Shown piece by piece: positions 1 through 64,000 of a DNA stretch of 64,000 nucleotides; position 1 is the first letter of the stretch; every line of letters begins with the position of its first letter. The notes under the pieces are model-generated. The model was not told where the DNA came from. It worked only from the letters and a program-made list of their open reading frames with translations, and made no database searches. A program made the translations under genes and the position numbers. The DNA comes from Methylibium sp. Root1272 (GTDB lineage: Bacteria; Pseudomonadota; Gammaproteobacteria; Burkholderiales; Burkholderiaceae_C): assembly GCF_001425905.1 (NCBI RefSeq), contig NZ_LMDY01000012.1:311734-375733 (forward strand), given 5' to 3'.

Positions 1-701
1 ATGCCGTTGGCCGCCAGCAGCTGCGACACCGCGCCCACCGTGCCCGAGGAACCCAGCGCCTCGATCCACTGCCCCGGTGCGAAGGGCTGCAGCGCTTCCT
101 CGAGCTCGGCGCCGGCCGCCACCTGCGCGGCACGGAAGGCGTCGGCAGTGAAGCGGCCGTCGGGGAAGTAGCGCATCGACAGGCTCACGCTGCCGACCTG
201 GAAGCTCTCGGCCTGGCGCGGTGTGCGGCCCTGACCGAGGATCATCTCGGTGGAGCGGCCGCCGATGTCGATCACGATGCGCGGCCGCTCGCTGGGCTGC
301 AGCCGCGCCACGCCGGCGAAGATCAGGCGGGCCTCCTCGCGGCCCGAGATGACTTCGATCGGGTGGCCGAGCACCGTGCGCGCGCGCGCCAGGAAGGCGT
401 CGCGGTTCCTGGCCTCGCGCAGCGTCTGGGTCGCCACGGCGCGCACCTGGGCCGGCGCGAAGCCGCGCAGCCGCAGCGCGAAGCGCGCCAGGCAGGCCAG
501 GCCGCGCAGCTGGGCCTCCTCGTTCAGCCGACCGTCGGCGTCGAGCCCGCCACCGAGGCGCACGGTCTCCTTCAGGTAGTCGATGCGCTTGTAGCGGCCC
601 CGGATCAACTGGCCGATCTCGAGGCGGAAGCTGTTGGAGCCGATGTCGATGGCGGCCAGCTGGGCGGCTTCGGGGAACTCGGGCAGGGCGTTCGTCGGCA
701 T
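1..701 (-). CDS. ppx: Ppx/GppA-type exopolyphosphatase, 3' part cut by window edge
   Basis: Partial gene reading off the left edge; about 233 codons from the start are present. The N-terminus has the phosphate-1 motif of the actin-like ASKHA fold ([15 protein letters not shown], residues 15-29) and a phosphate-2 type motif [14 protein letters not shown] near residue 145. Both are characteristic of the exopolyphosphatase/guanosine pentaphosphate phosphohydrolase family, which removes terminal phosphate from polyphosphate or pppGpp in the cytoplasm. The ATG at 701 gives the conserved family N-terminus. It is divergent from the dienelactone-hydrolase-like gene. Ppx and GppA cannot be separated from this half alone. 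Confidence 0.88.
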
Positions 702-799
702 GGCAGGGATTGTCCCTGCATTCGGTGACGCTACCCTCACCGCGGCAGGGCCGGCAGCCTCTTCCTAGAATCCGCCGCACCCCGACACTGGAGCGAACG

Positions 800-1672
800 A
801 TGCTGAAGCAGGATCTCGACAGCCTGACCCCGACGCGTGATTTCAGCCGGCGCGATTTCGTCGCCACCTCGCTCGGTTCGGGTTTCGCCGCCGCGGTGCT
901 GCCGGTGTCGGCGCAGACCATCACCACCGACACGGCCGGATTGACGGCCGGACCGGTGAGCATCCCGGTCGGTGGTTTCGCGCTGCCCGCCTACCGCGCC
1001 GCTCCGGCCGGCCGGAGCGACCTGCCCATCGTGCTGGTGATCAGCGAGATCTTCGGCGTGCACGAGCACATCGCCGACGTGGCGCGGCGCTTCGCGAAGC
1101 AGGGCTATCTGGCGATCGCACCCGAGATGTTCGTGCGCCAGGGCGACGCCAAGGCCTACAGCGACATCCCGAAGCTGATCGCCGAGGTCGTGTCGAAGAA
1201 GGGCGACGCCGAGACGATGCAGGACCTCGACGCCACCGTCGCGTGGGCGGCCGCGAACGGCGGCAACCGCGCCAGGCTCGGCGTCACCGGCTTCTGCTGG
1301 GGCGGGCGCATCACCTGGCTCTACACCGCGCACAACCCGCAGGTGAAGGCCGGAGTGGCATGGTACGGCCGCCTGGTCGGCGAGGCCACGCCGCTCGCGC
1401 CGAAGCACCCGGTGGACGTGGCCGGCACGCTGAACGGGCCGGTGCTCGGCCTCTACGGCGAGAAGGATGGCGGCATTCCGCTTGACACCGTTGATAAGAT
1501 GAAATCCGCCCTGGCGGCCGGGAACGCCGCGGCGAAGCAGTCCACGTTCGTCGTCTACCCCGATGCGCCGCACGCCTTCCACGCCGATTACCGGCCGAGC
1601 TACCGCAAGGAGGCGGCCGACGACGGCTGGAAGCGCTGCCTGGCCTGGTTCAGGGCGAACGGCGTGGCCTGA
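800..1672 (+). CDS. Tat-exported dienelactone hydrolase family protein
   Basis: 290-residue alpha/beta hydrolase. The N-terminus carries a twin-arginine signal ([19 protein letters not shown], about residues 16-34), so export to the periplasm is likely. The catalytic Cys is in GFCWGG, an Asp follows in [12 protein letters not shown], and the His lies in [14 protein letters not shown]. This is the Cys-Asp-His triad of the dienelactone hydrolase family rather than a Ser hydrolase. The ATG at 800 is preferred over an upstream in-frame start at 710 because it places the Tat motif at the N-terminus. The substrate is unknown; similar secreted copies are often annotated carboxymethylenebutenolidase without proof. 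Confidence 0.85.
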
Positions 1673-1696
1673 CCCCGGCCGCCACGCATCGAGTGA

Positions 1697-1725
1697 GCCG
1701 CGCCTTCGGGCGCGGCTTTGTTTTG
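1697..1725 (+). terminator. Rho-independent terminator after dienelactone hydrolase gene
   Basis: GCCGCGCC-TTCG-GGCGCGGC, an 8-bp perfect stem with a UUCG tetraloop, is followed by TTTGTTTT. It lies 24 nt after the stop codon. Confidence 0.9.
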
Positions 1726-1783
1726 CCCGACGACGCACACTGCGGACCGAGAAGCGAGCGAGAGTGAGAGAAGAAAGAAGAAC

Positions 1784-2653
1784 ATGTCGATGACCCTGTT
1801 GTGGATCGTGCTGGCCACCTTCGCCGGCGGCGTGCTGTCGGTCGTGATCGCGGCCGGCCTGACGGTCTCGGTGCTGTCGCTGATCGTGCGTCACCTGGTC
1901 AGCCTGTCGGCCGGCGTGCTGCTCGGCACCGCGCTGCTCAAGCTGCTGCCCGAGGCCTTCGAGACCGGCGGCTCGCCGCAGGCGCTGTTCGCCACGCTGC
2001 TCGGCGGCCTGCTGTTCTTCTTCCTGCTCGAGAAGGTCGAGCTCTACCGCCACAGCCACCACCACGAGGGCGACGGCCACCACCACCACCACGACTTCGA
2101 CGCCGAGCAGGCCGGCCGCGGCGGCTGGAGCGTGCTGCTCGGCGACAGCATCCACAACTTCTGCGACGGCGTGCTGATCGCCACCGCCTTCCTCGCCGAC
2201 CCGCATCTGGGCGTGGCCACCGCGGTGGCGGTGATCGCCCACGAGATCCCGCAGGAGGTGGGCGACTACATGGTGTTGCTGAACGCCGGCTTCTCGCGCG
2301 CCCGTGCGCTGCTCTACAACGCGATCTCCGGGCTGGCGGCGGTGCTCGGCGGCGTGCTGGGCTACTTCGTGATCCAGCCCTTCGATCCCTGGGTGCCCTA
2401 TCTGCTGGTGATCGCCTCCAGCAGCTTCATCTACGTCGCGGTGGCCGATCTGATCCCGCAACTGCAGCGCCGGCTGGCCTGGCGCGAGACACTGACCCAG
2501 CTCGCCTGGCTGGCCGCCGGCCTGGGCACGATGGCGTTGATGTCCACGCTGACGGACGAACACGCCCACGCTGGCGGCGAGGCGCCCCATGAGCACGCGC
2601 ACGAGGCGGCCGTCGCGCCGTCCCCGGCCGGATCGGCCGAGCCGGCGCGCTGA
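1784..2653 (+). CDS. ZIP family divalent metal transporter
   Basis: Polytopic membrane protein of 289 residues with about eight hydrophobic segments. It has the ZIP signatures: HNFCDGVLIATAF in TM4 and AHEIPQEVGDYMVLL in TM5, whose His/Glu residues form the metal site. A long His-rich cytoplasmic loop (HRHSHHHEGDGHHHHHDF, residues 86-103) and a His-rich C-tail (HAHAGGEAPHEHAHE) are typical of Zn2+/Fe2+ uptake or sensing loops. The start at 1784 follows a purine-rich Shine-Dalgarno stretch (agagaagaaagaag). It converges on ppc with a 9-nt gap. Metal specificity cannot be read from sequence. Confidence 0.9.
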   Translation: MSMTLLWIVLATFAGGVLSVVIAAGLTVSVLSLIVRHLVSLSAGVLLGTALLKLLPEAFETGGSPQALFATLLGGLLFFFLLEKVELYRHSHHHEGDGHHHHHDFDAEQAGRGGWSVLLGDSIHNFCDGVLIATAFLADPHLGVATAVAVIAHEIPQEVGDYMVLLNAGFSRARALLYNAISGLAAVLGGVLGYFVIQPFDPWVPYLLVIASSSFIYVAVADLIPQLQRRLAWRETLTQLAWLAAGLGTMALMSTLTDEHAHAGGEAPHEHAHEAAVAPSPAGSAEPAR

Positions 2654-2662
2654 GCCCCGGGC

Positions 2663-2667
<5 letters not shown>
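2649..2667. terminator. Palindrome spanning both convergent stop codons
   Basis: GCTGAGCCC-C-GGGCTCAGC is a perfect 9-bp inverted repeat containing the TGA of the ZIP gene (2651-2653) and the reverse-strand TGA of ppc (2663-2665). It lacks a T-tract, so it may only protect 3' ends or give weak bidirectional termination. Confidence 0.5.
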
Positions 2668-5467
<2,800 letters not shown>

Positions 5468-5587
5468 GGGCGGGGAGTGGGCGGGAAGGGGTCGGGTGGG
5501 AAGGACGGCGCCCGAAGGCGCAAAGGATGCTAGCAGCGCTCATGCCAGCGACCGTGTGGCGGGCTGACGCGCTGCTAGCATTCCCGC

Positions 5588-6541
5588 ATGGAAGCGAGCA
5601 CACAAGCCTGGGTCATCGCGACCCGCGAGAGCCGGCTGGCACTGTGGCAGGCCGAGCATGTCCGCGCACTGCTCGGCGCGCGCCTGGTGGAGCCGGTCGA
5701 GCTGCTGGGGATGACGACGCGCGGCGACCAGATCCTGGACCGCACGCTCAGCAAGGTCGGCGGCAAGGGCCTGTTCGTCAAGGAGCTCGAGACCGCGCTG
5801 GAGGCCGGCGACGCCCACCTCGCCGTGCATTCGCTGAAGGACGTGCCGATGGACCTGCCGTCCGGCTTCGTGCTCGCTGCGGTGCTGGAGCGCGAGGATC
5901 CGCGCGACGCCTGGGTCTCGCCACGCTACGCCGACCTGGCCGCGCTGCCGGCCGGCGCAGTGGTCGGCACCTCCAGCCTGCGGCGGCTCAGCCAGTTGCG
6001 GGCCCGCCGGCCCGACCTGCGCATCGAGCCGCTGCGCGGCAACCTCGACACCCGCCTGCGCAAGCTCGACGAGGGCCAGTACGACGCCATCGTGCTGGCC
6101 GCCGCCGGCCTGAAGCGCCTGGGCCTGGCCGAGCGCATCCGCAGCGTGTTCGAGCCCGACGTCATGATCCCCGCGGCCGGCCAGGGCGCGCTCGGCATCG
6201 AGCTGCGCGCCGATGCGCCCGAGCGCCACCCCGCGCTGTGGGCGGCGCTGCGCGCGCTGACGCACGAGCCGAGCTGGCTGGCGGTGCATGCCGAGCGCGC
6301 CGTCTCGCGGGCACTGGGCGGCAGCTGCAGCATGCCGCTGGCGGCGCATGCGCAATGGCAGGCCGACGGCCGGCTGGTGCTGAGCGCGGCGCTGGGCAGC
6401 GTGGCCGAGGCAGCGTCCGCATTGGTGCACGCCGAGGCGGGCGCGGCCGTGGCCGACACAGCCGCGGCCGAGGCGCTGGGCCTCGCGGTGGCGCAGCAAC
6501 TGCGCCAGCGCGGCGGCGACGCGCTGTTGGCGGCGCTCTGA
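5588..6541 (+). CDS. hemC: Porphobilinogen deaminase (hydroxymethylbilane synthase)
   Basis: 317 residues. It condenses four porphobilinogens into hydroxymethylbilane in heme synthesis. Family motifs: [15 protein letters not shown] near the N-terminus, [17 protein letters not shown] (with the substrate-binding Asp region), [27 protein letters not shown], and the dipyrromethane-attachment Cys in [13 protein letters not shown]. It is the first gene of hemCDXY; hemD starts 29 nt after its stop. Confidence 0.98.
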
Positions 6542-6570
6542 ACGTCGTCGTTTCGACGGGCCTCCGCCGC

Positions 6571-7398
6571 ATGCGCGTGCTCGTCACCCGTCCCGAGGAG
6601 CAGGCGCGCGAGTGGGTGGCGCGGCTGGCCGAGCGCGGGGTCGTCGCCGCGGCCTTGCCGCTGATCGCGATCGAGGCGCCGGCCGACCCGGTGCCGGTGC
6701 GCTCAGCATGGCAGACGTTGCCGCAACGCAGCCTGCTGGTGTTCGTGAGCCCGAACGCGGTGACGCAGTTCTTCGCGCAGCGGCCGGCCGGCGGCGATTG
6801 GCCGGCCGCGTTGCGGTTCGGGTCCCCCGGGCCGGGCACCAGCGCGGCCTTGCGTGCGGCCGGCGTGGCGCCGGGCGCGATCGTCGAGCCGCCGCTCGAT
6901 GCGGGGCGCTTCGATTCGGAGGCCCTGTGGGCCGTGCTCGGCCCGCTGGGTCCGTGGCAGGGCCGCTCGGTGCTGATCGTGCGCGGCAGCGTCGACGGTG
7001 AAGCGCAGGGCCGGGGCCGCGAGTGGCTGTCGCAGGTGCTGCGCGACGCCGGGGCCCACGTCGACCTCGTGGCGGCCTACCGCCGCGTGCCGCCACGGCT
7101 GGATCCAGCGGGGCAGGCGGTGTGGGCCGCAGCGCTGGCGGCCCCGGCCGAGCACCTGTGGCTGTTCAGCAGCTCGGAGGCCATCGACCAGCTCGACGCG
7201 CTGACCGCGGCGGCCGGCTCCGCGCCCGACTGGCAGGCTGCGCAGGCGCTGGCGACGCACCCGCGCATCGCCCAGCGCGCGCGCAGCGCCGGCTTCGGCC
7301 GGGTGATCGAGGCGTCGCCGACGCTGGAGGCGGTGGTCGCCGCGATCGGCGTGTCACGGTCCGATGGAGAGCGGCCGATAGAATCGTCAGCACCGTGA
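6571..7398 (+). CDS. hemD: Uroporphyrinogen-III synthase
   Basis: 275 residues starting MRVLVTRPEEQAREW, the usual HemD opening. It cyclises hydroxymethylbilane with D-ring inversion. Family features include LLVFVSPNAVTQFF and LWLFSSSEAIDQL; sequence conservation in this family is low overall. It follows hemC directly and its TGA overlaps the GTG start of hemX (GTGA), indicating translational coupling. Identity rests on the weak family pattern plus the strong operon context. Confidence 0.93.
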   Translation: MRVLVTRPEEQAREWVARLAERGVVAAALPLIAIEAPADPVPVRSAWQTLPQRSLLVFVSPNAVTQFFAQRPAGGDWPAALRFGSPGPGTSAALRAAGVAPGAIVEPPLDAGRFDSEALWAVLGPLGPWQGRSVLIVRGSVDGEAQGRGREWLSQVLRDAGAHVDLVAAYRRVPPRLDPAGQAVWAAALAAPAEHLWLFSSSEAIDQLDALTAAAGSAPDWQAAQALATHPRIAQRARSAGFGRVIEASPTLEAVVAAIGVSRSDGERPIESSAP

Positions 7399-8534
7399 GC
7401 GAGTCCCCAGAGCCCCCTGTCGCGCCGCCCGCGCCCCTTCCTCCGCACCCCGTGCCGGTCGTCGTCCAGCCGGCGACCCGTTCGACGCGGTCGCGGCGCT
7501 TGCAGTTCGGGCTGATGCTGCTGCTGTTGCTGGTCAGCGTGACCGCGCTGTCGATGGCGTGGTATGGCCAGCGCCGGGTGCACACGCTGGAGCAGGAACT
7601 GGTGCGACGCCAGCAGGACAGCGCCGGCCAGGCCACCGAGGCACAACTGCTGGCCAAGCAGGCCCAGGAGCTGTCGCGCGACGCGGTGGCCAAGGTCACG
7701 CTGACGGAGAGCCGGTTGGCCGAGATCACCGCACAGCGCGGTCAGCTCGAGGAACTGATCCAGTCGCTGTCGCGCGCACGGGACGAGAACCTGGTGGTCG
7801 ACATCGATGCCGGCATCCGCGTGGCGTTGCAGCAGACGGCCATCACCGGCAGTGCCGCGCCACTGGTGGCGGCGCTGAAGGCGGCCGACGAGCGCCTCGC
7901 GCGCGTCAGCCAGCCGCGGCTCGAGTCGGTGAGGCGTGCGATCGCGCGCGACCTCGATCGCGTCAAGGCGGTGAGCGTGGCCGACATCGCCTCGCTGGCG
8001 ATCAAGCTCGACGAGGCCGCGCGCCTGGTCGACGAGGCGCCCCTGCAGGTGCTCGATCCGCAGCGCCTGGTCGAGGCGAAGGCCCCGCGAGCGGTCGTGC
8101 GCGGCGGCGCCGGCGGCACGCCGTCGCCGGCCAGTGCCGCGGCGTCGGCGACCCGGGTCGGTGGCTTGCGGGCGGAGCTGAGCGATTGGTGGCAGGGCCT
8201 GTGGGCAGAGACGCGCAGCCTGCTGCGCGTGACGCGCATCGACCAGCCGCAGGCCATGCTGCTGGCGCCCGAGCAGGGTTTCTTCCTGCGCGAGAACGTC
8301 AAGCTCCGGCTGCTCAATGCGCGGCTGGCGCTGATGAGCCGCCAGTTCGACACCGCGCAGTCCGATCTGCAAGCCGCGCTCGCGGCCATCGACAACTACT
8401 TCGACCGCAGTGCGCGCAAGACGCAGCTGCTGACCGAACTCCTGCGCAGTGTGGTCCCGCAGGCGCGCCAGGCGGGCGTGCCGCGCCCCGACGACACGCT
8501 GGCGGCGCTGACGACCGCGGCGGCGGGCCGCTGA
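7395..8534 (+). CDS. hemX: HemX-like membrane-anchored protein of the heme operon
   Basis: About 379 residues with a GTG start overlapping hemD's stop. A proline-rich cytoplasmic N-terminus is followed by one TM helix (about residues 35-58) and a long helical/coiled-coil periplasmic domain rich in Q/A/R. Proteins of this shape in hemCDXY operons are often named uroporphyrinogen-III C-methyltransferase, but no SAM-dependent methyltransferase motif is present, so the enzymatic name is not supported here. A scaffolding role for heme enzymes is the usual suggestion. Residues about 236-256 are a low-complexity Ala/Gly/Ser linker. Confidence 0.85.
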   Translation: MSESPEPPVAPPAPLPPHPVPVVVQPATRSTRSRRLQFGLMLLLLLVSVTALSMAWYGQRRVHTLEQELVRRQQDSAGQATEAQLLAKQAQELSRDAVAKVTLTESRLAEITAQRGQLEELIQSLSRARDENLVVDIDAGIRVALQQTAITGSAAPLVAALKAADERLARVSQPRLESVRRAIARDLDRVKAVSVADIASLAIKLDEAARLVDEAPLQVLDPQRLVEAKAPRAVVRGGAGGTPSPASAAASATRVGGLRAELSDWWQGLWAETRSLLRVTRIDQPQAMLLAPEQGFFLRENVKLRLLNARLALMSRQFDTAQSDLQAALAAIDNYFDRSARKTQLLTELLRSVVPQARQAGVPRPDDTLAALTTAAAGR

Positions 8535-8549
8535 GAGGCGTCGGCTCCG

Positions 8550-9797
8550 ATGCGCAACGTGATCTGGTTGCTGTTGCTGGCCATCGTGGCCGTGGTGGCG
8601 GCCAGCCTGCTCGGCAGCAACGACAACCTCGTCACGCTGTATTGGGCGCCGTGGCGCGTCGACCTGTCGTTCAACCTCTTCATGGTGATCCTGGTCGGGC
8701 TTTGCCTGGTGCTGAACGCGCTGATCCAGGCGGTCGGGCTGCTCATCGGGCTGCCGCAGCGCGCGCGCGAATGGCGCGTGTCGCGCCGCGACCGCATTGC
8801 CCAGGGCGCGCTGCGCGAGGCACTGTCGCAGTATTTCGGCGGTCGCTACGGGCGCGCCCACAAGGCGGCGCAGCGGGCGGTGGCGATCCAGGCCGACACG
8901 CCCGAATTGCGTCAGGATACCGAGTTCACCGTGCTGGGGCACTTGCTCGCTGCCGGCAGCCTGCACCGCCTGCAGGACCGCACGCGGCGCGACGAGCAGC
9001 TCGCGCAGGCCCTTGATCTGGCCCGCCGCAGCACCGCTGCGCGTCCGGCGGAAGAGGGCGCCCGGCTGCTGGCCGCCGAATGGGCGCTCGACGACCGCGA
9101 TGCCGCCCGCACGCTGGAACTGCTGTCGCAACTGCCGCCCGGCGTGTCGCGGCGGACCCAGGCGCTGCGCCTGAAGCTGAAGGCGGCGCGCCTGGCCCAG
9201 GAGCCGCTGGAGGCCCTGAAGACGGCGCGCCTGCTCGCCAAGCACCAGGGCTTCTCGCCGGCCGCCGCGCAGGGGTTGATGCGCACGCTGGCCGTCGAGG
9301 CGCTCGACACGGCGCGCGACACCGACCAGACCCAGCGGGTCTGGCGCGAGTTCGACGCGGCCGACCGGCGCGATGTGGTGGTGGCCGCCCACGGGGCGCG
9401 TCAACTGGTGGCGCTGGGAGCGACCGAAGATGCGCGGGCCTGGCTGCGCCCGTTCTGGGACCGCGTCGCGGCCTTGCCGCGCGAGGAACGCGACACGCTG
9501 GCCTTTGCGCTGGCCGACGCCGTCGACGGCATCGGCCCCGAATGGCTGCCGCGCCTGGAGGCCGCGCTGCAGACCTGCCCGGGCGAAGGCGCGCTGGCCT
9601 ATGGCGTCGGGCGCGCGATGATGGCGCGCCAGCTCTGGGGCAAGGCTCGAGCCCTGCTGGAACAGGCGGCACGTGACGAGGCGCTGACGCCGACCGTGCG
9701 CCGCGAGGCCTGGCTGCATCTGGCCACGATGGCCGAGCAGGATCGCGACGAAGAGCGCGCGGCGCAGTGCTTCCGCGCGGCGGCGGCCCTTGGTTGA
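8550..9797 (+). CDS. hemY: HemY, TPR-containing inner-membrane heme biosynthesis protein
   Basis: 415 residues. Two N-terminal TM helices (about 1-22 and 38-62) are separated by the conserved short loop NDNLVTLYWAPWRVDLS. A soluble domain of TPR-like helical repeats follows (RYGRAHKAAQRAV..., and near the C-terminus ARALLEQAAR...). This is the proteobacterial HemY architecture; it is not the protoporphyrinogen oxidase also called HemY in Bacillus. It ends hemCDXY and is followed by the tRNA after 38 nt. Confidence 0.92.
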   Translation: MRNVIWLLLLAIVAVVAASLLGSNDNLVTLYWAPWRVDLSFNLFMVILVGLCLVLNALIQAVGLLIGLPQRAREWRVSRRDRIAQGALREALSQYFGGRYGRAHKAAQRAVAIQADTPELRQDTEFTVLGHLLAAGSLHRLQDRTRRDEQLAQALDLARRSTAARPAEEGARLLAAEWALDDRDAARTLELLSQLPPGVSRRTQALRLKLKAARLAQEPLEALKTARLLAKHQGFSPAAAQGLMRTLAVEALDTARDTDQTQRVWREFDAADRRDVVVAAHGARQLVALGATEDARAWLRPFWDRVAALPREERDTLAFALADAVDGIGPEWLPRLEAALQTCPGEGALAYGVGRAMMARQLWGKARALLEQAARDEALTPTVRREAWLHLATMAEQDRDEERAAQCFRAAAALG

Positions 9798-9835
9798 GGC
9801 GTGAAAAGGCTTCGTGCTAAACTGCGAGGCTTGAT

Positions 9836-9912
9836 GCGGCTGTAGCTCAGCTGGATAGAGTACTTGGCTACGAACCAAGGGGTCGTGGGTTCGATTCCTG
9901 CCAGCCGCACCA
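9836..9912 (+). tRNA. tRNA-Arg(ACG)
   Basis: Full cloverleaf: acceptor GCGGCTG/CAGCCGC (9836-9842 with 9902-9908), D arm GCTC-AGCTGGATA-GAGT, anticodon stem CTTGG/CCAAG with loop CTACGAA (anticodon ACG at 9870-9872), T arm GTGGG-TTCGATT-CCTGC, discriminator A and encoded CCA. It decodes CGU/CGC/CGA through inosine. A terminator follows immediately. Confidence 0.97.
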
Positions 9913-9930
9913 GATTCGCTCGACGAAACA

Positions 9931-9968
9931 ACGGGTCAGCTTCACAAGAGCTGGCCCGTTTTTCTTTT
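9931..9968 (+). terminator. Rho-independent terminator after tRNA-Arg
   Basis: ACGGGTCAGCT paired with AGCTGGCCCGT (one G-T type mismatch) around a short loop, followed by TTTTTCTTTTT. Confidence 0.92.
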
Positions 9969-10129
9969 TGGCGCGAGCTTGCGCGACAGGGCTTGACGCC
10001 GTGGCCGTTGCGTCGTGCCTTGAACAGGCGATCAGTCCGAAAAATTGGCTGCGATCGGCCTGTCGTCGAAGCGCAGGGATCGACCGTTCGACCCCACAGG
10101 TCGCCGCGACGGATTTCGCTTGCGTCTAT

Positions 10130-10156
10130 TAACGCAGACAAATATAGTCTGCGTTA
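10130..10156 (+). promoter_or_regulatory. Perfect 10-bp inverted repeat operator overlapping the Rrf2 start codon
   Basis: TAACGCAGAC-aaatata-GTCTGCGTTA, a perfect 10+7+10 dyad. The last A of the right arm is the A of the ATG at 10156. The AT-rich spacer and the position suggest that the Rrf2 product represses its own unit by blocking transcription or initiation. The site is seen in sequence; the regulator assignment is inference. Confidence 0.8.
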
Positions 10157-10710
10157 TGGCGCACCTCACCAGCAGTGTCGAATACGGTCTTCATTGCCTG
10201 CTCTGGCTGGTGGACGCCGGCGAAAAGCAGCCGAGCAGCCGCGACCTGGCGGAGCTTCAGGGCCTGTCGCCCAGCTTCGTTGCCAAGATCTTTCCTAAGC
10301 TCGAGAAGGCCGGCATCGTGGCGGCCGCCGCCGGTGTGCGCGGCGGCTACCGCCTGGCCCGGCCCGCAGAGCAGATCACGGTGCTGGACGTCGTGGACGC
10401 GATCGAGGGCGACAAGCCCCTGTTCGACTGCCAGGAGATCCGCGGCCGTTGCGCCGTCTTCGAGGGCGATGCGCCGCGCTGGGCGACCAGCGGCGTCTGT
10501 GCCATCCATGCCGTGATGCTGCGGGCGGAGAAATCGATGCGCGATGCCTTGGCGGAGGAAACGCTCGCCAGCCTGGCTCTCACGCTGGGCCGCAAGGCAC
10601 CGGCCCGTTTCGGCCCGGAGGTGCAGGCGTGGCTGAGCGATCGAGGCGAGTCGCGCGGCGCTGCCAGGACCGTGCAGATGGCACCGCGACGGCCCGATCA
10701 CGACCCGTGA
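10156..10710 (+). CDS. Rrf2 family transcriptional regulator
   Basis: 184 residues. N-terminal winged helix (SVEYGLHCLLWLVDAGEKQP... then GVRGGYRLARP wing). Rrf2 members sense Fe-S status, NO or oxidants. Three cysteines in the sensor loop (C92, C99, C115, followed by AIH) resemble the cluster ligands of IscR/NsrR, but the second gap is longer (x15), so an Fe-S cluster or thiol switch is possible, not proven. The start at 10156 is fixed by the Rrf2 N-terminal pattern MAHLTSSVEYGLH. It heads a co-directional unit with an FAD oxidoreductase and a cupin. Confidence 0.92.
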   Translation: MAHLTSSVEYGLHCLLWLVDAGEKQPSSRDLAELQGLSPSFVAKIFPKLEKAGIVAAAAGVRGGYRLARPAEQITVLDVVDAIEGDKPLFDCQEIRGRCAVFEGDAPRWATSGVCAIHAVMLRAEKSMRDALAEETLASLALTLGRKAPARFGPEVQAWLSDRGESRGAARTVQMAPRRPDHDP

Positions 10711-10837
10711 CCTGACCGACCCCTTCCCGTTCGACACGCCAGTTCCCGGTCGCCTGCTGGACGACCGGGAGCGCCGCCGCATGCCTGCCTCCGTGACGGC
10801 AGGCACCGCCGTCCAGCCACCTTGAAGGAACAATGAA

Positions 10838-12046
10838 ATGACCCAGAAGATCGTGATCGCAGGTTCGGGTTTCGCCGGGACATGGGCCGCGATATCCGCC
10901 GCCCGCGCCGTGTCGCTGGCCGACCGGGAGGATGATGTGAAGATCATCGTGGTGTCGCCGACGCCCCATCTGCACATCCGTCCGCGCCTCTACGAAACGG
11001 CGTTCGAGGACATGGCGCCGGACCTTGCGCCGTTGTTCGCGGCGGTGGGTGTCCGGCATGTCGCCGGCACGGTCGAGGCCATCCATGCCGACCGGCACGA
11101 AGTCGAGGTGAACGGCGCCGATGGCCAGCGCACGACGCAGCCCTACGACCGCTTCGTGCTGGCGACCGGCAGCCGGCTGTTCCTGCCCGACGTGCCCGGG
11201 CTCGCCGAGCACAGCTTCAACGTCGATCAACTGTCCCATGCGATGGCACTGGACGCTCACCTGCGCTCGCTGGCCGACCGGCCGGAGACGGCCGCGCGCA
11301 ACACGGTCGTGGTGGCCGGCGGCGGCTTCACCGGCATCGAGACCGTGGCCGAGATGCCGCGACGGCTGCGCGACATCCTGGGTCCGGCCGCGAAGATCCG
11401 TGTCGTGGTGATGGAGCAGGCGCCGGTCATCGGCCCGGACCTCGGGCCGGTGCCGCGGCCGGTGATCGAGGCGGCCCTGGCCGAGTGCGGCGTCGAGGTG
11501 ATGACCTCCGCGGGGGCCGTGGCGATCGACGCCGATGGCGTGACCACCTCGAGCGGCGAGCGCATCCCGGCTCACACCGTGGTCTGGACCGCCGGCGCCA
11601 GAGCCCACCTGCTCGCCGCCCAGATCGAAGGCGAACGCGATCGCTACGGACGGGTGCACGCCGACCCGCAACTGCGGGCCCGCAGCGTCAAGGACGTGTT
11701 CGTCGCTGGTGATGTGGCGTTGGCGGCCACCGACGACGAAGGCCACCACGCGGCGATGTCCTGCCAGCACGCGCTGAGCCTGGGCCGCGTTGCGGGCCAC
11801 AACGCCGCCGCCGAACTGGTCGGCCTGCCGACTCATCCTTACAGCCAGCCGAAGTACGTGACCTGTCTCGATCTCGGGCCCTGGGGCGCCATCTTCACCG
11901 AAGGCTGGGACCGCCAGATCAAGCTGACCCGCGAGGTCGGCAAGGCCACGAAGCAGGCGATCAACACGCAGTGGATCTATCCGCCCAAGGCGGATCGCGA
12001 GGCGGCCTTCGCGATCGCCAACCCCGACCACGTCATCGTGCCATGA
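10838..12046 (+). CDS. FAD-dependent NAD(P)H oxidoreductase (NDH-2-like)
   Basis: 402 residues with two Rossmann dinucleotide-binding motifs: FAD site IVIAGSGFAG (7-16) and NAD(P)H site VVVAGGGFTGIE (about 152-163). The second FAD motif is DVFVAGDVALA near residue 290. The layout is that of type II NADH dehydrogenases and related disulfide-reductase-fold enzymes, with no redox-active CxxC. It probably transfers electrons from NAD(P)H to a quinone or small acceptor. It lies downstream of the Rrf2 regulator and upstream of a cupin, suggesting a redox-stress unit. The start follows AAGGAACAATGAA. Confidence 0.88.
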   Translation: MTQKIVIAGSGFAGTWAAISAARAVSLADREDDVKIIVVSPTPHLHIRPRLYETAFEDMAPDLAPLFAAVGVRHVAGTVEAIHADRHEVEVNGADGQRTTQPYDRFVLATGSRLFLPDVPGLAEHSFNVDQLSHAMALDAHLRSLADRPETAARNTVVVAGGGFTGIETVAEMPRRLRDILGPAAKIRVVVMEQAPVIGPDLGPVPRPVIEAALAECGVEVMTSAGAVAIDADGVTTSSGERIPAHTVVWTAGARAHLLAAQIEGERDRYGRVHADPQLRARSVKDVFVAGDVALAATDDEGHHAAMSCQHALSLGRVAGHNAAAELVGLPTHPYSQPKYVTCLDLGPWGAIFTEGWDRQIKLTREVGKATKQAINTQWIYPPKADREAAFAIANPDHVIVP

Positions 12047-12095
12047 CGCGCAGCAGTGTGTCGCGCAGTCCTTTCATTTCCTCCTGGAGTTCCTC

Positions 12096-12494
12096 ATGAC
12101 GAAGATGCTCGCTTCCCTTCTGCTCACCAGCGTTGCGCTCGCTGCGCCGTGGTCTCAAGCAGCCCCGCCTGCCCACGTCGAGCAGGTCATGTCCAAGCCG
12201 CTGGCCGACCTGGCCGGCAAGGAAGGGCTGGTGCTCACCGTGAAGTACCCGCCGGGCGGCGCCGACGACATCCATCGGCACAACGCGCATGCCTTCGTCT
12301 ACGTGCTCGAGGGAGCGATCGTGATGCAGGTGAAAGGCGGCCCCGCGGTGACGCTCAAGCCCGGGCAAGGCTTCTACGAAGCGCCGGACGACATCCACCT
12401 CGTGGGCCGCAATGCGAGCCAGACCGAGCCGGCGAAGTTCGTCGTGTTCCTGCTGAAGGACCAGGGCGCGCCGGCGGTCGTTCCGGTCCAGTGA
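12096..12494 (+). CDS. Exported cupin domain protein
   Basis: 132 residues. A Sec signal peptide (MTKMLASLLLTSVALAAPWSQA, cleavage about residue 22) precedes a single cupin barrel. Metal ligands are in PGGADDIHRHNAHAFVYVLEG and a second motif GFYEAPDDIHLVGRN. It is a small periplasmic cupin without an assigned substrate. It sits 49 nt after the oxidoreductase, probably in the same Rrf2-controlled transcript, with an RBS-like tcctggag upstream. Confidence 0.87.
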   Translation: MTKMLASLLLTSVALAAPWSQAAPPAHVEQVMSKPLADLAGKEGLVLTVKYPPGGADDIHRHNAHAFVYVLEGAIVMQVKGGPAVTLKPGQGFYEAPDDIHLVGRNASQTEPAKFVVFLLKDQGAPAVVPVQ

Positions 12495-12527
12495 ACGGGA
12501 CGCCAGGGCTGCAAGGCCGGGCATGAA

Positions 12528-12562
12528 AAAAGCCCTGGAGCATCGGCGCTCCAGGGCTTTTG
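12528..12562 (+). terminator. Strong bidirectional terminator
   Basis: AAAAGCCCTGGAGC-atcg-GCTCCAGGGCTTTT: a near-perfect stem with A-tract and T-tract on opposite sides, able to terminate the cupin transcript and anything arriving from the right. It closes the last clearly chromosomal operon before the mobile region. Confidence 0.93.
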
Positions 12563-12736
12563 TCTTTGTCGGGGACTTGGCGTGAAGTCCTGGACTCTGT
12601 AGATGGTGGAGAGGAGGAGGATCGCAATGCGCCTTGCAGGGCGCATGGTTCCTCGGTTTCTCCGATGTGGCGAAGCCAAGTTACTGCAAAAGTTCCTGCA
12701 TCCGAGCTGGATCGTCGCTGGGGCGTGAGTTCGATC

Positions 12737-13078
12737 TCACATCTCGCCGAAGTGCTGCTCTTCAGACGCATCGAGGTGGGCGGGCCACTCCCAGCTCAGC
12801 AGTTCTGCCGTACGTCGGGTGACCCAGCACGCCTCCTGGGCGCTGACGCCGGACTCCGCGTGGCGCAGGCCGGCCAGGCAGCGCTCGAGCACCGTCGCTT
12901 CGTCGACCCCGTCGCGGAAGTGCACGGTCGAGCAGTGGCCGCTCATCACGTTGGCCAGGTCCTCGCAGAACTCGCTGCGCTGCGCCAGCTCGGCCTTCGT
13001 GACGGTCAGGCGCCTGCGGCCGTCGAGGTAGAGCGCCGAGAAGGACTCGGGCACGAAGGTCTGGTTCTCGTCGTACAC
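12737..13078 (-). CDS. Conserved hypothetical protein, betaproteobacterial 'ATPase with chaperone activity'-named family
   Basis: About 113 residues from a GTG at 13078 (VYDENQTFVPESFSALYL...). The reading frame has good codon bias. The pattern ENQ...PxSFxALYL...R...CEDLA...GVDEATVLERC..GL...A.WV..R.AELL.W matches my memory of a small family often labelled 'ATPase with chaperone activity', although no ATPase motif exists in it. The start is uncertain: the frame is open further upstream but that stretch overlaps the histone-like gene on the other strand. Function unknown. Confidence 0.55.
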   Translation of the reverse strand: MYDENQTFVPESFSALYLDGRRRLTVTKAELAQRSEFCEDLANVMSGHCSTVHFRDGVDEATVLERCLAGLRHAESGVSAQEACWVTRRTAELLSWEWPAHLDASEEQHFGEM

Positions 13079-13282
13079 GGCCAGACTCAGGGCGGTGGTG
13101 CGTCGGACGCGAGATCGACGACGAACCGGGTTTCGGCTTCGGACATCGGCCGATGATGCCGTGTCCACGGAGCTGACCGGTGCGATCCGATGCGCCGCTG
13201 TCTGCGACGTCCTGTCAGGACAGACAATGCGGTCGGCCTGCCAACGCGGGCCACCACGCAACTTCAGGACTCCAGACTCCCC

Positions 13283-13744
13283 ATGGCAACTGCAAAGAAG
13301 ACGACGACCAAGACCGCGGTGAAGAAGACCGTGAAGGCCTCGACGGCGAAAGCCCTCGCGAAGCCGGTCGTCGCGGCCAAGAAGGCCAAGCCCGCCCAGG
13401 CCGCCGCGCCCAAGGCAATCGACGCCTCCAAGCCGATCAAGTCGGCCTTCAACAAGAGCCAACTGGTCGCCCACTTGGCCGCGGCGTCGGCCGTCGAGCC
13501 CAAGGCGGTCAAGGCCGTGCTCGCCTCGCTCGAGGCCACGATGCTGGCGTCCGTGCACAAGAAGGGCCTGGGCTCGTTCACGCTGCCGGGTCTGCTGAAG
13601 GTCAACGTCATCAACGTGCCGGCCAAGAAGAAGCGCACCGGCATCGACCCGTTCACCAAGGTCGAGCGCGTGTTCGCGGCCAAGCCGGCGACCGTGAAGA
13701 TCAAGGTCCGCTCGCTGAAGAAGCTCAAGGACGCGGCGCTCTGA
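13283..13744 (+). CDS. Histone-like protein: Lys/Ala-rich tail plus HU-like domain
   Basis: 153 residues. Residues 1-50 form a KTTTK/KKTVK-rich H1-like tail. Residues about 57-150 resemble HU/IHF-type DNA-binding proteins (FNKSQLVAHLAAASAVEPKAV..., GLGSFTLPGLLKVNVI, then KKKRTGIDPFTKVERVF in place of the DNA-binding arm). Tail plus HU chimeras are nucleoid proteins in Burkholderiales. It is followed by a clear terminator. It could belong to the chromosome or mark the left edge of the mobile region. Confidence 0.85.
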   Translation: MATAKKTTTKTAVKKTVKASTAKALAKPVVAAKKAKPAQAAAPKAIDASKPIKSAFNKSQLVAHLAAASAVEPKAVKAVLASLEATMLASVHKKGLGSFTLPGLLKVNVINVPAKKKRTGIDPFTKVERVFAAKPATVKIKVRSLKKLKDAAL

Positions 13745-13791
13745 CCTGAAGCCCTGAGCTGAAAGGTCGGTGTGCGCCTTCCGGGGCGCTG

Positions 13792-13830
13792 GGCCGGCAG
13801 TGGCACTCGAGTGCCACCGCCGGCCTTCTC
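13792..13830 (+). terminator. Rho-independent-like terminator after histone-like gene
   Basis: GGCCGGCAGTGGCACTC and GAGTGCCACCGCCGGCC form a 17-bp stem with one mismatch, followed by a T/C-rich tract (ttctcctttctg). Confidence 0.85.
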
Positions 13831-14665
13831 CTTTCTGTTGGCGCGTGAGGGCTAAGCGGTTTGCCCTCTGGTGCCGCAGCGAGGCTCCAGTGGTGCGCTG
13901 CGCGGTCCGATGCAGCATGGCCTACCGACATCCCGGTGCGCGTGCCCCCGCTGCGCGGGGCCGGGCTGTGGCGCTGCGCGTCGAGCCACCGACCGAGGGC
14001 CGGCGTCTCGCCCCTGACGGGCGGCCATCCCTCACGCAACATGGCCAGGCCGGCGGAGCCGGCGGTCGCACGACGGCGGCCCGTCCCGTGGCCGGGTTCG
14101 CGGGACTGCTTCCTTCACGCTGCGCGTGAACGAGCCCGCTGGACGAACTGACCGGTGCTGCGCTCACGCCGCTGCGCTTCGTTCGCTGCGCGCCGCCCAG
14201 ATCGTCCCCCCGTCCACCCGCCACGCCCGCAGCCGGGCCGCCGAGGACCTGAGAAGTGCCCGCCGCGGCTCGACCGCCGCGCCAGTCGCACGCCTGCGGC
14301 GTGCTTGGTGGCACGTCGGCCGCAGGGCCGCCGCGGCGGGAGGATCGTCGGGCGTCTGCGCGTTGCTGCGACGCCCGCGACGGGGCAACCCGTCGCCGGC
14401 GGGGCCCACCGCGCTCTCCCCATCAAGCCCCCGACCTTCGGCGAGGGGGACTTGTGGGGGGATCTTTCAGCGGTGGGCCGGGAAGCCGGCTCACTGCTTC
14501 GGCTGCAAGGCACCCCACCCATCCCCCACCCCTTCCCGTGAGGGAAGGGGCCTTGCCCACCCCCCGCCCGCCCGTGGGCGGGAGCGAGGAAGTCCGAGCG
14601 AGAGGATCAGTTTGCAGGGACACCCGCTCCGGGGTCCGGCTGGTCTCTCATGCAAGGAGAAGGTC
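13831..14665. other. 835-bp non-coding, hairpin-dense stretch
   Basis: No open frame here has convincing protein character. It holds several short perfect hairpins: CCCCGC-TGC-GCGGGG (13946-13960), TTCACGC-TGC-GCGTGAA (14114-14130), GCACGCC-TGC-GGCGTGC (14288-14304), and CCCCTTCCC-GTGA-GGGAAGGGG (14529-14550). The last is followed by a CCCGCCC-gt-GGGCGGG repeat. It precedes the ssb-DUF932-parAB block and may hold its promoter or an origin-like region. Confidence 0.6.
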
Positions 14666-15145
14666 ATGGCCAACGTTCAAGTCATCCAGCGCCATGCGCA
14701 CCTGGCGGGCGCGGTCAAGCTGGAGTTCGTCAACGGTCGCGAGGGCAAGGTCGCCAAGGCGGTGCTGACGGCGATCAGCAACACGCGGCGCGCGAACCGT
14801 GGTGCAGGCGAGGCGCGCGAGGAGGAATCCACCGCGATCCAGTGGACGCTGTGGGGCAAGCAGGCCGAGAACGCGGCCGAGTACCTGGGCAAGGGCTCGC
14901 ACGTCAACATCGTCGGCCGCCTGCGCAACAACAACTACGAGAAGGACGGCGAGGAGGTCTACGCGCTAGCCTTCACGGCCGAGGAACTGGACTACCTCGA
15001 CAGCAAGGCCGAGAGGGAGGCGCGCCGCACGCGCGGCCAGGGGCCGGCGCCGGCCGGTGGCGAGGGCGGCGAGCCGGGGACCCCCGCGGCGACGCGTACC
15101 CGCCGCACGCGCAGCGAGCGCCAGCCCGAGCCGGCGCACGCCTGA
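14666..15145 (+). CDS. ssb: Single-stranded DNA-binding protein of the mobile element
   Basis: 159 residues with an OB-fold SSB domain (about 1-110: AGAVKLEFVNGREGKVAKAV, STAIQWTLWGKQAENAAEYLGKGSHV, NIVGRLRNNNYEKDGEEVY). It binds ssDNA, as expected during conjugative transfer. The C-terminal 40 residues are Arg/Pro/Gly-rich and lack the acidic DDxIPF tip by which chromosomal SSB recruits partners. The ATG at 14666 follows AAGGAGAAGGTC. It begins a co-directional block with DUF932 and parAB. Confidence 0.92.
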   Translation: MANVQVIQRHAHLAGAVKLEFVNGREGKVAKAVLTAISNTRRANRGAGEAREEESTAIQWTLWGKQAENAAEYLGKGSHVNIVGRLRNNNYEKDGEEVYALAFTAEELDYLDSKAEREARRTRGQGPAPAGGEGGEPGTPAATRTRRTRSERQPEPAHA

Positions 15146-15207
15146 ACCCACGGGGCGGGGCCCCGCGGCTCCGCCCATCGTCCCACCCACTACCGACGAG
15201 GTATGCC

Positions 15208-16071
15208 ATGCACACCCAACCGACACTCGCGACCCGTTTCGCGAACAGCACGCGCGTGCTGCGCAGCGAGCAGCCGCTGGACGAAGAGCAGATGCGCCGC
15301 GCGGCGCCGTCGATCTTTGCCGAGGGCAAGCACGCCAGCCGCTCCGAGCGCTATACCTACATCCCGACCATCGACGTGCTGCGCGGACTGCGGCGCGAGG
15401 GCTTCGAGCCCTTCATGGTGGCCCAGGGCCTGAGCCGCATCGAGGGCAAGGCCGAGTTCACCAAGCACCTGATCCGCCTGCGCCACCATCGTGAGGGCAG
15501 CGGCCAGGTCAGCACGCGGCCCGAGGCCAACGAGATCATCCTCATCAACAGCCACGACGGCGCGAGCAGCTACCAGATGCTCGCCGGCCTGTTCCGCTTC
15601 GTGTGCTGCAACGGCCTGGTCTGCGGCCAGGTGGTCGAGGACATCCGCATCCCGCACAAGGGCAACATCCAGGGCGAGGTGATCGAGGGCGCCTTCCGCG
15701 TGCTCGACGGCTTCGAGGCCGTCGAGGCCTCGACCGACGCGATGAAGGCGATCGAGCTGAAGCCCGCCGAGGAGCAGGCCTTCGCGACCGCGGCGTTGGC
15801 GCTGCGTTTCGGCGAGCGCGGCGAGGGTCAGCCGCCGGCGCCGGTCACCGCCGCCCAGCTGATCGAGGCGCGGCGCTTCGAGGACGTGGGGCACAGCCTG
15901 TGGACCACCTTCCAGCGGGTCCAGGAGAACGCGCTGCGCGGCGGCCAGCCGGGCCGCAGCGTGCAGGGCCGGCGCATCCGCACCCGCGAGGTCGCGAGCA
16001 TCGACCGCGGCGTGAGCCTGAACCGCGCGTTGTGGCTGCTGGCCGAGGAGATGCGCAAGCTCAAGGGCTGA
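15208..16071 (+). CDS. DUF932 domain protein
   Basis: 287 residues starting MHTQPTLATRF. It matches the DUF932 pattern of plasmid and ICE proteins: SERYTYIPTIDVLRGLRREGF near residue 47, then INSHDGASSYQMLAGLFRFVC and a C-N-G-L-V-C segment. Such proteins are standard backbone genes beside ssb and par genes in mobile elements; their biochemical role is not established. The start is 62 nt after ssb. The C-terminal half is helical with MKAIELKPAEEQAFA. Confidence 0.9.
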   Translation: MHTQPTLATRFANSTRVLRSEQPLDEEQMRRAAPSIFAEGKHASRSERYTYIPTIDVLRGLRREGFEPFMVAQGLSRIEGKAEFTKHLIRLRHHREGSGQVSTRPEANEIILINSHDGASSYQMLAGLFRFVCCNGLVCGQVVEDIRIPHKGNIQGEVIEGAFRVLDGFEAVEASTDAMKAIELKPAEEQAFATAALALRFGERGEGQPPAPVTAAQLIEARRFEDVGHSLWTTFQRVQENALRGGQPGRSVQGRRIRTREVASIDRGVSLNRALWLLAEEMRKLKG

Positions 16072-16083
16072 GCGATCCGCCTG

Positions 16084-16109
16084 CGCTGGATTCGACGCCG
16101 AATCCAGCG
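16084..16109. repeat. Perfect 11-bp inverted repeat between DUF932 and parA
   Basis: CGCTGGATTCG-ACGC-CGAATCCAGCG. It starts 12 nt after the DUF932 stop and has no T-tract. It could be a transcript hairpin or a partition/regulatory site upstream of parA. The right arm sequence CGAATCCAGCG recurs at about 18854-18864, upstream of the mobilisation gene. Confidence 0.7.
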
Positions 16110-16275
16110 TGAGGGCGCGGGCACCCCGCCGCGATCATCGGGCGGGGCGTGCGCGCCCGACCTTCGCGCGCTCGCCGGCTGGCGCCGGCTCGCGCGACCC
16201 GGCCGCCGGCCTTCGAGGCGCGGCGGCCGGGACCCTCCGACGCCGTCCTGGACGGTCGCGCCGGAGGACTCCCCG

Positions 16276-17112
16276 ATGAAGACACTCGTGCTGGCCAACC
16301 AGAAGGGCGGCGTCGGCAAGTCGGCGGTCGCGACGCTGCTGGCCCACCACCTGCGCCGCCTGGGGCAGCGCGTGCTGGCGATCGACCTGGACCACCAGGC
16401 CAACTTCTCGCAGGCGCTGACGCGCTCGGGTCGCGCCGTGGTGGCCGAGGTCACGGCCGACCGGCTGCTGGCGCAGGCCGGCGTCGGCGTACCGGACGCG
16501 CCTTTCGTGCTGGTGTCCGGGCACCGCGAGCTGCTCGCGCTGGAGCGTCAGGCGGCGCAACACAACGCCTACGCGCGCAACGTCCGCGCCTTCCTGGCGG
16601 CGGTGGATGGGGTCTTCGACGTGGCGATCGTCGACACCAACCCCAACCCCGACATCCGCGTGATCGCCGCGCTGGCGTCAGCCGACTTCGTCGTCTCGCC
16701 GGTGCAGCTGAACCAGGAGGCGATGAGCGGCGTGAACATGCTGCTCAACCATGAGCGCGTCGGCATCCGCCGCATCAAGGCGGTGCTCAACCCCAAGCTG
16801 CAGCTCGTCGGCCTGCTGCCGACGATGGTCGAACCGACGCCCTTCCAGAAGGCCAATTACGTGCAGGTGGTGCAGGCCTTCCATCCGATCCTGATCCGCG
16901 TCGGCGACGGGCCCGGGGCCTTCGCGGCGATCCCGCGCCGCTCGTGCATCGCCGAGGCGCAGGCGAGCGGCGAGGTGCTGTGGGAGATGAAGAAGACCGC
17001 GGCGCGCGAGGCCTCCGCCGAGATCCGGCCGACGCTGGACGCGATCGCAGCGCGCGTGATGGGTGCCGCGATCCAGCCGGCCGAGGGGGCACCGCATGCC
17101 GCTGCAGCTTGA
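16276..17112 (+). CDS. parA: ParA family partition ATPase
   Basis: 278 residues. Deviant Walker A NQKGGVGKSAVATLLAHHL (residues 8-26), Walker A' region LAIDLDHQANFSQAL, and Walker B-like DVAIVDTNPNPDIRV. It belongs to the ParA/MinD/Soj ATPases that segregate plasmids and some ICEs together with ParB. The start follows CGGAGGACTCCCCG. Its 3' end overlaps the parB start by 17 nt, so the two are translationally coupled. Confidence 0.95.
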   Translation: MKTLVLANQKGGVGKSAVATLLAHHLRRLGQRVLAIDLDHQANFSQALTRSGRAVVAEVTADRLLAQAGVGVPDAPFVLVSGHRELLALERQAAQHNAYARNVRAFLAAVDGVFDVAIVDTNPNPDIRVIAALASADFVVSPVQLNQEAMSGVNMLLNHERVGIRRIKAVLNPKLQLVGLLPTMVEPTPFQKANYVQVVQAFHPILIRVGDGPGAFAAIPRRSCIAEAQASGEVLWEMKKTAAREASAEIRPTLDAIAARVMGAAIQPAEGAPHAAAA

Positions 17113-18028
17113 GGGCTACGCGCTGCTGCCCGACGAGGACGCGCCGGCGGCCGGCGCGCCTTTGCAGATCGCCATCGAGGCGATCGACGAAGACCCGGAA
17201 CAGCCGCGGCAGGAGTTCGATGCCGCGGCGCTCGAGGAGCTCGCCACGACGATCCGCGCGCGCGGCGTGCGGCAGCCGATCTCGGTGCGGCCGCATCCCG
17301 AGGAGCCAGGGCGCTGGATGCTGAACTTCGGGGCACGACGCTTGCGCGCCTCGAAGCTGGCCGAACGGTCGCATGTGCCGGCCTTCGTGGACCATGCGGT
17401 CGACAGCTATGACCAGGTCATCGAGAACGAGCAGCGCGAGGGCTTGCAGCCGCTGGAGCTGGCGCTCTTCGTGCAGCGGCGCATGGCCGCCGGTGAGACA
17501 CCTGCCGAGATCGCTCGCCGGCTGGGCAAGTCGCGCGGCTACCTGACCTTCGTCGGTGCGTTGATCGACGCGCCGGACTGGCTGATGGCGCTGTACCGCA
17601 GCGGTCGCTGCCGCGGCCTGGCCGAGCTGTACGAGCTGCGCCGGCTGCGCGGCAGCGAGCCAGCGGCCGTCGAGCGCTGGCTGGAGGCGGCCGGCAAGGT
17701 CACTCGGGGCGGGGTGCAGGGCTTGAAGGAGAGCCTGGAGCCGAGCCGGTTGGTCGAGGCGGTGGCGACCGCGGTCGCGGATGAGCCATCGTCACGGCGG
17801 GCTTCCCCCGAAGCCTCGATGAAGGCCGGCACGCCGCGTGCAGCCATCGTGCGGGCCCAGGCTGTCACGCTCTGGGGGCGGTGCGACGATGGCGACGTGA
17901 TCGTCGACTTCGGGGCCGTGCCCGAGCGCGAGGGTTTCGTGTACGTGGTCCGACCCGAAGGCACCGAGCGCGTCGAGGTGGAGGCGTCCCGCGTCCGGCT
18001 GCTGCGCATCACGCGCAGCGTCGTATAA
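17096..18028 (+). CDS. parB: ParB family partition protein
   Basis: 310 residues from the ATG at 17096, inside the parA 3' end. An N-terminal ParB nuclease-fold/CTP-binding domain (IDEDPEQPRQEF..., RGVRQPISVRPHPEEPGRWMLNFGARRLRASKLA, then IENEQREGLQPLELALF) is followed by an HTH (PAEIARRLGKSRGYLTFVGAL). The C-terminal 70 residues resemble a KorB-type dimerisation module by position only. With ParA it forms the element's partition module; the parS site is not recognised. Confidence 0.93.
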   Translation: MPLQLEGYALLPDEDAPAAGAPLQIAIEAIDEDPEQPRQEFDAAALEELATTIRARGVRQPISVRPHPEEPGRWMLNFGARRLRASKLAERSHVPAFVDHAVDSYDQVIENEQREGLQPLELALFVQRRMAAGETPAEIARRLGKSRGYLTFVGALIDAPDWLMALYRSGRCRGLAELYELRRLRGSEPAAVERWLEAAGKVTRGGVQGLKESLEPSRLVEAVATAVADEPSSRRASPEASMKAGTPRAAIVRAQAVTLWGRCDDGDVIVDFGAVPEREGFVYVVRPEGTERVEVEASRVRLLRITRSVV

Positions 18029-18050
18029 CGGTTATCGGGCGGGGCCGGCC

Positions 18051-18371
18051 TCAGCCGTCGAGGCCGCTCGACAGCGCAGCCTCGTGGTCCTGTCCGCCGT
18101 AGAACACGCCGAGGATGGACACGCGCAAGGCCGCCTCGTCCACCGCGTACGCGATCACGGTGCGGCCGCGGTGGTGGGTGACCCGCAGGCCGGGGCGGAG
18201 GTCGTCGCGTGCGACGCCACGCAGCGGGAACCGGTTCAGGCCTTCGCAGGTGGCGACGATCGCGTCGGTGTAGTGCTGTGCGGTGGCCGGCGAGGCCTGC
18301 TCGGCGATGTAGAGGTACAGCGAGGCGAGCTGGTCGACCGCCTCGGGTGCGAAGTCGACGGTGTAGGCCAT
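18051..18371 (-). CDS. parE: ParE/RelE superfamily toxin
   Basis: 106 residues with the ParE pattern: YTVDFAPEAVDQLASLYLYIAE at the N-terminus, GLNRFPLRGVARDDLRPGLRV, then HHRGRTVIAYAVDE and VSILGVFYGGQDHEAAL. ParE toxins poison DNA gyrase; related RelE toxins cut mRNA. It lies downstream of parD with a TGATG stop/start overlap, the standard antitoxin-first arrangement, convergent with parB. Confidence 0.93.
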   Translation of the reverse strand: MAYTVDFAPEAVDQLASLYLYIAEQASPATAQHYTDAIVATCEGLNRFPLRGVARDDLRPGLRVTHHRGRTVIAYAVDEAALRVSILGVFYGGQDHEAALSSGLDG

Positions 18372-18649
18372 CAGGCCTTGGCGGTCGACTTCTTGTGCAC
18401 GGCCGCAAGCCGGGCCTTGACCTCGCCAAGGCCGACGGCGCGCGACGGCTCGGCCTTCAGCGCGTCGTAGGCCGCGATCACATCGCGACGCAGCCAGTCC
18501 TCGACGGCGCGGTCGCGCGCGAGCAGGGCCCGCAGGCCGTCGCGGATCACTTCGCTCTCGGTGGCGTACTCGCCGGCGGCGACCTTCGCCCGCACGGCCT
18601 CGGCCATCTCGTTGGGCAGCGTGATGCTGAACTGCTGGGTGGAGCGCAT
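18371..18649 (-). CDS. parD: ParD-type ribbon-helix-helix antitoxin
   Basis: 92 residues. N-terminal RHH DNA-binding domain (STQQFSITLPNEMAEAVRAK, then GEYATESEVIRDGLRALLAR) and a C-terminal toxin-binding helix ending KKSTAKA. It neutralises the ParE product and autorepresses the pair. A 7-bp inverted repeat (18669-18683) lies 20 nt upstream of its start. Confidence 0.93.
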   Translation of the reverse strand: MRSTQQFSITLPNEMAEAVRAKVAAGEYATESEVIRDGLRALLARDRAVEDWLRRDVIAAYDALKAEPSRAVGLGEVKARLAAVHKKSTAKA

Positions 18650-18668
18650 GGCGGCCTCGCGTGATGTG

Positions 18669-18683
18669 TAGGATTGAATCCTA
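18669..18683 (-). promoter_or_regulatory. Putative ParD operator
   Basis: TAGGATT-G-AATCCTA, 7-bp arms with a single central base, just upstream of the parD start. Its size and location fit a ribbon-helix-helix autoregulatory site. Confidence 0.6.
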
Positions 18684-18899
18684 CTACTTCCGCCGGTCCC
18701 GGGCGTGGCGGTTGGTGGTCCCGATGGGGCAGCACCTGGTACGTCACACGCTTCCGGCCGTCGTTCGGCGGTGCAGGCGGCGATGGTTCGGCTCGGCTCG
18801 GTGGCCTCGATCTTCGCGAGGCACCCACGCCGTCGCGTTGCGGCATTCGAGACCGAATCCAGCGCCTCGGACCTGCTGGTCCTCGACGAATATCAATGC

Positions 18900-19550
18900 A
18901 TGGACGAGTGCAGGATAGGCGCCACGGCGCCGATGTCGGACACGCCGGCGCGTGCCGAGAAAGGACGGTCCTCTGGTCTCATGGCGTGCGCAGCGCGTGG
19001 ACGCATCAGCGTCGATCTCGGTGGCCTAAAGGCCGCGCTCGCGGCACGTGCACGGGCGCGCGGCACGCTGCCGTCGGCCTTCGTGCGCGAGGCGTTGGCT
19101 GCGGCGCTGGGGCAGGGCGCTGTCATCGAACTACCGCGTGGTGCGGAAAAGCCTCCCGCCACTGACACCGTCCGCCTGTCGCTGCGCCTGCCGCGCCAGG
19201 CCCGCGACGCGCTGTTGTCGGCCGCGCAAACCTCGGGCCTGTCGACCGGCGACTTCGTGGCCGGCCTGTTGTCCCAGGCGCCGGCACTGACCGACGCCGC
19301 CGGCGCCACTGCCCGCCTCGCCACGCTGACCGCATCCTGCGCTGAGCTGGCCACGCTGTCGCGCAACCTGAATCACCTGACGACGCTGCTGCGCCAGGGC
19401 TCGGGCCGGGCGGCGCAGGAGTACCGCGCCATGCTCGACGAGGTGGGCGCCGACGTGCGCGCGCATTTGGCCCTGGCCTCGTCGGTCGCCGCCGAACTGC
19501 AGCCGCTGGTCCGTCCGCGGCGTCCACGCGCGGCACAGGCCGTGGGCTGA
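18900..19550 (+). CDS. Mobilisation accessory protein (MobC/TraJ-like) preceding the relaxase
   Basis: About 216 residues. The region from residue 35 (GRISVDLGGLKAALAARARA..., then VRLSLRLPRQARDALLSAAQ) holds two RHH-like DNA-binding segments, and the part near residue 145-170 (CAELATLSRNLNHLTTLLRQ) matches the relaxosome accessory 'RNLNQ' type motif. It probably binds oriT and helps load the relaxase encoded 19 nt downstream. The start is uncertain: ATGs at 18900, 18933 and 18981 are all in frame and none has a strong RBS. The upstream 250 bp probably contain oriT. Confidence 0.75.
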   Translation: MDECRIGATAPMSDTPARAEKGRSSGLMACAARGRISVDLGGLKAALAARARARGTLPSAFVREALAAALGQGAVIELPRGAEKPPATDTVRLSLRLPRQARDALLSAAQTSGLSTGDFVAGLLSQAPALTDAAGATARLATLTASCAELATLSRNLNHLTTLLRQGSGRAAQEYRAMLDEVGADVRAHLALASSVAAELQPLVRPRRPRAAQAVG

Positions 19551-19569
19551 TGCGTATCGAGGTGCCGTG

Positions 19570-20508
19570 ATGACCGAACCCAAGGCGATCGACGGTGTGC
19601 TGGTCCAATGGGGCGACCGCCTGTTCTACCCCGGCAACCGCATCGTCAGGCCGCGGTCCGAACCGCGGCTGCGGCCACCGGGTCTGGCGGACCGCGCTGC
19701 CGCGGTCCGCGCGCGCATCGCGGCCACCGTGCTGCGCCGCGCACCGCAGGTGATGGTCAAGGTCACGGGTGGCGGGCGCGGCATGAAGGCGATCGCGGCC
19801 CACTTCCGCTACATCAGCAAGCAAGGCCGGCTCGAGATCGAGGACGAGCGCGGCCAGACCACCCAGGGCCGCGACGCGGTGCGCGAGCTGGTCGACGAGT
19901 GGCGCCATGGCGGCAGCCGGATCGACGACCACAGCGAGCGGCGCGAGGCCTACAACTTGATGCTGTCGATGCCGCGCGGGACGGCCGACGCATCGATCGT
20001 CCTGCGCGCCGCGCGCGAGTTCGCGCAGGCCGAGCTGGCCGACCACAAGTACGTGATGGTGCTGCACGACCACCAGGCCAATCCGCACGTGCACCTGAGC
20101 GTGCGCGCCGAGTCGCGGCACGGCCGGCGACTCAACCCGCGCAAGGCCGACCTGCAGCGCTGGCGCGAGACCTTCGCCGAGAAGCTGCGCGGCCACGGCA
20201 TCGACGCCGAGGCGACGCGGCAGGCGACGCGCGGCGCGACGCGGGCACATCCGTCGCTGTGGCAGGTCAAGGCCGGCGAGGACGGGCGGCTGTTGCGGCC
20301 GCGTGGGGCGGCTCGCAACGGCGTGACCTCGGCCGGCCGCCAGTCGGCGCTCGAAGCCTGGTCACAGATCGGCCGCGCCCTGGCGCGCTCCGGCGATGCC
20401 GGTGACCGCCGGCTCGCCGAAGCGATCGGGCGTTTCACGCGGGAGGGGGAGGTCGACCGTGGGGCGGCGCGGTCACCCAGCGGCGCGGCGCAAGGGCGGC
20501 CGCGCTGA
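19570..20508 (+). CDS. MobP/VirD2-type relaxase
   Basis: 312 residues from the ATG at 19570 (GTG at 19567 is also possible). Relaxase motif III HDHQANPHVHLSV (166-178) provides the metal-binding His triad. A Tyr in KAIAAHFRYISKQGRL (about 81) is a candidate nucleophile. Motif spacing fits the VirD2/TraI(RP4) MobP class. It nicks oriT and pilots the strand. The protein stops shortly after the nuclease domain; the LPD7 domain often fused to such relaxases is encoded separately at 30651-31733. Confidence 0.88.
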   Translation: MTEPKAIDGVLVQWGDRLFYPGNRIVRPRSEPRLRPPGLADRAAAVRARIAATVLRRAPQVMVKVTGGGRGMKAIAAHFRYISKQGRLEIEDERGQTTQGRDAVRELVDEWRHGGSRIDDHSERREAYNLMLSMPRGTADASIVLRAAREFAQAELADHKYVMVLHDHQANPHVHLSVRAESRHGRRLNPRKADLQRWRETFAEKLRGHGIDAEATRQATRGATRAHPSLWQVKAGEDGRLLRPRGAARNGVTSAGRQSALEAWSQIGRALARSGDAGDRRLAEAIGRFTREGEVDRGAARSPSGAAQGRPR

Positions 20509-20558
20509 GGGCGGCGACGCTATGTCGACCGAGAAGCAGGGTGAGTGACTTGCGGTAA

Positions 20559-20583
20559 TGCTGGATGAATATACAGTATCCAG
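20559..20583 (+). promoter_or_regulatory. LexA-like SOS box
   Basis: Read on the minus strand, 20559-20578 is TACTGTATATTCATCCAGCA. It matches the first ten bases of the E. coli-type SOS box and the distal CAG core. A CTGGAT...ATCCAG dyad (20561-20583) surrounds it. It lies 40 nt upstream of the small gene at 20624, so that gene is probably SOS-induced. Confidence 0.6.
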
Positions 20584-20623
20584 CCGACTTCACTTCACGC
20601 ATGTCCTCCGTCCACCGATCGCT

Positions 20624-20905
20624 ATGAACGCCCCGCTCCTCCCCGAAGTGCTCCTCGGTCCGCGTCGCGACGACGAGCCAGCCTTGCCCCTTGAGACCGA
20701 GGGCGTGCAGCGCTACGTGTGGGAGGGCGCCTTCGGCCCGATGCTGATCGAGGTGCGGGAGGGGGCGGCCTTCGTGAACGGACAGCGCGTCACGTCGATC
20801 GGGGAGATGCGTGAAGCCTCCGTCGCAGGTCAAGGCACTCCGCCGGCCGCGAGTTCCGGGGACGTGTCCCCTCCCGATGGCTCACCGATGACGTATCGAG
20901 AATGA
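20624..20905 (+). CDS. Small hypothetical protein downstream of a LexA-like box
   Basis: 93 residues, MNAPLLPEVLLGPRRDDEPA... with a compact middle segment (QRYVWEGAFGPMLIEVREG, then AAFVNGQRVTSIGEM) that looks like a folded beta-rich domain, and a Pro/Ser/Gly-rich tail. No family recognised. The ATG at 20624 is chosen because the upstream in-frame ATG at 20558 lies within the putative operator. It precedes the XRE gene in the same direction. Confidence 0.55.
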   Translation: MNAPLLPEVLLGPRRDDEPALPLETEGVQRYVWEGAFGPMLIEVREGAAFVNGQRVTSIGEMREASVAGQGTPPAASSGDVSPPDGSPMTYRE

Positions 20906-20986
20906 TCCAATTCAGATGGGATCGACAACGCACAAGCCTACCCTTGACCTGGCGAAGCAACGGTTGAAGAAGCATAGGAGTGCCGC

Positions 20987-21295
20987 ATGACGAGCAGAAC
21001 CATCGCGAAGGCGAACCCGCACATCGGATCGGACTTCGCCGACTTCATGGAGGACGAGGGCCACTACGGAGATGCCCAGGCGATCGCGGTCAAGCGGGTG
21101 CTGGCCTACCAGCTGGAGCGCGACATGCAGAAGGTCAAGCTGACCAAGGCAGCGATGGCCCGACGGATGGGGACCACGCGGGCGCAGCTCGATCGGCTGC
21201 TGAATCCCGAGAACCCGTCGACGACGCTGCAGACGCTGGTGAAGGCGGCCGGCGCGGTCGGCAAGCGGATCAAGATCTCGTTCGTGAACGCCTAA
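20987..21295 (+). CDS. XRE family HTH protein (HigA-like antitoxin, orphan)
   Basis: 102 residues. The HTH is at about 50-85 (LTKAAMARRMGTTRAQLDRLL, then NPENPSTTLQTLVKAAGAVG), typical of the short XRE antitoxins encoded next to RelE/HigB toxins. No toxin gene sits directly upstream or downstream, so it is either an orphan antitoxin or a stand-alone regulator of the element. The RBS-like AGGAG is 8 nt before the ATG. Confidence 0.82.
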   Translation: MTSRTIAKANPHIGSDFADFMEDEGHYGDAQAIAVKRVLAYQLERDMQKVKLTKAAMARRMGTTRAQLDRLLNPENPSTTLQTLVKAAGAVGKRIKISFVNA

Positions 21296-21562
21296 GTCGT
21301 CAGCCGGGCCAGACCGGCAGCTTGTTGCGGTGGCGGTGGTCGTTCTCCGACCTCGAGCCGACCGTCAGGTATCGTGGAGTAGACGCTGATGTGGAACCGT
21401 GATCCTGTCCTTGGCCTTGAGCACAACCGTGCGGCAGCGATGTTTGCGCGTGCGCTCAGCCTGAAGGCATCGCCACAGCGAGTCTTCCCGCGGGGGCGTC
21501 AGTTGCGATTGCGTTGCTTGAGCTGCAATCGGCCTCAGCGCTCCATCCCGTGGCGCGGGTGG

Positions 21563-21925
21563 TCAGATCAGCGGAAGTGACTTGGCTGTCAGGGCGTCCC
21601 GGGCGAGATGTGCCAAGTAGGCTCCACCGCCAACCAGCAGCAGGACACGAGCGAGTCGTTTCCACTCGTCCTCGGCTTCCCACTTGTAGACCCGATGCAT
21701 CAGGCAGGCCAGAGCGGTCGCCGTCGTGATGCTGTGAAAGAACCGCCGATGGTTCGGGTGCACCGCGGGTTCCAAGATATCCGGAAGAGACGGCAAGCAC
21801 GCGGCCGCGGCTCCCATGGAGATGGACGCCACGCCAACAGGGCGGCCTTCGCGGTGCTGGACAACTGCGGTCGCGGCCGCGACGGCGAAGAAGTTGAAAC
21901 TGGCGTGTTCGGCTGCGCAGGCCAT
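21563..21925 (-). CDS. YdjM/DUF457-like integral membrane metal-dependent hydrolase
   Basis: 120 residues from the ATG at 21925, which has a good RBS (AAGGAGGGG). The motif PDILEPAVHPNHRRFFHS (residues 48-65) matches the D...EP...HR..HS core of the YdjM/DUF457 family of inner-membrane metal-dependent hydrolases. It is short for the family, with two to three TM segments. It is last in a four-gene minus-strand operon starting with DUF2188. Biological role unknown; E. coli YdjM is SOS-regulated. Confidence 0.72.
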   Translation of the reverse strand: MACAAEHASFNFFAVAAATAVVQHREGRPVGVASISMGAAAACLPSLPDILEPAVHPNHRRFFHSITTATALACLMHRVYKWEAEDEWKRLARVLLLVGGGAYLAHLARDALTAKSLPLI

Positions 21926-21954
21926 GGCCCCTCCTTGAATTGTCGCTTCGTGCG

Positions 21955-22236
21955 TTAGCTGCCAAAAAGCCGACGGCGATCTTTGCAATACGTCTTGACG
22001 GCCACGAGCAAGAAGCTGCCGAGCGATATCCAGGCGGCCATGTCGTAGCGGCGCATGAGATGGTCCCCGAGCACGTCTGTTAGTGGCGCCAGTGGGCCAC
22101 GCAGCTCGAGTCCGCTGACGAGTACAGGGCCCATGATCTGGAAGCCGATAAAGAAGGCCACCCCGAAGGCAAGCGCAAGCTTCGTCTTCGTGGAATGACT
22201 GAGCACCAGCAGGACCTCGACAAGCCAATCGACCAT
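21955..22236 (-). CDS. Small membrane protein, unknown function
   Basis: 93 residues, MVDWLVEVLLVLSHSTKTK..., with two TM helices (about 17-40 and 68-88) and a basic C-terminus (KDRRRLFGS). The start at 22236 is preferred over the longer Arg-rich extension into the upstream gene. It sits between the 73-residue protein and the YdjM-like gene in one operon. No family recognised; a two-TM protein next to small soluble genes in a cargo bay could be a membrane effector, which is speculation. Confidence 0.65.
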   Translation of the reverse strand: MVDWLVEVLLVLSHSTKTKLALAFGVAFFIGFQIMGPVLVSGLELRGPLAPLTDVLGDHLMRRYDMAAWISLGSFLLVAVKTYCKDRRRLFGS

Positions 22237-22255
22237 GTTGTGATCTCGCTTAGGT

Positions 22256-22477
22256 TCAGCCAGCGACCGCCGCCTTCGCGGCTTCGATCGCAGCTTCCGA
22301 GCCCTGAAACTCGATCGTCCGGATGCTTCCATCCGGCTTTCGACTGAACCGGACCGTCACACCACCATGCCGCGCCGCTGCACTCCGCGCCTTCTTGGTG
22401 ATGTGCTTCTCGGCATCGGCCATGGCTGCTCGCATCAGGTCGGCCTTGCTGGGGAGCTTGATGTCGATCTTGATCAT
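22256..22477 (-). CDS. 73-residue conserved-looking small protein
   Basis: MIKIDIKLPSKADLMRAAMA... with an amphipathic N-terminal helix and a C-terminal beta-alpha segment (GGVTVRFSRKPDGSIRTIEF, then GSEAAIEAAKAA). Its ATG overlaps the DUF2188 stop (ATGA), so it is translationally coupled and probably a partner of that protein. No family name recognised. Confidence 0.7.
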   Translation of the reverse strand: MIKIDIKLPSKADLMRAAMADAEKHITKKARSAAARHGGVTVRFSRKPDGSIRTIEFQGSEAAIEAAKAAVAG

Positions 22478-22707
22478 TTGCGATCCTTCGGCGGGCAGGG
22501 GTCGTTGCCGTAGGAGTCGCGGGCACGGATTCGGTCGTTGCGACCGTGGATCAGGAGCTCCCCTTGGCCCTGACGCGCCATCTGTCGCCCGGCCTGGATG
22601 GCCTGCGCCTGCGTTCCGAACACCTGGGTCGCGCGCTGTCCACCTTCACGGAGCGTGCCCCAGCCGTTGTCGCGCTGAACGATGTGAACGTTGTTCCGGT
22701 TGGCCAT
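22474..22707 (-). CDS. DUF2188 domain protein
   Basis: 77 residues: NNVHIVQRDNGWGTLREGGQ, then AIQAGRQMARQGQGELLIHG and RNDRIRARDSYGNDPCPP. This is the full DUF2188 pattern (V-x-DGW, Gly turn, helix, IHGR..I..RDSYG.DP). The domain is a short alpha/beta fold of unknown role common in mobile regions. ATG 22707 with GGAGG 9 nt upstream. First gene of a four-gene minus-strand operon driven by the promoter at 22743-22771. Confidence 0.88.
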   Translation of the reverse strand: MANRNNVHIVQRDNGWGTLREGGQRATQVFGTQAQAIQAGRQMARQGQGELLIHGRNDRIRARDSYGNDPCPPKDRK

Positions 22708-22742
22708 CACGAACCTCCAGTTCGCTGAAGTTGACGGAAGTG

Positions 22743-22771
22743 AGTTTACAAACCATACTTAAAAAAGTCAA
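22743..22771 (-). promoter_or_regulatory. Sigma-70 promoter for the DUF2188 operon, embedded in a putative XRE operator
   Basis: On the minus strand TTGACT (22771-22766), a 17-bp spacer and TAAACT (22748-22743). Inverted GTTTAC (22744-22749) and GTAAAC (22775-22780) flank it. The divergent XRE-ImmA/IrrE gene starts at 22801, so a product binding here could control both directions. Confidence 0.7.
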
Positions 22772-22800
22772 TACGTAAACAAACGGGCGCGGAGAACACC

Positions 22801-23868
22801 ATGATCGGAAACCGACTTAAGAGGGCGCGAGGAGCCTGTGGCTTGTCGCTGCGCGAGCTTGAGGCTGCGATCCAAGGGCAGGTCTCGGCACAAGCCATCG
22901 GCAAGTACGAGCGCGACGAGATGATGCCGAGCTCCACGATCCTGCTGGCTCTATGCAAGGCCTTGCAGGTCTCGCCGGAGTACCTGCTCAGCGAGCGCGA
23001 GATCGCGCTGACGGGCGTGGACTTTCGCAAGGCACCGCATGCGGGCGCCAAGGAAGAACGTGCCGTGGAAGCTTCTGTGCTCGACCAGGTCGAGCGCTAC
23101 TTGGAGCTGGAGGAGTTGCTGCCCGGCGTGGAGCAGCCCTGGAATGCCCCTGCCGGGGAAGCTTTTGACGTCAGCCGCATCGAGGACGCCGAGCAGGCCG
23201 CCGACGCCTTGCGGCATCTATGGAAGCTGGGCATCGACCCGATCCCGCTCATGGCCGAACTGCTGGAGGACAAGGGCGTGAAGGTCATTGCCCTGGACTT
23301 GCCGGAGAACGTTTCTGGCTCCAAGGCCTTCGTGCAGCGTCCAGAGCGGGAGGAAGTGCCGGTGATCGTTGTCAATCAGAGCCATAACGGCGAGCGGCAG
23401 AGGTTCACGCTGGCCCACGAACTTGCGCACTTGGTGTTGCGCTTCAGTGGGCTAAACGACGCGGAGCAAGAGAAGGCCGCCGATCGATTCGCGGGAGCCT
23501 TCCTGATGGCCAAGGACATGGTTCTAGGGTTGCTCGGTACGCACCGCACGTCGATCGCGATCGGTGAGCTGGCTGAGCTGAAGAAGATCTTCAAGGTCAG
23601 CATCGCCTCGCTGGTGGTTCGCTGCGCTCAGCTCGGCGTTCTGCCGAAAGCCGCCTACGGCCGGTTGTGGGCCCAGATCAAGGATTTGGGATGGAACAGC
23701 CAAGCGTCCGCCGAACCCAACCTTCTGCCGCCCGAAGTGCCGCAACGCATGGAGCGTCTGTGTCTGCGCGCGGTGGCTGAGGGAGCCATATCGGAGGCCC
23801 GTGCCGCGGAACTGCTGAACATCAGCGTCCGCGAGCTGGATCGCCGACTGATGGGTCAGGGTGCCTGA
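22801..23868 (+). CDS. XRE repressor fused to ImmA/IrrE metalloprotease
   Basis: 355 residues. N-terminal XRE HTH (NRLKRARGACGLSLRELEAA..., residues 4-64). C-terminal ImmA/IrrE (COG2856) zinc-protease domain with FTLAHELAHLVL (202-213) and a downstream EKAADRFAGAFLM carrying the third ligand region. In ICEBs1, ImmA cleaves the ImmR repressor to induce the element; single-chain fusions like this are common in phage and ICE modules and are thought to self-regulate. Followed after 6 nt by a PIN protein, so the pair probably forms one regulatory or toxin-antitoxin unit. Confidence 0.92.
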   Translation: MIGNRLKRARGACGLSLRELEAAIQGQVSAQAIGKYERDEMMPSSTILLALCKALQVSPEYLLSEREIALTGVDFRKAPHAGAKEERAVEASVLDQVERYLELEELLPGVEQPWNAPAGEAFDVSRIEDAEQAADALRHLWKLGIDPIPLMAELLEDKGVKVIALDLPENVSGSKAFVQRPEREEVPVIVVNQSHNGERQRFTLAHELAHLVLRFSGLNDAEQEKAADRFAGAFLMAKDMVLGLLGTHRTSIAIGELAELKKIFKVSIASLVVRCAQLGVLPKAAYGRLWAQIKDLGWNSQASAEPNLLPPEVPQRMERLCLRAVAEGAISEARAAELLNISVRELDRRLMGQGA

Positions 23869-23874
23869 GTAGTC

Positions 23875-24372
23875 ATGGTTATCCTGGTCTCGGACACTTC
23901 CGTGCTGATCGACTTGGAGCGAGGCGGGCTCCTGGAGCCCGCCTTTTCATGCGGCCTCACCATGGTGGTGCCAGATCTGCTGTACGCGCGTGAGCTTGAA
24001 TCGGACAACGGGCCTTTGCTGCGGCGTCTCGGGCTGGGTGTTGTGGCGCTCACCCCAGACGAAGTGGTCTTTGCCCAGGAGCTCCGTCAGCAGCAGCCCG
24101 GCTTGTCGCTTCCCGACTGTTTTGCCCTTAGCTGTGCGCTGCGACCGGAGCATGCCTTGGTGACTGGCGACAAGCTCTTGCGTACGGAGGCGCAATCTTG
24201 GAAGTGCACGGTTTACGGGTTGCTGTGGATCCTCGACCAGATGGAGGCATCCGGAACCGTTGGCACGGCAACGCTCCACGAGGGCCTGACACGTATCTCG
24301 AATCACCACCGCTGCCGACTGCCCAAAAGCGAAGTTCAAGGTCGGATGCAACGATGGTCGCCTCTTGCGTGA
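23875..24372 (+). CDS. PIN-domain protein, putative nuclease toxin
   Basis: 165 residues. PIN motifs: VSDTSVLIDLERGG (first Asp, residues 5-18), LSLPDCFALSCA (central Asp, about 82) and LVTGDKLLRTEA (third acidic site, about 100). The fold and length fit DUF3368/VapC-like PIN ribonucleases. It is translated just after the XRE-ImmA/IrrE gene, a recurrent COG2856-PIN pairing in which the PIN product would be the toxin or effector. Target RNA unknown. Confidence 0.85.
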   Translation: MVILVSDTSVLIDLERGGLLEPAFSCGLTMVVPDLLYARELESDNGPLLRRLGLGVVALTPDEVVFAQELRQQQPGLSLPDCFALSCALRPEHALVTGDKLLRTEAQSWKCTVYGLLWILDQMEASGTVGTATLHEGLTRISNHHRCRLPKSEVQGRMQRWSPLA

Positions 24373-24739
24373 GTAGACCGACGATTGACTGAGACTCTTC
24401 GACCCGCGGCAGCTATCGACGTGCCATGGCGGGGCCTTGGCAGCGGGGGCTGATAAGCGGCCCAACTTTGGCAAGTCGACCCTGCCGCCTGAAAGTCCGG
24501 GATAGAAGACTCCCTTCTACCCCTGGGCAGCGAAACCGAGGTTCATAGGCGCGGAAACGGCCGGCCAGACGGACCGCGGATGTACGGATATCCAGGCTGT
24601 TAATTTATACGGCACTACTGGTAGTGCCTTGACTCCTCAGGAAGCCTGTATATAGTGTTTGGCAGCACTCTTTCGGATTGAGTGCTAACGCATCTGGCGA
24701 ACCCCTTCCCGCAAAAATCCGAAACGGAGTTCGACAGTC
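24373..24739 (+). promoter_or_regulatory. Leader region of the ubiquitin-like operon: palindrome plus strong promoter
   Basis: No gene seen. An 18-bp perfect palindrome GGCACTAC-TG-GTAGTGCC (24612-24629) directly abuts a promoter: TTGACT (24630-24635), 16-bp spacer, TATAGT (24652-24657). The first gene begins at 24740 with CGGAG about 10 nt before its ATG. The palindrome is well placed for an activator or for a repressor that reaches the -35 element. The rest of the gap (24373-24600) shows nothing recognisable. Confidence 0.8.
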
Positions 24740-25918
24740 ATGCCGACAGCACACACCATCACCTTCTACCCCGTCGGCAACGGCGACACCTGCCAGATCC
24801 TCCTGGCCGGCGGCAAGCGCGCCCTGTTCGACTACTGCCACCGAAGGGTGGCGGAGGACGAGAACGACCCTCGGATCGACCTGAAGAAGCACCTCCAGGA
24901 CGAACTGAAGTCGGCCAAGCGCGACTACTTCGACATGGTTGCGTTCACGCACGCCGATACGGATCACATCTGCGGCAGTACCGACTTCTTTGAGTTGCGC
25001 CACGCCGCCCTCTACCAGGGCAACGGCCGCATCAAGATCAACGAACTGTGGCTGCCCGCGGCGATGTTGATCGAAGATGTCGCTCGCGAGCAAATGAGCG
25101 ACGAGTTCGCGATCCTGCGCCGCGAGGGGCGGCATCGCCTTCTTGAAGGCAAGGGTATCCGCGTGTTTTCCAAGCCCCAAGCCCTGCTCGATTGGCTACA
25201 CCCAGCGCTGCGCGCGCGAGGCGAGCCGGTCACCGCGCGCGATCACCTGTTTGTCGATGCCGGCACGGTCGTCGACAGCTTCTCGCTCGCCAACGACAGC
25301 ATCGAGTTCTTCTGCCACTCGCCGTTCATCAAGCATTGCGACGAAGGCGACGTTGTCCGCAACGACGCATCGCTCATCTTCAACGTGCGCCTGCGGGCCG
25401 ACGGCGCCGACTACGACTTCATGCAGGTCGGCGATAGCACCTGGGAAGTGCTCGAAGATGTGGTAGCCATCACCCGAGCCCACAGTAACGATGACCGCCT
25501 GCGCTGGAACCTATTCAACATACCGCACCACTGCAGCTACCGTGCGTTGAGCGACGTGAAGGGAGAGCGCGAAACTGTCCCCAAGCCGCGCATCAAGGAA
25601 CTGCTTCTTGAGGGCCAAGCCGGGGCCTACCTCGTCAGTTCGAGCAATCCGATCCCTGACTCGTCGGACATGTACAAGCAGGATCAACCGCCGCACATTC
25701 AGGCACGCAAGGCCTACGAGTCCCATCTGCGCCAAGTAGCCGGGCGCAAGTTTCTGGTAACGATGGAGGAGCCTAACGCGACGAAGCCCAAGCCCTTGAC
25801 CTTCGAGGTCACGGCCGGCGGTGTTTCGTGGATCAAGGCCATCGTCGGGGCCCCCGCCATCGTCGGTGCGACGGCTCCAAGGGCCGGGCTGGCATCCCCG
25901 CCTTCGCGCTTGGGCTGA
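24740..25918 (+). CDS. MBL-fold hydrolase, first gene of E2-E1-JAB/patatin operon
   Basis: 392 residues. Metallo-beta-lactamase fold of the ComEC/Rec2-like soluble type. Metal motif FTHADTDHICG (69-79, HxDxDH), a candidate Asp ligand in QVGDST (about 232), and IPHHCSYRAL (261-270), which corresponds to the HHGS segment of ComEC-like enzymes with Cys replacing Gly. Such proteins hydrolyse phosphodiester or other ester bonds; the substrate is not predictable. No signal peptide or TM, so it is cytoplasmic. Its TGA overlaps the ATG of the next gene (TGATG). A possible role is to degrade a nucleotide signal or nucleic acid; this is inference. Confidence 0.85.
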   Translation: MPTAHTITFYPVGNGDTCQILLAGGKRALFDYCHRRVAEDENDPRIDLKKHLQDELKSAKRDYFDMVAFTHADTDHICGSTDFFELRHAALYQGNGRIKINELWLPAAMLIEDVAREQMSDEFAILRREGRHRLLEGKGIRVFSKPQALLDWLHPALRARGEPVTARDHLFVDAGTVVDSFSLANDSIEFFCHSPFIKHCDEGDVVRNDASLIFNVRLRADGADYDFMQVGDSTWEVLEDVVAITRAHSNDDRLRWNLFNIPHHCSYRALSDVKGERETVPKPRIKELLLEGQAGAYLVSSSNPIPDSSDMYKQDQPPHIQARKAYESHLRQVAGRKFLVTMEEPNATKPKPLTFEVTAGGVSWIKAIVGAPAIVGATAPRAGLASPPSRLG

Positions 25919-28176
25919 TGCCGAACGAGTTCTACGCGATCTCGGGCGTCCGGAAGTTGGCCGGTCCGGACGGTCTCACGATCGCCCGCGCCTGCGCCCT
26001 TGCCGATGCTTTGATCCGACACAAGGACTTTGACATCATCGAATGCTTGGCGCGCGACGACAACGGGGACGCGGAGGCCGAGTTCTTGATCGTCGAAGTC
26101 CGATGTGATGCGGTGCCGCCGAACAACCCGCACGGCATCGGCTACCCCGAGCGACTGGCACTTGGGGTAGCGAAGGATCCGAAGCATCTGGTCGCAGTCC
26201 ATGCGCTGCGGAAGACCTTTCCACGGCTGATGCACCAGAACCTGACGCCCGAAGGCGCGCCGGCAGGTCTGTGCCTGTACTACGAACCGACCCGCGCTGT
26301 GCAGCGCACGTGGACACCTCAGAACTTTCTCAGCCGAATTCAGACGTGGCTGGAGAAGGCCGCACGCGACGAACTCCATGCCGCTGACCAACCGGCGGAA
26401 CAGCTCTTCTTTATGACGCCGTTCGAACTGGTCCTGCCATGGAACTTCGACCAGCTTCGCCAGGCGGCTGACGTGGCGTTCCAGGTGATCGAGGGGCCAG
26501 ATCGTCCTGGGCCTGGCCGAACATACTTTCTTCGTCCGACGTCTAAGGGCGCACAGCCAGAACGCGCATTTGCGCCCATCCTGTTGCGGCTGCAGCCGGT
26601 CATCCATGGCCGCGTCGACATCGACCCGCCCGACCTTGGCGGCTTGGCTGATCTGCTGGCGGCGCGAGGACTGAACCTCCGTCTCAGCATCGCGCAAGCC
26701 GTGCAGGAGCAAGTCGGCACCGAAGGTGCTCCAGCTGCTGCCGACAGCAATTTCTCGGTGCTACTGCTGGAGATCCCCGTGAGCCGGGCCGAAGGAGCCG
26801 CGGTCGAGCACGTCGTCCGGCGGGCGTACTTGCTACCGCAGGGCCCGCTCAAGCTCGGCGCGAGCTGCGGTGCACTGATGCTGCAGAGTGACCGGTACTA
26901 CAGGGAACAGCTGGCCGGACCGTTCGCGCCGCCGCCCGGCGACGGGTGGCGTGCCATGGCGACCCCGGCCATGGAAGTGCAGCAGGGCCTTGATCGGACC
27001 GGTGCTCGCAGGCAGTCCGGAATCGTCGACGAAGGCCCCACCGGTACCTTCGTCGGCGCTGGCGCACTAGGCAGTGCTGTTCTCGACCTATGGACGCGGT
27101 GCGGTTGGGGCCAGTGGACCGTGATCGACAACGACCATGTGAAGCCGCATAACCTGGTGCGTCACATTGCTCGATCTGGCCAGATCGGAGCATCTAAGGC
27201 GCAGGCCATGGCTGAGTTGCACGACGCTGTGATGCGCGGAGCCGGAACGATGACCGCGATACACGCGGACGCTTGCGAACTGGACAACGCCGATGTGCTC
27301 GCCGCCCTAACAAGGGCCACGCTGGTCGTTGACGCATCGACTACGCTCGACTACCCGCGGCTCGTGAGCACCCGAGACGACATAGCGCGCCATGCCTCGA
27401 TCTTCGTGACGCCCGACGCCAACGGCGCAGTCCTTTTGATGGAGGATGCGAAACGAGCGATCCGTCTGAGGACGCTGGAGGCACAGTATTACCGTGCCTT
27501 GATCCAACACGACTGGGGTCGTGAGCATCTGGCACAGCATCTGGGCAAGTACTACAGCGGCGCTAGCTGCCGCGACATCTCCTACGTCATGCCGTACACG
27601 CGGCTGCAGGCACACGCCGCCTTGCTTGCCGAGCAATTGCAGTTGGCCGCAGCCGACTCGGAGGCGGCCATCCGTATCTGGGCGCGCGAACCGAGTACTG
27701 GGACGGTGTTGGCGCAGCAGGTGCCTGTGAGCACTGAGCGCGCGATGAAGCTTGGCAACTCGACGCTGTTCATCGACCAAGGTCTGGAAGAGAAGTTGCG
27801 CACGCTGCGAGCGGAAGGGCTCCCTTCCGAGACAGGCGGAATCTTGCTGGGCCACTACGACTTCAATGTCGATGCGGTTGTTGTCGTCGACGCGCTTGCG
27901 GCGCCCGCCGATAGCCTGGCCTCGACAGCGTCCTTCGAACGCGGTGTCGAAGGTGTGATGGAGTCCGTCACCGAAGCCAGCAGACGAACAGCGAATATCG
28001 TTCGCTACATCGGCGAGTGGCATAGCCATCCCCCAGGGCACAGCACAAGGCCTAGCCGCGACGACTTCTTTCAGCTTGTCTACCTCGCCGCAGGCATGGC
28101 ACACGAAGGCCTGCCCGCACTACAACTGATCGTCGGCGACCACGAGCTGAGCGTCGTGAGCATGCAGGTGTCATGA
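25918..28176 (+). CDS. E2-E1-JAB ubiquitin-like conjugation/deconjugation fusion protein
   Basis: 752 residues from the ATG at 25918 (TGATG coupling); an upstream in-frame start would sit inside the MBL gene. Domain order: (1) E2-like domain about 20-155 with H106 and candidate catalytic C119 in EGAPAGLCLYYE, then TWTPQNFLSRIQTWL. (2) ThiF/E1 adenylation domain about 370-580 with GTFVGAGALGS (376-386), D404, HNLVRH (411-416), K427, D472 and candidate thiolate C551. (3) JAB/JAMM isopeptidase about 605-752 with E638, WHSHPPG (701-707) and PSRDD (712-716), all zinc and catalytic residues present. This combines Cap2 (E2-E1) and Cap3 (JAB) of type II CBASS in one chain. No CD-NTase or ubiquitin-like gene adjoins it. 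Confidence 0.92.
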   Translation: MPNEFYAISGVRKLAGPDGLTIARACALADALIRHKDFDIIECLARDDNGDAEAEFLIVEVRCDAVPPNNPHGIGYPERLALGVAKDPKHLVAVHALRKTFPRLMHQNLTPEGAPAGLCLYYEPTRAVQRTWTPQNFLSRIQTWLEKAARDELHAADQPAEQLFFMTPFELVLPWNFDQLRQAADVAFQVIEGPDRPGPGRTYFLRPTSKGAQPERAFAPILLRLQPVIHGRVDIDPPDLGGLADLLAARGLNLRLSIAQAVQEQVGTEGAPAAADSNFSVLLLEIPVSRAEGAAVEHVVRRAYLLPQGPLKLGASCGALMLQSDRYYREQLAGPFAPPPGDGWRAMATPAMEVQQGLDRTGARRQSGIVDEGPTGTFVGAGALGSAVLDLWTRCGWGQWTVIDNDHVKPHNLVRHIARSGQIGASKAQAMAELHDAVMRGAGTMTAIHADACELDNADVLAALTRATLVVDASTTLDYPRLVSTRDDIARHASIFVTPDANGAVLLMEDAKRAIRLRTLEAQYYRALIQHDWGREHLAQHLGKYYSGASCRDISYVMPYTRLQAHAALLAEQLQLAAADSEAAIRIWAREPSTGTVLAQQVPVSTERAMKLGNSTLFIDQGLEEKLRTLRAEGLPSETGGILLGHYDFNVDAVVVVDALAAPADSLASTASFERGVEGVMESVTEASRRTANIVRYIGEWHSHPPGHSTRPSRDDFFQLVYLAAGMAHEGLPALQLIVGDHELSVVSMQVS

Positions 28177-29291
28177 GTTCTGCCGAAAGCAATCCGCGCA
28201 TCGCTCTGGTGCTGTCGGGTGGGGGCGTGAGGGCGATGGTGTTCCACCTCGGTGTCCTGCGGCACTTGGCAGAGCGTGGTGCCCTTGAGCATGTGCACCG
28301 GTTGTCGAGCGTGTCGGGCGGCAGCTTGTTGGTCGGGCTCATCCTGCAGAGCGCAGGCATGCGTTGGCCCAGGTCAGCCGAGTTCCTGTCCACGACCTAC
28401 CCGGCGCTGCGCGACAAGTTATGCAGCTCCAGCTTGCAATGGGCCGCCGCGCGGCAGTTGCTGAATCCCTTGCGCTGGCGCTTCGCATTGTCGCGGGCGA
28501 ACCTGCTCGCCCTGGCACTGCGCAAGCACTGGGGCGTGAAGGCCAGGCTGGCGGATCTGCCACGCACGCCCGAGTGGTCAATCAACGGCACGACCGCCGA
28601 AACGGGTCGACGGTTCCGGTTCAAGCCGGAGAGCATTGGCGACTACCAGCTCGGCTATGCCCATCCCGGCGAGTTCCAGCTGGCCAGCGCACTTGCGGTG
28701 TCAGCAGCTTTCCCAGGCGGCTTTGGACCATTGACTCTCGCTGCGAGCCGGTTCGTGTGGAAGAAACGCCCGTCGTGGGACAGCGACCCCGAGTCTGTGC
28801 AGCCAGTCGACATCGGATTCCGCCGGCTACACCTATACGACGGTGGCGTGTACGACAACCTCGGGCTTGAGCCCTACTTCGACGCAGGGCATGGAGTTCC
28901 CAAACACAAGAGTTTGTTCATTCTGGTGTCGGACGCGGGGGCACCGCTGCCCACTGGTTTTTCGTACGGCGTGATGAGCCCCTGGCGGCTCAAACGGGTG
29001 GCTGACATCATGTCCGAGCAGGCTCGTGCTCTACGAGTCCGTACGTTCACTAGCTATTTGCAGAGGACACCTGGTGCGGGAGCTTATGTATACATTGGCG
29101 CATCTAGTGCCGTGGGAGGAAGCACAGGGAGCAGCCAGCACCCGGCTCTCTTCCCGACGACGCTGCGTCGGCTGACGCGCACAGAGTTCGATCTCCTGGC
29201 CGACCATGGCTATCAGATCGCCGACGCCGTCGCGGCCGAGCATGCGATTGGGTCTGCAGCGGCCGGCCTTGACGTGGAGGAATCGCTATGA
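28173..29291 (+). CDS. Patatin-like phospholipase, putative effector
   Basis: 372 residues. Oxyanion motif LSGGGVRA (14-21), nucleophile elbow SSVSGGS with Ser48, and the dyad Asp in LYDGGVYDNLG (D223). This is a complete Ser-Asp patatin active site. Patatins serve as membrane-degrading effectors in CBASS (CapV) and other abortive defences. The ATG overlaps the stop of the E2-E1-JAB gene (ATGA), so all three genes are translated together. No obvious TM helix. Direct proof of phospholipase activity or defence function is lacking. Confidence 0.9.
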   Translation: MSSAESNPRIALVLSGGGVRAMVFHLGVLRHLAERGALEHVHRLSSVSGGSLLVGLILQSAGMRWPRSAEFLSTTYPALRDKLCSSSLQWAAARQLLNPLRWRFALSRANLLALALRKHWGVKARLADLPRTPEWSINGTTAETGRRFRFKPESIGDYQLGYAHPGEFQLASALAVSAAFPGGFGPLTLAASRFVWKKRPSWDSDPESVQPVDIGFRRLHLYDGGVYDNLGLEPYFDAGHGVPKHKSLFILVSDAGAPLPTGFSYGVMSPWRLKRVADIMSEQARALRVRTFTSYLQRTPGAGAYVYIGASSAVGGSTGSSQHPALFPTTLRRLTRTEFDLLADHGYQIADAVAAEHAIGSAAAGLDVEESL

Positions 29292-29416
29292 GCACCGCGC
29301 TGAAGCAGGTAGGCACTCGATTCTGGACTTGCGCGGCCGCAACCCGAAGTTGGTCGCCTTCAGCGACCGCTACGAACAGTACGGCACGTAAGGCACGACC
29401 GCCTACTATGGGGTGA
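29288..29416 (+). pseudogene. Possible short or frameshifted fourth ORF of the operon
   Basis: An ATG at 29288 overlaps the patatin stop (ATGA), as in the two upstream junctions. It opens a 42-codon frame, MSTALKQVGTRFW... A neighbouring frame reads more like real protein (HSILDLRGRNPKLVAFSDRY, ending EQYGT before TAA at 29389-29391). A fusion of the first seven codons to that frame would need one frameshift. Either a tiny gene, a decayed gene, or chance. Confidence 0.3.
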
Positions 29417-29452
29417 GAACCATCCGAGCCGGCAGCGAGGGCATCGCTTCGG

Positions 29453-30616
29453 TCATGTGATGCCACACCAAGTCGCCGCGAGCGGCTGCTCGCGCGATTC
29501 CCTGTCGGTTCCCCATCGCGCCGCTTCGGCCAGCGAGGAGACGAACAGCATCGTAGGGCGATCGCCAGTGTCGATGAGCGCAGCGGTGGCGACGACTGTT
29601 GAAGGGCTCACGTTGTAGCGTAGCCCTTTGATGAATGAGCGCCGTTCCGTCACGAGCCGATCGACCAGCTGCATCTCGAACAAGTTGTCGACGGGCAACC
29701 ACTGCAGGGTCACCGCCATCAGCGACAGCTCGGCGATCGTCGGGATGCCTGTCTCGTTCACTGCAAAGGTCGCGATGGTCAGCATTCGCACCCCGTCCGT
29801 GGCTCCCCACAGGGTCAACTCCGCCTCGAAACGACGCCCCAGCCGCCGGTAGAGCGCTTCGTCGAGCGCAAAGGCCTGGTCGGGCACATGCTTGATCACG
29901 GCCCTGTAGCCATAGCGTGCCGGCACGATCTCCTTCACTTCGCCGATCAGCAGCATCAGTTGCTGCGGCCGGCCCGGCGCCGCTACTGCATGGCGCCAGT
30001 GCCCGAGGCGACGCGCATTGAGTTGGTCGCGCTGCTCGACCGTGAAGACTTCGGGGATGTAGAGGCGGCTGCGCAGCGATTCACCACGGGCGATCTTGTG
30101 TTCGGCGGCTTGCAGCAGGTGCTTGCGCACCGTGCCCCAGCTGCGCTTGCCCGCGAAGCCGGGCTCCCATCGCGTCAGCCCGGCCTGATCCCACAGGTAG
30201 TGCAGCAGTGCGCGCAGCGACAGCTTGCTGCCGTCGGACACCACACTGTCGGCCGAGGGGCTACCAGGCTCCGGTAGCTTTGATCGGCCGCCGAGCTTGG
30301 ACATCGAGAAGCCGAGCTTCAAGGCCGTCTCGCCGGTCGTCGGGTCTTCAAGGATCGCGGAGCCGAGGACCTGACCGAGGCCCGAAGCCTCTGGGGGCGG
30401 TTCATAGGAGGGGCAATCCGGGGCGTGGTGGCTCCCAGTTCCGGGCATGCGCTTGACGATGTAGCTCTCGCCGAGCCGGGCGACGTACATCTCGACGCCG
30501 ACGACTAGGCACAGGCATCTCGGCCTGAGCCGCTCGGAATGCGCTTCCGCCAGCGCAGCCGCAAGACCTTCATCGTCCGACGACCACCGGTGACGCCCGA
30601 TCAGATAGATGGCCAT
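29453..30616 (-). CDS. DUF1173 family conjugative-element protein
   Basis: 387 residues with the DUF1173 layout: Cys/His cluster near the N-terminus (CLCLVVGVEMYVARLGES, then GTGSHHAPDCPSYEPPPE), a helical middle (LHYLWDQAGLTRWEPGF), and a C-terminal alpha/beta domain. DUF1173 genes accompany VirB/VirD4-type T4SS genes in ICEs and plasmids; the function is unknown, though the N-terminal CxC...HH..DC pattern suggests metal binding. Last gene of the transfer operon, 34 nt after the LPD7 gene and convergent with the defence-like operon. Confidence 0.88.
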   Translation of the reverse strand: MAIYLIGRHRWSSDDEGLAAALAEAHSERLRPRCLCLVVGVEMYVARLGESYIVKRMPGTGSHHAPDCPSYEPPPEASGLGQVLGSAILEDPTTGETALKLGFSMSKLGGRSKLPEPGSPSADSVVSDGSKLSLRALLHYLWDQAGLTRWEPGFAGKRSWGTVRKHLLQAAEHKIARGESLRSRLYIPEVFTVEQRDQLNARRLGHWRHAVAAPGRPQQLMLLIGEVKEIVPARYGYRAVIKHVPDQAFALDEALYRRLGRRFEAELTLWGATDGVRMLTIATFAVNETGIPTIAELSLMAVTLQWLPVDNLFEMQLVDRLVTERRSFIKGLRYNVSPSTVVATAALIDTGDRPTMLFVSSLAEAARWGTDRESREQPLAATWCGIT

Positions 30617-30650
30617 GACGCCGCTCGGGAGTGCGGAGCTCGAAGGCCCG

Positions 30651-31733
30651 CTATCGAACGAGCGCCGTGCGCTCCCGTCCGCGCTGCGGCTCCGGCGTCG
30701 GGCGGGTGACCACCCGCTGCGAAGGCGCCGCCTTGTCGTACACCTTGACCTTGTGCACCTCGCCCGCCGCCAGGCGCTTTGCCAGGTTGGCTGCCGCGGC
30801 TGCCATGATGACTTCCCGCCGCTTCTCGGGCACTCGCTGGGCGACCAGCACGGCCTCGATCGCGGCGAGCACCGTTTTGCGACTGCCGCTGCCGCGGCTC
30901 GAGGGCTTGGCGGTCGTTGCGCCCGCCTCGGCCCCGGCCGCCCGCTCGATGCGGTTCACCTGTCGCGCCTCGCGCTCCTTGCGCAAGAGCTCGAGGTCGC
31001 CCGGCACCGGCTCGTAGCCGATCGTCTTGACGCCGCGCACGCTGGCCTCGAGCCAGACCAGGCGCCGGAAGTCGTCATGACCGGACACGCGCAGCGCCTC
31101 CCAGTGCCGCGTTTCAGCCACGTCGACCATCGAGCGGGCGACCGAGGGGTTGTTGGTGTCGGTGGCAAGCCGGAAGGTCGACTCTGTGAACGCCACGCGG
31201 GCGGCGTCGCCTCGGTAGTGGTACTCGGTCTGCCCGAGCGGGCGGTCGCCGACGGTGACGACTGCGCGCTTGACGATGTAGCGGTCGTTCAGCGCCGCTT
31301 CGAGGCGCGCCACCAGCGCGGCGCGCTCGGCCTCGGCATCGATGCGGGCGACGATGGTTTCGGCGATGGCGGCCGGCGGCGAGGGCTCAGCCTTGCCGGA
31401 CGGCGCCATGCCGCGTTGCGAGGCTTCTGTTCTATTGGGCTCGAGCCAGGTCGGCCGCTGCCAGGTGCCCTCGACCTTGTGGACGAAGCTGCGTTGTCCC
31501 TGCTCGTCGATCGCCGTGAAGCGCAAGGCGTTGACGCGGTCGGCCTTGACGACCATGTCCCCGAACGTCGTCGCGTGATAGATCAGATCCGTCGTCGGGT
31601 CACGCAGTTCGAAGCGCGGGCCCTCGGGCTCGGGTGTCTGGAACCGCGCCTTGGCCACAGCGGCACGATCGTTCGGCTCGACGACGCCCCCCGGGGTGGA
31701 GGGCGAAGCTGCGCGAGCGGGCAAGTCATCCAT
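30651..31733 (-). CDS. LPD7 domain protein (detached relaxase-type C-terminal module)
   Basis: 360 residues. The LPD7 domain is in the middle (ARSMVDVAETRHWEALRVSG, then DFRRLVWLEASVRGVKTIGY, EPVPGD). An N-terminal beta-rich segment (FELRDPTTDLIYHATTFGD) and a basic C-tail (QRGRERTALVR) flank it. LPD7 is usually found at the end of MobP relaxases or in KfrB-like plasmid proteins. Here it is a separate protein in the T4SS operon, about 10 kb from the short relaxase gene, and may supply the missing domain in trans. Confidence 0.8.
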   Translation of the reverse strand: MDDLPARAASPSTPGGVVEPNDRAAVAKARFQTPEPEGPRFELRDPTTDLIYHATTFGDMVVKADRVNALRFTAIDEQGQRSFVHKVEGTWQRPTWLEPNRTEASQRGMAPSGKAEPSPPAAIAETIVARIDAEAERAALVARLEAALNDRYIVKRAVVTVGDRPLGQTEYHYRGDAARVAFTESTFRLATDTNNPSVARSMVDVAETRHWEALRVSGHDDFRRLVWLEASVRGVKTIGYEPVPGDLELLRKEREARQVNRIERAAGAEAGATTAKPSSRGSGSRKTVLAAIEAVLVAQRVPEKRREVIMAAAAANLAKRLAAGEVHKVKVYDKAAPSQRVVTRPTPEPQRGRERTALVR

Positions 31734-31757
31734 GGAAGCCTCCTTGCTTGATCAGCC

Positions 31758-32426
31758 TCACTGCGCCGCCGTGCGCTGGGCGGACGGTGCTCCGAACCCT
31801 TCCACGGTCGCCACGATCGGCGCGGCGCGATAGACCTCGATCTCGACGCGCCGGTTGAGCGCGCGACCGCCCAGCGTGCTGTTGTCGGCCGCGTGGTCGC
31901 CGACCGGCTGCCAGGTGGTGCGGATGCGTGCCGGCTCGACACCGGCCTGCACCAGCCAGCGCTCAACGGCGGCGGCACGTTGGCGGGCGACCGCGCTTTC
32001 TACGGAGGAGTCGACCGAGCCGTCGGTACGACCGCGCAGCAGGATCAGCGGCGCCCCCCGCACGGCCTCGACGATCCGCGTCGCATCGGCATCCGGCAGG
32101 GTCATCCTGGTGCTGCCGAAAGCGAACAGCACCGGCACGAGCAGGTTGCGCTGCGCGGCGGGGGAGGTCGATTGCAGCAGGGCCTGCTGGTGCTGCGTCA
32201 GTCTGGCTGCGGTAAGACCGCTTGCTTCCGCGCTGCGCACGCTCTCGGTAGCCATCAGCCTCGTGTTTTGCAGCTCGTGACGGCAGGTCTGCAGTTCGAC
32301 CGCCATCGACGTGTTGGCCGGCCGCTTGCGCGACTCGTCGACGGTCGGCGGCTTCGGTGGAGCGCCGCAGGACGACACGAGCAGCAGCCACGGCAGCCAG
32401 GGCAGGAGGGGGGCGGAAGGGTTCAT
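31758..32426 (-). CDS. OmpA-domain lipoprotein of the T4SS operon
   Basis: 222 residues from the ATG at 32426, which overlaps the VirD4 stop (ATGA). The signal peptide ends in a lipobox (LLVSSCGAPPKPP; Cys about residue 20). The C-terminal OmpA peptidoglycan-binding domain (VLFAFGSTRMTLPDADATRI, then LILLRGRTDGS and RALNRRVEIEVYRA) would anchor it to the cell wall. No separate VirB7-type lipoprotein is visible in the cluster, so this protein could fill the outer-membrane anchoring role. That is inference. Confidence 0.87.
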   Translation of the reverse strand: MNPSAPLLPWLPWLLLVSSCGAPPKPPTVDESRKRPANTSMAVELQTCRHELQNTRLMATESVRSAEASGLTAARLTQHQQALLQSTSPAAQRNLLVPVLFAFGSTRMTLPDADATRIVEAVRGAPLILLRGRTDGSVDSSVESAVARQRAAAVERWLVQAGVEPARIRTTWQPVGDHAADNSTLGGRALNRRVEIEVYRAAPIVATVEGFGAPSAQRTAAQ

Positions 32427-34438
32427 GTCGAGGCTCCTTCTTCCAAGAGCTGCAGGCTTGGTAACTCGTGCCACGCTGCGTCGTCGTCGGCGCGGTCGGG
32501 TAATGCCGGCTCGACCTCGCCGCCGTGCCGCCCGGCGACGCGCGTGGCGCCGAAGAACTGGTCGAGCGAGGCATCGATGTCCACGGGCGTCTCGGCTGCG
32601 GCGAAGTCGGGCAGGTCGGTCGAGGCGAGGGCGAGCTGTTCCAGCCTCAGCGTTTCGCCGGCGCCGATCTCGTCCGGGGCGTGGACCCAGCGTTGCTGGA
32701 CGCGGGCGAAGTGCAGGTCCATGTCGATCGCCGGCACGGCGGGCGGCGGCCGCAGCCGGTCGCGGAAGGCCGGCTCGCGGTGGTAGCGCAGCTTCTCGCC
32801 GAGGATGGGCTTGCAGTTCTCCATCACGATGACCAGCCGCTCGACGCCGAGCTCCTTGAACTCCTGGGGCAGCAGCAGCGCCCGACGCTGGTCCGACTCG
32901 TTGCGGCTGACGGTGGTCTGGCCACGGCCGCTGAACGAGCGGCTGCGGCCGCGCGAGGTGGAGCGCTCGGTGAAGTGCCCGAGCATCGCGCTGTACTCGT
33001 CGGCGTCGCGCTGCTCACGCGGCGCGTAGAGGATCTGGAGGCCGTGGTTGGTGGCGAAGCTGCGCGCCTCCTTCTCGCCGTAGACGGCGTCGAGCTGCGA
33101 CATCGCCTGCACGACGGTCAGCAGCCGCAGGTTGTACCCTGCGAGGAAAGCAACCGCCGTGCTGATGACGCCGACCCGGCCCATCGCCGTGAACTCGTCG
33201 TTGACGATCAGGCACTGCAGCTTGAGGCTCGGGTCCTGGCGGGGCAGGGTGCGCGTGTTCAGGCTCACCAGCTGCGAGAAGAAGAGGTTCAGCAGCGGCC
33301 GAGCGCTGGCCAGCCGGTTCGGTGGCACGCGCACGTAGACCGACATGCGCCGCCGCCGCAGGTCCTCGAGCTGGAAGTCGTCGGCGCTGGTGGCCGCGTC
33401 GACGATCGCATCGGCAAAGATCACCAGCGGCGCGTTGAAGGTCGCGACGACGCTCGACAGCGTGTTCTCGGAGTTGGACAGCAGCCGCTGCAGGGCGTCG
33501 ACGCATTCGTCGGACAAGGGCTGGCCGTCTTCCTGACGCTGTCGGATCACGGCCGTGAAGTGATCCTTCATCGGCTGCCCCTTGCCGGAGGACTGGCGCA
33601 GCATCTCGCCGATCGTGCGCGGCAGATCGGGCGTCTCCAGCAGGTACAGCCCGATGCCGAGGAAGAGGTTGCGGGCCTGGTCGTTGAAGAAGGCTTCAGA
33701 CGAGCTTCCGCCGCCTTCGTTCGGAAAGAACACCTGGCCGACCGCGAGCAGGTCGCCGACCCGGTGCAGCGGACTGGTGCGCACCGTGCTCAGCGGGTTC
33801 CAGCGGTGGCTGCGCGCGCCTTCGTCGAAGGGCGAGAAGGCGTAGACCGCCTGGCCGCGCGCCGCGCGGTAGCCGGCCGTCACGTCGTAGTTCTCGCCCT
33901 TGATGTCGAGCACCACGACCGAGTCGGGCCAGTTCAGCAGGTTCGGAATCACGACGCCGACGCCCTTGCCGCTGCGGGTCGGCGCCGACAGCATCACCGA
34001 CAGCTGGCCGGGCAGGGCGAGAAACTGCCGGCCGTGGCGGCCGACGAGGATGCTGGAGCCTGTGCCGCGGAGCAGCCCGGCACGGCGGATCTCGGCCGCG
34101 TTAGCGAAGCGGGCGTTGCCGTGCAGCGGCCGACGCCGGCGCGCCGCGGCGACGAGCGCGGCCGGGAGCGCGATCAGCACGCCGACGCCGGACAGGAGGA
34201 TCGAGGCGAGCAGCTTGCGGCGCAGCGGCGGATCGTCCGCGTAGAGCGTCCAGTAGTGCAGCAGGCTGGTGACATCGGCCTGGCGCGGATCGGCCTTGTT
34301 CAACAGCAGGAAGAGCACCGCGGCGGCGTACGTGGCCGCGATGACCAGCACGAGGCCCGCCAGTCCCACGAAGACGCACGCGGCAGCCTTGCGCCCGGCT
34401 GGCCAGGCCGCCAGCGGCATCGGGAGGACGCCGCTCAT
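32423..34438 (-). CDS. virD4: VirD4-type coupling protein (T4CP)
   Basis: 671 residues from the ATG at 34438, which overlaps the virB11 stop. Two N-terminal TM helices (about 15-40 and 60-90). Walker A in LSAPTRSGKGVGVVIPNLLN, followed by VVLDIKGENYDVTAGYRA, and a Walker B region LQCLIVNDEFTAMG. It couples the relaxosome to the transfer channel. It has the TraG/VirD4 AAA+ signature throughout. A C-terminal 90-residue acidic extension probably recognises substrates. Confidence 0.95.
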   Translation of the reverse strand: MSGVLPMPLAAWPAGRKAAACVFVGLAGLVLVIAATYAAAVLFLLLNKADPRQADVTSLLHYWTLYADDPPLRRKLLASILLSGVGVLIALPAALVAAARRRRPLHGNARFANAAEIRRAGLLRGTGSSILVGRHGRQFLALPGQLSVMLSAPTRSGKGVGVVIPNLLNWPDSVVVLDIKGENYDVTAGYRAARGQAVYAFSPFDEGARSHRWNPLSTVRTSPLHRVGDLLAVGQVFFPNEGGGSSSEAFFNDQARNLFLGIGLYLLETPDLPRTIGEMLRQSSGKGQPMKDHFTAVIRQRQEDGQPLSDECVDALQRLLSNSENTLSSVVATFNAPLVIFADAIVDAATSADDFQLEDLRRRRMSVYVRVPPNRLASARPLLNLFFSQLVSLNTRTLPRQDPSLKLQCLIVNDEFTAMGRVGVISTAVAFLAGYNLRLLTVVQAMSQLDAVYGEKEARSFATNHGLQILYAPREQRDADEYSAMLGHFTERSTSRGRSRSFSGRGQTTVSRNESDQRRALLLPQEFKELGVERLVIVMENCKPILGEKLRYHREPAFRDRLRPPPAVPAIDMDLHFARVQQRWVHAPDEIGAGETLRLEQLALASTDLPDFAAAETPVDIDASLDQFFGATRVAGRHGGEVEPALPDRADDDAAWHELPSLQLLEEGAST

Positions 34439-35538
34439 GCCGCCGCCCCCATGGCGTCGTCCCAGCGCGCCAGGCGCTGGCGTCGCGGCTCGTAGTACAG
34501 CTCCGAGACGAAGCGCCCGCGCTCGTCGCGGTCGAACTGCACCACCACGTCGACCACGACGCCGAGCAGCCACTTGATCTCGTGCATGCGCAGGCCGCCG
34601 CCGGCGCCGCTCTCGCGGATCATCAGCGCCATCTGCTCGAAAGCCAGCGCGCAGCTGCCGGCATGCACGCTGGTGATGCTGCCGGGGTGTCCGGAGGCCG
34701 CGAGCCGCACGAAGTGGAAGCATTCGTCGCCGCGCACCTCGGCCAGGAAGATGCGGTCCGGCTTCATGCGCAGGCAGGCTTCGAGCAGCGACTTGGCGGT
34801 CACCTTCGCCGTGCCTTGGGCGTCCTTGCTGTAGTACAGGTGGACGACGTTGGGGTGATGCGGCAGCGTCAGCTCGGCGGTGTCCTGGATCGTGATCAGG
34901 CGCTCGTGGCGCGGCACCTCCTCGACCAGGCCCTTCATGAAGGTGGTCTTGCCCGAGCCGGTCTTGCCGCTGACGACGATGGTCTGGTGGCGACGCACCG
35001 CCAAGCGCAGAAAATCGGCCCAGCGGCCGGCCTCCTTCAACGCGAGCAGTTCGCGCTCGAGAGGCAGCAGCTCGCTCGACGCCGCGTGGGTCACCGTGGC
35101 GGTGCGCTCGAACAGGCCGTCACGCTCGAAGTCCTCGAGTCGCTTGATCAGCCCGGAGGGCTTGCGGATCGTGATCGACACCGTGCCGCGCGTGACCGCC
35201 GGCGGGATTGCGAACTGCACCCGCTCGCCGCTTGGCAGCGTGGCCGACAGCAAGGGGCGCTCCGCGTCGATGCGCTGGTCGCCATAGGTCGCCACCGCCG
35301 TGGCCAGCGACAGGCAGCGCTCAAGCGTGAGCTCGGGTGCCGCGGCGGGCGTCCATCCTTGCGCCGTCTCGACCAGCATCCGGCCGGGCTGGTTGACACA
35401 GACCTCGAGCACGCCGGGTGCGTCGAGCTGGGCGCGCAGCGGGCGCAGGAACTCGTTGACCGAGGTCGCGTCACCGGCCCAGGCCGCTGGCGGGCCGTCA
35501 GCGGCCGCGCTCGCGAGGGTGACAGCCTTGTCGCTCAT
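34435..35538 (-). CDS. virB11: VirB11 ATPase
   Basis: 367 residues. Walker A VVSGKTGSGKTTFMKGLVEE (about 175-194), Asp box TIQDTAELTLP, His box region LASGHPGSITSVHAGS and Walker B-like DRIFLAEVRGDE. It is the hexameric hub ATPase that switches the secretion machine between pilus assembly and DNA transfer. Start at 35538 (MSDKAV); a second ATG three codons upstream overlaps virB10. Coupled to virB10 upstream and virD4 downstream. Confidence 0.95.
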   Translation of the reverse strand: MSDKAVTLASAAADGPPAAWAGDATSVNEFLRPLRAQLDAPGVLEVCVNQPGRMLVETAQGWTPAAAPELTLERCLSLATAVATYGDQRIDAERPLLSATLPSGERVQFAIPPAVTRGTVSITIRKPSGLIKRLEDFERDGLFERTATVTHAASSELLPLERELLALKEAGRWADFLRLAVRRHQTIVVSGKTGSGKTTFMKGLVEEVPRHERLITIQDTAELTLPHHPNVVHLYYSKDAQGTAKVTAKSLLEACLRMKPDRIFLAEVRGDECFHFVRLAASGHPGSITSVHAGSCALAFEQMALMIRESGAGGGLRMHEIKWLLGVVVDVVVQFDRDERGRFVSELYYEPRRQRLARWDDAMGAAA

Positions 35539-35543
35539 TGACC

Positions 35544-36938
35544 TCACCGCGCGGTGTCGCGGGCCGTGGGATGCAGCTCGTACACCGACGAGAAGTCCAC
35601 GTCGCGGGCCACGTAGATGCCGACGATGCCGCCCTGGTTCTGGTAGATCAGCGGCGGGATGCCGATGGTGCTGTCGAGCAGCTTCTCTGCGAGCTTGCTG
35701 GTGTTGGCAGTCGTCGAGGGCAGCACGATGGTGTCGGCGCTGCGGTCGTTGGCCTGGTTCTGGATCACGAGCTTGACCGAGTCGTCGATCAGCGACAGCA
35801 GCATCGCGGCGCCGATGCGTTCGCCCCAGCGGTTGTCGACGTAGCCGTCGACGCCGGATTCGCCGAGCGGGCCGGTGCCCGGTGATTCAATGTCGACGGT
35901 CACGCCGTGCGGCGTGCGCAGCCGGGTCCACAACACCGGGATGCGGACCGTGCCCGGCCGGACCGAGGCGATGCGGTACTCGCCGTCCAGATGCGAGCCG
36001 CGCTCGATCAGCAACACGCGGCCGTCGTCGCTGTAGACATTGCGCTGGACCTGGCACCCGACCATGCCCGAGGTCGCGCTGATCACCTTGGTCTTGAGCG
36101 CGCAGGTGAACGCCGTCCCCTTGGACAGGGTCAGGCTGCGGTTGCCGAGCATCGCGGCGACGACCCGCGGCGTGGCGGACCCCTGCATCTGGCCCCCGAA
36201 GAGCCCCCCTGCCGAGGGCACCCCTGCCGGGGGCGGCAGGCCACCCGCAAGGGGGTTCACAAGGGACGCGCCGTCGCCTGCCATCGTCGGCTCACCCTGG
36301 GAAGTCGCTGCGGCGGCCGACGCGTTGAGCGTTGCGAGCAGGCCCTGGAGCTGGCGCTGGTAGTCCTCGAGATTGCGGCGCGTCTGGTCCAGCGGATCGG
36401 CCGGATCCGGTGCCCGTGCGTCGGGCCCTGTCGGGGTTGCGGCGACGGCGGCCTGCTGCCGGCCGGGGGCCTCCGGACGGGTGGACACCAGCAGGACGGG
36501 GGCATCCTCCGGGAGGGTGGGGCGGGTTCCCCCGTTGGCCGGAGATGCCGCTGCTTGACCCGTTCGGCGCACGCCGATCGGCTCTGCGGCCTCGGCCACT
36601 GTCGGCTCAATCGCCGGGATGCGCGGCGGGACAGTCGGTGCAGACGCCGCCTTGGCTGGGACGGCCATGTCGAGCGTGCGCGGCTGGCCCGTCGCAGCAG
36701 CCGGCCGGTCGCGAGTCGGCTGGGCGTCGTCGGCCGGCTTGCCGCTGGACGCGAAGCGCTGGATCGAGAACGCCGACACGGCGATCAGCGAGCCGACGAG
36801 GAGGACGACTGCGACCAGCCCCTTCTTCGACCACGGCGGCCGCGCCGCTTCGGCGACGTTGGGAATGCCCGGCTCGCCCGGCAGCGGCTCGATGCGGTCG
36901 GCCGGCGGGCCGGCGGAGGGCCTCGGATCGTCACTCAT
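35544..36938 (-). CDS. virB10: VirB10 channel protein
   Basis: 464 residues. A cytoplasmic N-terminus and one TM helix (KKGLVAVVLLVGSLIAVSAF, 38-57) are followed by a Pro/Ala-rich periplasmic linker and a C-terminal VirB10/TrbI beta-barrel domain (about 265-460: LSKGTAFTCALKTKVISATS, RGSHLDGEYRIASV, PVLWTRLRTPHGVTVDIESP). It spans both membranes to form the outer core with VirB9. Its start overlaps the virB9 stop region by 8 nt. Confidence 0.94.
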   Translation of the reverse strand: MSDDPRPSAGPPADRIEPLPGEPGIPNVAEAARPPWSKKGLVAVVLLVGSLIAVSAFSIQRFASSGKPADDAQPTRDRPAAATGQPRTLDMAVPAKAASAPTVPPRIPAIEPTVAEAAEPIGVRRTGQAAASPANGGTRPTLPEDAPVLLVSTRPEAPGRQQAAVAATPTGPDARAPDPADPLDQTRRNLEDYQRQLQGLLATLNASAAAATSQGEPTMAGDGASLVNPLAGGLPPPAGVPSAGGLFGGQMQGSATPRVVAAMLGNRSLTLSKGTAFTCALKTKVISATSGMVGCQVQRNVYSDDGRVLLIERGSHLDGEYRIASVRPGTVRIPVLWTRLRTPHGVTVDIESPGTGPLGESGVDGYVDNRWGERIGAAMLLSLIDDSVKLVIQNQANDRSADTIVLPSTTANTSKLAEKLLDSTIGIPPLIYQNQGGIVGIYVARDVDFSSVYELHPTARDTAR

Positions 36939-37860
36939 GGCGGGGCTCCTGCGCGGTTGCCCGGGTCGTCGCCGGCGCCGAGACAGCGTGTTCCGCCCTC
37001 AACGATCGCCGTACGCCCGGCACGGTGGTCGACTCGACGGGCGGCACGCCGTCGATGTCGAAGGCTTCGTTCCACAGACCGACGACGGCCGATCCGGCGC
37101 GCAGCACGAGGCGTCGGCTGACGCGATCGACGACGAGCAGCTCGTCTTCCATCCGCGCGTTGACCAGCGACTCGCCGCCGTCACCGAGCACGTGGAACAC
37201 CGCCGGAATCTCGCGGTTGCCCGGGAAGCGCAGGTAGGTGAACCGACCGTCGTCGAACACCAGTGTCGGCACGATGTCCGCGGAACCCTTGCCCTCGGCG
37301 ATCGAGTAGCTCGTGTTGAGCACCTGGGGTTTGGCCTTGATGCGCTCGGCCACGAGCTCGGCGGCCGTCGGGGCCGGCGCGACCGGAATCGGTCCAGGGC
37401 GCAGCGCCAAGCCGGGATCGCGCAAGGGGTTTGAGGCCAGAGGCCGCTGCGTCGGCGCCCGGACGACCAGGCGGTATACCGCGGGCCTGGGATCACCGTC
37501 GGCCAGCGGCACGAAGCGGAAGGCGTGGGTCCGTCGATCCGTCACGACCGCCAGGTTGTTCGGTGCGGAGGCCGTCGACTTGGGTTTGACGAAGATGTTG
37601 CGACCACCAGGCTGGGTCGCGATGCACCAGGCGGCGTCCGGCTTCGCGCAGTCGCCGCCGAGGCCGGCACCCACCTCGGTGATCGCTTCGTCGGCATCGA
37701 GGACGACATGCGTCACGATGCCGCGCTTGACCGGCACGGTGACGACGGCCTGGGCGTCGTAGCTCACCTCGCGCAGGCGCGGGTCGCTCTGGGCGGCGCC
37801 GGTCGTCGGCCCAAGCAGGGCCGCAGCAGCCAGCAGCGTCGTCGTGCCGGTGGCTTTCAT
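36931..37860 (-). CDS. virB9: VirB9 outer-core protein
   Basis: 309 residues with a Sec signal peptide (MKATGTTTLLAAAALLGPTTGAA). VirB9/TrbG features: DPRLREVSYDAQAVVTVPVK at the mature N-terminus, NNLAVVTDRRTHAFRF, and a C-terminal domain with LVFDDGRFTYLRFPGNREIP and VRRLVLRAG-like region (SRRLVLRAGSAVVGLWNEAF). Partners VirB10 and the OM lipoprotein. ATG 37860 overlaps the virB8 stop. Confidence 0.94.
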   Translation of the reverse strand: MKATGTTTLLAAAALLGPTTGAAQSDPRLREVSYDAQAVVTVPVKRGIVTHVVLDADEAITEVGAGLGGDCAKPDAAWCIATQPGGRNIFVKPKSTASAPNNLAVVTDRRTHAFRFVPLADGDPRPAVYRLVVRAPTQRPLASNPLRDPGLALRPGPIPVAPAPTAAELVAERIKAKPQVLNTSYSIAEGKGSADIVPTLVFDDGRFTYLRFPGNREIPAVFHVLGDGGESLVNARMEDELLVVDRVSRRLVLRAGSAVVGLWNEAFDIDGVPPVESTTVPGVRRSLRAEHAVSAPATTRATAQEPRHE

Positions 37861-38627
37861 GGCTTGGCTCCTGGGACGGTGTTGATCTCGGGGTCGGAGC
37901 GGTAGGCCGTCACCACGAAACCGAAAGGGTTTTCGAGCCGGTCGCGCTCCTTGGCGAGCACCTTGGGCTGGTACTGGTAGACGACGCTGGCAACGTGGCG
38001 CGTCGTGACGTCGGGCAGGTTCCGCTCGGCGAGGCGCACGACCTTGTCGTAGGTGACCGTGGCGTCCGATCGGTTGCCGCTGCGACCGGATGGCGTGAGC
38101 CGGACCCCGACGATCTGGATGCGCCATTCCTCGGCAGCGCCGATCTTCTTCTGCAACGCGCCGTCGCCCTCGAACTGGCGGTTGTAGTCGGCAAACACCG
38201 TTGACGCCGCCATGCGCGCGACCTGGTCGAAGTCGCGCTGCAGGAACATCCAGCTGTAGCCCTCGCGGGCCCGTACGAAGGTCGCGAGGTTGTGCTTGTC
38301 GAGCGCCTCCAGCGGTGGAATCGTCTCGACGGCCAGGCGCTGCTGGATCGTCGTCTCGCCGGTGACGCGGTCGACGACGATCGGCACTTCCACGACGCGG
38401 CGCAGTGGGCCCTGCGCAAAGACGGCCGCGATGCCGAGCAGGCCCAGCATCATGCCGACCCCAGCGACCCACCAGGCGCGGCGCTCCGACCGTTCGAGCA
38501 TCAAGGCCCGATCGACCTCCCAGTTGCGGTTGGCGGCGAGGGCGTCGTCGTCCTCGTCGGTCAAGGGGCGCCGCGGCCATGCGGCGGCTCCGACCGGCGG
38601 GCTGCCGGCCCCGATGACGGCACTCAT
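37857..38627 (-). CDS. virB8: VirB8 inner-membrane assembly protein
   Basis: 256 residues. N-terminal cytoplasmic part, one TM helix (WWVAGVGMMLGLLGIAAVFA, about 51-70), then the NTF2-like periplasmic VirB8 domain (ETIPPLEALDKHNLATFVRA, SWMFLQRDFDQVARMA, VASVVYQYQP, RLENPFGFVV). The ENPFGF-type motif is a VirB8/TrbF hallmark. Coupled to virB9. Confidence 0.94.
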   Translation of the reverse strand: MSAVIGAGSPPVGAAAWPRRPLTDEDDDALAANRNWEVDRALMLERSERRAWWVAGVGMMLGLLGIAAVFAQGPLRRVVEVPIVVDRVTGETTIQQRLAVETIPPLEALDKHNLATFVRAREGYSWMFLQRDFDQVARMAASTVFADYNRQFEGDGALQKKIGAAEEWRIQIVGVRLTPSGRSGNRSDATVTYDKVVRLAERNLPDVTTRHVASVVYQYQPKVLAKERDRLENPFGFVVTAYRSDPEINTVPGAKP

Positions 38628-38639
38628 GGGCGTTCCGCG

Positions 38640-39335
38640 CTAGGGCAGGTAGTCGGCGATGCGACCGGTGCGGCCCAGCATCTCGTACTGCCGCTCGCGG
38701 TCGCGCGAACGGGCGATGCGCTCGTCGCTGTCGGCCAGGCCCTGCAGCATCTGGATCTGGGACACCTCATGCGCCAGCAAGGCGTTTTCGGCGCCGACGC
38801 GGGCCTGGATCTCGAGGATCGACTTCTGATCGGTCGTGGCGTCGATCTGGTCCATCAAGCCTTGAATCTGCGCCAGTCGGCCGGCCGCCGACTTCATCGC
38901 ATCCTGCAGCACGCCCTTGTACTGGTAGGGCTCCGCCAAACTCGCCTGGCACGAACTGCGGCTGCTGCCCGAGAGGTCCATGCAGTTGTAGATCAGCGTC
39001 GCGTCGCGCAGCGCCTTGGCGGTACCCGTCAGGCCGGCGTAGCCTGAGCCGTGGACCGCGTTGACCACCGTGTAGGCCTCGGCCGGAACGTAGTTGCGCA
39101 GCTGCGGGTTGTTGAGGACGTTGCCCAGGTTCCGCACGCCATTGATGCTGGCGAGCTGGTTCTGCAGCTGCGTGATCTGCTGCAGTTGGTTCTGGATCTT
39201 CGTGATGTCGTTGACCACCTGCTGCACGGTCTGCGCGAGGTTGGCCACGTCGATGACCGGAATGCCGCCGGCGTGGGCGCCGCTGGTCGCCAATGCGGTG
39301 AGCAGTGCAGCGGTGATGCGAAGTCGATGCTTCAT
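38640..39335 (-). CDS. virB5: VirB5-like minor pilus protein
   Basis: 231 residues with a Sec signal peptide (MKHRLRITAALLTALATSGAHA). The mature protein is mostly helical with Gln-rich heptads (TQLQNQLASINGVRNLGN) typical of VirB5/TrbJ, which sits at the pilus tip. A conserved-looking Cys pair (YNCMDLSG, SSCQASL) may form a disulfide. Start at 39335 with AGGCTCGC upstream. Lies between virB6 and virB8. Confidence 0.87.
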   Translation of the reverse strand: MKHRLRITAALLTALATSGAHAGGIPVIDVANLAQTVQQVVNDITKIQNQLQQITQLQNQLASINGVRNLGNVLNNPQLRNYVPAEAYTVVNAVHGSGYAGLTGTAKALRDATLIYNCMDLSGSSRSSCQASLAEPYQYKGVLQDAMKSAAGRLAQIQGLMDQIDATTDQKSILEIQARVGAENALLAHEVSQIQMLQGLADSDERIARSRDRERQYEMLGRTGRIADYLP

Positions 39336-39360
39336 GCGAGCCTCCCAGGCGTGGGTTGAA

Positions 39361-40449
39361 TCAGGCGCGGCCTCGAAGGGCAGCGAGCTTGTAGGCGGCG
39401 GTGCGGACGTAGCCATAGCCTTGTCGGGCCATGGCAGTGGTGCCCGTCGCGGCCATCGGCGCGAGGCGGTTTCCGACGGCGGTCGCGGCGCTGCTGACCG
39501 CCCGCGGTAGGCCGGCGCCAGCCCGAATGACGCCCCCGGCCGTCGGCGGCGCAGCGGGGCGTGACAAGGCGGCCGACCTGAGCCCGGCGACCATGAGCGC
39601 GTTCTGGACCATCTGGAAGCCCTGTTGGACCGCGGCGCCACCGGTCAAGGCAGAGGCAAGGGACGGTGCCTGGAAGCAAAGGATCCCCATCAAGACCATG
39701 AGCACGCAGTACCGGATCGCCTCACCCAGCACGTTGAACGTCGCTCCGAGGAACCCACCGCCGCTCTGGATTGCCGCGAACATCTGTTGACCCATGTAGG
39801 CGCTGAGGCCCAATGCGAAGAAAGCGAACCAGGTGAGCACGACCGCGTTCAGCAGCATCGACAGCCAACTGTCGAAGAAGCGGACGGTCGGTCGCCAGGC
39901 CAGGCCGAAGATGAAGAGGGGGCCGATCGCGATGAGGAAGGTCAGGAGCAGCTTAGACAGCGTGACCACGAACAGCGCGATGCACAGGAAGATCACCGAC
40001 CCCATCGAGAAGATCGCCGCGGCAAGCACGAGGTCGAGTCGGAACATGCTCGCGTCCTTCATGATGTCGGCCACTTGCGCGCTTGCATCGTCATTGAATC
40101 GATCCAGCAATGCATACGGCGAGCTGATCGTGGCTGGGTCAGCCGCGGCTGGAAGGAAAGTGGTTGCCACTCCCATGGCCAAGGCGTTGGCTGTCTCAGC
40201 GACGTTCGAGACGTAGAAGCCGGACTGAAGCGCGAAGGTGAGGATGAGCCCGATCTTGAACACCTTCCACAAGAAGGTCGGAACCGACTCGGGAACTTCG
40301 TTTCGCAGGACGGCCCAGCCGTACAAGGCCACCCAGAGAGTCATCGCGGTCAGCACGACGGGGGTCAACGCGCTCATCAACGCGGACACGACGCCGAGCG
40401 CGTAAGTGCTCAGGATCGCATCGAAGCGGGCACCCATCCAAGCAAACAC
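39361..40449 (-). CDS. virB6: VirB6/TrbL polytopic channel protein
   Basis: 362 residues with six or more TM helices in the first 270 residues and a soluble Ala/Arg-rich tail. Family features: WVALYGWAVLRNEV, FLWKVFKIGLILTFALQSGF and a central LLTFLIAIGPLFIFGLAWRP motif (VirB6 'IGP' segment). It forms the inner-membrane DNA path. Placed between the small exported protein and virB5, matching related T4SS operons. Confidence 0.92.
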   Translation of the reverse strand: MFAWMGARFDAILSTYALGVVSALMSALTPVVLTAMTLWVALYGWAVLRNEVPESVPTFLWKVFKIGLILTFALQSGFYVSNVAETANALAMGVATTFLPAAADPATISSPYALLDRFNDDASAQVADIMKDASMFRLDLVLAAAIFSMGSVIFLCIALFVVTLSKLLLTFLIAIGPLFIFGLAWRPTVRFFDSWLSMLLNAVVLTWFAFFALGLSAYMGQQMFAAIQSGGGFLGATFNVLGEAIRYCVLMVLMGILCFQAPSLASALTGGAAVQQGFQMVQNALMVAGLRSAALSRPAAPPTAGGVIRAGAGLPRAVSSAATAVGNRLAPMAATGTTAMARQGYGYVRTAAYKLAALRGRA

Positions 40450-40461
40450 GCGGTGTCTCCT

Positions 40462-40890
40462 TCACTGAACGGCGTCGTACGGCAGGTTCGCCGGCGGCCG
40501 CGCGTGCATGTCGACGCACTTGCTGCCGATGTCCGGGTATTGACACCAAAGCCAGGTCGGACCGCGCTTCGCGATCCAGAGCCGAGACAGCTTCTTTGTT
40601 CCGTAGCTTGATGCACGGCATGTCGTCGGACGCGCAAACGGCTCGGTGCACTCCCGCAAGCCATCGGTCGTCTCGACCATGTGCCACGGCCCGGCGTTGC
40701 AGCCCGCCTCCGCTGCGCATGGGCGTGACTTGGATGCGGGCCCCGCCACCGGAACGGGAGGTAGCTCGACGCGTCTTGATCCGTCCGGCATGACCTTCAC
40801 CGCCTCATTGCCCTTGACGTACTGAGCGGAGGCTGGGGCGGCGGCAAGCGCGCAGAACGTCGCTGCCATGGCGAACTGAAGCAGTTTCAT
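40462..40890 (-). CDS. Small exported Cys-rich protein of the T4SS operon
   Basis: 142 residues with a Sec signal peptide (MKLLQFAMAATFCALAAAPASA). Mature part has at least six cysteines (RPCAAEAGCNAG, LRECTEPFARPTTCRASS, WCQYPDIGSKCV), suggesting disulfide bonding in the periplasm. No family recognised. ATG 40890 overlaps the virB4 stop, and it precedes virB6, a position often held by small periplasmic helper or entry-exclusion proteins. Role unproven. Confidence 0.75.
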   Translation of the reverse strand: MKLLQFAMAATFCALAAAPASAQYVKGNEAVKVMPDGSRRVELPPVPVAGPASKSRPCAAEAGCNAGPWHMVETTDGLRECTEPFARPTTCRASSYGTKKLSRLWIAKRGPTWLWCQYPDIGSKCVDMHARPPANLPYDAVQ

Positions 40891-43373
40891 GCTGCTCTCC
40901 TCGAGTTTCTGGACTTGCGATCCTGAACCTCGCGCAGCAGGACGGGAAGCCACTGAAACGCATCGTCACCATGCCGTGCGCGGATGCCGTCGAGCAGCGC
41001 GACGTTGTCGGTCGTGGCCGACAGCACGGTGATGAAGTCGTCCAACCCGGACAGGTCGAGCTCGCAGATCGCGCTCGCGTGGCCCTGCTTGACCAGGAAG
41101 CGCCTTCCGCCCTGGGAGCCCAGGCTGCGCACGATGTCGAACTCGGCCAGGCTCAACCCGAAGCCTTCGACGTACTCCTCGCGGACCGCTTCAGGGTTGG
41201 CCAGGAAGATCTTGGTCACGCTCTGCTCGATCATGGTCCGGCCGATCGGGTGGCGCAGCACGTCCGACGGGCTTTGCGTGTCGAAGATGCCCAGGCCGTT
41301 CTGCTTGCGGATCGTCTTCTGCTTCTGCTTGGCGAAGTCGCTGAAGATCGGGTGGTCGAGCGCCTTCCAGAACTCCGAGATCACGTAGATCAGCCGCTCG
41401 CCGTTCACCAGCTCTTCCATGAGCTGCAGCAGGTACATCATCACCGGCGTGCGGACCTCAGGCAGGTCCAGAAACTCGGTGGTGTCGAAGCCGATCACCG
41501 GCGCAGCCTGCAGGTCCTGCAGGCGGTCGTCGGCCTGGTCGAACACCCAGCCGAGCGCGCCACCCTGGCACCAGCGGCCGAGCCGCTCGAACAGGCTGTT
41601 CTCGCCGGTCTTGGGCAGGTTCTGCCGCAGCGTCGAGAAGCGCCGCAACGGCGCCGGCATCAATGCGACCGCGCGCACCGCATCGGCGATCGCCCGCTCG
41701 TCGGACGGCAGCAGCGGCAGGGCCGGGGTCTCGAGGCAGGTGCGGACCAGCTGTTCCCAGAACTGCAGGCGCGCCGGCGTCGGCTCGCGTTGCAGTGGGT
41801 TGCAGCCGGTCGGCTGACCGGCTTCGAGCGTGAAGTAGCGGCCACCCAGGGCACGGATCGCGATCTCGCAGCCCCGGTCGAGGTCGAACAGCACCAACCG
41901 CGGCGCAGGCGTCCACTTGCGCGTGAGCGTCAGCAGGAACATCTCCAGCGTCGTCTTGCCGACGCCCGTCGAGCCGATGATCAGCGTGTTGCCCGGCAGC
42001 TTCCGGTCGGCCGAGTCCTCGCCCTCGGGGCTGTGGTGCAGGTTCAGGTAGTAGGGCTGGCCGGACGGCGTGCGCAGCAGCGCCAGGGCCTCGCCCCAGG
42101 GGTTGCCGTCGCGCTTGCCGCGCGCGAAGTTGTGGCCGCTGGCCAGCGCCGCGAAGGCACGCGACGACAGCTTGGCATCGCGTGGCCGCCACTGCCAGTT
42201 GCCCGGCATCTGCGCGAGCCAGGCGGCATCGGCGACCAGGTCCACCGGGGCCATCTGAAGGCTCGACGCCTCGCCGACGGCGCCGATGGCCTGCGCGGCG
42301 CGCCGGCCGGCATCGGCCACGCTGTCGCCGAAAACCACCAGGCTGTAGTGGTACTCGCCCATGCAGAACTGGCCGTCGCCCAGCTCGTTCAGCGCCACGT
42401 CCATCTCGGCCACCTGCGTGGCGACCACGTCGTCGCTGGCGATCAGCTGGTCGCGCTGCAGCTCGAGCGCGGCGATCGCCTCGCGCCGCGGCAGAACCGA
42501 GAAGCTCTGCGTCTCGATGAACTCGCTGGCTTCGTACAGCAGGGCATCGAGGATGCCGGGCTCGACCGCATCGGCGTACTCCTTGATGTCGACCAGCGCG
42601 GCGTAGCGGCGCTGGTCGCCCTGCCGCAACTCCAGCTTGTCGCCGCCGAAGCACAGCCTGGCCGTCGGCAGGCTGCGGTAGAGCGGTCCGGCGGTCGCCG
42701 GGACGGGACGCCAGACGCCGTTGACGAGGTAGCCGAGGAACTCGGCGACTTCCGAGTAGCTGCGGCCACCCTGCCGACGCAGCCCCAGCAGTTCGGGGCC
42801 GAAACCGCGCAGCACCCGGGCGACCAGTGCCGAGCGCTCGTCCATCAGCCGCAGCGCGTCGGCCTGGGCGGCGGCGATGGCCGCGCGCGAGCGCTGTGTC
42901 GGCTGGAGCGCCCGGCTCACCCGCGAGACGTTCGGCCGGTACACCAGCGTCAGGTAGAGCTCGTTGCTCATCATCCGACGTTGACCCAGGCGCGCCTGGT
43001 AGGCGGACGACAGGTCGCGGGCGAAGCCGGGCTCGGCGGGCTCCTGCAGCCGATCCTCGACGACGCGGTGCAGCCGATGCGTCCAGACCGCCCACTGGCC
43101 ACCGGCCAGGTTGCGCAGCAGGCTGCACAGCGCCTCGTGCCGTTCGGCGATAACCTGTTCGTCGGTGCATTCGAAGGGAATGCCATCCAGGCGCCAGACC
43201 CGCAGGTAGTCGCCACCACGGGTGATGACGTCATGGGGACCGACGAGCGACGAGAACGGCACGAAACGCGCCAGCGGGTTCTCGCGCAGCGCCTGCGCCC
43301 AGTAGCGTGGCAGCAGCGGCGCCGGCCGGTGCTTGCGCGCCGCCTTGCGGCTCGATTCAGCGGTGCCAAGCAT
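40887..43373 (-). CDS. virB4: VirB4 ATPase
   Basis: 828 residues from the ATG at 43373, inside virB3. CagE/TrbE/VirB4 N-terminal domain (LREN..ARFVPFSSLVGPHDVI, IPFECTDEQVIAERHEALC). The C-terminal RecA-like ATPase has Walker A IIGSTGVGKTTLEMFLL and the later Walker B region ERLIYVISEFWKALDHP; the usual Asp-Glu of Walker B is ISEF here. It energises pilus biogenesis. Full length for the family. Confidence 0.95.
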   Translation of the reverse strand: MLGTAESSRKAARKHRPAPLLPRYWAQALRENPLARFVPFSSLVGPHDVITRGGDYLRVWRLDGIPFECTDEQVIAERHEALCSLLRNLAGGQWAVWTHRLHRVVEDRLQEPAEPGFARDLSSAYQARLGQRRMMSNELYLTLVYRPNVSRVSRALQPTQRSRAAIAAAQADALRLMDERSALVARVLRGFGPELLGLRRQGGRSYSEVAEFLGYLVNGVWRPVPATAGPLYRSLPTARLCFGGDKLELRQGDQRRYAALVDIKEYADAVEPGILDALLYEASEFIETQSFSVLPRREAIAALELQRDQLIASDDVVATQVAEMDVALNELGDGQFCMGEYHYSLVVFGDSVADAGRRAAQAIGAVGEASSLQMAPVDLVADAAWLAQMPGNWQWRPRDAKLSSRAFAALASGHNFARGKRDGNPWGEALALLRTPSGQPYYLNLHHSPEGEDSADRKLPGNTLIIGSTGVGKTTLEMFLLTLTRKWTPAPRLVLFDLDRGCEIAIRALGGRYFTLEAGQPTGCNPLQREPTPARLQFWEQLVRTCLETPALPLLPSDERAIADAVRAVALMPAPLRRFSTLRQNLPKTGENSLFERLGRWCQGGALGWVFDQADDRLQDLQAAPVIGFDTTEFLDLPEVRTPVMMYLLQLMEELVNGERLIYVISEFWKALDHPIFSDFAKQKQKTIRKQNGLGIFDTQSPSDVLRHPIGRTMIEQSVTKIFLANPEAVREEYVEGFGLSLAEFDIVRSLGSQGGRRFLVKQGHASAICELDLSGLDDFITVLSATTDNVALLDGIRARHGDDAFQWLPVLLREVQDRKSRNSRRAA

Positions 43374-43689
43374 CGTGGGCTCCTCGGTAAGCCATGGGCG
43401 CGTAGCTCCGCGCCTGCCAGAAGCGTCGGTTGCGGTCACACAGCCCGAGCTTCGCAGCGACGAACATCTGCCGGAAGCGCTGGTCGTCGCGCCGCGTCAC
43501 GAAGCGCATCCACAGTAGGACCGGCACGGTTGCCAGCACCACGGCCGCGGCCAGCCAGCCGCTGACCAGGATGCCGCCCCACATCACCAGCAGCATCGCC
43601 GTACCTGCCAGCACGACCAGCGGCACGAGCGGGACGCCCAGCTTCATGGCCGGCCGCGTCGCGCCCTTGTAGATCGCTTCGGCATGCAT
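43357..43689 (-). CDS. virB3: VirB3 inner-membrane protein
   Basis: 110 residues: IYKGATRPAMKLGVPLVPLV then paired TM helices (20-66) and RFRQMFVAAKLGLCDRNRRF. This is the VirB3/TrbD pattern (N-terminal KGATRP motif). It overlaps the virB4 start by 17 nt. Confidence 0.93.
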   Translation of the reverse strand: MHAEAIYKGATRPAMKLGVPLVPLVVLAGTAMLLVMWGGILVSGWLAAAVVLATVPVLLWMRFVTRRDDQRFRQMFVAAKLGLCDRNRRFWQARSYAPMAYRGAHDAWHR

Positions 43690-43699
43690 GGCGGCAGCC

Positions 43700-44002
43700 T
43701 CAGGTGCTCGGCGCGACGATGTAGCTGGCGAACGCCGCGGCGCCGCCGACCAGCGTGCCGCCGATCAGCACGTTCGCGACATCGCTCAGCCGCGCGCCTT
43801 GGAAGATCATCTTGAAGCCGGCCCAGATGATCGCGATCGTCACGACGGCGATCGAGATCGTCACCAGGATGGCGTTGACGTTCGTGACCGTCGTGTTGAC
43901 CCGCTCGAAGCCCTGGGCGCGGGCGACGCCGGACGCGACGACCAGGGTCAAGGCGATCAGCCGGTGCGGCAGCGACGACGGGGCGGGGTGTGGGAATGGC
44001 AT
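43700..44002 (-). CDS. virB2: VirB2 pilin
   Basis: 100 residues from the ATG at 44002. Signal peptide through about residue 30 (VVASGVARAQ), then two hydrophobic segments (AILVTISIAVVTIAIIWAG; LIGGTLVGGAAAFASYIV) separated by FKMIFQGARLSDV. Standard TrbC/VirB2 pilin architecture. The Shine-Dalgarno GGAGACCTCC lies just upstream. Confidence 0.92.
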   Translation of the reverse strand: MPFPHPAPSSLPHRLIALTLVVASGVARAQGFERVNTTVTNVNAILVTISIAVVTIAIIWAGFKMIFQGARLSDVANVLIGGTLVGGAAAFASYIVAPST

Positions 44003-44034
44003 GGAGGTCTCCTCGGAGAGCTGGGCGTGATGCG

Positions 44035-44505
44035 TCAGCGAGCGGTTGCCATGCGCCGCGCCGCCTCGACGACACGGTCGACGTAGCCGTGCCGAAAGCC
44101 GGTGACGGCATTGCCGCTGTAGTAGCAGGACAGCGCCCGGCGCAGCGCGACTTGCGGCGTCGCATCGCCGCCATGGCGATCGAAGCACTCGCCAAGGACC
44201 GTCTGCATCGCCGTCAGGCTCGTGCAGGCGTCCAGTGCCGATGCGTCGGTGAGGCCCAGGCGCTCGAAGTTGTGCCGATTGATCTGTGCCAGGCCGACGC
44301 TGTAGTTCCAGCCGTCGGACCGCAGCCGCTCGATCGTCGCCAGCGCCTCGGCAGCATGGCGCGGCTGGCGCTCCAGCGCGCCGCCGAACACGCCGATCGC
44401 GTGCGGGTTGAATCCGCTCTCGACGTCGACCAGGGCGCGGGCCGTGATGCCGTCGACCTGCGGCGCGCAGGCCGCGACCAAGGCAAGGAAGGTGGCCATG
44501 TCCAT
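44035..44505 (-). CDS. virB1: VirB1-like lytic transglycosylase
   Basis: 156 residues. SLT fold with catalytic Glu in ALVDVESGFNPHAIG (residue about 29) and SVGLAQINRHNF (GLxQIN motif), plus LRRALSCYYSGN. It opens peptidoglycan for T4SS assembly. No clear Sec signal peptide on the annotated start; the first 20 residues are hydrophobic but belong to the fold. Confidence 0.93.
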   Translation of the reverse strand: MDMATFLALVAACAPQVDGITARALVDVESGFNPHAIGVFGGALERQPRHAAEALATIERLRSDGWNYSVGLAQINRHNFERLGLTDASALDACTSLTAMQTVLGECFDRHGGDATPQVALRRALSCYYSGNAVTGFRHGYVDRVVEAARRMATAR

Positions 44506-44515
44506 CGCTGGGCCT

Positions 44516-45091
44516 TCAGGGCGTCAGGTCGAAGGTGGCCGGCGGCGGCAGCGACGCCAGCCAGGCGGCATGGTCGTCGTCGAAGCGCGTGTCCCACTGG
44601 CCGAGTTGCGCTTTGGCGGCCGGGCTGAACTGGGTCACCGTGCCGCCCGACCGGGCCCACCAGGTGCGGGCGAACAGGGTGCCGTCGATCGAGACGCTGA
44701 CCACGCCGCTGTAGTCGCAGGTGTAGACCGGGCCGAGCATGCGGGTGTACTGCGGCGGGCAGCGGTAGGGTGCGTAGGCCCAGGCGTGCGTGGCCGAGTT
44801 GCCTGCCCCGGCCATGCTGCAGCTCGGAAACGACCTGCCGCGGGCGAGGTCACGGAACAGCTGCCTGATCGGCGGCACGCACTGCGGGACCGCGCGCCAG
44901 TTCGGTGCGGCGAGGCACAGCAGCACCAGGCAGCCATCGACCGCCTTCGCAGGGCCTGGCGCACCCATTGACAGCAGCGCGACGGCGACGCTCAGCAGCG
45001 TCGCGTGTGTCCTTGTGCAAGACCCGCCACGGCACTCGCAACGGTCCTTGGCATGGGCTCGGGCCGCGTCTAGGATAAGGCTGCTTCGCAT
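44516..45091 (-). CDS. TrbM/KikA-like exported protein
   Basis: 191 residues from the ATG at 45091 (MRSSLILDAARAHAK). A late signal-like hydrophobic segment (HATLLSVAVALLSMGAPGPA) precedes the TrbM/KikA-type core VDGCLVLLCLAAPNWRAVPQ, then CVPPIRQLFRDLARGRSFPS, which matches the CLC...W..C.P....F....RG..FP.C family pattern. TrbM-like proteins are mating-pair accessory factors. First gene of the minus-strand transfer operon, divergent from the rhodanese-like gene. Confidence 0.83.
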   Translation of the reverse strand: MRSSLILDAARAHAKDRCECRGGSCTRTHATLLSVAVALLSMGAPGPAKAVDGCLVLLCLAAPNWRAVPQCVPPIRQLFRDLARGRSFPSCSMAGAGNSATHAWAYAPYRCPPQYTRMLGPVYTCDYSGVVSVSIDGTLFARTWWARSGGTVTQFSPAAKAQLGQWDTRFDDDHAAWLASLPPPATFDLTP

Positions 45092-45230
45092 GCTGAGTCC
45101 TCGCTGCTGACGTCGTCCGGGGAGGAGTCCTTCGGCGCCTCGCAAGGCCCCGCAAGGTCACTCTAGGTTCGATCGCCACGCGGGCTCATGCTGGATTCAG
45201 GGTGTTTTCCTGCTGTCTCGAGGAGGTCCG

Positions 45231-46271
45231 GTGCTCACGACCATGGCGTCTCTCGATCCGCTCGTGCATCCGCATCAGCTGGAGGTTCAGGACTTCGACG
45301 ACTACGCGCTCGTGATCGATGCGCGCAGCGCCGAGGCGTACGCGCAGGATCGCGTGCCCGGGGCGATCCATCTGCCGGTGCATCTCGCGTCGGCGGTGTC
45401 GTCACCGCCCGGCGAGTTGCCGCCGGGTCTCGCAGCACATGTCGCGGCGCTGGACCGACAGGCGGCCATCCTCGTCTACTGCGGCCGGGGCGGACTCGAC
45501 AGCGAGGTCTGGGCCCGGCCCTTGAGGCGGGCTGGCTGGCAGGTCGACGTGCTCGGCGGCGGCTGGCCGAACTACCGCCGCTGGGTGGATGCCGGGCTGG
45601 AGCGCTTGCCGCGCGCGCTGACCTTCCGGCAGCTCGTCGGTCCGCCGGTCGGCGGTGTGTGCCGCTTCCTGCGCGTGCTGAGGCGACGCGGCGAGCAGGT
45701 GCTCGACGTGGCGAGCCTCGCAGGGCAACACCTGGTGCCCGGATTGAGCGTCACGGGGGACCGGCCCGTGTCACAGGCCAGCTTCGAGGGGGCCTTGCTC
45801 GATGCGCTGCGTCGCTTCGACCCGGCCCGTCCGGTCTGGGTCCGGTGCGGTGGTCAGTTGCCGAGCCAGTTGAGGTTGCCGCCGGCTTTCGCAGAGGCGA
45901 TGCAGCGGGCCATTGCGATGAAGATCGAAGCACCGGTCGAGGCGCGTGCCCGGCTGTGGCGCCACAAGCTCCGCGCGACGCGCACGCCGGTCGACGCCGT
46001 GCTGCTGGCGCTCGGGGCTCAAGTGCCGTCGCGGACCGCATCGATCGCGACCGCTGATGTGGTCACCGACTGGCCGGGCGGCGCCACCGATCTGCTGGCA
46101 GCGTTGATCGAAGACCGCATCGATCCTCTCGATGCAAGATTGGCAAGCGCAAGGCCCGCCGAAGTCGTTCGCCTGGCTTCGCTGGACGTAGGCACCGTGT
46201 CCGCAGTCGTCGCAGCTTGGCTGAAAGCACCCCCCGCCGCTCGCGGCGGCTGGGCTCAGAGCAGACCGTAG
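45231..46271 (+). CDS. MnmH/SelU-derived rhodanese protein with degenerate P-loop
   Basis: 346 residues; GTG start with AGGAGG 5 nt upstream. N-terminal rhodanese domain (ALVIDARSAEAYAQDRVPGA, active Cys84 in LVYCGRGG). Downstream VLGGGWPNYRRWV and GEQVLDVASLAGQHLVPGLS align with the tRNA 2-selenouridine synthase layout (GGxxxYR...; G..VLDLE.LA.HRGS.xG). At the nucleotide-binding loop it has GPPVGGVCRFL (137-147) in place of GxTGxGKT, so the Walker A Lys/Ser is absent. About 100 extra residues follow. It probably keeps a rhodanese-like activity but not the ATP-dependent step; its role in this element is unknown. Confidence 0.75.
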   Translation: MLTTMASLDPLVHPHQLEVQDFDDYALVIDARSAEAYAQDRVPGAIHLPVHLASAVSSPPGELPPGLAAHVAALDRQAAILVYCGRGGLDSEVWARPLRRAGWQVDVLGGGWPNYRRWVDAGLERLPRALTFRQLVGPPVGGVCRFLRVLRRRGEQVLDVASLAGQHLVPGLSVTGDRPVSQASFEGALLDALRRFDPARPVWVRCGGQLPSQLRLPPAFAEAMQRAIAMKIEAPVEARARLWRHKLRATRTPVDAVLLALGAQVPSRTASIATADVVTDWPGGATDLLAALIEDRIDPLDARLASARPAEVVRLASLDVGTVSAVVAAWLKAPPAARGGWAQSRP

Positions 46272-47038
46272 AGCTTGGCGATGCGGACTGCGGCACGCCG
46301 GTTCGGCGTGCCCAGCTTGGCGTTGATGCGCTGGAACCGGCAATCGATCGTCTTCGCCTCGGTCTGCAACCCGGCAGCGATCGCTTTGCTGCTGTGGCCG
46401 GCGTCTTCGTGCCGAAGCAGGTCGAGTTCCGCTTCGGTGATGCGCGAGCGGGCGATCAGCTCGGCCTTGATCTGGCCTTGCCACCAGCCATGCAGCTCCA
46501 TCGCCAGGCAGCGCGCCAGCAGCTTCACGGTCCGATAGCCTTCGTCGTCGAAGTAGCCCTCGGTGGCCGAACCGAGACAGAGCACACCGACGCGCGAGTG
46601 GCCGGCGGCTGACGGCGTCGGCGCGATCAGGGTGGAACGGAAGCCGTAGGCGCCGGCAGCCTCCACGAAGGCGCGCTCGCGAGGCGACCGCGGCATGAGC
46701 TCGCTCGAGCGGGTTGGCTCCGAGGCCTGCATCGCGTAGCGCAGCCAGGGATCGTCGGCAAACCAGCCATCGCGCGCATACGCCGTGCCCCATGCGGGAT
46801 CGCAGGCCAGCAGGCAGCGGTACGAGGCAAGCGTGGCGTCGTCGCGGATGAAGCTCGTGAACCATCCGGCGTCGGCCCCCAGATGCTCGACAGCTTGTCG
46901 CAGCAGGTCGACCGCAGCTGGCTTGGACGTCGCCAACTCGATGCGACCGGCGATCTCGAGCGCCCGCGACGAGTAGCCCGGCGCACTCGCATGCTCGCGC
47001 AGGCTCGCTTGGTCAAGCGCGTTCGGGCAGCAGCTCAT
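46256..47038 (-). CDS. LuxR family solo regulator
   Basis: 260 residues from the ATG at 47038. N-terminal autoinducer-binding-like domain (DLLRQAVEHLGADAGWFTSF, then WFADDPWLRYAMQASEPTRS). The usual W of the P-x-x-W pocket motif is replaced (PTRS), so the ligand may differ or be absent. C-terminal GerE/LuxR HTH (RITEAELDLLRHEDAGHSSK, then AIAAGLQTEAKTIDCRF and RRAAVRIAKLYGLL). No luxI lies nearby. It overlaps the upstream 146-residue protein by 26 nt and converges on the MnmH-like gene (16-nt overlap). Confidence 0.88.
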   Translation of the reverse strand: MSCCPNALDQASLREHASAPGYSSRALEIAGRIELATSKPAAVDLLRQAVEHLGADAGWFTSFIRDDATLASYRCLLACDPAWGTAYARDGWFADDPWLRYAMQASEPTRSSELMPRSPRERAFVEAAGAYGFRSTLIAPTPSAAGHSRVGVLCLGSATEGYFDDEGYRTVKLLARCLAMELHGWWQGQIKAELIARSRITEAELDLLRHEDAGHSSKAIAAGLQTEAKTIDCRFQRINAKLGTPNRRAAVRIAKLYGLL

Positions 47039-47453
47039 CGCCGTGGCGCCGCAAGTGGCTGTGCAGCATCGGATGGTCGAAGCGGACCGGGTCGCTGTCG
47101 CACCAGCGCGCGAACGCGTCGCGCCGCTCGAACACCATCGCCACCGTGACGAGGGCGCCCAGTGGACGCCTCTGCGTGCGCTCGACGAACAGGCCTTCCG
47201 GCACCGCATGCAAGGCAAACGCGACGGCACCGTCGTCGCTCGCGAGCCGGACTGCATCCACAGAGCGCGATGAGTCGCGGGGCGTGGGCTTCGACAAGGC
47301 GCGACGTTGACGCCGCTCGTGGAGGAGCGCGGCCTTCGGCCCGAGCGGCGCGATCTCGCTGGCATCCAGCTCGGCGGTCCGGCGCTGGCGGCAAGCCATC
47401 GGCTTGCGCCCGGCATGCTGCGCCGTGGCGCCGCAGGAGGTCTCTGTGCCCAT
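47013..47453 (-). CDS. Hypothetical protein coupled to the LuxR solo
   Basis: 146 residues, MGTETSCGATAQHAGRKPMA... with a basic N-terminal half (RQRRTAELDASEIAPLGPKA, HERRQRRALS) and a folded-looking C-terminal half (DAVRLASDDGAVAFALHAVP, EGLFVERTQRRPLGALVTVA, MVFERRDAFARWCDSDPVRF). No family recognised. Its 3' end overlaps the luxR-type gene start, so both are translated together; an accessory or anti-activator role is a guess. Confidence 0.65.
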   Translation of the reverse strand: MGTETSCGATAQHAGRKPMACRQRRTAELDASEIAPLGPKAALLHERRQRRALSKPTPRDSSRSVDAVRLASDDGAVAFALHAVPEGLFVERTQRRPLGALVTVAMVFERRDAFARWCDSDPVRFDHPMLHSHLRRHGDELLPERA

Positions 47454-48189
47454 CTGCGCTCCCTGATTGCACGGCCGCTGAAGCCGCCTGTGATGGTGGC
47501 TGCCGATGGGCCGGAGCAATGATGACCCTCTCAGGCGCGGATTGATCCAAGCTTTCGATTTGCTGTCAATCACTGCATCCCACTCGAATCGTGACGGCTG
47601 GTTAACGGCTCATGCAATGTCTTGCATGCGTCCAAGCCAGGTCAGAGCGCCCGTGTACGGGCGCTGGACATCGGCCGGGCTGTGGGCTGACGCCCTGCGC
47701 ACGGCCGGACCCCTCGTCGCACCGGTCGGCGTGGCCCGCATCCGCCGGTCGCCTCCTGTGCGAACCGTAGCGCCGCGCGCGCGGGCACCAGGGCCTTTCG
47801 CGGCATAAACGGCCGCCTTCCCACCGCCGCTGCGCGCCGGCGGGCCCCTTCCATTTATTCCACGTTGCCCTGGCGCCCGCGCTTCATCGCGGCGCTGTCG
47901 GTCTCGCACGGCGACCGACGAATGCGGGGCAGGGCACAGCCCGACACCGGACCTGACGCCGAGGGATCAACCGCCACGAACGGCTCCCTCGGAACTTTGG
48001 GCAGGGGCCGGGAGGTGGAAGGGGCAACAGCGTGAGAAACACCAAGGATCGATCGAGCCGCGCGGTGCGTCTGTGGCGCGGAGCGGGGGCTGCGCGGTGT
48101 CGGCGCTTCGTGCTGCCGCGGGCCGGCGTGCCGCCGTGAGGCGGCGGCTCGCCCTCCAAACGCATCGCATTCAACCCAAGGAAATCATC
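47454..48189. other. 736-bp intergenic region between the LuxR unit and the large parB
   Basis: Divergent promoters must lie here. Visible structures: a perfect dyad CATGCAA-TGTC-TTGCATG (47611-47628), a candidate operator for the LuxR unit, and a GCCGCC-GTGA-GGCGGC hairpin (48130-48145) about 45 nt upstream of the parB start. No convincing gene is seen. Confidence 0.6.
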
Positions 48190-50097
48190 ATGGAACACAG
48201 GAAAGAACTGCTGGGCATCGAGCTGTCCCAGCTGGTGACGTCACCGTTCAACGTGCGTCGGCACAGCAGCGGTCAGGTGGAGGAGCTCGCCGCACTCATC
48301 GACGCGCAGGGTCTGCTGCACAACCTGGTCGTGACCGAGCAGGTGGTCGGCAAGGGTCGGGCACGTCAGGTCCGGTTCGCGGTGGCGGCGGGCGAGCGGC
48401 GTCGCCGTGCGCTGATGCTGTTGCAGCAGCGCGGCCGGCTGCCGACCCCCTTCGTGGTGCCGTGCGAGCTGGTGCCGCCCGAACGGGCCCGCGAGGTGAG
48501 CCTGGCGGAGAACAGCGGACGCGAGGCCATGCACCCGGCCGACGAGTTCGACGCCTTCAAGGCGCTGATCGATGAGGGCAAGGGTGTCGAGGACGTGGCC
48601 GCGCGTTTCGGGGTGTCGGTGCTGACCGTGCAGCGACGGTTGCGGCTGTCGAACGTCTCGTCTCGCCTGCTGGCGCTGTACCGCGAGGACGGCATCAACC
48701 TCGACCAGCTGATGGCCCTGGCCCTCAGCGAAGACCATGCCGCACAGGAGCGGGCGTGGTTCGAGGCGCAGCCCTGGGACCGTACGCCGGCCGTGCTGCG
48801 GCGGGTGCTGACAGTCGGGCAGGTCGAGGCCTCGCGGGATGCGATGGCGCGCTTTGTGGGCATCGAGGCCTACGAGGCGGCGGGTGGCGTTGTTCGCCGC
48901 GACCTGTTCGACGACGACTGCAGTCGCTATCTGGCTGACCTGGACCTGCTGCGACGGCTCGCGTACGAGAAGCTGGGCACCCTGGCTGCCGAGGTGCGTG
49001 GCGAAGGCTGGGCCTGGGTCGAGCCGCGGCTCGACGTGGACAGCCCCGCGCTGCGGCAGTTCACGCCGGCCGAGCACATGGCCCGCGTTCCGACGGCGCA
49101 GGAACAGGCCGACCTGGACGAGCTCGATGCGCGCAGTGCCGAGCTGGAGCGTGAGGTCGATGCGCTCGATGAAGCAACCGAGTGGTCGGCCGACGATGCG
49201 GAACGCATCGACCTGGAGGAACAGGCCATCGACCAGCGCCGCAAGCTGATCCTGGCGGGCTTGCGGACGTGGTCGCCCGTATTGATGTCGAGGGCCGGGG
49301 CGCTCGTGACGATCAGTCGCGAGGGCGAAGCCGAGGTCTTGCGGGGGCTGTTGCGCGAAGGGGATCGGAAGGCCTTGGTGGCTGCACGGCACAAGGCAGC
49401 GCGGCAGGTCGGTCCCGAACGGACCGAGGCGCCCAGTCCAGGGGAGGGGAGCCGTTCAGGCTGTAGCGATAGCCTGCTGCGTCGGCTGGCGGCGCACCGC
49501 ACCATGGCGCTGCAAGTGACGCTGGCACGTCACACGCAGGCGGCCTTGGCCTCGCTGGCCCATGTGTTCGTGCAGGGGCTGTTTGGCGAGGACTTCCATC
49601 GCGTGCGCTCGCCGCTGCAGGTGTCGCCGGTCTACTGCCGCAGCGCGCTCGAGGTGGCGGCGGACGACCTCAAGACCGGCCGGGCTGCTCAGCAGTTCGA
49701 CGCGCTCACGGAAACATGGAGAGCTCGGTTCCCAGCCGAGCAGGGCGAATGGTTGGGGTGGTTGATCGGTCTGCCGCAGAGTGAGCTGTTGGAGCTGTTG
49801 TCGCTGTGCGTGGCGTCGACGGTCAACGCGCTCCCCGCTGCGGGTGGACCGCATGAAACCGATGCGCTGAGTCGGGCGCTCGGTCTGGATATGGCCGAAT
49901 GGTGGGAGCCGTCTGCGACAAGCTATCTGAACCACGTGCCGAAGAGCCTGATCCTGCAAGCCTTGCAGGAAGCGGGCGTGGGCGAGGGAGCGGAGAAACT
50001 CGCCACCATGAAGAAGACCGAACTGGTCACTGCAGCAGCCGCACGGTTGGCTGGGACGCGGTGGATGCCTGCGGTGTTGCGGATCGCGCCCGACTGA
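48190..50097 (+). CDS. Large ParB/RepB-family plasmid partition-like protein
   Basis: 635 residues from the ATG at 48190. N-terminal ParB/Srx domain (IELSQLVTSPFNVRRHSSGQ, VRFAVAAGERRRRALMLLQQ, LAENSGREAMHPADEFDAF), HTH (GVEDVAARFGVSVLTVQRRL, RLSNVSSRLLALYR), then a long helical domain and a C-terminal segment (HVPKSLILQALQEAGVGEGA, KLATMKKTELVTAAAARL). This large type is frequent in ICEs and plasmids and may act in stability or replication control rather than simple segregation. It is the second ParB in the window. Confidence 0.9.
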   Translation: MEHRKELLGIELSQLVTSPFNVRRHSSGQVEELAALIDAQGLLHNLVVTEQVVGKGRARQVRFAVAAGERRRRALMLLQQRGRLPTPFVVPCELVPPERAREVSLAENSGREAMHPADEFDAFKALIDEGKGVEDVAARFGVSVLTVQRRLRLSNVSSRLLALYREDGINLDQLMALALSEDHAAQERAWFEAQPWDRTPAVLRRVLTVGQVEASRDAMARFVGIEAYEAAGGVVRRDLFDDDCSRYLADLDLLRRLAYEKLGTLAAEVRGEGWAWVEPRLDVDSPALRQFTPAEHMARVPTAQEQADLDELDARSAELEREVDALDEATEWSADDAERIDLEEQAIDQRRKLILAGLRTWSPVLMSRAGALVTISREGEAEVLRGLLREGDRKALVAARHKAARQVGPERTEAPSPGEGSRSGCSDSLLRRLAAHRTMALQVTLARHTQAALASLAHVFVQGLFGEDFHRVRSPLQVSPVYCRSALEVAADDLKTGRAAQQFDALTETWRARFPAEQGEWLGWLIGLPQSELLELLSLCVASTVNALPAAGGPHETDALSRALGLDMAEWWEPSATSYLNHVPKSLILQALQEAGVGEGAEKLATMKKTELVTAAAARLAGTRWMPAVLRIAPD

Positions 50098-50150
50098 TGG
50101 TGAAGGCTGGCCCGGCCGCATGGTCGGGCCGGCGTTGAACCGAGTGGATC

Positions 50151-50459
50151 ATGTGGATCCTATTTGCAGGCGCGTCCAGACCGGACGCGCCGTACTGGCC
50201 GGGGCGGCGGTGGCTGGCCGCGGTCGATGCTATGGCGTGGCCCACCGCCTGGGTGCTGCTGCTGCTGCGTGCGCTACCGGAGCCCGGTGGCGTGGTGCTG
50301 CCGACGATGAGCGCGGTCGCAGCTTTGGTGGTCGTTGGTCGGCTGCGTCGCGCGGTCTACGCCAACCACCACTACCGGTTCACGACGTCGCGCTGGTGTC
50401 GTGCTGTGGGCACCCTGCTGGTGATCGGGTGGATGCTGAAGTCGATGCTGGGCGCTTGA
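50151..50459 (+). CDS. Small membrane protein after the large parB
   Basis: 102 residues with three or four hydrophobic segments (WLAAVDAMAWPTAWVLLLLR, GGVVLPTMSAVAALVVVGRL, RAVGTLLVIGWMLKSMLGA). The KfrA/KleE-like plasmid membrane proteins occupy comparable places, but no motif secures a name. Co-directional with parB, 53 nt downstream. Confidence 0.65.
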   Translation: MWILFAGASRPDAPYWPGRRWLAAVDAMAWPTAWVLLLLRALPEPGGVVLPTMSAVAALVVVGRLRRAVYANHHYRFTTSRWCRAVGTLLVIGWMLKSMLGA

Positions 50460-50531
50460 GTCAGCGAATGCAGTGCTCGCCGAGATCGATCACGATCAGA
50501 GCGCTGCAAGCATCTGCGACGGCGTAGCGCG

Positions 50532-50762
50532 TTAGTGCGTAACGACGGGGCGTGCTTCGCTCCAGCGGTCGAGGTCTGCACGGCGCCACGCCACCGCCCG
50601 TGAGCCCAAGCGCACAGGGCGGGGGAACTTGCTTTCGGCCATCATTCTATAGATCGTGGATCGTCCAAGACCGGTCATCCGCATCACCGTAGGCATGCGG
50701 AGGAACGGCGAGCCAGCCGATTCCACTTGAGGTGACGGATCCTCGGGCTGAGGGTGCACCAT
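50532..50762 (-). CDS. alpA: AlpA family excisionase-like regulator
   Basis: 76 residues: FLRMPTVMRMTGLGRSTIYR, MMAESKFPRPVRLGSRAVAW, RRADLDRWSEARPVV. Complete AlpA/MerR-like winged helix. AlpA proteins regulate or assist an adjacent integrase in prophages and ICEs. Here the flank that should carry the integrase is occupied by a truncated IS1182-type transposase. Start 50762 (MVHPQP); a longer start overlaps unsupported sequence. Confidence 0.9.
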   Translation of the reverse strand: MVHPQPEDPSPQVESAGSPFLRMPTVMRMTGLGRSTIYRMMAESKFPRPVRLGSRAVAWRRADLDRWSEARPVVTH

Positions 50763-50957
50763 GCTTGATCTCCTGGGACGCGTTCTGACCAATTTAAGTG
50801 ATGGGCCGCTAGGCTACGACGCTGGATTTGCAGCTGAAACCCGCCCGATCGCCGCAGATAAGACGAACGAGTGGAGAGTGGATCAGAAGACCGTGAAGAA
50901 GGAGCTGCTAACGGCAGAACGTCGCGGTCGAGGCCGCGGGCCGATCGACCACTGCAG

Positions 50958-52093
50958 ACTGAGGCTGTGTGAAAACGCATTGATTGGTCGAGGTGGTCGC
51001 CTAAGTTGTGGCAACGCGACTTCGGGCGGGCCACATGAAGCGATTCATCGAGGGCGAGGAACGCGGCCAGATCACGTTGCTGCCGGAGTGCCTGGACGAC
51101 TTCATCGCCGAGGACAACCCGGTGCGGGTCGTTGATGTCTTCGTCGATGAACTGAAGCTGTACAAGCTCGGCTTCGATGGCGTGAAGCCCGCGGCAACCG
51201 GCCGGCCGTCGTACCACCCGGCGGTGCTGCTGAAGCTCTACATCTACGGCTACCTCAACCAAGTCCAGTCGAGCCGACGCCTGGAGCGCGAAGCGCAGCG
51301 CAACGTCGAACTGATGTGGCTGACCGGCCGCCTGACGCCGGACTTCAAGACCATCGCCGACTTCCGCAAGGAGCACGGAGATGCGATCCGCAGGGTATGC
51401 CGCGAGTTCGTCCTGCTGTGCCGGCGGCTCAAGCTGTTCGCCGTCGGCATCGTTGCCATCGACGGGAGCAAGTTCAAGGCCGTCAACAACCGCGACAAGA
51501 ACTTCACCAGTCACAAGGTCCAGGTCCGGATGCAGCAGCTGGAGCACAGCATCAACCGCTACCTGACCGAGCTCGATCGAGCTGATCGTGATCCGGCGAT
51601 CGTGCTTCCCGAGCGGGCGGCGCGTCTGAAGGAGAAGATCGCCAAGATCAAGCAGCAAATGCGAGACCTCGGCGAGATCGAGGAGCAGCTGCAGGCCTCG
51701 CAGGAGCGGCAAGTCTCCCTGACCGACCCTGACGCGCGCTCCATGGCGACCAGCCGCCTGGGCTCGGCAGTAGTCGGGTACAACGTTCAGACCGCGGTCG
51801 ATGCGAGGCATCACCTGATCGTTGCGCACGAGGTCACCAACGCCGTCACGGACCGTGGACAGCTGGCCGCGATGGCGAAGGCCGCCAAGGAGGCCGCCGG
51901 GCACCCGACGCCCATCGTCCTGGCGGACCGTGGCTACTTCGAGGGGTACCAGATCCTCGAATGTGAACGTGCAGGCATCGCGGCGATGGTGCCGAAGCCA
52001 CTGACCTCGGGCGGCAAGTTCGAGGGTCGCTTCGACAAGCGCAACAAGCGGTCCCGCGCATGCGCGGCGGGGAGGGCTATCGCCGATAACTGA
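50958..52093 (+). mobile_element. Truncated IS1182-family insertion sequence
   Basis: The left end is probably at about 50958, where ACTGAGGCTGTGTGAAAACGC looks like an IS1182-type terminal repeat. The inverted copy is not found on the right side, and the transposase loses homology at about 52040. The right part of the IS has therefore been deleted, probably together with neighbouring DNA. Confidence 0.65.
51035..52093 (+). pseudogene. IS1182-type transposase, C-terminally truncated
   Basis: 352 codons remain. IS1182 features: GQITLLPECLDDFIAEDNPV at the N-terminus, PATGRPSYHPAVLLKLYIYGYLN-type region, first catalytic Asp in VAIDGSKFKAVNNRD and second in VLADRGYFEGYQILE. The reading frame diverges after GGKFEGRFDKR and ends NKRSRACAAGRAIADN, unlike intact family members, which continue for more than 100 residues carrying the third catalytic Glu and a Cys cluster. 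The enzyme is expected to be inactive. It marks the junction between the ICE-like region and the catabolic island. Confidence 0.85.
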
Positions 52094-52244
52094 CTGATCA
52101 CGCCGACGATCTTGCGCCGTCGCTGGGTGCAGATGACGCTGCAAGTTCTTACAGCATCTAGAGTGATGGCGGGTACAGGCAACGAGAAGCTTGAACGGAT
52201 GCGGCACAGCAGTTCACCGCGCCGCGAGGAGACCACTGGCGTCT

Positions 52245-53453
52245 TTACACGCGCTCGATCACCATCGCGATACCCTGTCCCACTCCGACGCACATTGTGC
52301 AAAGAGCGTAGCGTCCGCCGATACGATGCAGTTGACGGGCTGCGGTAATGACGAGGCGTACACCGCTGGCGCCAAGCGGGTGGCCGAGCGCGATGGCACC
52401 GCCATTCGGATTGACACGCTCGTCGTCGTCGGCCAAGCCTAGGCTCCGCAGCACGGCGAGCCCCTGGGCGGCAAAGGCTTCGTTTAACTCGATCACGTCC
52501 ATCTGTGCCAACGACAGTTTGGTGAGAGCGAGCAGCTTCTGCGTAGCAGGCGCTGGACCAATACCCATTATGCGGGGCGCGACACCGGTCGCTGCCATTC
52601 CGACGATGCGCGCCATCGGTGCAAGACCGTTCCGCGCAGCGGCCGACTCGCTCGCGAGCAACAGCGCGCACGCACCGTCGTTGATTCCTGAAGCATTGCC
52701 GGCCGTCACGGTCCCCTCGGGTCTAGCTACGCTCTTGAGCTTTGAAAGCGCCTCGAGCGAGGTCTCTCGCGGGTGCTCGTCAGTCGCGACCAGAACCGAG
52801 CTATCCTTCTTCTGCGCAACACTGACCGGTGTGATCTCCGCCTCAAAGTAGCCCGATTTCTGCGCTGAAACCGCCTTCGTCTGAGAGGCAACCGCCATGC
52901 GATCCTGATCTTCGCGCGAGATGCCGAATTCTTGAGCTACGTTCTCAGCGGTCTCTGGCATCGAATCGACACCATACTGCTGCTTCATTAGCATGTTGAT
53001 AAATCGCCAGCCGATCGTTGTGTCGTGCACGGCGTTGCTGCGACTAAAGGCGCTTCCGGCCTTTGGCATGACGAAAGGCGCACGGCTCATGCTTTCGACG
53101 CCACCGGCGATCATCAGCTGCGCTTCGCCGGACTTAATGGTGCGAGCCGCGATCCCCACAGCATCCATGCCAGAACCGCATAGACGGTTCACAGTTGTGC
53201 CTGCGACTTCTGTTGGCAGACCAGCAAGCAGCGTCGCCATGCGCGCGACATTGCGGTTATCTTCGCCAGCCTGGTTGGCGCATCCGTAAATGACGTCGTC
53301 GATGCTCGCCCAGTCCATCGTCGGATGCCTCGTAACCAGGGCCTTGATGGGAACTGCGGCCAGGTCATCGGCGCGTACGGCGGAGAGCGCACCGCCGTAG
53401 CGACCAAAGGGCGTTCGGATGCCGTCGCAGATAAAGGCTTGGGGGCTACTCAT
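52245..53453 (-). CDS. pcaF: 3-oxoadipyl-CoA thiolase
   Basis: 402 residues. Thiolase active sites: nucleophilic Cys in TTVNRLCGSGMDAVG (about residue 90), NEAFAAQGLAVLR, GGAIALGHPLGASGVRL and CTMCVGVGQG. The segment GGVESMSRAPFVMPKAGSAF is typical of PcaF/CatF-type thiolases. It splits 3-oxoadipyl-CoA to succinyl-CoA and acetyl-CoA, the last step of this operon's pathway. Last gene, 10 nt after the CoA-transferase beta subunit, with the truncated IS downstream. Confidence 0.95.
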   Translation of the reverse strand: MSSPQAFICDGIRTPFGRYGGALSAVRADDLAAVPIKALVTRHPTMDWASIDDVIYGCANQAGEDNRNVARMATLLAGLPTEVAGTTVNRLCGSGMDAVGIAARTIKSGEAQLMIAGGVESMSRAPFVMPKAGSAFSRSNAVHDTTIGWRFINMLMKQQYGVDSMPETAENVAQEFGISREDQDRMAVASQTKAVSAQKSGYFEAEITPVSVAQKKDSSVLVATDEHPRETSLEALSKLKSVARPEGTVTAGNASGINDGACALLLASESAAARNGLAPMARIVGMAATGVAPRIMGIGPAPATQKLLALTKLSLAQMDVIELNEAFAAQGLAVLRSLGLADDDERVNPNGGAIALGHPLGASGVRLVITAARQLHRIGGRYALCTMCVGVGQGIAMVIERV

Positions 53454-53463
53454 ATGCCAATTC

Positions 53464-54114
53464 CTATGCGTCGGGGCTTGATGCGATCAGCGGTACACCG
53501 CAAAGCCGCCGGAGTTCATCGAAGCTCAGGCCGTCGACCATCTCGACGACCTTCAATCCCCGCGGTGTCACGTCGATCACGGCCAAGTCGGTGTAGACGC
53601 GACTCACGCAGCCGATCCCCGTGAGCGGGTAGACGCAGCGCTCCACTAGCTTGCTCTGTCCCTGCTTCGTCAGCAGTTCCATCATGACGAACGTTCTCTT
53701 TGCGCCGATCGCCAGGTCCATCGCTCCCCCCACCGCGGGAATTGCCTCCGGGCCGCCGGTGTGCCAGTTCGCTAGGTCGCCGTTGACCGAGACTTGGAAC
53801 GCCCCGAGCACGCAGAAGTCGAGATGACCGCCACGCATCATTGCGAAGCTATCGGCGTGGTGGAAGTAGGCCCCGCCGGCCAACAGCGTGACCGGTTGCT
53901 TGCCGGCATTGATCAGGTCGTAGTCTTCCTCGCCCGCCATGGGCGCCGGCCCCATGCCCAGCAAGCCGTTCTCGCTTTGCAGGAAGATGTCGCGATCCTT
54001 CGGAAGATGGTTGGCAACCAGCGTCGGCAAGCCGATACCCAGGTTCACATATGAGCCTTCCGGGATGTCTTTGGCAACGCGCGCGGCCATCTCATGGCGA
54101 TTGAGTCTGTTCAT
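53464..54114 (-). CDS. pcaJ: 3-oxoadipate CoA-transferase, beta subunit
   Basis: 216 residues. Class I CoA-transferase subunit with active-site Glu in QSENGLLGMGPAP (about residue 48), GSYVNLGIGLPTLVANHLP at the N-terminus, and LAGGAYFHHADSFAMMRGGH. It transfers CoA from succinyl-CoA to 3-oxoadipate together with the alpha subunit encoded 10 nt upstream. Atypical acetoacetate transferases share the fold; the pathway context favours 3-oxoadipate. Confidence 0.93.
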   Translation of the reverse strand: MNRLNRHEMAARVAKDIPEGSYVNLGIGLPTLVANHLPKDRDIFLQSENGLLGMGPAPMAGEEDYDLINAGKQPVTLLAGGAYFHHADSFAMMRGGHLDFCVLGAFQVSVNGDLANWHTGGPEAIPAVGGAMDLAIGAKRTFVMMELLTKQGQSKLVERCVYPLTGIGCVSRVYTDLAVIDVTPRGLKVVEMVDGLSFDELRRLCGVPLIASSPDA

Positions 54115-54124
54115 CGCAACCTAC

Positions 54125-54826
54125 TCAGTTGGCTTGCTTGAATCCGGCAGGCCCGGTCGCCGTATAGGGCACCTGAACGATGCGCTGTACGAAGATTCCT
54201 GGCGTCACGATGGACTCTGGATCGAGCTCGCCGAGCGCCACGGCCTCGTGAACGGATGCGATGGTCAGTTTGGCCGCCATCGCCATGACGGGACCGAAGT
54301 TGCGCGCAGTCTTTCGGTAGACCAAGTTGCCCCATCGGTCACCGCGTTCCGCCTTGATCAGTGCGACATCGGCATGTATGGGCGATTCGAGAACGTACAT
54401 CCGGCCTCCGATCTCCCGGGTCTCCTTCCCGTGGGCCAACTCGGTGCCGTAGCCAGTAGGCGTGAAGAAGCCTCCGATGCCTGCACCCGCTGCGCGGATG
54501 CGCTCGGACAGGTTGCCCTGCGGTACGAGCTCCAGCTCGAGCTTCCCACTTCGGTACAAGCCATCGAATACATGAGAGTCGGCCTGGCGCGGGAATGAGC
54601 AGATGATCTTGCGGACCCGTCCTGCACGCAGCAGAGCGGCCAAGCCCGTCTCGCCATTGCCGGCGTTATTGCTGACGATGACGAGATCCTTGGAGCCTTG
54701 AGCGACCAAGGCATCGATCAGCTCGTTTGGCTGCCCAGCGCCACCGAAGCCCCCGATCATGATGGTCGCTCCATCGGGAACATCAGCTAAGGCGTGTTCA
54801 GCATTCTTGTGCCGTTTGTCGATCAT
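54125..54826 (-). CDS. pcaI: 3-oxoadipate CoA-transferase, alpha subunit
   Basis: 233 residues from the ATG at 54826; a GTG at 54850 would add eight residues. Alpha-subunit motif DGATIMIGGFGGAGQPNELI, IVSNNAGNGETGLAALL and VQVPYTATGPAGFKQAN-type ending. Pairs with the beta subunit. Codon use is less GC-biased than the ICE and heme genes, like the rest of this operon. Confidence 0.93.
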   Translation of the reverse strand: MIDKRHKNAEHALADVPDGATIMIGGFGGAGQPNELIDALVAQGSKDLVIVSNNAGNGETGLAALLRAGRVRKIICSFPRQADSHVFDGLYRSGKLELELVPQGNLSERIRAAGAGIGGFFTPTGYGTELAHGKETREIGGRMYVLESPIHADVALIKAERGDRWGNLVYRKTARNFGPVMAMAAKLTIASVHEAVALGELDPESIVTPGIFVQRIVQVPYTATGPAGFKQAN

Positions 54827-54875
54827 TGCGGGTGCGTTATCTGTGTCCACTGCGGAAAGCCGCTGACTAGGGCTT

Positions 54876-55166
54876 TCAGCTACGAGAAGAATCGAAATCT
54901 ATGACGTGCCGCTCGCGACGGAGAGGAGCCAGGGCTCGACTGATTTGTAGGTGCTGAGGATGTTCGAGGTACGCATGCAATGCGGACTCATTATCAAAAC
55001 TTGACAATAGACACAAATCGACCGAGGCAGGCATCTGGTCCGTGCGTACACCCACTTCGAATTGCCGTATTCCAGGAACTATGGCGCTGCAACTGAGCAA
55101 GGCTTCGCGGAAATGATCCGCGTCTCGCGCATCATGAAGCGTCCACATGACTATGTGCCAGATCAT
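54876..55166 (-). CDS. Dabb (stress-responsive alpha/beta barrel) protein
   Basis: 96 residues: MIWHIVMWTLHDARDADHFR, SAIVPGIRQFEVGVRTDQMP, LLSSFDNESALHAYLEHPQH. This is the complete small ferredoxin-like Dabb fold. Dabb proteins act as cyclases or monooxygenase-like helpers in aromatic and polyketide pathways. The ATG overlaps the dioxygenase stop (ATGA), so it may assist an isomerisation or detoxification step in this operon; the exact role is unknown. Confidence 0.85.
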   Translation of the reverse strand: MIWHIVMWTLHDARDADHFREALLSCSAIVPGIRQFEVGVRTDQMPASVDLCLLSSFDNESALHAYLEHPQHLQISRALAPLRRERHVIDFDSSRS

Positions 55167-56041
55167 TCTGCGGACTTATTCAACATTGCGCCTGACGTTC
55201 CATCGTGGCATGCCTTGTTCGATTGCAGCACGAAGTCATGGCACAGGACACCGGTTCCCTGTGCGTCCTGCATCTTCACGACAAGTCCCGATCTCACGCC
55301 GAAAACAACGTCCGAATCCAGGAATGGATCGCCTTCTCGAAAAAGATGCGTGACCAGGGTTTCATGACCGTCGGCGCGGATCATGAAATGCAAGTGAGCG
55401 GGCCGCCAAGGATGGCGACCAGACGCCATCAACATACGACCTACCGGTCCGTCAGTGGGAACGGGATAAGCCTTCGGCAGGACCGTGTGAAAATTCAGCC
55501 TACCGGATGCGTCCGTTCGCATAAGGGCTCGGGCCCGGTATTCACCGGCCTTGCTGCGCTGCACGTCGTACAGTCCATCGTCGTCAGCTTGCCAGGCGTT
55601 GACCTCGGCACCAGCCAATGGGTGACCATCGGTTGACCTCACCGTGATATTGACCTCCAGCGGCAACCCCGAACTGCCTTCTGCGATATTGCTGCCAGGA
55701 CTCCTTTCGGGGGCATTGGCAACATAGAAAGGCCCCAGCACAGTCGATTCGGTGACGTCCTTCTTGGCGCGCTTCTCGTTCATCGTGACCACCAGCATCG
55801 ATAGCCCCAGGGTATCGGATAGCAGGATGAACTCTTGGCGAGTCTCGTCACGCAGTTGCCCTGTGGCGGTGAGGAACTTGATGCCGTTGAGCCACTCGTC
55901 CGGAGTCAGGCGAACCTCACGTGCGAACCCATGCAGGTGCTTGACAAGGGAAGTCAATATCTCCTTGAAGCGAGGGCTGTCGCATTCCGACAGGTGGCTG
56001 ATGAAAGCATCCGTCACCGACTGTTCATCGATATTGCGCAT
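55163..56041 (-). CDS. Intradiol dioxygenase, hydroxyquinol 1,2-dioxygenase type
   Basis: 292 residues. N-terminal dimerisation domain (HLHGFAREVRLTPDEWLNGI, ILLSDTLGLSMLVVTMNEKR) and catalytic beta-sandwich. Fe(III) ligands: Tyr in DDDGLYDVQ, Tyr in PKAYPVPTDGPVGRML, His pair in GRHPWRPAHLHFMI. It cleaves hydroxyquinol (benzenetriol) to maleylacetate. The neighbouring maleylacetate reductase supports hydroxyquinol over catechol. It gives the operon a second ring-cleavage branch besides hydroquinone. Confidence 0.9.
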   Translation of the reverse strand: MRNIDEQSVTDAFISHLSECDSPRFKEILTSLVKHLHGFAREVRLTPDEWLNGIKFLTATGQLRDETRQEFILLSDTLGLSMLVVTMNEKRAKKDVTESTVLGPFYVANAPERSPGSNIAEGSSGLPLEVNITVRSTDGHPLAGAEVNAWQADDDGLYDVQRSKAGEYRARALMRTDASGRLNFHTVLPKAYPVPTDGPVGRMLMASGRHPWRPAHLHFMIRADGHETLVTHLFREGDPFLDSDVVFGVRSGLVVKMQDAQGTGVLCHDFVLQSNKACHDGTSGAMLNKSAE

Positions 56042-56095
56042 GGAGAATTGACGCTTCGGAGGTGAGGCGGGTGTTAGATGAAACTTGGGGATCTA

Positions 56096-57175
56096 TCAAG
56101 CCTTTGGCATCTCGCCGTCATATGCGCGCCGAAGCAAGGCTAGAAGTTCCCCGCGTTGAAGGGGACGAGGATTGGGGTATGGGATTTCGACGGCTAAATC
56201 GGCGGCACGGTCAAGCCCATCGAACGGCATGCCGATCTCCCGCAGCGTGTAAGGAGCGCCGTTGCTGCGAGCCAGTTGCTGCAGCGTCTTCGGCACTGCG
56301 TCAGGTGCGACTCCTAGCGCACGCCCTAAGGCTGTCATCGCCATTAGTGCATACGCCGAGTTGTACGCTAGCGCATGCGGCAGCACGACGGTGTGCACTT
56401 CGGCATGTGGGAGGTTGAAGCTTCCACCAAGCGTGTGGCACAGTTTGTGATGGAGCCCCATCGATGAATTGCCCAGCACCACACCACTCAGCCAAGCGCC
56501 GTATAGCGCTTGACTACGGGCCTCGAGGTCGCGCGGCGTTCTCATCAATCGTGGTACAGCTTGCGCCAACGAGCGAACGGCTTCCTCGGCCATCAGGCAA
56601 ATGATGGGATTGCCGTCGCGTGCGTACAAGCTTTCGGCCGCATGCGCGATGGCGTTCAATGCGCTCGTGACACTCAAACTCAGCGGAAGATCGAGTGTGA
56701 GTTCGGGATCGTAGAGAACGCTTCGCGGTAGAACGCGCGCATCACGTCCGGTTTTCTTGATGCCGCCTTCGGTGATTCCGAAGATCGCCGTCATCTCACT
56801 GCCGGCGTAGGTCGTCGGAACAGCGATGATTGGCAGCCCCGAATCGAGTGCGATGGCTTTGCCCAGCCCGGTCGTCGAACCGCCGCCCACTGCAACGGCA
56901 CAATCGGCGCCAAGAGTCTTAGCATGCTCAGTGGCGTCGCGGGCGGTTTCGATCGGTATGTGCATCACGGCGCGATCGAAGATTCCTGCGCCGCGCGCTC
57001 CGAGCAACTGCAGCACGCGCTCAGCCCCATCGCGCTGCTCAGGCGTGCACAAGACGAGTGCACGTTTCGCTCCGATCCGTTCTACTTCGACCGGCAACTG
57101 TGCCAAGCTGCCGAACCCAAAGATGACCCTTGGCAGTTTTGCATCGAACTGAAACGCGTTAGGAGCACCAGCCAT
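56096..57175 (-). CDS. pnpE: Maleylacetate reductase
   Basis: 359 residues from the ATG at 57175. Fe-ADH/glycerol-dehydrogenase-like fold: FGFGSLAQLPVEVERIGAKR, GGGSTTGLGKAIALDSGLP, VPTTYAGSEMTAIFGITE and a metal-binding His region in GNSSMGLHHKLCHTLGGSFN. It reduces maleylacetate to 3-oxoadipate with NAD(P)H. An upstream TTG gives a 13-residue extension into the dehydrogenase end and is less likely. Named after the 4-nitrophenol cluster homologue. Confidence 0.93.
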   Translation of the reverse strand: MAGAPNAFQFDAKLPRVIFGFGSLAQLPVEVERIGAKRALVLCTPEQRDGAERVLQLLGARGAGIFDRAVMHIPIETARDATEHAKTLGADCAVAVGGGSTTGLGKAIALDSGLPIIAVPTTYAGSEMTAIFGITEGGIKKTGRDARVLPRSVLYDPELTLDLPLSLSVTSALNAIAHAAESLYARDGNPIICLMAEEAVRSLAQAVPRLMRTPRDLEARSQALYGAWLSGVVLGNSSMGLHHKLCHTLGGSFNLPHAEVHTVVLPHALAYNSAYALMAMTALGRALGVAPDAVPKTLQQLARSNGAPYTLREIGMPFDGLDRAADLAVEIPYPNPRPLQRGELLALLRRAYDGEMPKA

Positions 57176-57198
57176 GTTCACCGCCGTGACCGTTGACT

Positions 57199-58710
57199 TC
57201 AACGCGGATACCAAGGCGGTATCTGGGCGTCCACGTTGACCCAGACGCTTTTGACCTGCGTGTACTCGCGCATGGCCTCAAATCCCATATCGCGGCCGTA
57301 GCCACTTTGTCCGAATCCCCCGAACGGCGATCCGGGACTGACACGCTTGTAGCTGTTGATCCAGACCATGCCCGCCTCGAGGGCCTGTGCCATTTGGTGA
57401 GCGCGTCGCAGATTTGTGGTCCAAAGACCACTTCCCAGCGCGTAATCGGTTCCATTGGCAATTTCGAGTGCCTCTGCATCGTCCTTGAAGGTGAGAACCG
57501 TGACAAACGGACCGAAAACCTCCTCCTGCGCGACTCGGTCGCGCCAGGATCTCGCGCGCACCACTGTTGGCTCGACATAGCAGCCGCGCGAGAGCTCCTC
57601 GGCGCGAGGCGGGTGGCCGCCCATGACAAGCTCACCGCCCTCGCTGCGCGCGATATCCACGTAGCTGAGCACACGGTCGCGGTGCAGGCTGCTGGTAAGC
57701 GGGCCCATCTCCGTACTCGCATCGAGCGGGTTGCCGAGCTTGATTGATCGAGCCAAGCTCACGAACTTGTCGAGAAACGCGTCGGCGATCCGCTCGTGCA
57801 GCATCAAGCGAGAGCCGGCGATGCATGCTTGGCCTTGATTGTGGAAGATGGCCCAGGCCGACCCGTTCACCGCAGCCGCCAGATCGGCGTCCTCGAAAAC
57901 GATGTTTGCGCCCTTGCCGCCCAGCTCCAGTTGCAGCTTTTTCAAGTTTCCAGACGAAGCATTCACAATGCGCCGACCTGTTGCCGTGCTCCCTGTGAAT
58001 GAAACCTTCGAAATGTCCGGATGCTCTGAAATGGCCTGACCTGCTTCACTACCAAGACCAGGAAGAACGTTGACGACGCCGTCGGGCAAGCCCGCTTCGC
58101 TCAGTAGCTCGGCAATCTTGAGGGCGCTGAGGGGCGTGATCTCGGAAGGCTTCAGGACTACACAGTTGCCGGCAGCTAGTGCCGGCCCCATCTTCCAACT
58201 CGTGAACATGAGCGGGAAGTTCCACGGCACAATTTGTCCGACTACGCCGAGCGGTTCGCGCTGGACATAGTTCAGGAACCCGGCATCAACTGGGACAACG
58301 TCACCGTGCAGCTTGTCAGCCATTCCGCCGAAGTAGCGAAAGCAGCTTGCTGTACGAGGCACGTCCAGATTGCGTGAATCTCGCAATGGATGGCCGGTGT
58401 CCAGCGACTCCAGCAAAGCTAGATCTTCGGAATTCTTCTCGATCAGGTCGGCCAACCGCATCAGAATTCGTCCGCGCTCGGCGCCCGAGAGACGACGCCA
58501 AGCCGGCAATGCACGACGGGCCGCTGTGACCGCCTTGTCAACGTCTGCGCGTCCGGCCATTGCGACGTCGGCTATGACCGAATTGTCGTGCGGATTGAGC
58601 GTGGCCAGCGTCGCTCCGGACTCGGCGTTCAGGAATCTACCGCCGATAAAGAGCTGGTGTCGAATAGGCGTGCGTAGACCAACGGCGGACTGCAGATCCG
58701 CAAGGTTCAT
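57199..58710 (-). CDS. pnpD: 4-Hydroxymuconic semialdehyde dehydrogenase (aldehyde dehydrogenase family)
   Basis: 503 residues. ALDH motifs: PWNFPLMFTSWKMGPALAAG, catalytic Glu in LQLELGGKGANIVFED, catalytic Cys in HNQGQACIAGSRLMLHE, and EEVFGPFVTVL. In 4-nitrophenol and 4-hydroxyacetophenone pathways the ALDH between hydroquinone dioxygenase and maleylacetate reductase oxidises 4-hydroxymuconic semialdehyde to maleylacetate, and the gene order here is the same. Substrate assignment is by context. Confidence 0.9.
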   Translation of the reverse strand: MNLADLQSAVGLRTPIRHQLFIGGRFLNAESGATLATLNPHDNSVIADVAMAGRADVDKAVTAARRALPAWRRLSGAERGRILMRLADLIEKNSEDLALLESLDTGHPLRDSRNLDVPRTASCFRYFGGMADKLHGDVVPVDAGFLNYVQREPLGVVGQIVPWNFPLMFTSWKMGPALAAGNCVVLKPSEITPLSALKIAELLSEAGLPDGVVNVLPGLGSEAGQAISEHPDISKVSFTGSTATGRRIVNASSGNLKKLQLELGGKGANIVFEDADLAAAVNGSAWAIFHNQGQACIAGSRLMLHERIADAFLDKFVSLARSIKLGNPLDASTEMGPLTSSLHRDRVLSYVDIARSEGGELVMGGHPPRAEELSRGCYVEPTVVRARSWRDRVAQEEVFGPFVTVLTFKDDAEALEIANGTDYALGSGLWTTNLRRAHQMAQALEAGMVWINSYKRVSPGSPFGGFGQSGYGRDMGFEAMREYTQVKSVWVNVDAQIPPWYPR

Positions 58711-58770
58711 GAATGATCCTCCGTAGAGCCGCGAGTGATGGCGGCGGGATGGTCTCTTGGGCTGGGCGCG

Positions 58771-59778
58771 TCAGAATACGACCGGAATTTCCGGTGAATC
58801 GCCTTTCTGAATCTCATAGACCAAATTTGGAGATCCGTTCTCCCAGACCAGCAGCATTGAGCGCTTGGGGCTATAGCCTTGGTGGCGACAGTACGCCGGC
58901 ATTGCGGCCATGTCGCCAGCCTTCATGATGACGCGAGCGAGCGGCTTCCCGGAATTCTTGTCCGCGCAATCCCAGTGAATCTCGTCGGTCATCTGGAAAA
59001 ACCACTCGACGCGGTCATTCGCGTGAATGATGGGCAACATGTGCTCTTCGGTCGTCGGGCACATGAAGCTATGCTTCACGACCGATGTAAAGCTTGGGTT
59101 CCAAGTAACCTGTGATCGGCTCAGAAATCCGAACAGGTTGAACGCATGCACCTCGTCTTCGTAGCCAGGCTCGGGGTGCAACTCAGGCTCGTCCTGAGGC
59201 ACGTCGGAGAACGCACGATTCACAGGTGCGCCACGTGCGTCAGTGCGCAACGGCAGATCGCCCTTCATCCCGACGCAACGCACGGCCAGTTCGCGTGCGC
59301 GCGTGATCTTGGCCGTGTTGTTGCCATTCTTGCGACCATAGGCGCTGCCGGTCTCTTGAGGTGCGGCAAAAGGATCGAAGCCCTCATTGGTCCAGTCGTC
59401 GAGGATCTGCTCGAAGGTCGCAGCAATCTGCGCGGTCGGGAAATTCTCGAGCCGATCAACGCCAGCTGCCTTCATCGTTGCGTTATAGGTGCCGGCGTAC
59501 AGGTCAACCGTCTTGTAGTGATTGGTTGTGCCAAATACGTGGTCAAAGTTGACCCCGCCATAGAAGAAGCCCCAGGCTACATCACGCATCAATGCACGCA
59601 AAAACGCTCCCACATCTATTGTGTGCGAGAGCGGGCGGCCATCTCGCGTCAACCAGGAAATGTGAGCAAAGTATTCGTCACGGCGAAACTGAAAGCTCCT
59701 CAGCGTGAAAGATTTATATCCAAGAGCCGCATCGGGTGCGCTCGCGATGACTTCAGCGGTTTCGGCGGTCGCGCTCAT
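58771..59778 (-). CDS. pnpC2: Hydroquinone 1,2-dioxygenase, large subunit
   Basis: 335 residues from the ATG at 59778 (GGAGATCAAAG upstream). It has no extradiol type I motif; instead a cupin-like C-terminal half with candidate Fe ligands (VKHSFMCPTTEEHMLPIIHA, NDRVEWFFQMTDEIHWD, AAMPAYCRHQGYSPKRS). This matches the large subunit of the two-component Fe(II) hydroquinone dioxygenases (PnpC2/HapD). It opens hydroquinone to 4-hydroxymuconic semialdehyde together with the small subunit. Confidence 0.9.
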   Translation of the reverse strand: MSATAETAEVIASAPDAALGYKSFTLRSFQFRRDEYFAHISWLTRDGRPLSHTIDVGAFLRALMRDVAWGFFYGGVNFDHVFGTTNHYKTVDLYAGTYNATMKAAGVDRLENFPTAQIAATFEQILDDWTNEGFDPFAAPQETGSAYGRKNGNNTAKITRARELAVRCVGMKGDLPLRTDARGAPVNRAFSDVPQDEPELHPEPGYEDEVHAFNLFGFLSRSQVTWNPSFTSVVKHSFMCPTTEEHMLPIIHANDRVEWFFQMTDEIHWDCADKNSGKPLARVIMKAGDMAAMPAYCRHQGYSPKRSMLLVWENGSPNLVYEIQKGDSPEIPVVF

Positions 59779-59841
59779 TCTTTGATCTCCTATGAATGGT
59801 GGGATGCCCTGCAAGGCAACGGTTTGCGCCTTGGGGCTTAC

Positions 59842-60351
59842 TCAAACAGATTGGCAGATGTCCGGCCAACGCTCGATCGATAGTTCACCCATGCAGGTCT
59901 GCTGAATTAGGACCGCCGGCTTGACTGCGCGAAACTGATAGGCCGTGCTCTTGGGCAGCATGGCCTGGTGGCCACGCTTGATGCGCATCCAGCCCATCTT
60001 CTGTCCACGAGGTTCGCCCTCGACCAGAACAGCGCCGTTGCGCTCCGCATCACGAACCGTCTGCGCCGCGTCCAGCTTGATGAGGTGAATGTCGATTTCG
60101 CCATCCATGCTGAAGGCAAATTCGTCGTGCGCGCATGTGTACCAAGGGGAGGTCCCTTCGGCGCGAATCACCTCCAGCACATAGATCTGGTTCTTTCCAA
60201 AAACAACCTTCTCGTACGGCCGCGATTTGCTCGCGACATCGAAGCAATTCGAGAACGCGTAGTTCTTCACATTGTCATCAATGACCTGCACTCCGCCCTT
60301 CTCGAAGCTCTGCAGTGATCCGAACTTGGTCTTGTAGTTCGTGGTGGTCAT
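59842..60351 (-). CDS. pnpC1: Hydroquinone 1,2-dioxygenase, small subunit
   Basis: 169 residues, single cupin-like domain (KVVFGKNQIYVLEVIRAEGT, CAHDEFAFSMDGEIDIHLIK, GHQAMLPKSTAYQFRAVKPA). Size and sequence fit PnpC1/HapC. It is the first gene of the nine-gene hydroquinone operon; its promoter must lie in the 540-bp gap upstream. The start is preceded by GGAGAGCAAT. Confidence 0.9.
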   Translation of the reverse strand: MTTTNYKTKFGSLQSFEKGGVQVIDDNVKNYAFSNCFDVASKSRPYEKVVFGKNQIYVLEVIRAEGTSPWYTCAHDEFAFSMDGEIDIHLIKLDAAQTVRDAERNGAVLVEGEPRGQKMGWMRIKRGHQAMLPKSTAYQFRAVKPAVLIQQTCMGELSIERWPDICQSV

Positions 60352-60893
60352 ATTGCTCTCCGAAGATGTAAGACAACTTGTTTGCGTATGAGTCTAGGCA
60401 GCACCTCAAGCGATGAGAAGTGCCGACAGAGATACCCTAGCGTTCTGAATTTGCGGACAATCGAACGGGCCGAAACGTCTTGGCTGAGAGGGTGAGGATG
60501 AGAAACCGCTGTTGCTTTGGAGTCGGGACGTACCTCGGTGTGGACGCGCGAACTCTTGTGTTGCGTGAGTCCCGCGATCAATCGCAATGACCATGACGTG
60601 GCTGTACGCTGCCGCAAGGTGTGGCGCCTGTTGCGTTCGCGATGCGGTCCGGGAGGACGAGCGCCTGGCCGTGGTTTGGGCTGGCCGCGTTGCGTAAAGT
60701 GTGAACGGCGTGCTGGCGATGGCCGGTTGTGCGTGGGGAGCACAGCACTTCGTACGCGAGCAAAGCAGGCGAGTGGTCGTCTCGATGGCGTGGGCCGGAA
60801 GGCGGCGCGATCGGTTGTCGACCCAAGCCAGTTCGAGGGAGGCGCTCGGCCAAAGGCGTCGTGCGGCCTGCCTCGAGTTGTGCCGTCTGCGAT
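60352..60893. promoter_or_regulatory. 542-bp gap upstream of the hydroquinone operon
   Basis: No convincing gene. It should hold the operon promoter and the regulator's binding site. I could not identify a clear T-N11-A LysR box or a terminator for the Rieske gene by eye. Confidence 0.4.
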
Positions 60894-61955
60894 CTACGAA
60901 GGGTATGCGGCGGTCGGGGTCGGTTCGCAGGTCTTGGGCCGCTCGGCCTCAATCATGGCCGCCAGTTTTCGGCGCGCGCGTACTGCTCCAGCGTCCGCTG
61001 AGATGAGGACTGGCTTCATGGACCAGAAGTCGCGATTGCCGATCACCCGCTGTTGCGCTTCCAGCATGGGCTTGTCTTGTCCGGAGAATGCACCGTCGAT
61101 CGCTGCAATCCATGCTTCTCCGGCCTTGGGATCATCCAGCGCGTAAGCCCGGGAAACGCCCCAGAAATAGTAGGTCTTCGAGCTCGTGGAAGGCGTGAGG
61201 ATGTCAGTTCCAAGCATCCAGATGCCGTCACTTCGGTCTTTCCCGGTGGGCGTGATTCCGACATCGAGGAGCATATGAGCGGGGGCGTTCCAGCGCATAT
61301 TAAGCCAGTGATCCACGGGCTTCCCGTAATTGCCGAACATTGCATCCCATGCGGGAGGGGCCAACCCATCGGGGCACCAGCGATTGCTATGCAGGGTTTC
61401 GCCTTCTTCGATAACCTTTGTAATCCCTCTAGAAATCGCGTCGCTTCCGAGAATGCCGCGATGAACATATTCGACGTGCGAGAGATCCATTAGATTGTCT
61501 GTAATGAGCTCGTACTGAGCCTCCATTTCAATTACGCCACCAACGGTCGCGAATTTACTGGTGTCGGTGAGGCAACTGAAATCCGGGATTGCGTTGGTGT
61601 CTGCGAGCTTGGGATCTCCCATCCAGACCCACACCAGACTGTGGCGCTCCTCCGCAATGTACGAAGAGATCTTCGCTGCGGCGGGAATGCGGCAATCGCC
61701 ATGGGGATTGGCTGTGCATTTGCCGTTGGAGTTGAAAATCAGGCCGTGGTAGCCGCACTCCACCTGGTCACCGATCAACCGTCCGAGGTGTAGCGGTGCA
61801 AATCTATGAGGGCAAATGTTCGAAGCGCAAACAACCTTTCCGTCCTGCGTTCGATAAAGCAGCAACGGTTGTTCAATGATGGTTCGACTGAAGAGTTCCC
61901 GCTTGATCTCAGAAGACCAAGCCACGACATACCAAGCGTTCCGAAGATATTCCAT
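60894..61955 (-). CDS. Rieske non-heme iron oxygenase, VanA-like
   Basis: 353 residues from the ATG at 61955 (AGAGAGAGAC upstream). Rieske ligands CPHRFAPLHLGRLIGDQVEC then GYHGL (C-x-H...C-x2-H, about 48-68), and the mononuclear iron site in the middle (ITDNLMDLSHVEYVHRGILG). Single-component alpha-only type, as in vanillate O-demethylase VanA and related O-demethylases/ring hydroxylases. With the VanB-like reductase at 63708 it could O-demethylate or hydroxylate a precursor of hydroquinone. Substrate unknown. Confidence 0.88.
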   Translation of the reverse strand: MEYLRNAWYVVAWSSEIKRELFSRTIIEQPLLLYRTQDGKVVCASNICPHRFAPLHLGRLIGDQVECGYHGLIFNSNGKCTANPHGDCRIPAAAKISSYIAEERHSLVWVWMGDPKLADTNAIPDFSCLTDTSKFATVGGVIEMEAQYELITDNLMDLSHVEYVHRGILGSDAISRGITKVIEEGETLHSNRWCPDGLAPPAWDAMFGNYGKPVDHWLNMRWNAPAHMLLDVGITPTGKDRSDGIWMLGTDILTPSTSSKTYYFWGVSRAYALDDPKAGEAWIAAIDGAFSGQDKPMLEAQQRVIGNRDFWSMKPVLISADAGAVRARRKLAAMIEAERPKTCEPTPTAAYPS

Positions 61956-62300
61956 GTCTCTCTCTTTTGGTCTGGCCAATAAAAATACACGAACAACATT
62001 ACGCTATTTTTCTAGCGTCTCTGTCAGTATTGCTTGAGCGATGGCAACGGTCAACGCTCTTCGATTGATATTCGGCAAACGGATCGTTCTCGCAAAACGA
62101 ACAAAGAGTGAGGCCATTGGCTGCGCGGGTGGGGCGTCGATTGCGTCAGGTGAGGCTTGGCCGCCGTGACCGGATCCCGGCCGCATGGACACTCGCGATG
62201 CACTGCGTCGCTGTGCCTTTTTGTCAGCGAAGAAGTGGTGGAGTCGATCGTGCAACGCCGTCCGTGTGTGTCGACCCTGGCGGTGTGCATAGCAAACGCA
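61956..62300. other. 345-bp gap between LysR and the Rieske oxygenase genes
   Basis: No supported gene. It contains the promoter of the Rieske oxygenase gene (AT-rich around 61960-62020). Nothing else recognised. Confidence 0.4.
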
Positions 62301-63311
62301 TCACTGAGGGCGGCCTGACGATGCAAGCCCAGCGTCCGAGGAATTGATTGAGCGGTTTACGAGCATTGTTGGCGCCATCGTCGCCAAAGGCCAGGTTGTA
62401 TGCCGAGCACTATCGATGTGAGTCTCGAACGGTTGGCAGCGGTCTCGGAGATAGTCTAGAAATATCTTGACCTTGGCCGTTGAGCGATGTGACGCGGGAT
62501 AGACTGCCGATAACCAGAGCGTGGGGGCGCTATATTCAGGTAGAACACGAACCAAATTACCGGACTCGAGATCCTCTGAGGCGACTAGCGTGGGGAGATA
62601 GGCCACGCCGATTCCCCTCAAGGCGAAATCTCTGATCAGATGAATGCTGTTGCTGCGAAGCACGGGATTCAGGTCTATATCTACCCGTTCGCATCGATGA
62701 TTGGTCAGAGACCAATGATTGCCCCAGAGATACGAATACGTTGCAAAGTCGTGCTCGTGAAGGTCAGTCGGAGATTTTATTGGGGGATTTCCGTCGAGAT
62801 AATCAGGGGTGACGCAAAAGAAGCCATGAACGGGGAAGAGTTGTCTTTGGATCAGATCGTTTGACGCGGGCGGGAAGATCTGAATCGCCAGATCCACGCC
62901 TTCTTGTACTGGGTCGACCACTCGGTCGCTGACGACGATGTCAAACTCTATGCCCTGATGCAGGGCGCGAAATCCGGCCAAGATCGACGCGAACTGTCCG
63001 AGCGCGAATCCTGGGAGAACGTGAATTCGCAACAACCCTTTCGGTGATGCGCAGAGTTCGCGAGTTCGCTCGTTCAGCTCGTCGATCTGCTGAATCACGA
63101 GTTTGCAGTCGTGGTAGTACTGCAGGCCCGCTTCAGAGAGCTTTACGGCGCGGGTCGACCGGTGAAAAAGAGAATGACCTAGATGAGTTTCGAGGGCCTT
63201 TATTCTCGTTGTCACCACGGATTTGACTATGCCAAGTTGATGTGCTGCGCGAGAGAAATTGCCGGACTCTGCTACGCGCAAAAAGCTCTCCATGCTTAAC
63301 AGCATATCCAT
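62301..63311 (-). CDS. LysR family transcriptional regulator
   Basis: 336 residues from the ATG at 63311. N-terminal HTH (LLSMESFLRVAESGNFSRAA, HQLGIVKSVVTTRIKALETH, RAVKLSEAGLQYYHDCK) and a substrate-binding domain (GLLRIHVLPGFALGQFASIL, IEFDIVVSDRVVDPVQEGVD). It belongs to the branch with a DxxLxxxxG-type effector fold. About 30 residues longer at the C-terminus than usual. It is likely to control the divergent VanB-like gene and possibly the hydroquinone operon. Confidence 0.92.
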   Translation of the reverse strand: MDMLLSMESFLRVAESGNFSRAAHQLGIVKSVVTTRIKALETHLGHSLFHRSTRAVKLSEAGLQYYHDCKLVIQQIDELNERTRELCASPKGLLRIHVLPGFALGQFASILAGFRALHQGIEFDIVVSDRVVDPVQEGVDLAIQIFPPASNDLIQRQLFPVHGFFCVTPDYLDGNPPIKSPTDLHEHDFATYSYLWGNHWSLTNHRCERVDIDLNPVLRSNSIHLIRDFALRGIGVAYLPTLVASEDLESGNLVRVLPEYSAPTLWLSAVYPASHRSTAKVKIFLDYLRDRCQPFETHIDSARHTTWPLATMAPTMLVNRSINSSDAGLASSGRPQ

Positions 63312-63707
63312 GCTTGTCTTCCTCGAGGGTTGGCCGACGCCTCCGCGGCGCATTGCGGCGTTACGGGGCCATTGGTGGTGCGATCCGATTTGGGCGGGGC
63401 GGGGTGTTCGTCTTCAGCTTTCGATTGAGAGTGGGCGGCTGACGCGTTGCGATGCTCCCTTGTTGGGTGCCATGAGGGCGCTCGGGCCGCAGCTCGGCGC
63501 GGGGAGTGTTCGTATTTGCAGAACGGGGGCGGTGCATTTCAATCTCTACCGCGATCGTTCGGTGATCGCTAGACTGGCAATTGACCTGAAGTCCGCGCGC
63601 TTGTCTTGCCGCCGCTGTTTTTCCGGATGCACATGGCAAGCGAGCCGATATCTTGAAATTGCTGGTGCGATGCACATTTGGATTATTTAACGTTTTTGAG
63701 CTTGAAC
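63312..63707. promoter_or_regulatory. 396-bp divergent region between LysR and the VanB-like gene
   Basis: An open frame in this stretch lacks protein character and I treat it as non-coding. The region should hold divergent promoters and a LysR site. AT content rises close to the VanB-like start (63676-63707). Confidence 0.4.
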
Positions 63708-64000
63708 ATGAAGAAGGCTTGGATCGATGTCAGGGTTGCGCGTAGAACTACTGAGGCAATCAACATAATTTCGCTGGAACTCGTCCCGGTCGGTAATTCG
63801 ATGCTGCCGCCGTCCAGTGCGGGGTCTCACATCGACGTCGAGTTGCCGAACGGACTCATCAGGCAGTATTCGCTTTGCAATGATTCGGTGGGTACGAATA
63901 GCTATCGGATAGCAGTTCTGCTTGATGCAAGCACCAGAGGCGGCTCGGAGAGCGTTCATCGCGATCTAGCCATCGGTTGCACATTTCGTATCAGTGAACC
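63708..64000 (+). CDS. VanB-like oxidoreductase (FMN/2Fe-2S reductase), 3' part cut by window edge
   Basis: 97 codons present. MKKAWIDVRVARRTTEAINI, then LELVPVGNSMLPPSSAGSHI and VELPNGLIRQYSLCNDSVGT form the flavin-binding domain of the phthalate dioxygenase reductase/VanB family (the RxYS-type motif RQYSLC binds FMN phosphate). It would pass electrons from NADH to the Rieske oxygenase encoded at 60894-61955, although the two are separated by the LysR gene and point in opposite directions. The start lacks a strong RBS. Confidence 0.87.
   Translation, partial: MKKAWIDVRVARRTTEAINIISLELVPVGNSMLPPSSAGSHIDVELPNGLIRQYSLCNDSVGTNSYRIAVLLDASTRGGSESVHRDLAIGCTFRISE

Follow-up and report, generated by a model that had tools for sequence, protein, structure and literature searches.

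Background and known systems

The closest described relatives of the gene studied here encode the tRNA 2-selenouridine synthase MnmH (SelU, YbbB; NF008752, TIGR03167), in which a rhodanese domain is fused to a P-loop-type domain. According to the available sections of PMC4830565, selenation requires the rhodanese cysteine (Cys97 in Salmonella) and geranylation requires the Walker A lysine. The P-loop change K155A abolished geranylation by the chromosomal G67E form. The same sections describe an insertion of about 33-36 aa that is conserved in MnmH and missing from single-domain rhodaneses, with geranylation-raising mutations in it or close to it. The tRNA-binding site of SelU has been attributed to the N-terminal rhodanese half (PMC12177912, available part).

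LuxR-type receptors without a LuxI (LuxR solos) have been linked to transfer or to type IV secretion systems (T4SS), examples being BisR of Rhizobium leguminosarum and VjbR of Brucella (PMC10134790, PMC4338825, available parts). The word "selenouridine" is absent from the main text of these two LuxR-solo reviews. One sentence in the available part of PMC4290994 mentions a selenouridine synthase, an alkane 1-monooxygenase and a LuxR on plasmid pCal35. Within the searches made and the source text available, nothing else relevant was found linking selenouridine synthase with LuxR, T4SS, conjugation, desaturases or islands.

The window is a stretch of 64,000 nucleotides from Methylibium sp. Root1272. 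The MnmH-like ORF at 45231-46271 belongs to a P-loop-less class, termed X. It shares with MnmH its ancestry, the rhodanese catalytic Cys, the fused P-loop-type domain (in the model) and 35 of 86 conserved positions. Class X differs in having neither Walker A, insertion nor selD neighbour, in scoring below the curated cut-offs, and in a loop that reads C-[GD]-R-G-G-L-D-S in most rows in place of C-[WF]-R-G-G-x-R-S. Element-borne mnmH genes accompanied by luxR (Collimonas arenae pCal35, Polaromonas JS666 plasmid 2) lie in the same kind of transfer-region place and have the same LuxR family. In contrast to X they keep P-loop, insertion and catalytic loop intact, and their mnmH and luxR are separated by a fatty-acid-desaturase/alkane-monooxygenase-like gene. 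The fold of residues 15-122 or so is like that of the single-domain rhodaneses GlpE (1gmx) and 3gk5 (Z 9.0 and 9.7), active-site Cys included. Unlike these, the window protein has an extra degenerate kinase-like domain, and its sulfurtransferase activity is putative. The LuxR of the window differs from BisR and VjbR in varying together with an MnmH-derived neighbour. By sequence comparison, the jointly varying MnmH-like/LuxR cassette appears to be a new combination of known parts with a putative role in transfer control.

The MnmH-like gene and its surroundings

The following features surround the gene, with profile matches in brackets.

about 19873-20199, relaxase
32423..34723, minus strand, VirD4/TraG coupling protein (PF02534 6.9e-96; NF010472 7e-84, below cut-off)
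34435..35547, minus strand, VirB11-type ATPase (PF00437 1.1e-27)
35544..36938, minus strand, VirB10 (TrbI) (PF03743 2.3e-47)
36931..38580, minus strand, VirB9 (CagX) (PF03524 3.2e-48)
38640..39641, minus strand, VirB5-type T4SS protein (PF07996 1.6e-60)
39361..40449, minus strand, VirB6/TrbL (PF04610 6.9e-27)
40887..43439, minus strand, VirB4 ATPase (PF03135 3e-36)
43357..43689, minus strand, ORF in the VirB3 position (conserved synteny)
43700..44188, minus strand, VirB2/TrbC pilin (PF04956 6.4e-14)
44035..44505, minus strand, VirB1 lytic transglycosylase (NF010438 2.6e-28, below cut-off; PF01464 over cut-off)
44516..45145, minus strand, conserved 209-aa ORF at the head of the virB operon (no Pfam or NCBIfam match)
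45158..45167, TCACTCTAGG box, conserved, 22 bp left of the repeat
45190..45213, divergent promoter region, imperfect inverted repeat GCTGGATTC-N7-TTTCCTGC, candidate operator, conserved at the same place in related loci
45231..46271, plus strand, P-loop-less MnmH descendant (class X), 346 aa, GTG start, GAGGAGG site upstream; rhodanese with Cys84 at about 15-122, P-loop-type fold without P-loop at about 129-335
46256..47416, minus strand, LuxR-type regulator with autoinducer-binding domain and HTH (PF03472 9.2e-11; PF00196 just over cut-off)
48073..50097, plus strand, ParB-like protein, right flank of the variable cassette (TIGR03734 2.3e-15, below cut-off)

The 209-aa ORF is labelled TrbM-like from what we take to be a resemblance, and the ORF at 38640..39641 is presumably VirB5.

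On re-reading, coordinates, frame and motifs of the MnmH-like ORF were exactly those given in an earlier note. YCGRGG carries Cys84, and GPPVGGVCRFL occupies the P-loop position and is followed by GEQVLDVASLAGQHL. The protein has three lysines (231, 246 and 332). A scan of the whole chain found no GK dipeptide and no G-x4-GK[ST], which bears out the claimed absence of GK[ST] and rules out an intact Walker A elsewhere in the protein. NF008752 matched at E 6.5e-44 (150.2 bits against a cut-off of 266; best stretch 67-309 of 346) and TIGR03167 at E 1.4e-29 (103.6 bits against 219.75; stretch 72-247), so that neither curated MnmH cut-off was reached. PF00581 (rhodanese) was the sole Pfam match and was over its cut-off (43.6 against 22.2 bits). 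The homology to MnmH is beyond chance across both domains, and the likeness claimed earlier does extend past the rhodanese. Chance similarity outside the rhodanese is ruled out by the NCBIfam matches and the alignment. A sequence search gave no solved-structure relatives at E 0.01, and no PADLOC family searched matched the protein.

The same genome holds a bona fide mnmH beside selD at C1:98951 (GPTGSAKT, 507 bits against 266). A second P-loop-less paralogue lies at C1:448994, amid the same neighbours in a different T4SS island. All seven X genomes examined, and genome G056, contain another MnmH over the curated cut-off of 266. The X copies score 71-165 bits, and all eight X copies in the seven genomes are below 266. 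The second element of the window's genome (C1:440000-459000, locus L033) has the same virB-TrbM/MnmH-like/LuxR/ParB-like order with the other cassette type. Its VirB4 is 85% identical, and an integrase-domain ORF is found at C1:456423.

The gene order described earlier recurs across class X. VirB4 lies opposite the MnmH-like gene in 22/22 X loci with at least 3.5 kb upstream, and the TrbM-like ORF is present in 23/23 with at least 2.5 kb upstream. The convergent LuxR gene is found in 18/20 X loci with at least 2.5 kb downstream and is missing in L073 and L078. The window has a T4SS, a coupling protein and a relaxase, which makes the proposed location in an ICE plausible. It is not proven. The nearest rightward integrase domain is on the same contig 39 kb past the window.

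Sampling and phylogeny of the family

Relatives were gathered from 299 genomes of the family (30 loci taken), from PLSDB plasmids (5/20 records examined) and from named genomes. The named genomes were scanned with the X alignment as query and the best 80 of 433 relatives were kept. The alignment held 113 loci and six reference rows. Twelve of the 113 loci, matched by eye, were redundant and were dropped (L034, L035, L036, L037, L038, L039, L046, L048, L055, L057, L059 and L063); the near-copies L075/L076 and L082/L085 were retained in the counts. At least 25 X, 45 F and 31 W loci remained. The number of X loci is a floor and classes F and W are unevenly sampled, because the best 80 of 433 were kept for an X query.

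The classes are told apart by the catalytic loop. Class W has YCWRGG, class F has YCFRGG with an intact P-loop, and class X is P-loop-less with mostly YC[GD]RGGLDS. A selD gene was near in 16/31 W, 10/45 F and 0/25 X loci within the DNA examined. The P-loop loss is common to 25 loci, which rules out sequencing error as its cause. Named X hosts are Burkholderiales of the genera Rubrivivax, Methylibium, Piscinibacter, Paucibacter, Rhizobacter, Ramlibacter, Ideonella, Hydrogenophaga and Aquariibacter; the rest are MAGs with less precise names.

A tree of 79 rows (24 X, 42 F, 13 W) was built with IQ-TREE after the P-loop, catalytic-loop and insertion columns had been removed; L114 was left out. 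Class X is monophyletic (99/99; 98% of 200 bootstrap trees) and nested within the P-loop-bearing class F. A starred clade (98/92) around X includes the nine nearest F rows, eight of which have the same TrbM-like ORF (L071 does not). On this tree the X clade is placed as having arisen within the element-borne P-loop-bearing subfamily. The idea that the P-loop-less form might be a conserved clade tied to T4SS clusters was upheld by alignment with true MnmH (at least 25 loci; VirB4 in 22/22). L109 is the earliest-branching X member and has a long branch, a P-loop remnant GCGQS, Gly in place of the Cys and a degenerate insertion. It looks like an intermediate or decayed form.

Matches in a sample of the order (399 genomes, cut-off 1e-55) were found in 41 genomes. 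Among the 12 loci taken, the P-loop was missing only in the window's own locus. The best score beyond the genome's own two copies (3.9e-79) belonged to a P-loop-bearing gene. Class X is likely rare outside the family.

Residues lost and kept in class X

The 86 columns conserved in at least 90% of 80 P-loop-bearing (W and F) rows were compared with 23 X rows, numbered by the aligned L106 row. Thirty-five of the 86 positions, the core of the Cys loop included, are kept in at least 80% of X rows and 51 in fewer. The 51 include catalytic-loop R130, K153, the P-loop, S209, K223, E245, E247, S248, K250, Y287 and H336-Y337. P-loop K183 and T179, together with R130, K153, S209, K223, E245, S248 and K250, are kept in no X row, and some of the 51 are lost only in part (R207, for example, is kept in 74%). 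The losses hit the catalytic loop (R) and the GGYK, HRGS, SQK, EAES and HYDP segments. The catalytic Cys is present in 24/25 X rows, the exception being L109. Walker-like matches are absent from 24/25 X rows, and the single match (L109) is off the P-loop position. The MnmH-specific insertion (about 33-36 aa) is replaced by variable sequence in X; L109 holds a degenerate copy.

The AlphaFold2 model of the window protein (pLDDT 87, pTM 0.87) has two domains. Structure comparison gave moderate Z scores of about 9 to 9.7, with residues 15-122 resembling rhodaneses and residues from about 129 to 335 resembling NMP kinases, dephospho-CoA kinases and other P-loop kinases. A P-loop-bearing class F control model (pLDDT 90) has long helices at 48-60 and 62-81. 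These are the insertion helices of L106, and the window model has only short counterparts at 51-54 and 65-71.

The earlier note held that the protein had shed nucleotide use. The nucleotide-binding signature is indeed gone, but so are the insertion and many conserved positions, and the MnmH P-loop is thought to bind geranyl pyrophosphate (PMC4830565, available sections). The X proteins keep the selenation Cys, have lost the geranylation lysine and further polar positions, and in seven of seven genomes examined occur alongside a proper MnmH. On these grounds, tRNA selenation is very unlikely to be their job.

A tRNA-linked sulfur protein might still bind thiolated tRNA or partner the host MnmH, and thereby alter decoding or act as a dominant negative. 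The ancestor was a tRNA enzyme, the rhodanese Cys is kept, and the rhodanese half has been called the site of tRNA binding in SelU (PMC12177912, available part). Against this, most EAES, HRGS, SQK and HYDP positions are gone, as is the insertion in or close to which the geranylation-raising mutations lie, and P-loop K155A abolished geranylation of the chromosomal G67E form (PMC4830565, available sections). This explanation is considered rather improbable.

Selection on class X

The dN/dS of ten close X pairs, which are not independent of one another, was 0.14-0.35. Over the same ten pairs it was 0.10-0.40 for the C-terminal domain and 0.05-0.67 for the rhodanese half, the upper end coming from pairs in which synonymous changes are few. 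Six F pairs gave 0.08-0.28. Class X is under purifying selection in close pairs. The proposed recruitment for a new function agrees with this: purifying selection on a protein without the enzyme's residues would suit a task other than tRNA selenation. A single open frame covers both domains in 21/25 X genes. L073 and L078 are truncated (238 aa), L069 and L114 are frameshifted (sequencing error possible), L109 has no Cys and L096 has a changed loop. The gene is therefore not indispensable.

The same damaged members, and the long branches inside the X clade, would be expected if the cassette's mnmH had lost its use and its remnants hitch-hiked with luxR and virB. Such a decaying passenger is unlikely in our estimate. 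It is opposed by the dN/dS values, by the open frame in 21/25 loci, by the confident two-domain model (pLDDT 87) and by core rhodanese positions that are 80-100% kept although most other MnmH positions are gone.

The LuxR-type neighbour and the promoter region

The 3' ends of luxR and the MnmH-like ORF overlap by 16 bp. The conserved part of the LuxR ORF is its last 280-320 residues or so; the first 70-100 or so are probably not coding in this frame, and the start is probably internal. A small ORF (47013-47573, minus strand) overlaps the 5' part of the LuxR ORF. It has a conserved-looking C-terminal stretch and counterparts in L033 and L035, which weakly resemble an ORF before luxR in Paraburkholderia caffeinilytica (E 0.05 for L035).

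The neighbour has the features of a LuxR solo. PF03472 and PF00196 are over cut-off, and LuxI (PF00765) was found in 0/8 genomes, in a search whose built-in controls were silent as well. PF00765 was matched in 18/120 family genomes, 12 of them over cut-off. Six positions (TraR numbering) are assumed by us to mark the AHL pocket, and their equivalents were read through a RhlR alignment. W57, Y61, D70, P71 and G113 are kept in 20/20 X proteins and W85 in 0/20. The counts in 15 F loci are 12 for W57, 15 for Y61, 15 for D70, 14 for P71, 15 for G113 and 0 for W85.

Between the virB-side ORF and the MnmH-like gene lie 85 bp with the TCACTCTAGG box and the inverted repeat. The box is a possible -10 of a leftward virB promoter. 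In X subclade B the repeat reads CGATGACTT...AATCATC (9/9). In subclade A, GCTGGATTC is found in 9/12 loci listed; L089 and L096 carry variant forms, and L077 has no repeat. Read against the MnmH tree, the promoter listing shows that repeat type tracks X subclade. As a palindrome the repeat mostly did not reach significance by shuffling (best p 0.01; window p 0.96). No second match with up to three mismatches was found in L090 or L033. One other near match was found in the window (16085) and one, with three mismatches, in L068. The window match is a 24-bp palindrome, GCTGGATTCGACGCCGAATCCAGC (16085-16108), with 10-bp arms and a half-site in common with the candidate operator at 45190. It lies behind a DUF932 ORF and may be a terminator stem, although it has no T run.

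P-loop-bearing relatives with luxR and a desaturase gene

LuxR and a desaturase-like gene were found together by tblastn in 15 of the 45 F loci and either alone in none. No desaturase was found in the 20 X loci with enough flank. All four desaturase-like proteins examined belong to PF00487. On plasmids of Collimonas, Massilia, Caballeronia and Paraburkholderia the mnmH/desaturase/luxR trio adjoins T4SS genes; on Polaromonas JS666 plasmid 2 its neighbours are transfer genes. Two of five plasmids are typed in PLSDB as mobilizable, two as non-mobilizable and one as conjugative. The P-loop-bearing sisters examined are named only mnmH in PLSDB, and this plain naming hides the module. P-loop-bearing genes without luxR lie beside the same virB type in L047, L072 and L106, and in L074 and L053, where the contig limits the view on one side. 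The lineage that lost P-loop and insertion but kept LuxR is also the one without the desaturase; this is one evolutionary event and so a correlation with a sample size of one. A strict rule that loci without desaturase have no P-loop is ruled out, as L047, L072 and L106 keep the P-loop with no luxR or desaturase nearby. In L046, apparently the contig also sampled as L085 (Azohydromonas caseinilytica), two desaturase-like genes (11054-12064 and 13909-14925) flank luxR.

The joint occurrence of LuxR and desaturase in 15 of the 45 P-loop-bearing loci, and singly in none, would suit a signal-making partner. The MnmH-derived protein would stand in LuxI's place and make or modify the LuxR ligand, with the desaturase/alkane-hydroxylase-like enzyme as a second step in P-loop-bearing cassettes. 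The variation of the MnmH-like gene with LuxR, the failure to find LuxI in 8/8 genomes (search controls silent) and the retention of five of six AHL-pocket positions also fit. However, LuxR persists in X without the geranylation P-loop and without the desaturase, and it could read AHLs from other cells. We know of no rhodanese that transfers acyl or prenyl groups. This explanation is judged quite improbable.

A broader form is a new conjugation signalling cassette in which LuxR has an MnmH-descended protein instead of LuxI as its dedicated partner, with a restraint remnant in X and pherotype-like alleles. This also seems quite improbable to us. If it were true, the full cassette of P-loop-bearing MnmH, desaturase/alkane-hydroxylase-like enzyme and LuxR would make and sense a possibly prenyl-derived ligand. 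Class X would have lost the synthetic half, with its MnmH remnant now serving LuxR as a partner for specificity or restraint. Alleles that diverge this sharply would be pherotype- or immunity-like groups, which would fit the genomes with two types.

Joint variation of the MnmH-like gene and luxR

Pairwise distances of the MnmH-like protein correlate with those of LuxR at r 0.75 (25 loci) and with those of VirB4 at r 0.14 (32 loci). Within X, the correlations are 0.81 for LuxR (19 loci) and 0.34 for VirB4 (20 loci), and 0.60 and 0.67 for the flanking TrbM-like (20 loci) and ParB-like (10 loci) proteins. The partial r of MnmH-like and LuxR given VirB4 is 0.80 (18 loci). The X-only distances are without L109, L073 and L078, and L069 was used with its single-frame part. 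LuxR had been described as a neighbour of the gene; its convergent position stands, but it varies together with the MnmH-like gene and is more than a bystander.

L067 and L090 illustrate the pattern. Their nucleotide identity on the left flank is 0.83 for VirB9, 0.80 for VirB6, 0.92 for VirB4, 0.96 for VirB3 and 0.80 for VirB1. It is 0.75 for the TrbM-like gene, 0.52 for the MnmH-like gene, 0.54 for LuxR and 0.81 for the ParB-like gene. The cassettes of the same-type pair L066/L067 are 0.92 and 0.94 identical. At the amino-acid level, ParB-like proteins are 0.73-0.82 identical between loci with cassettes at 0.35-0.40. A cassette this diverged inside better conserved surroundings is best explained by recombination replacement or long-kept polymorphism. 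The synonymous divergence of VirB6 is near that of the cassette (pS 0.51-0.56 against 0.57-0.63 for LuxR), and a VirB6 pS of 0.56 against 0.59 in the cassette speaks against a simple swap. The backbone is thus mosaic in its own right, and instead of exchange the cause could be old polymorphism or rapid change of the proteins.

The VirB4 tree, made by a quick method with long-branch warnings, mixes X and F with seven changes, at least four of them forced by starred branches. The X/F labels are more clustered on it than by chance (3/500 shuffles as low). The mixing mostly rules out co-inheritance of the cassette with VirB4. Two types occur together in the window's genome (window subclade A, L033 B), in the MAG Rhizobacter D1_Bin_37 (L075 A, L087 B) and in Methylibium rhizosphaerae (L077 X, L071 F). 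With two similar ones (L049, L050) plus a third (L051) in G056, the sharing of a genome by different types is only suggestive.

What appears new here is the covariation of the MnmH-like gene and luxR as diverged alleles, which would make them an exchanged or long-kept polymorphic cassette. The covariation of these adjacent genes can also reflect physical linkage alone; the flanks correlate too (TrbM-like 0.60, ParB-like 0.67).

Proposed role

A partner in transfer control best explains where the gene lies, that it varies along with LuxR, and that the repeat is type-specific. We favour this view tentatively, with a little less than even confidence. The pseudo-MnmH would form with LuxR and the operator-like repeat a two-gene VirB control cassette, in which it is LuxR's partner. 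Counting against a control cassette are the truncated, frameshifted, Cys-less and loop-altered members, the loss of luxR as well in L073 and L078, a repeat that is rarely significant as a palindrome and is missing in L077, the P-loop-bearing genes that lie beside the same virB type without luxR, the covariation that linkage may account for, and the synonymous divergence of VirB6.

The protein descends from a P-loop-bearing tRNA 2-selenouridine synthase and very probably makes no geranyl- or seleno-tRNA any more, with the rhodanese fold and catalytic cysteine retained. The cassette differs sharply between elements as a unit. LuxR would bind a small ligand and act at the repeat between virB and the MnmH-like gene, and both would be expressed under its control. 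The MnmH-like protein would be a dedicated partner of LuxR, perhaps an anti-activator-like modulator dependent on a Cys84 persulfide or redox state, and transfer would be tuned or restricted. The persulfide- or redox-dependent modulation is a guess.

The repurposing of a tRNA-modifying enzyme on mobile elements seems to have happened in one evolutionary step (X being one clade), and it can be traced because P-loop-bearing sisters lie on the same kind of transfer module. That the gene varies with LuxR where the VirB4 backgrounds are nearly identical points to a specificity or immunity locus in Burkholderiales conjugation that has gone unrecognised.

Other features of the window

A defence-like cluster is located at 22801-29291. 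It encodes an RmrA-like HTH/M78 protein, an MBL-like ORF (weak RTasMBL/LmuA matches), a fused Prok-E2/ThiF E1/JAB protein and a patatin-like phospholipase. No nucleotidyltransferase was identified in the cluster, which we take to resemble CBASS or Bil-type ubiquitin-like systems. An IS-type transposase (DUF772 and DDE_Tnp_1; 51008-52093) lies between the transfer module and the catabolic cargo. The cargo (52245-63353) is of the aromatic-degradation type and encodes a thiolase, two CoA-transferase subunits, a catechol 1,2-dioxygenase-type enzyme, an aldehyde dehydrogenase, a Rieske/VanA-type oxygenase and a LysR regulator.
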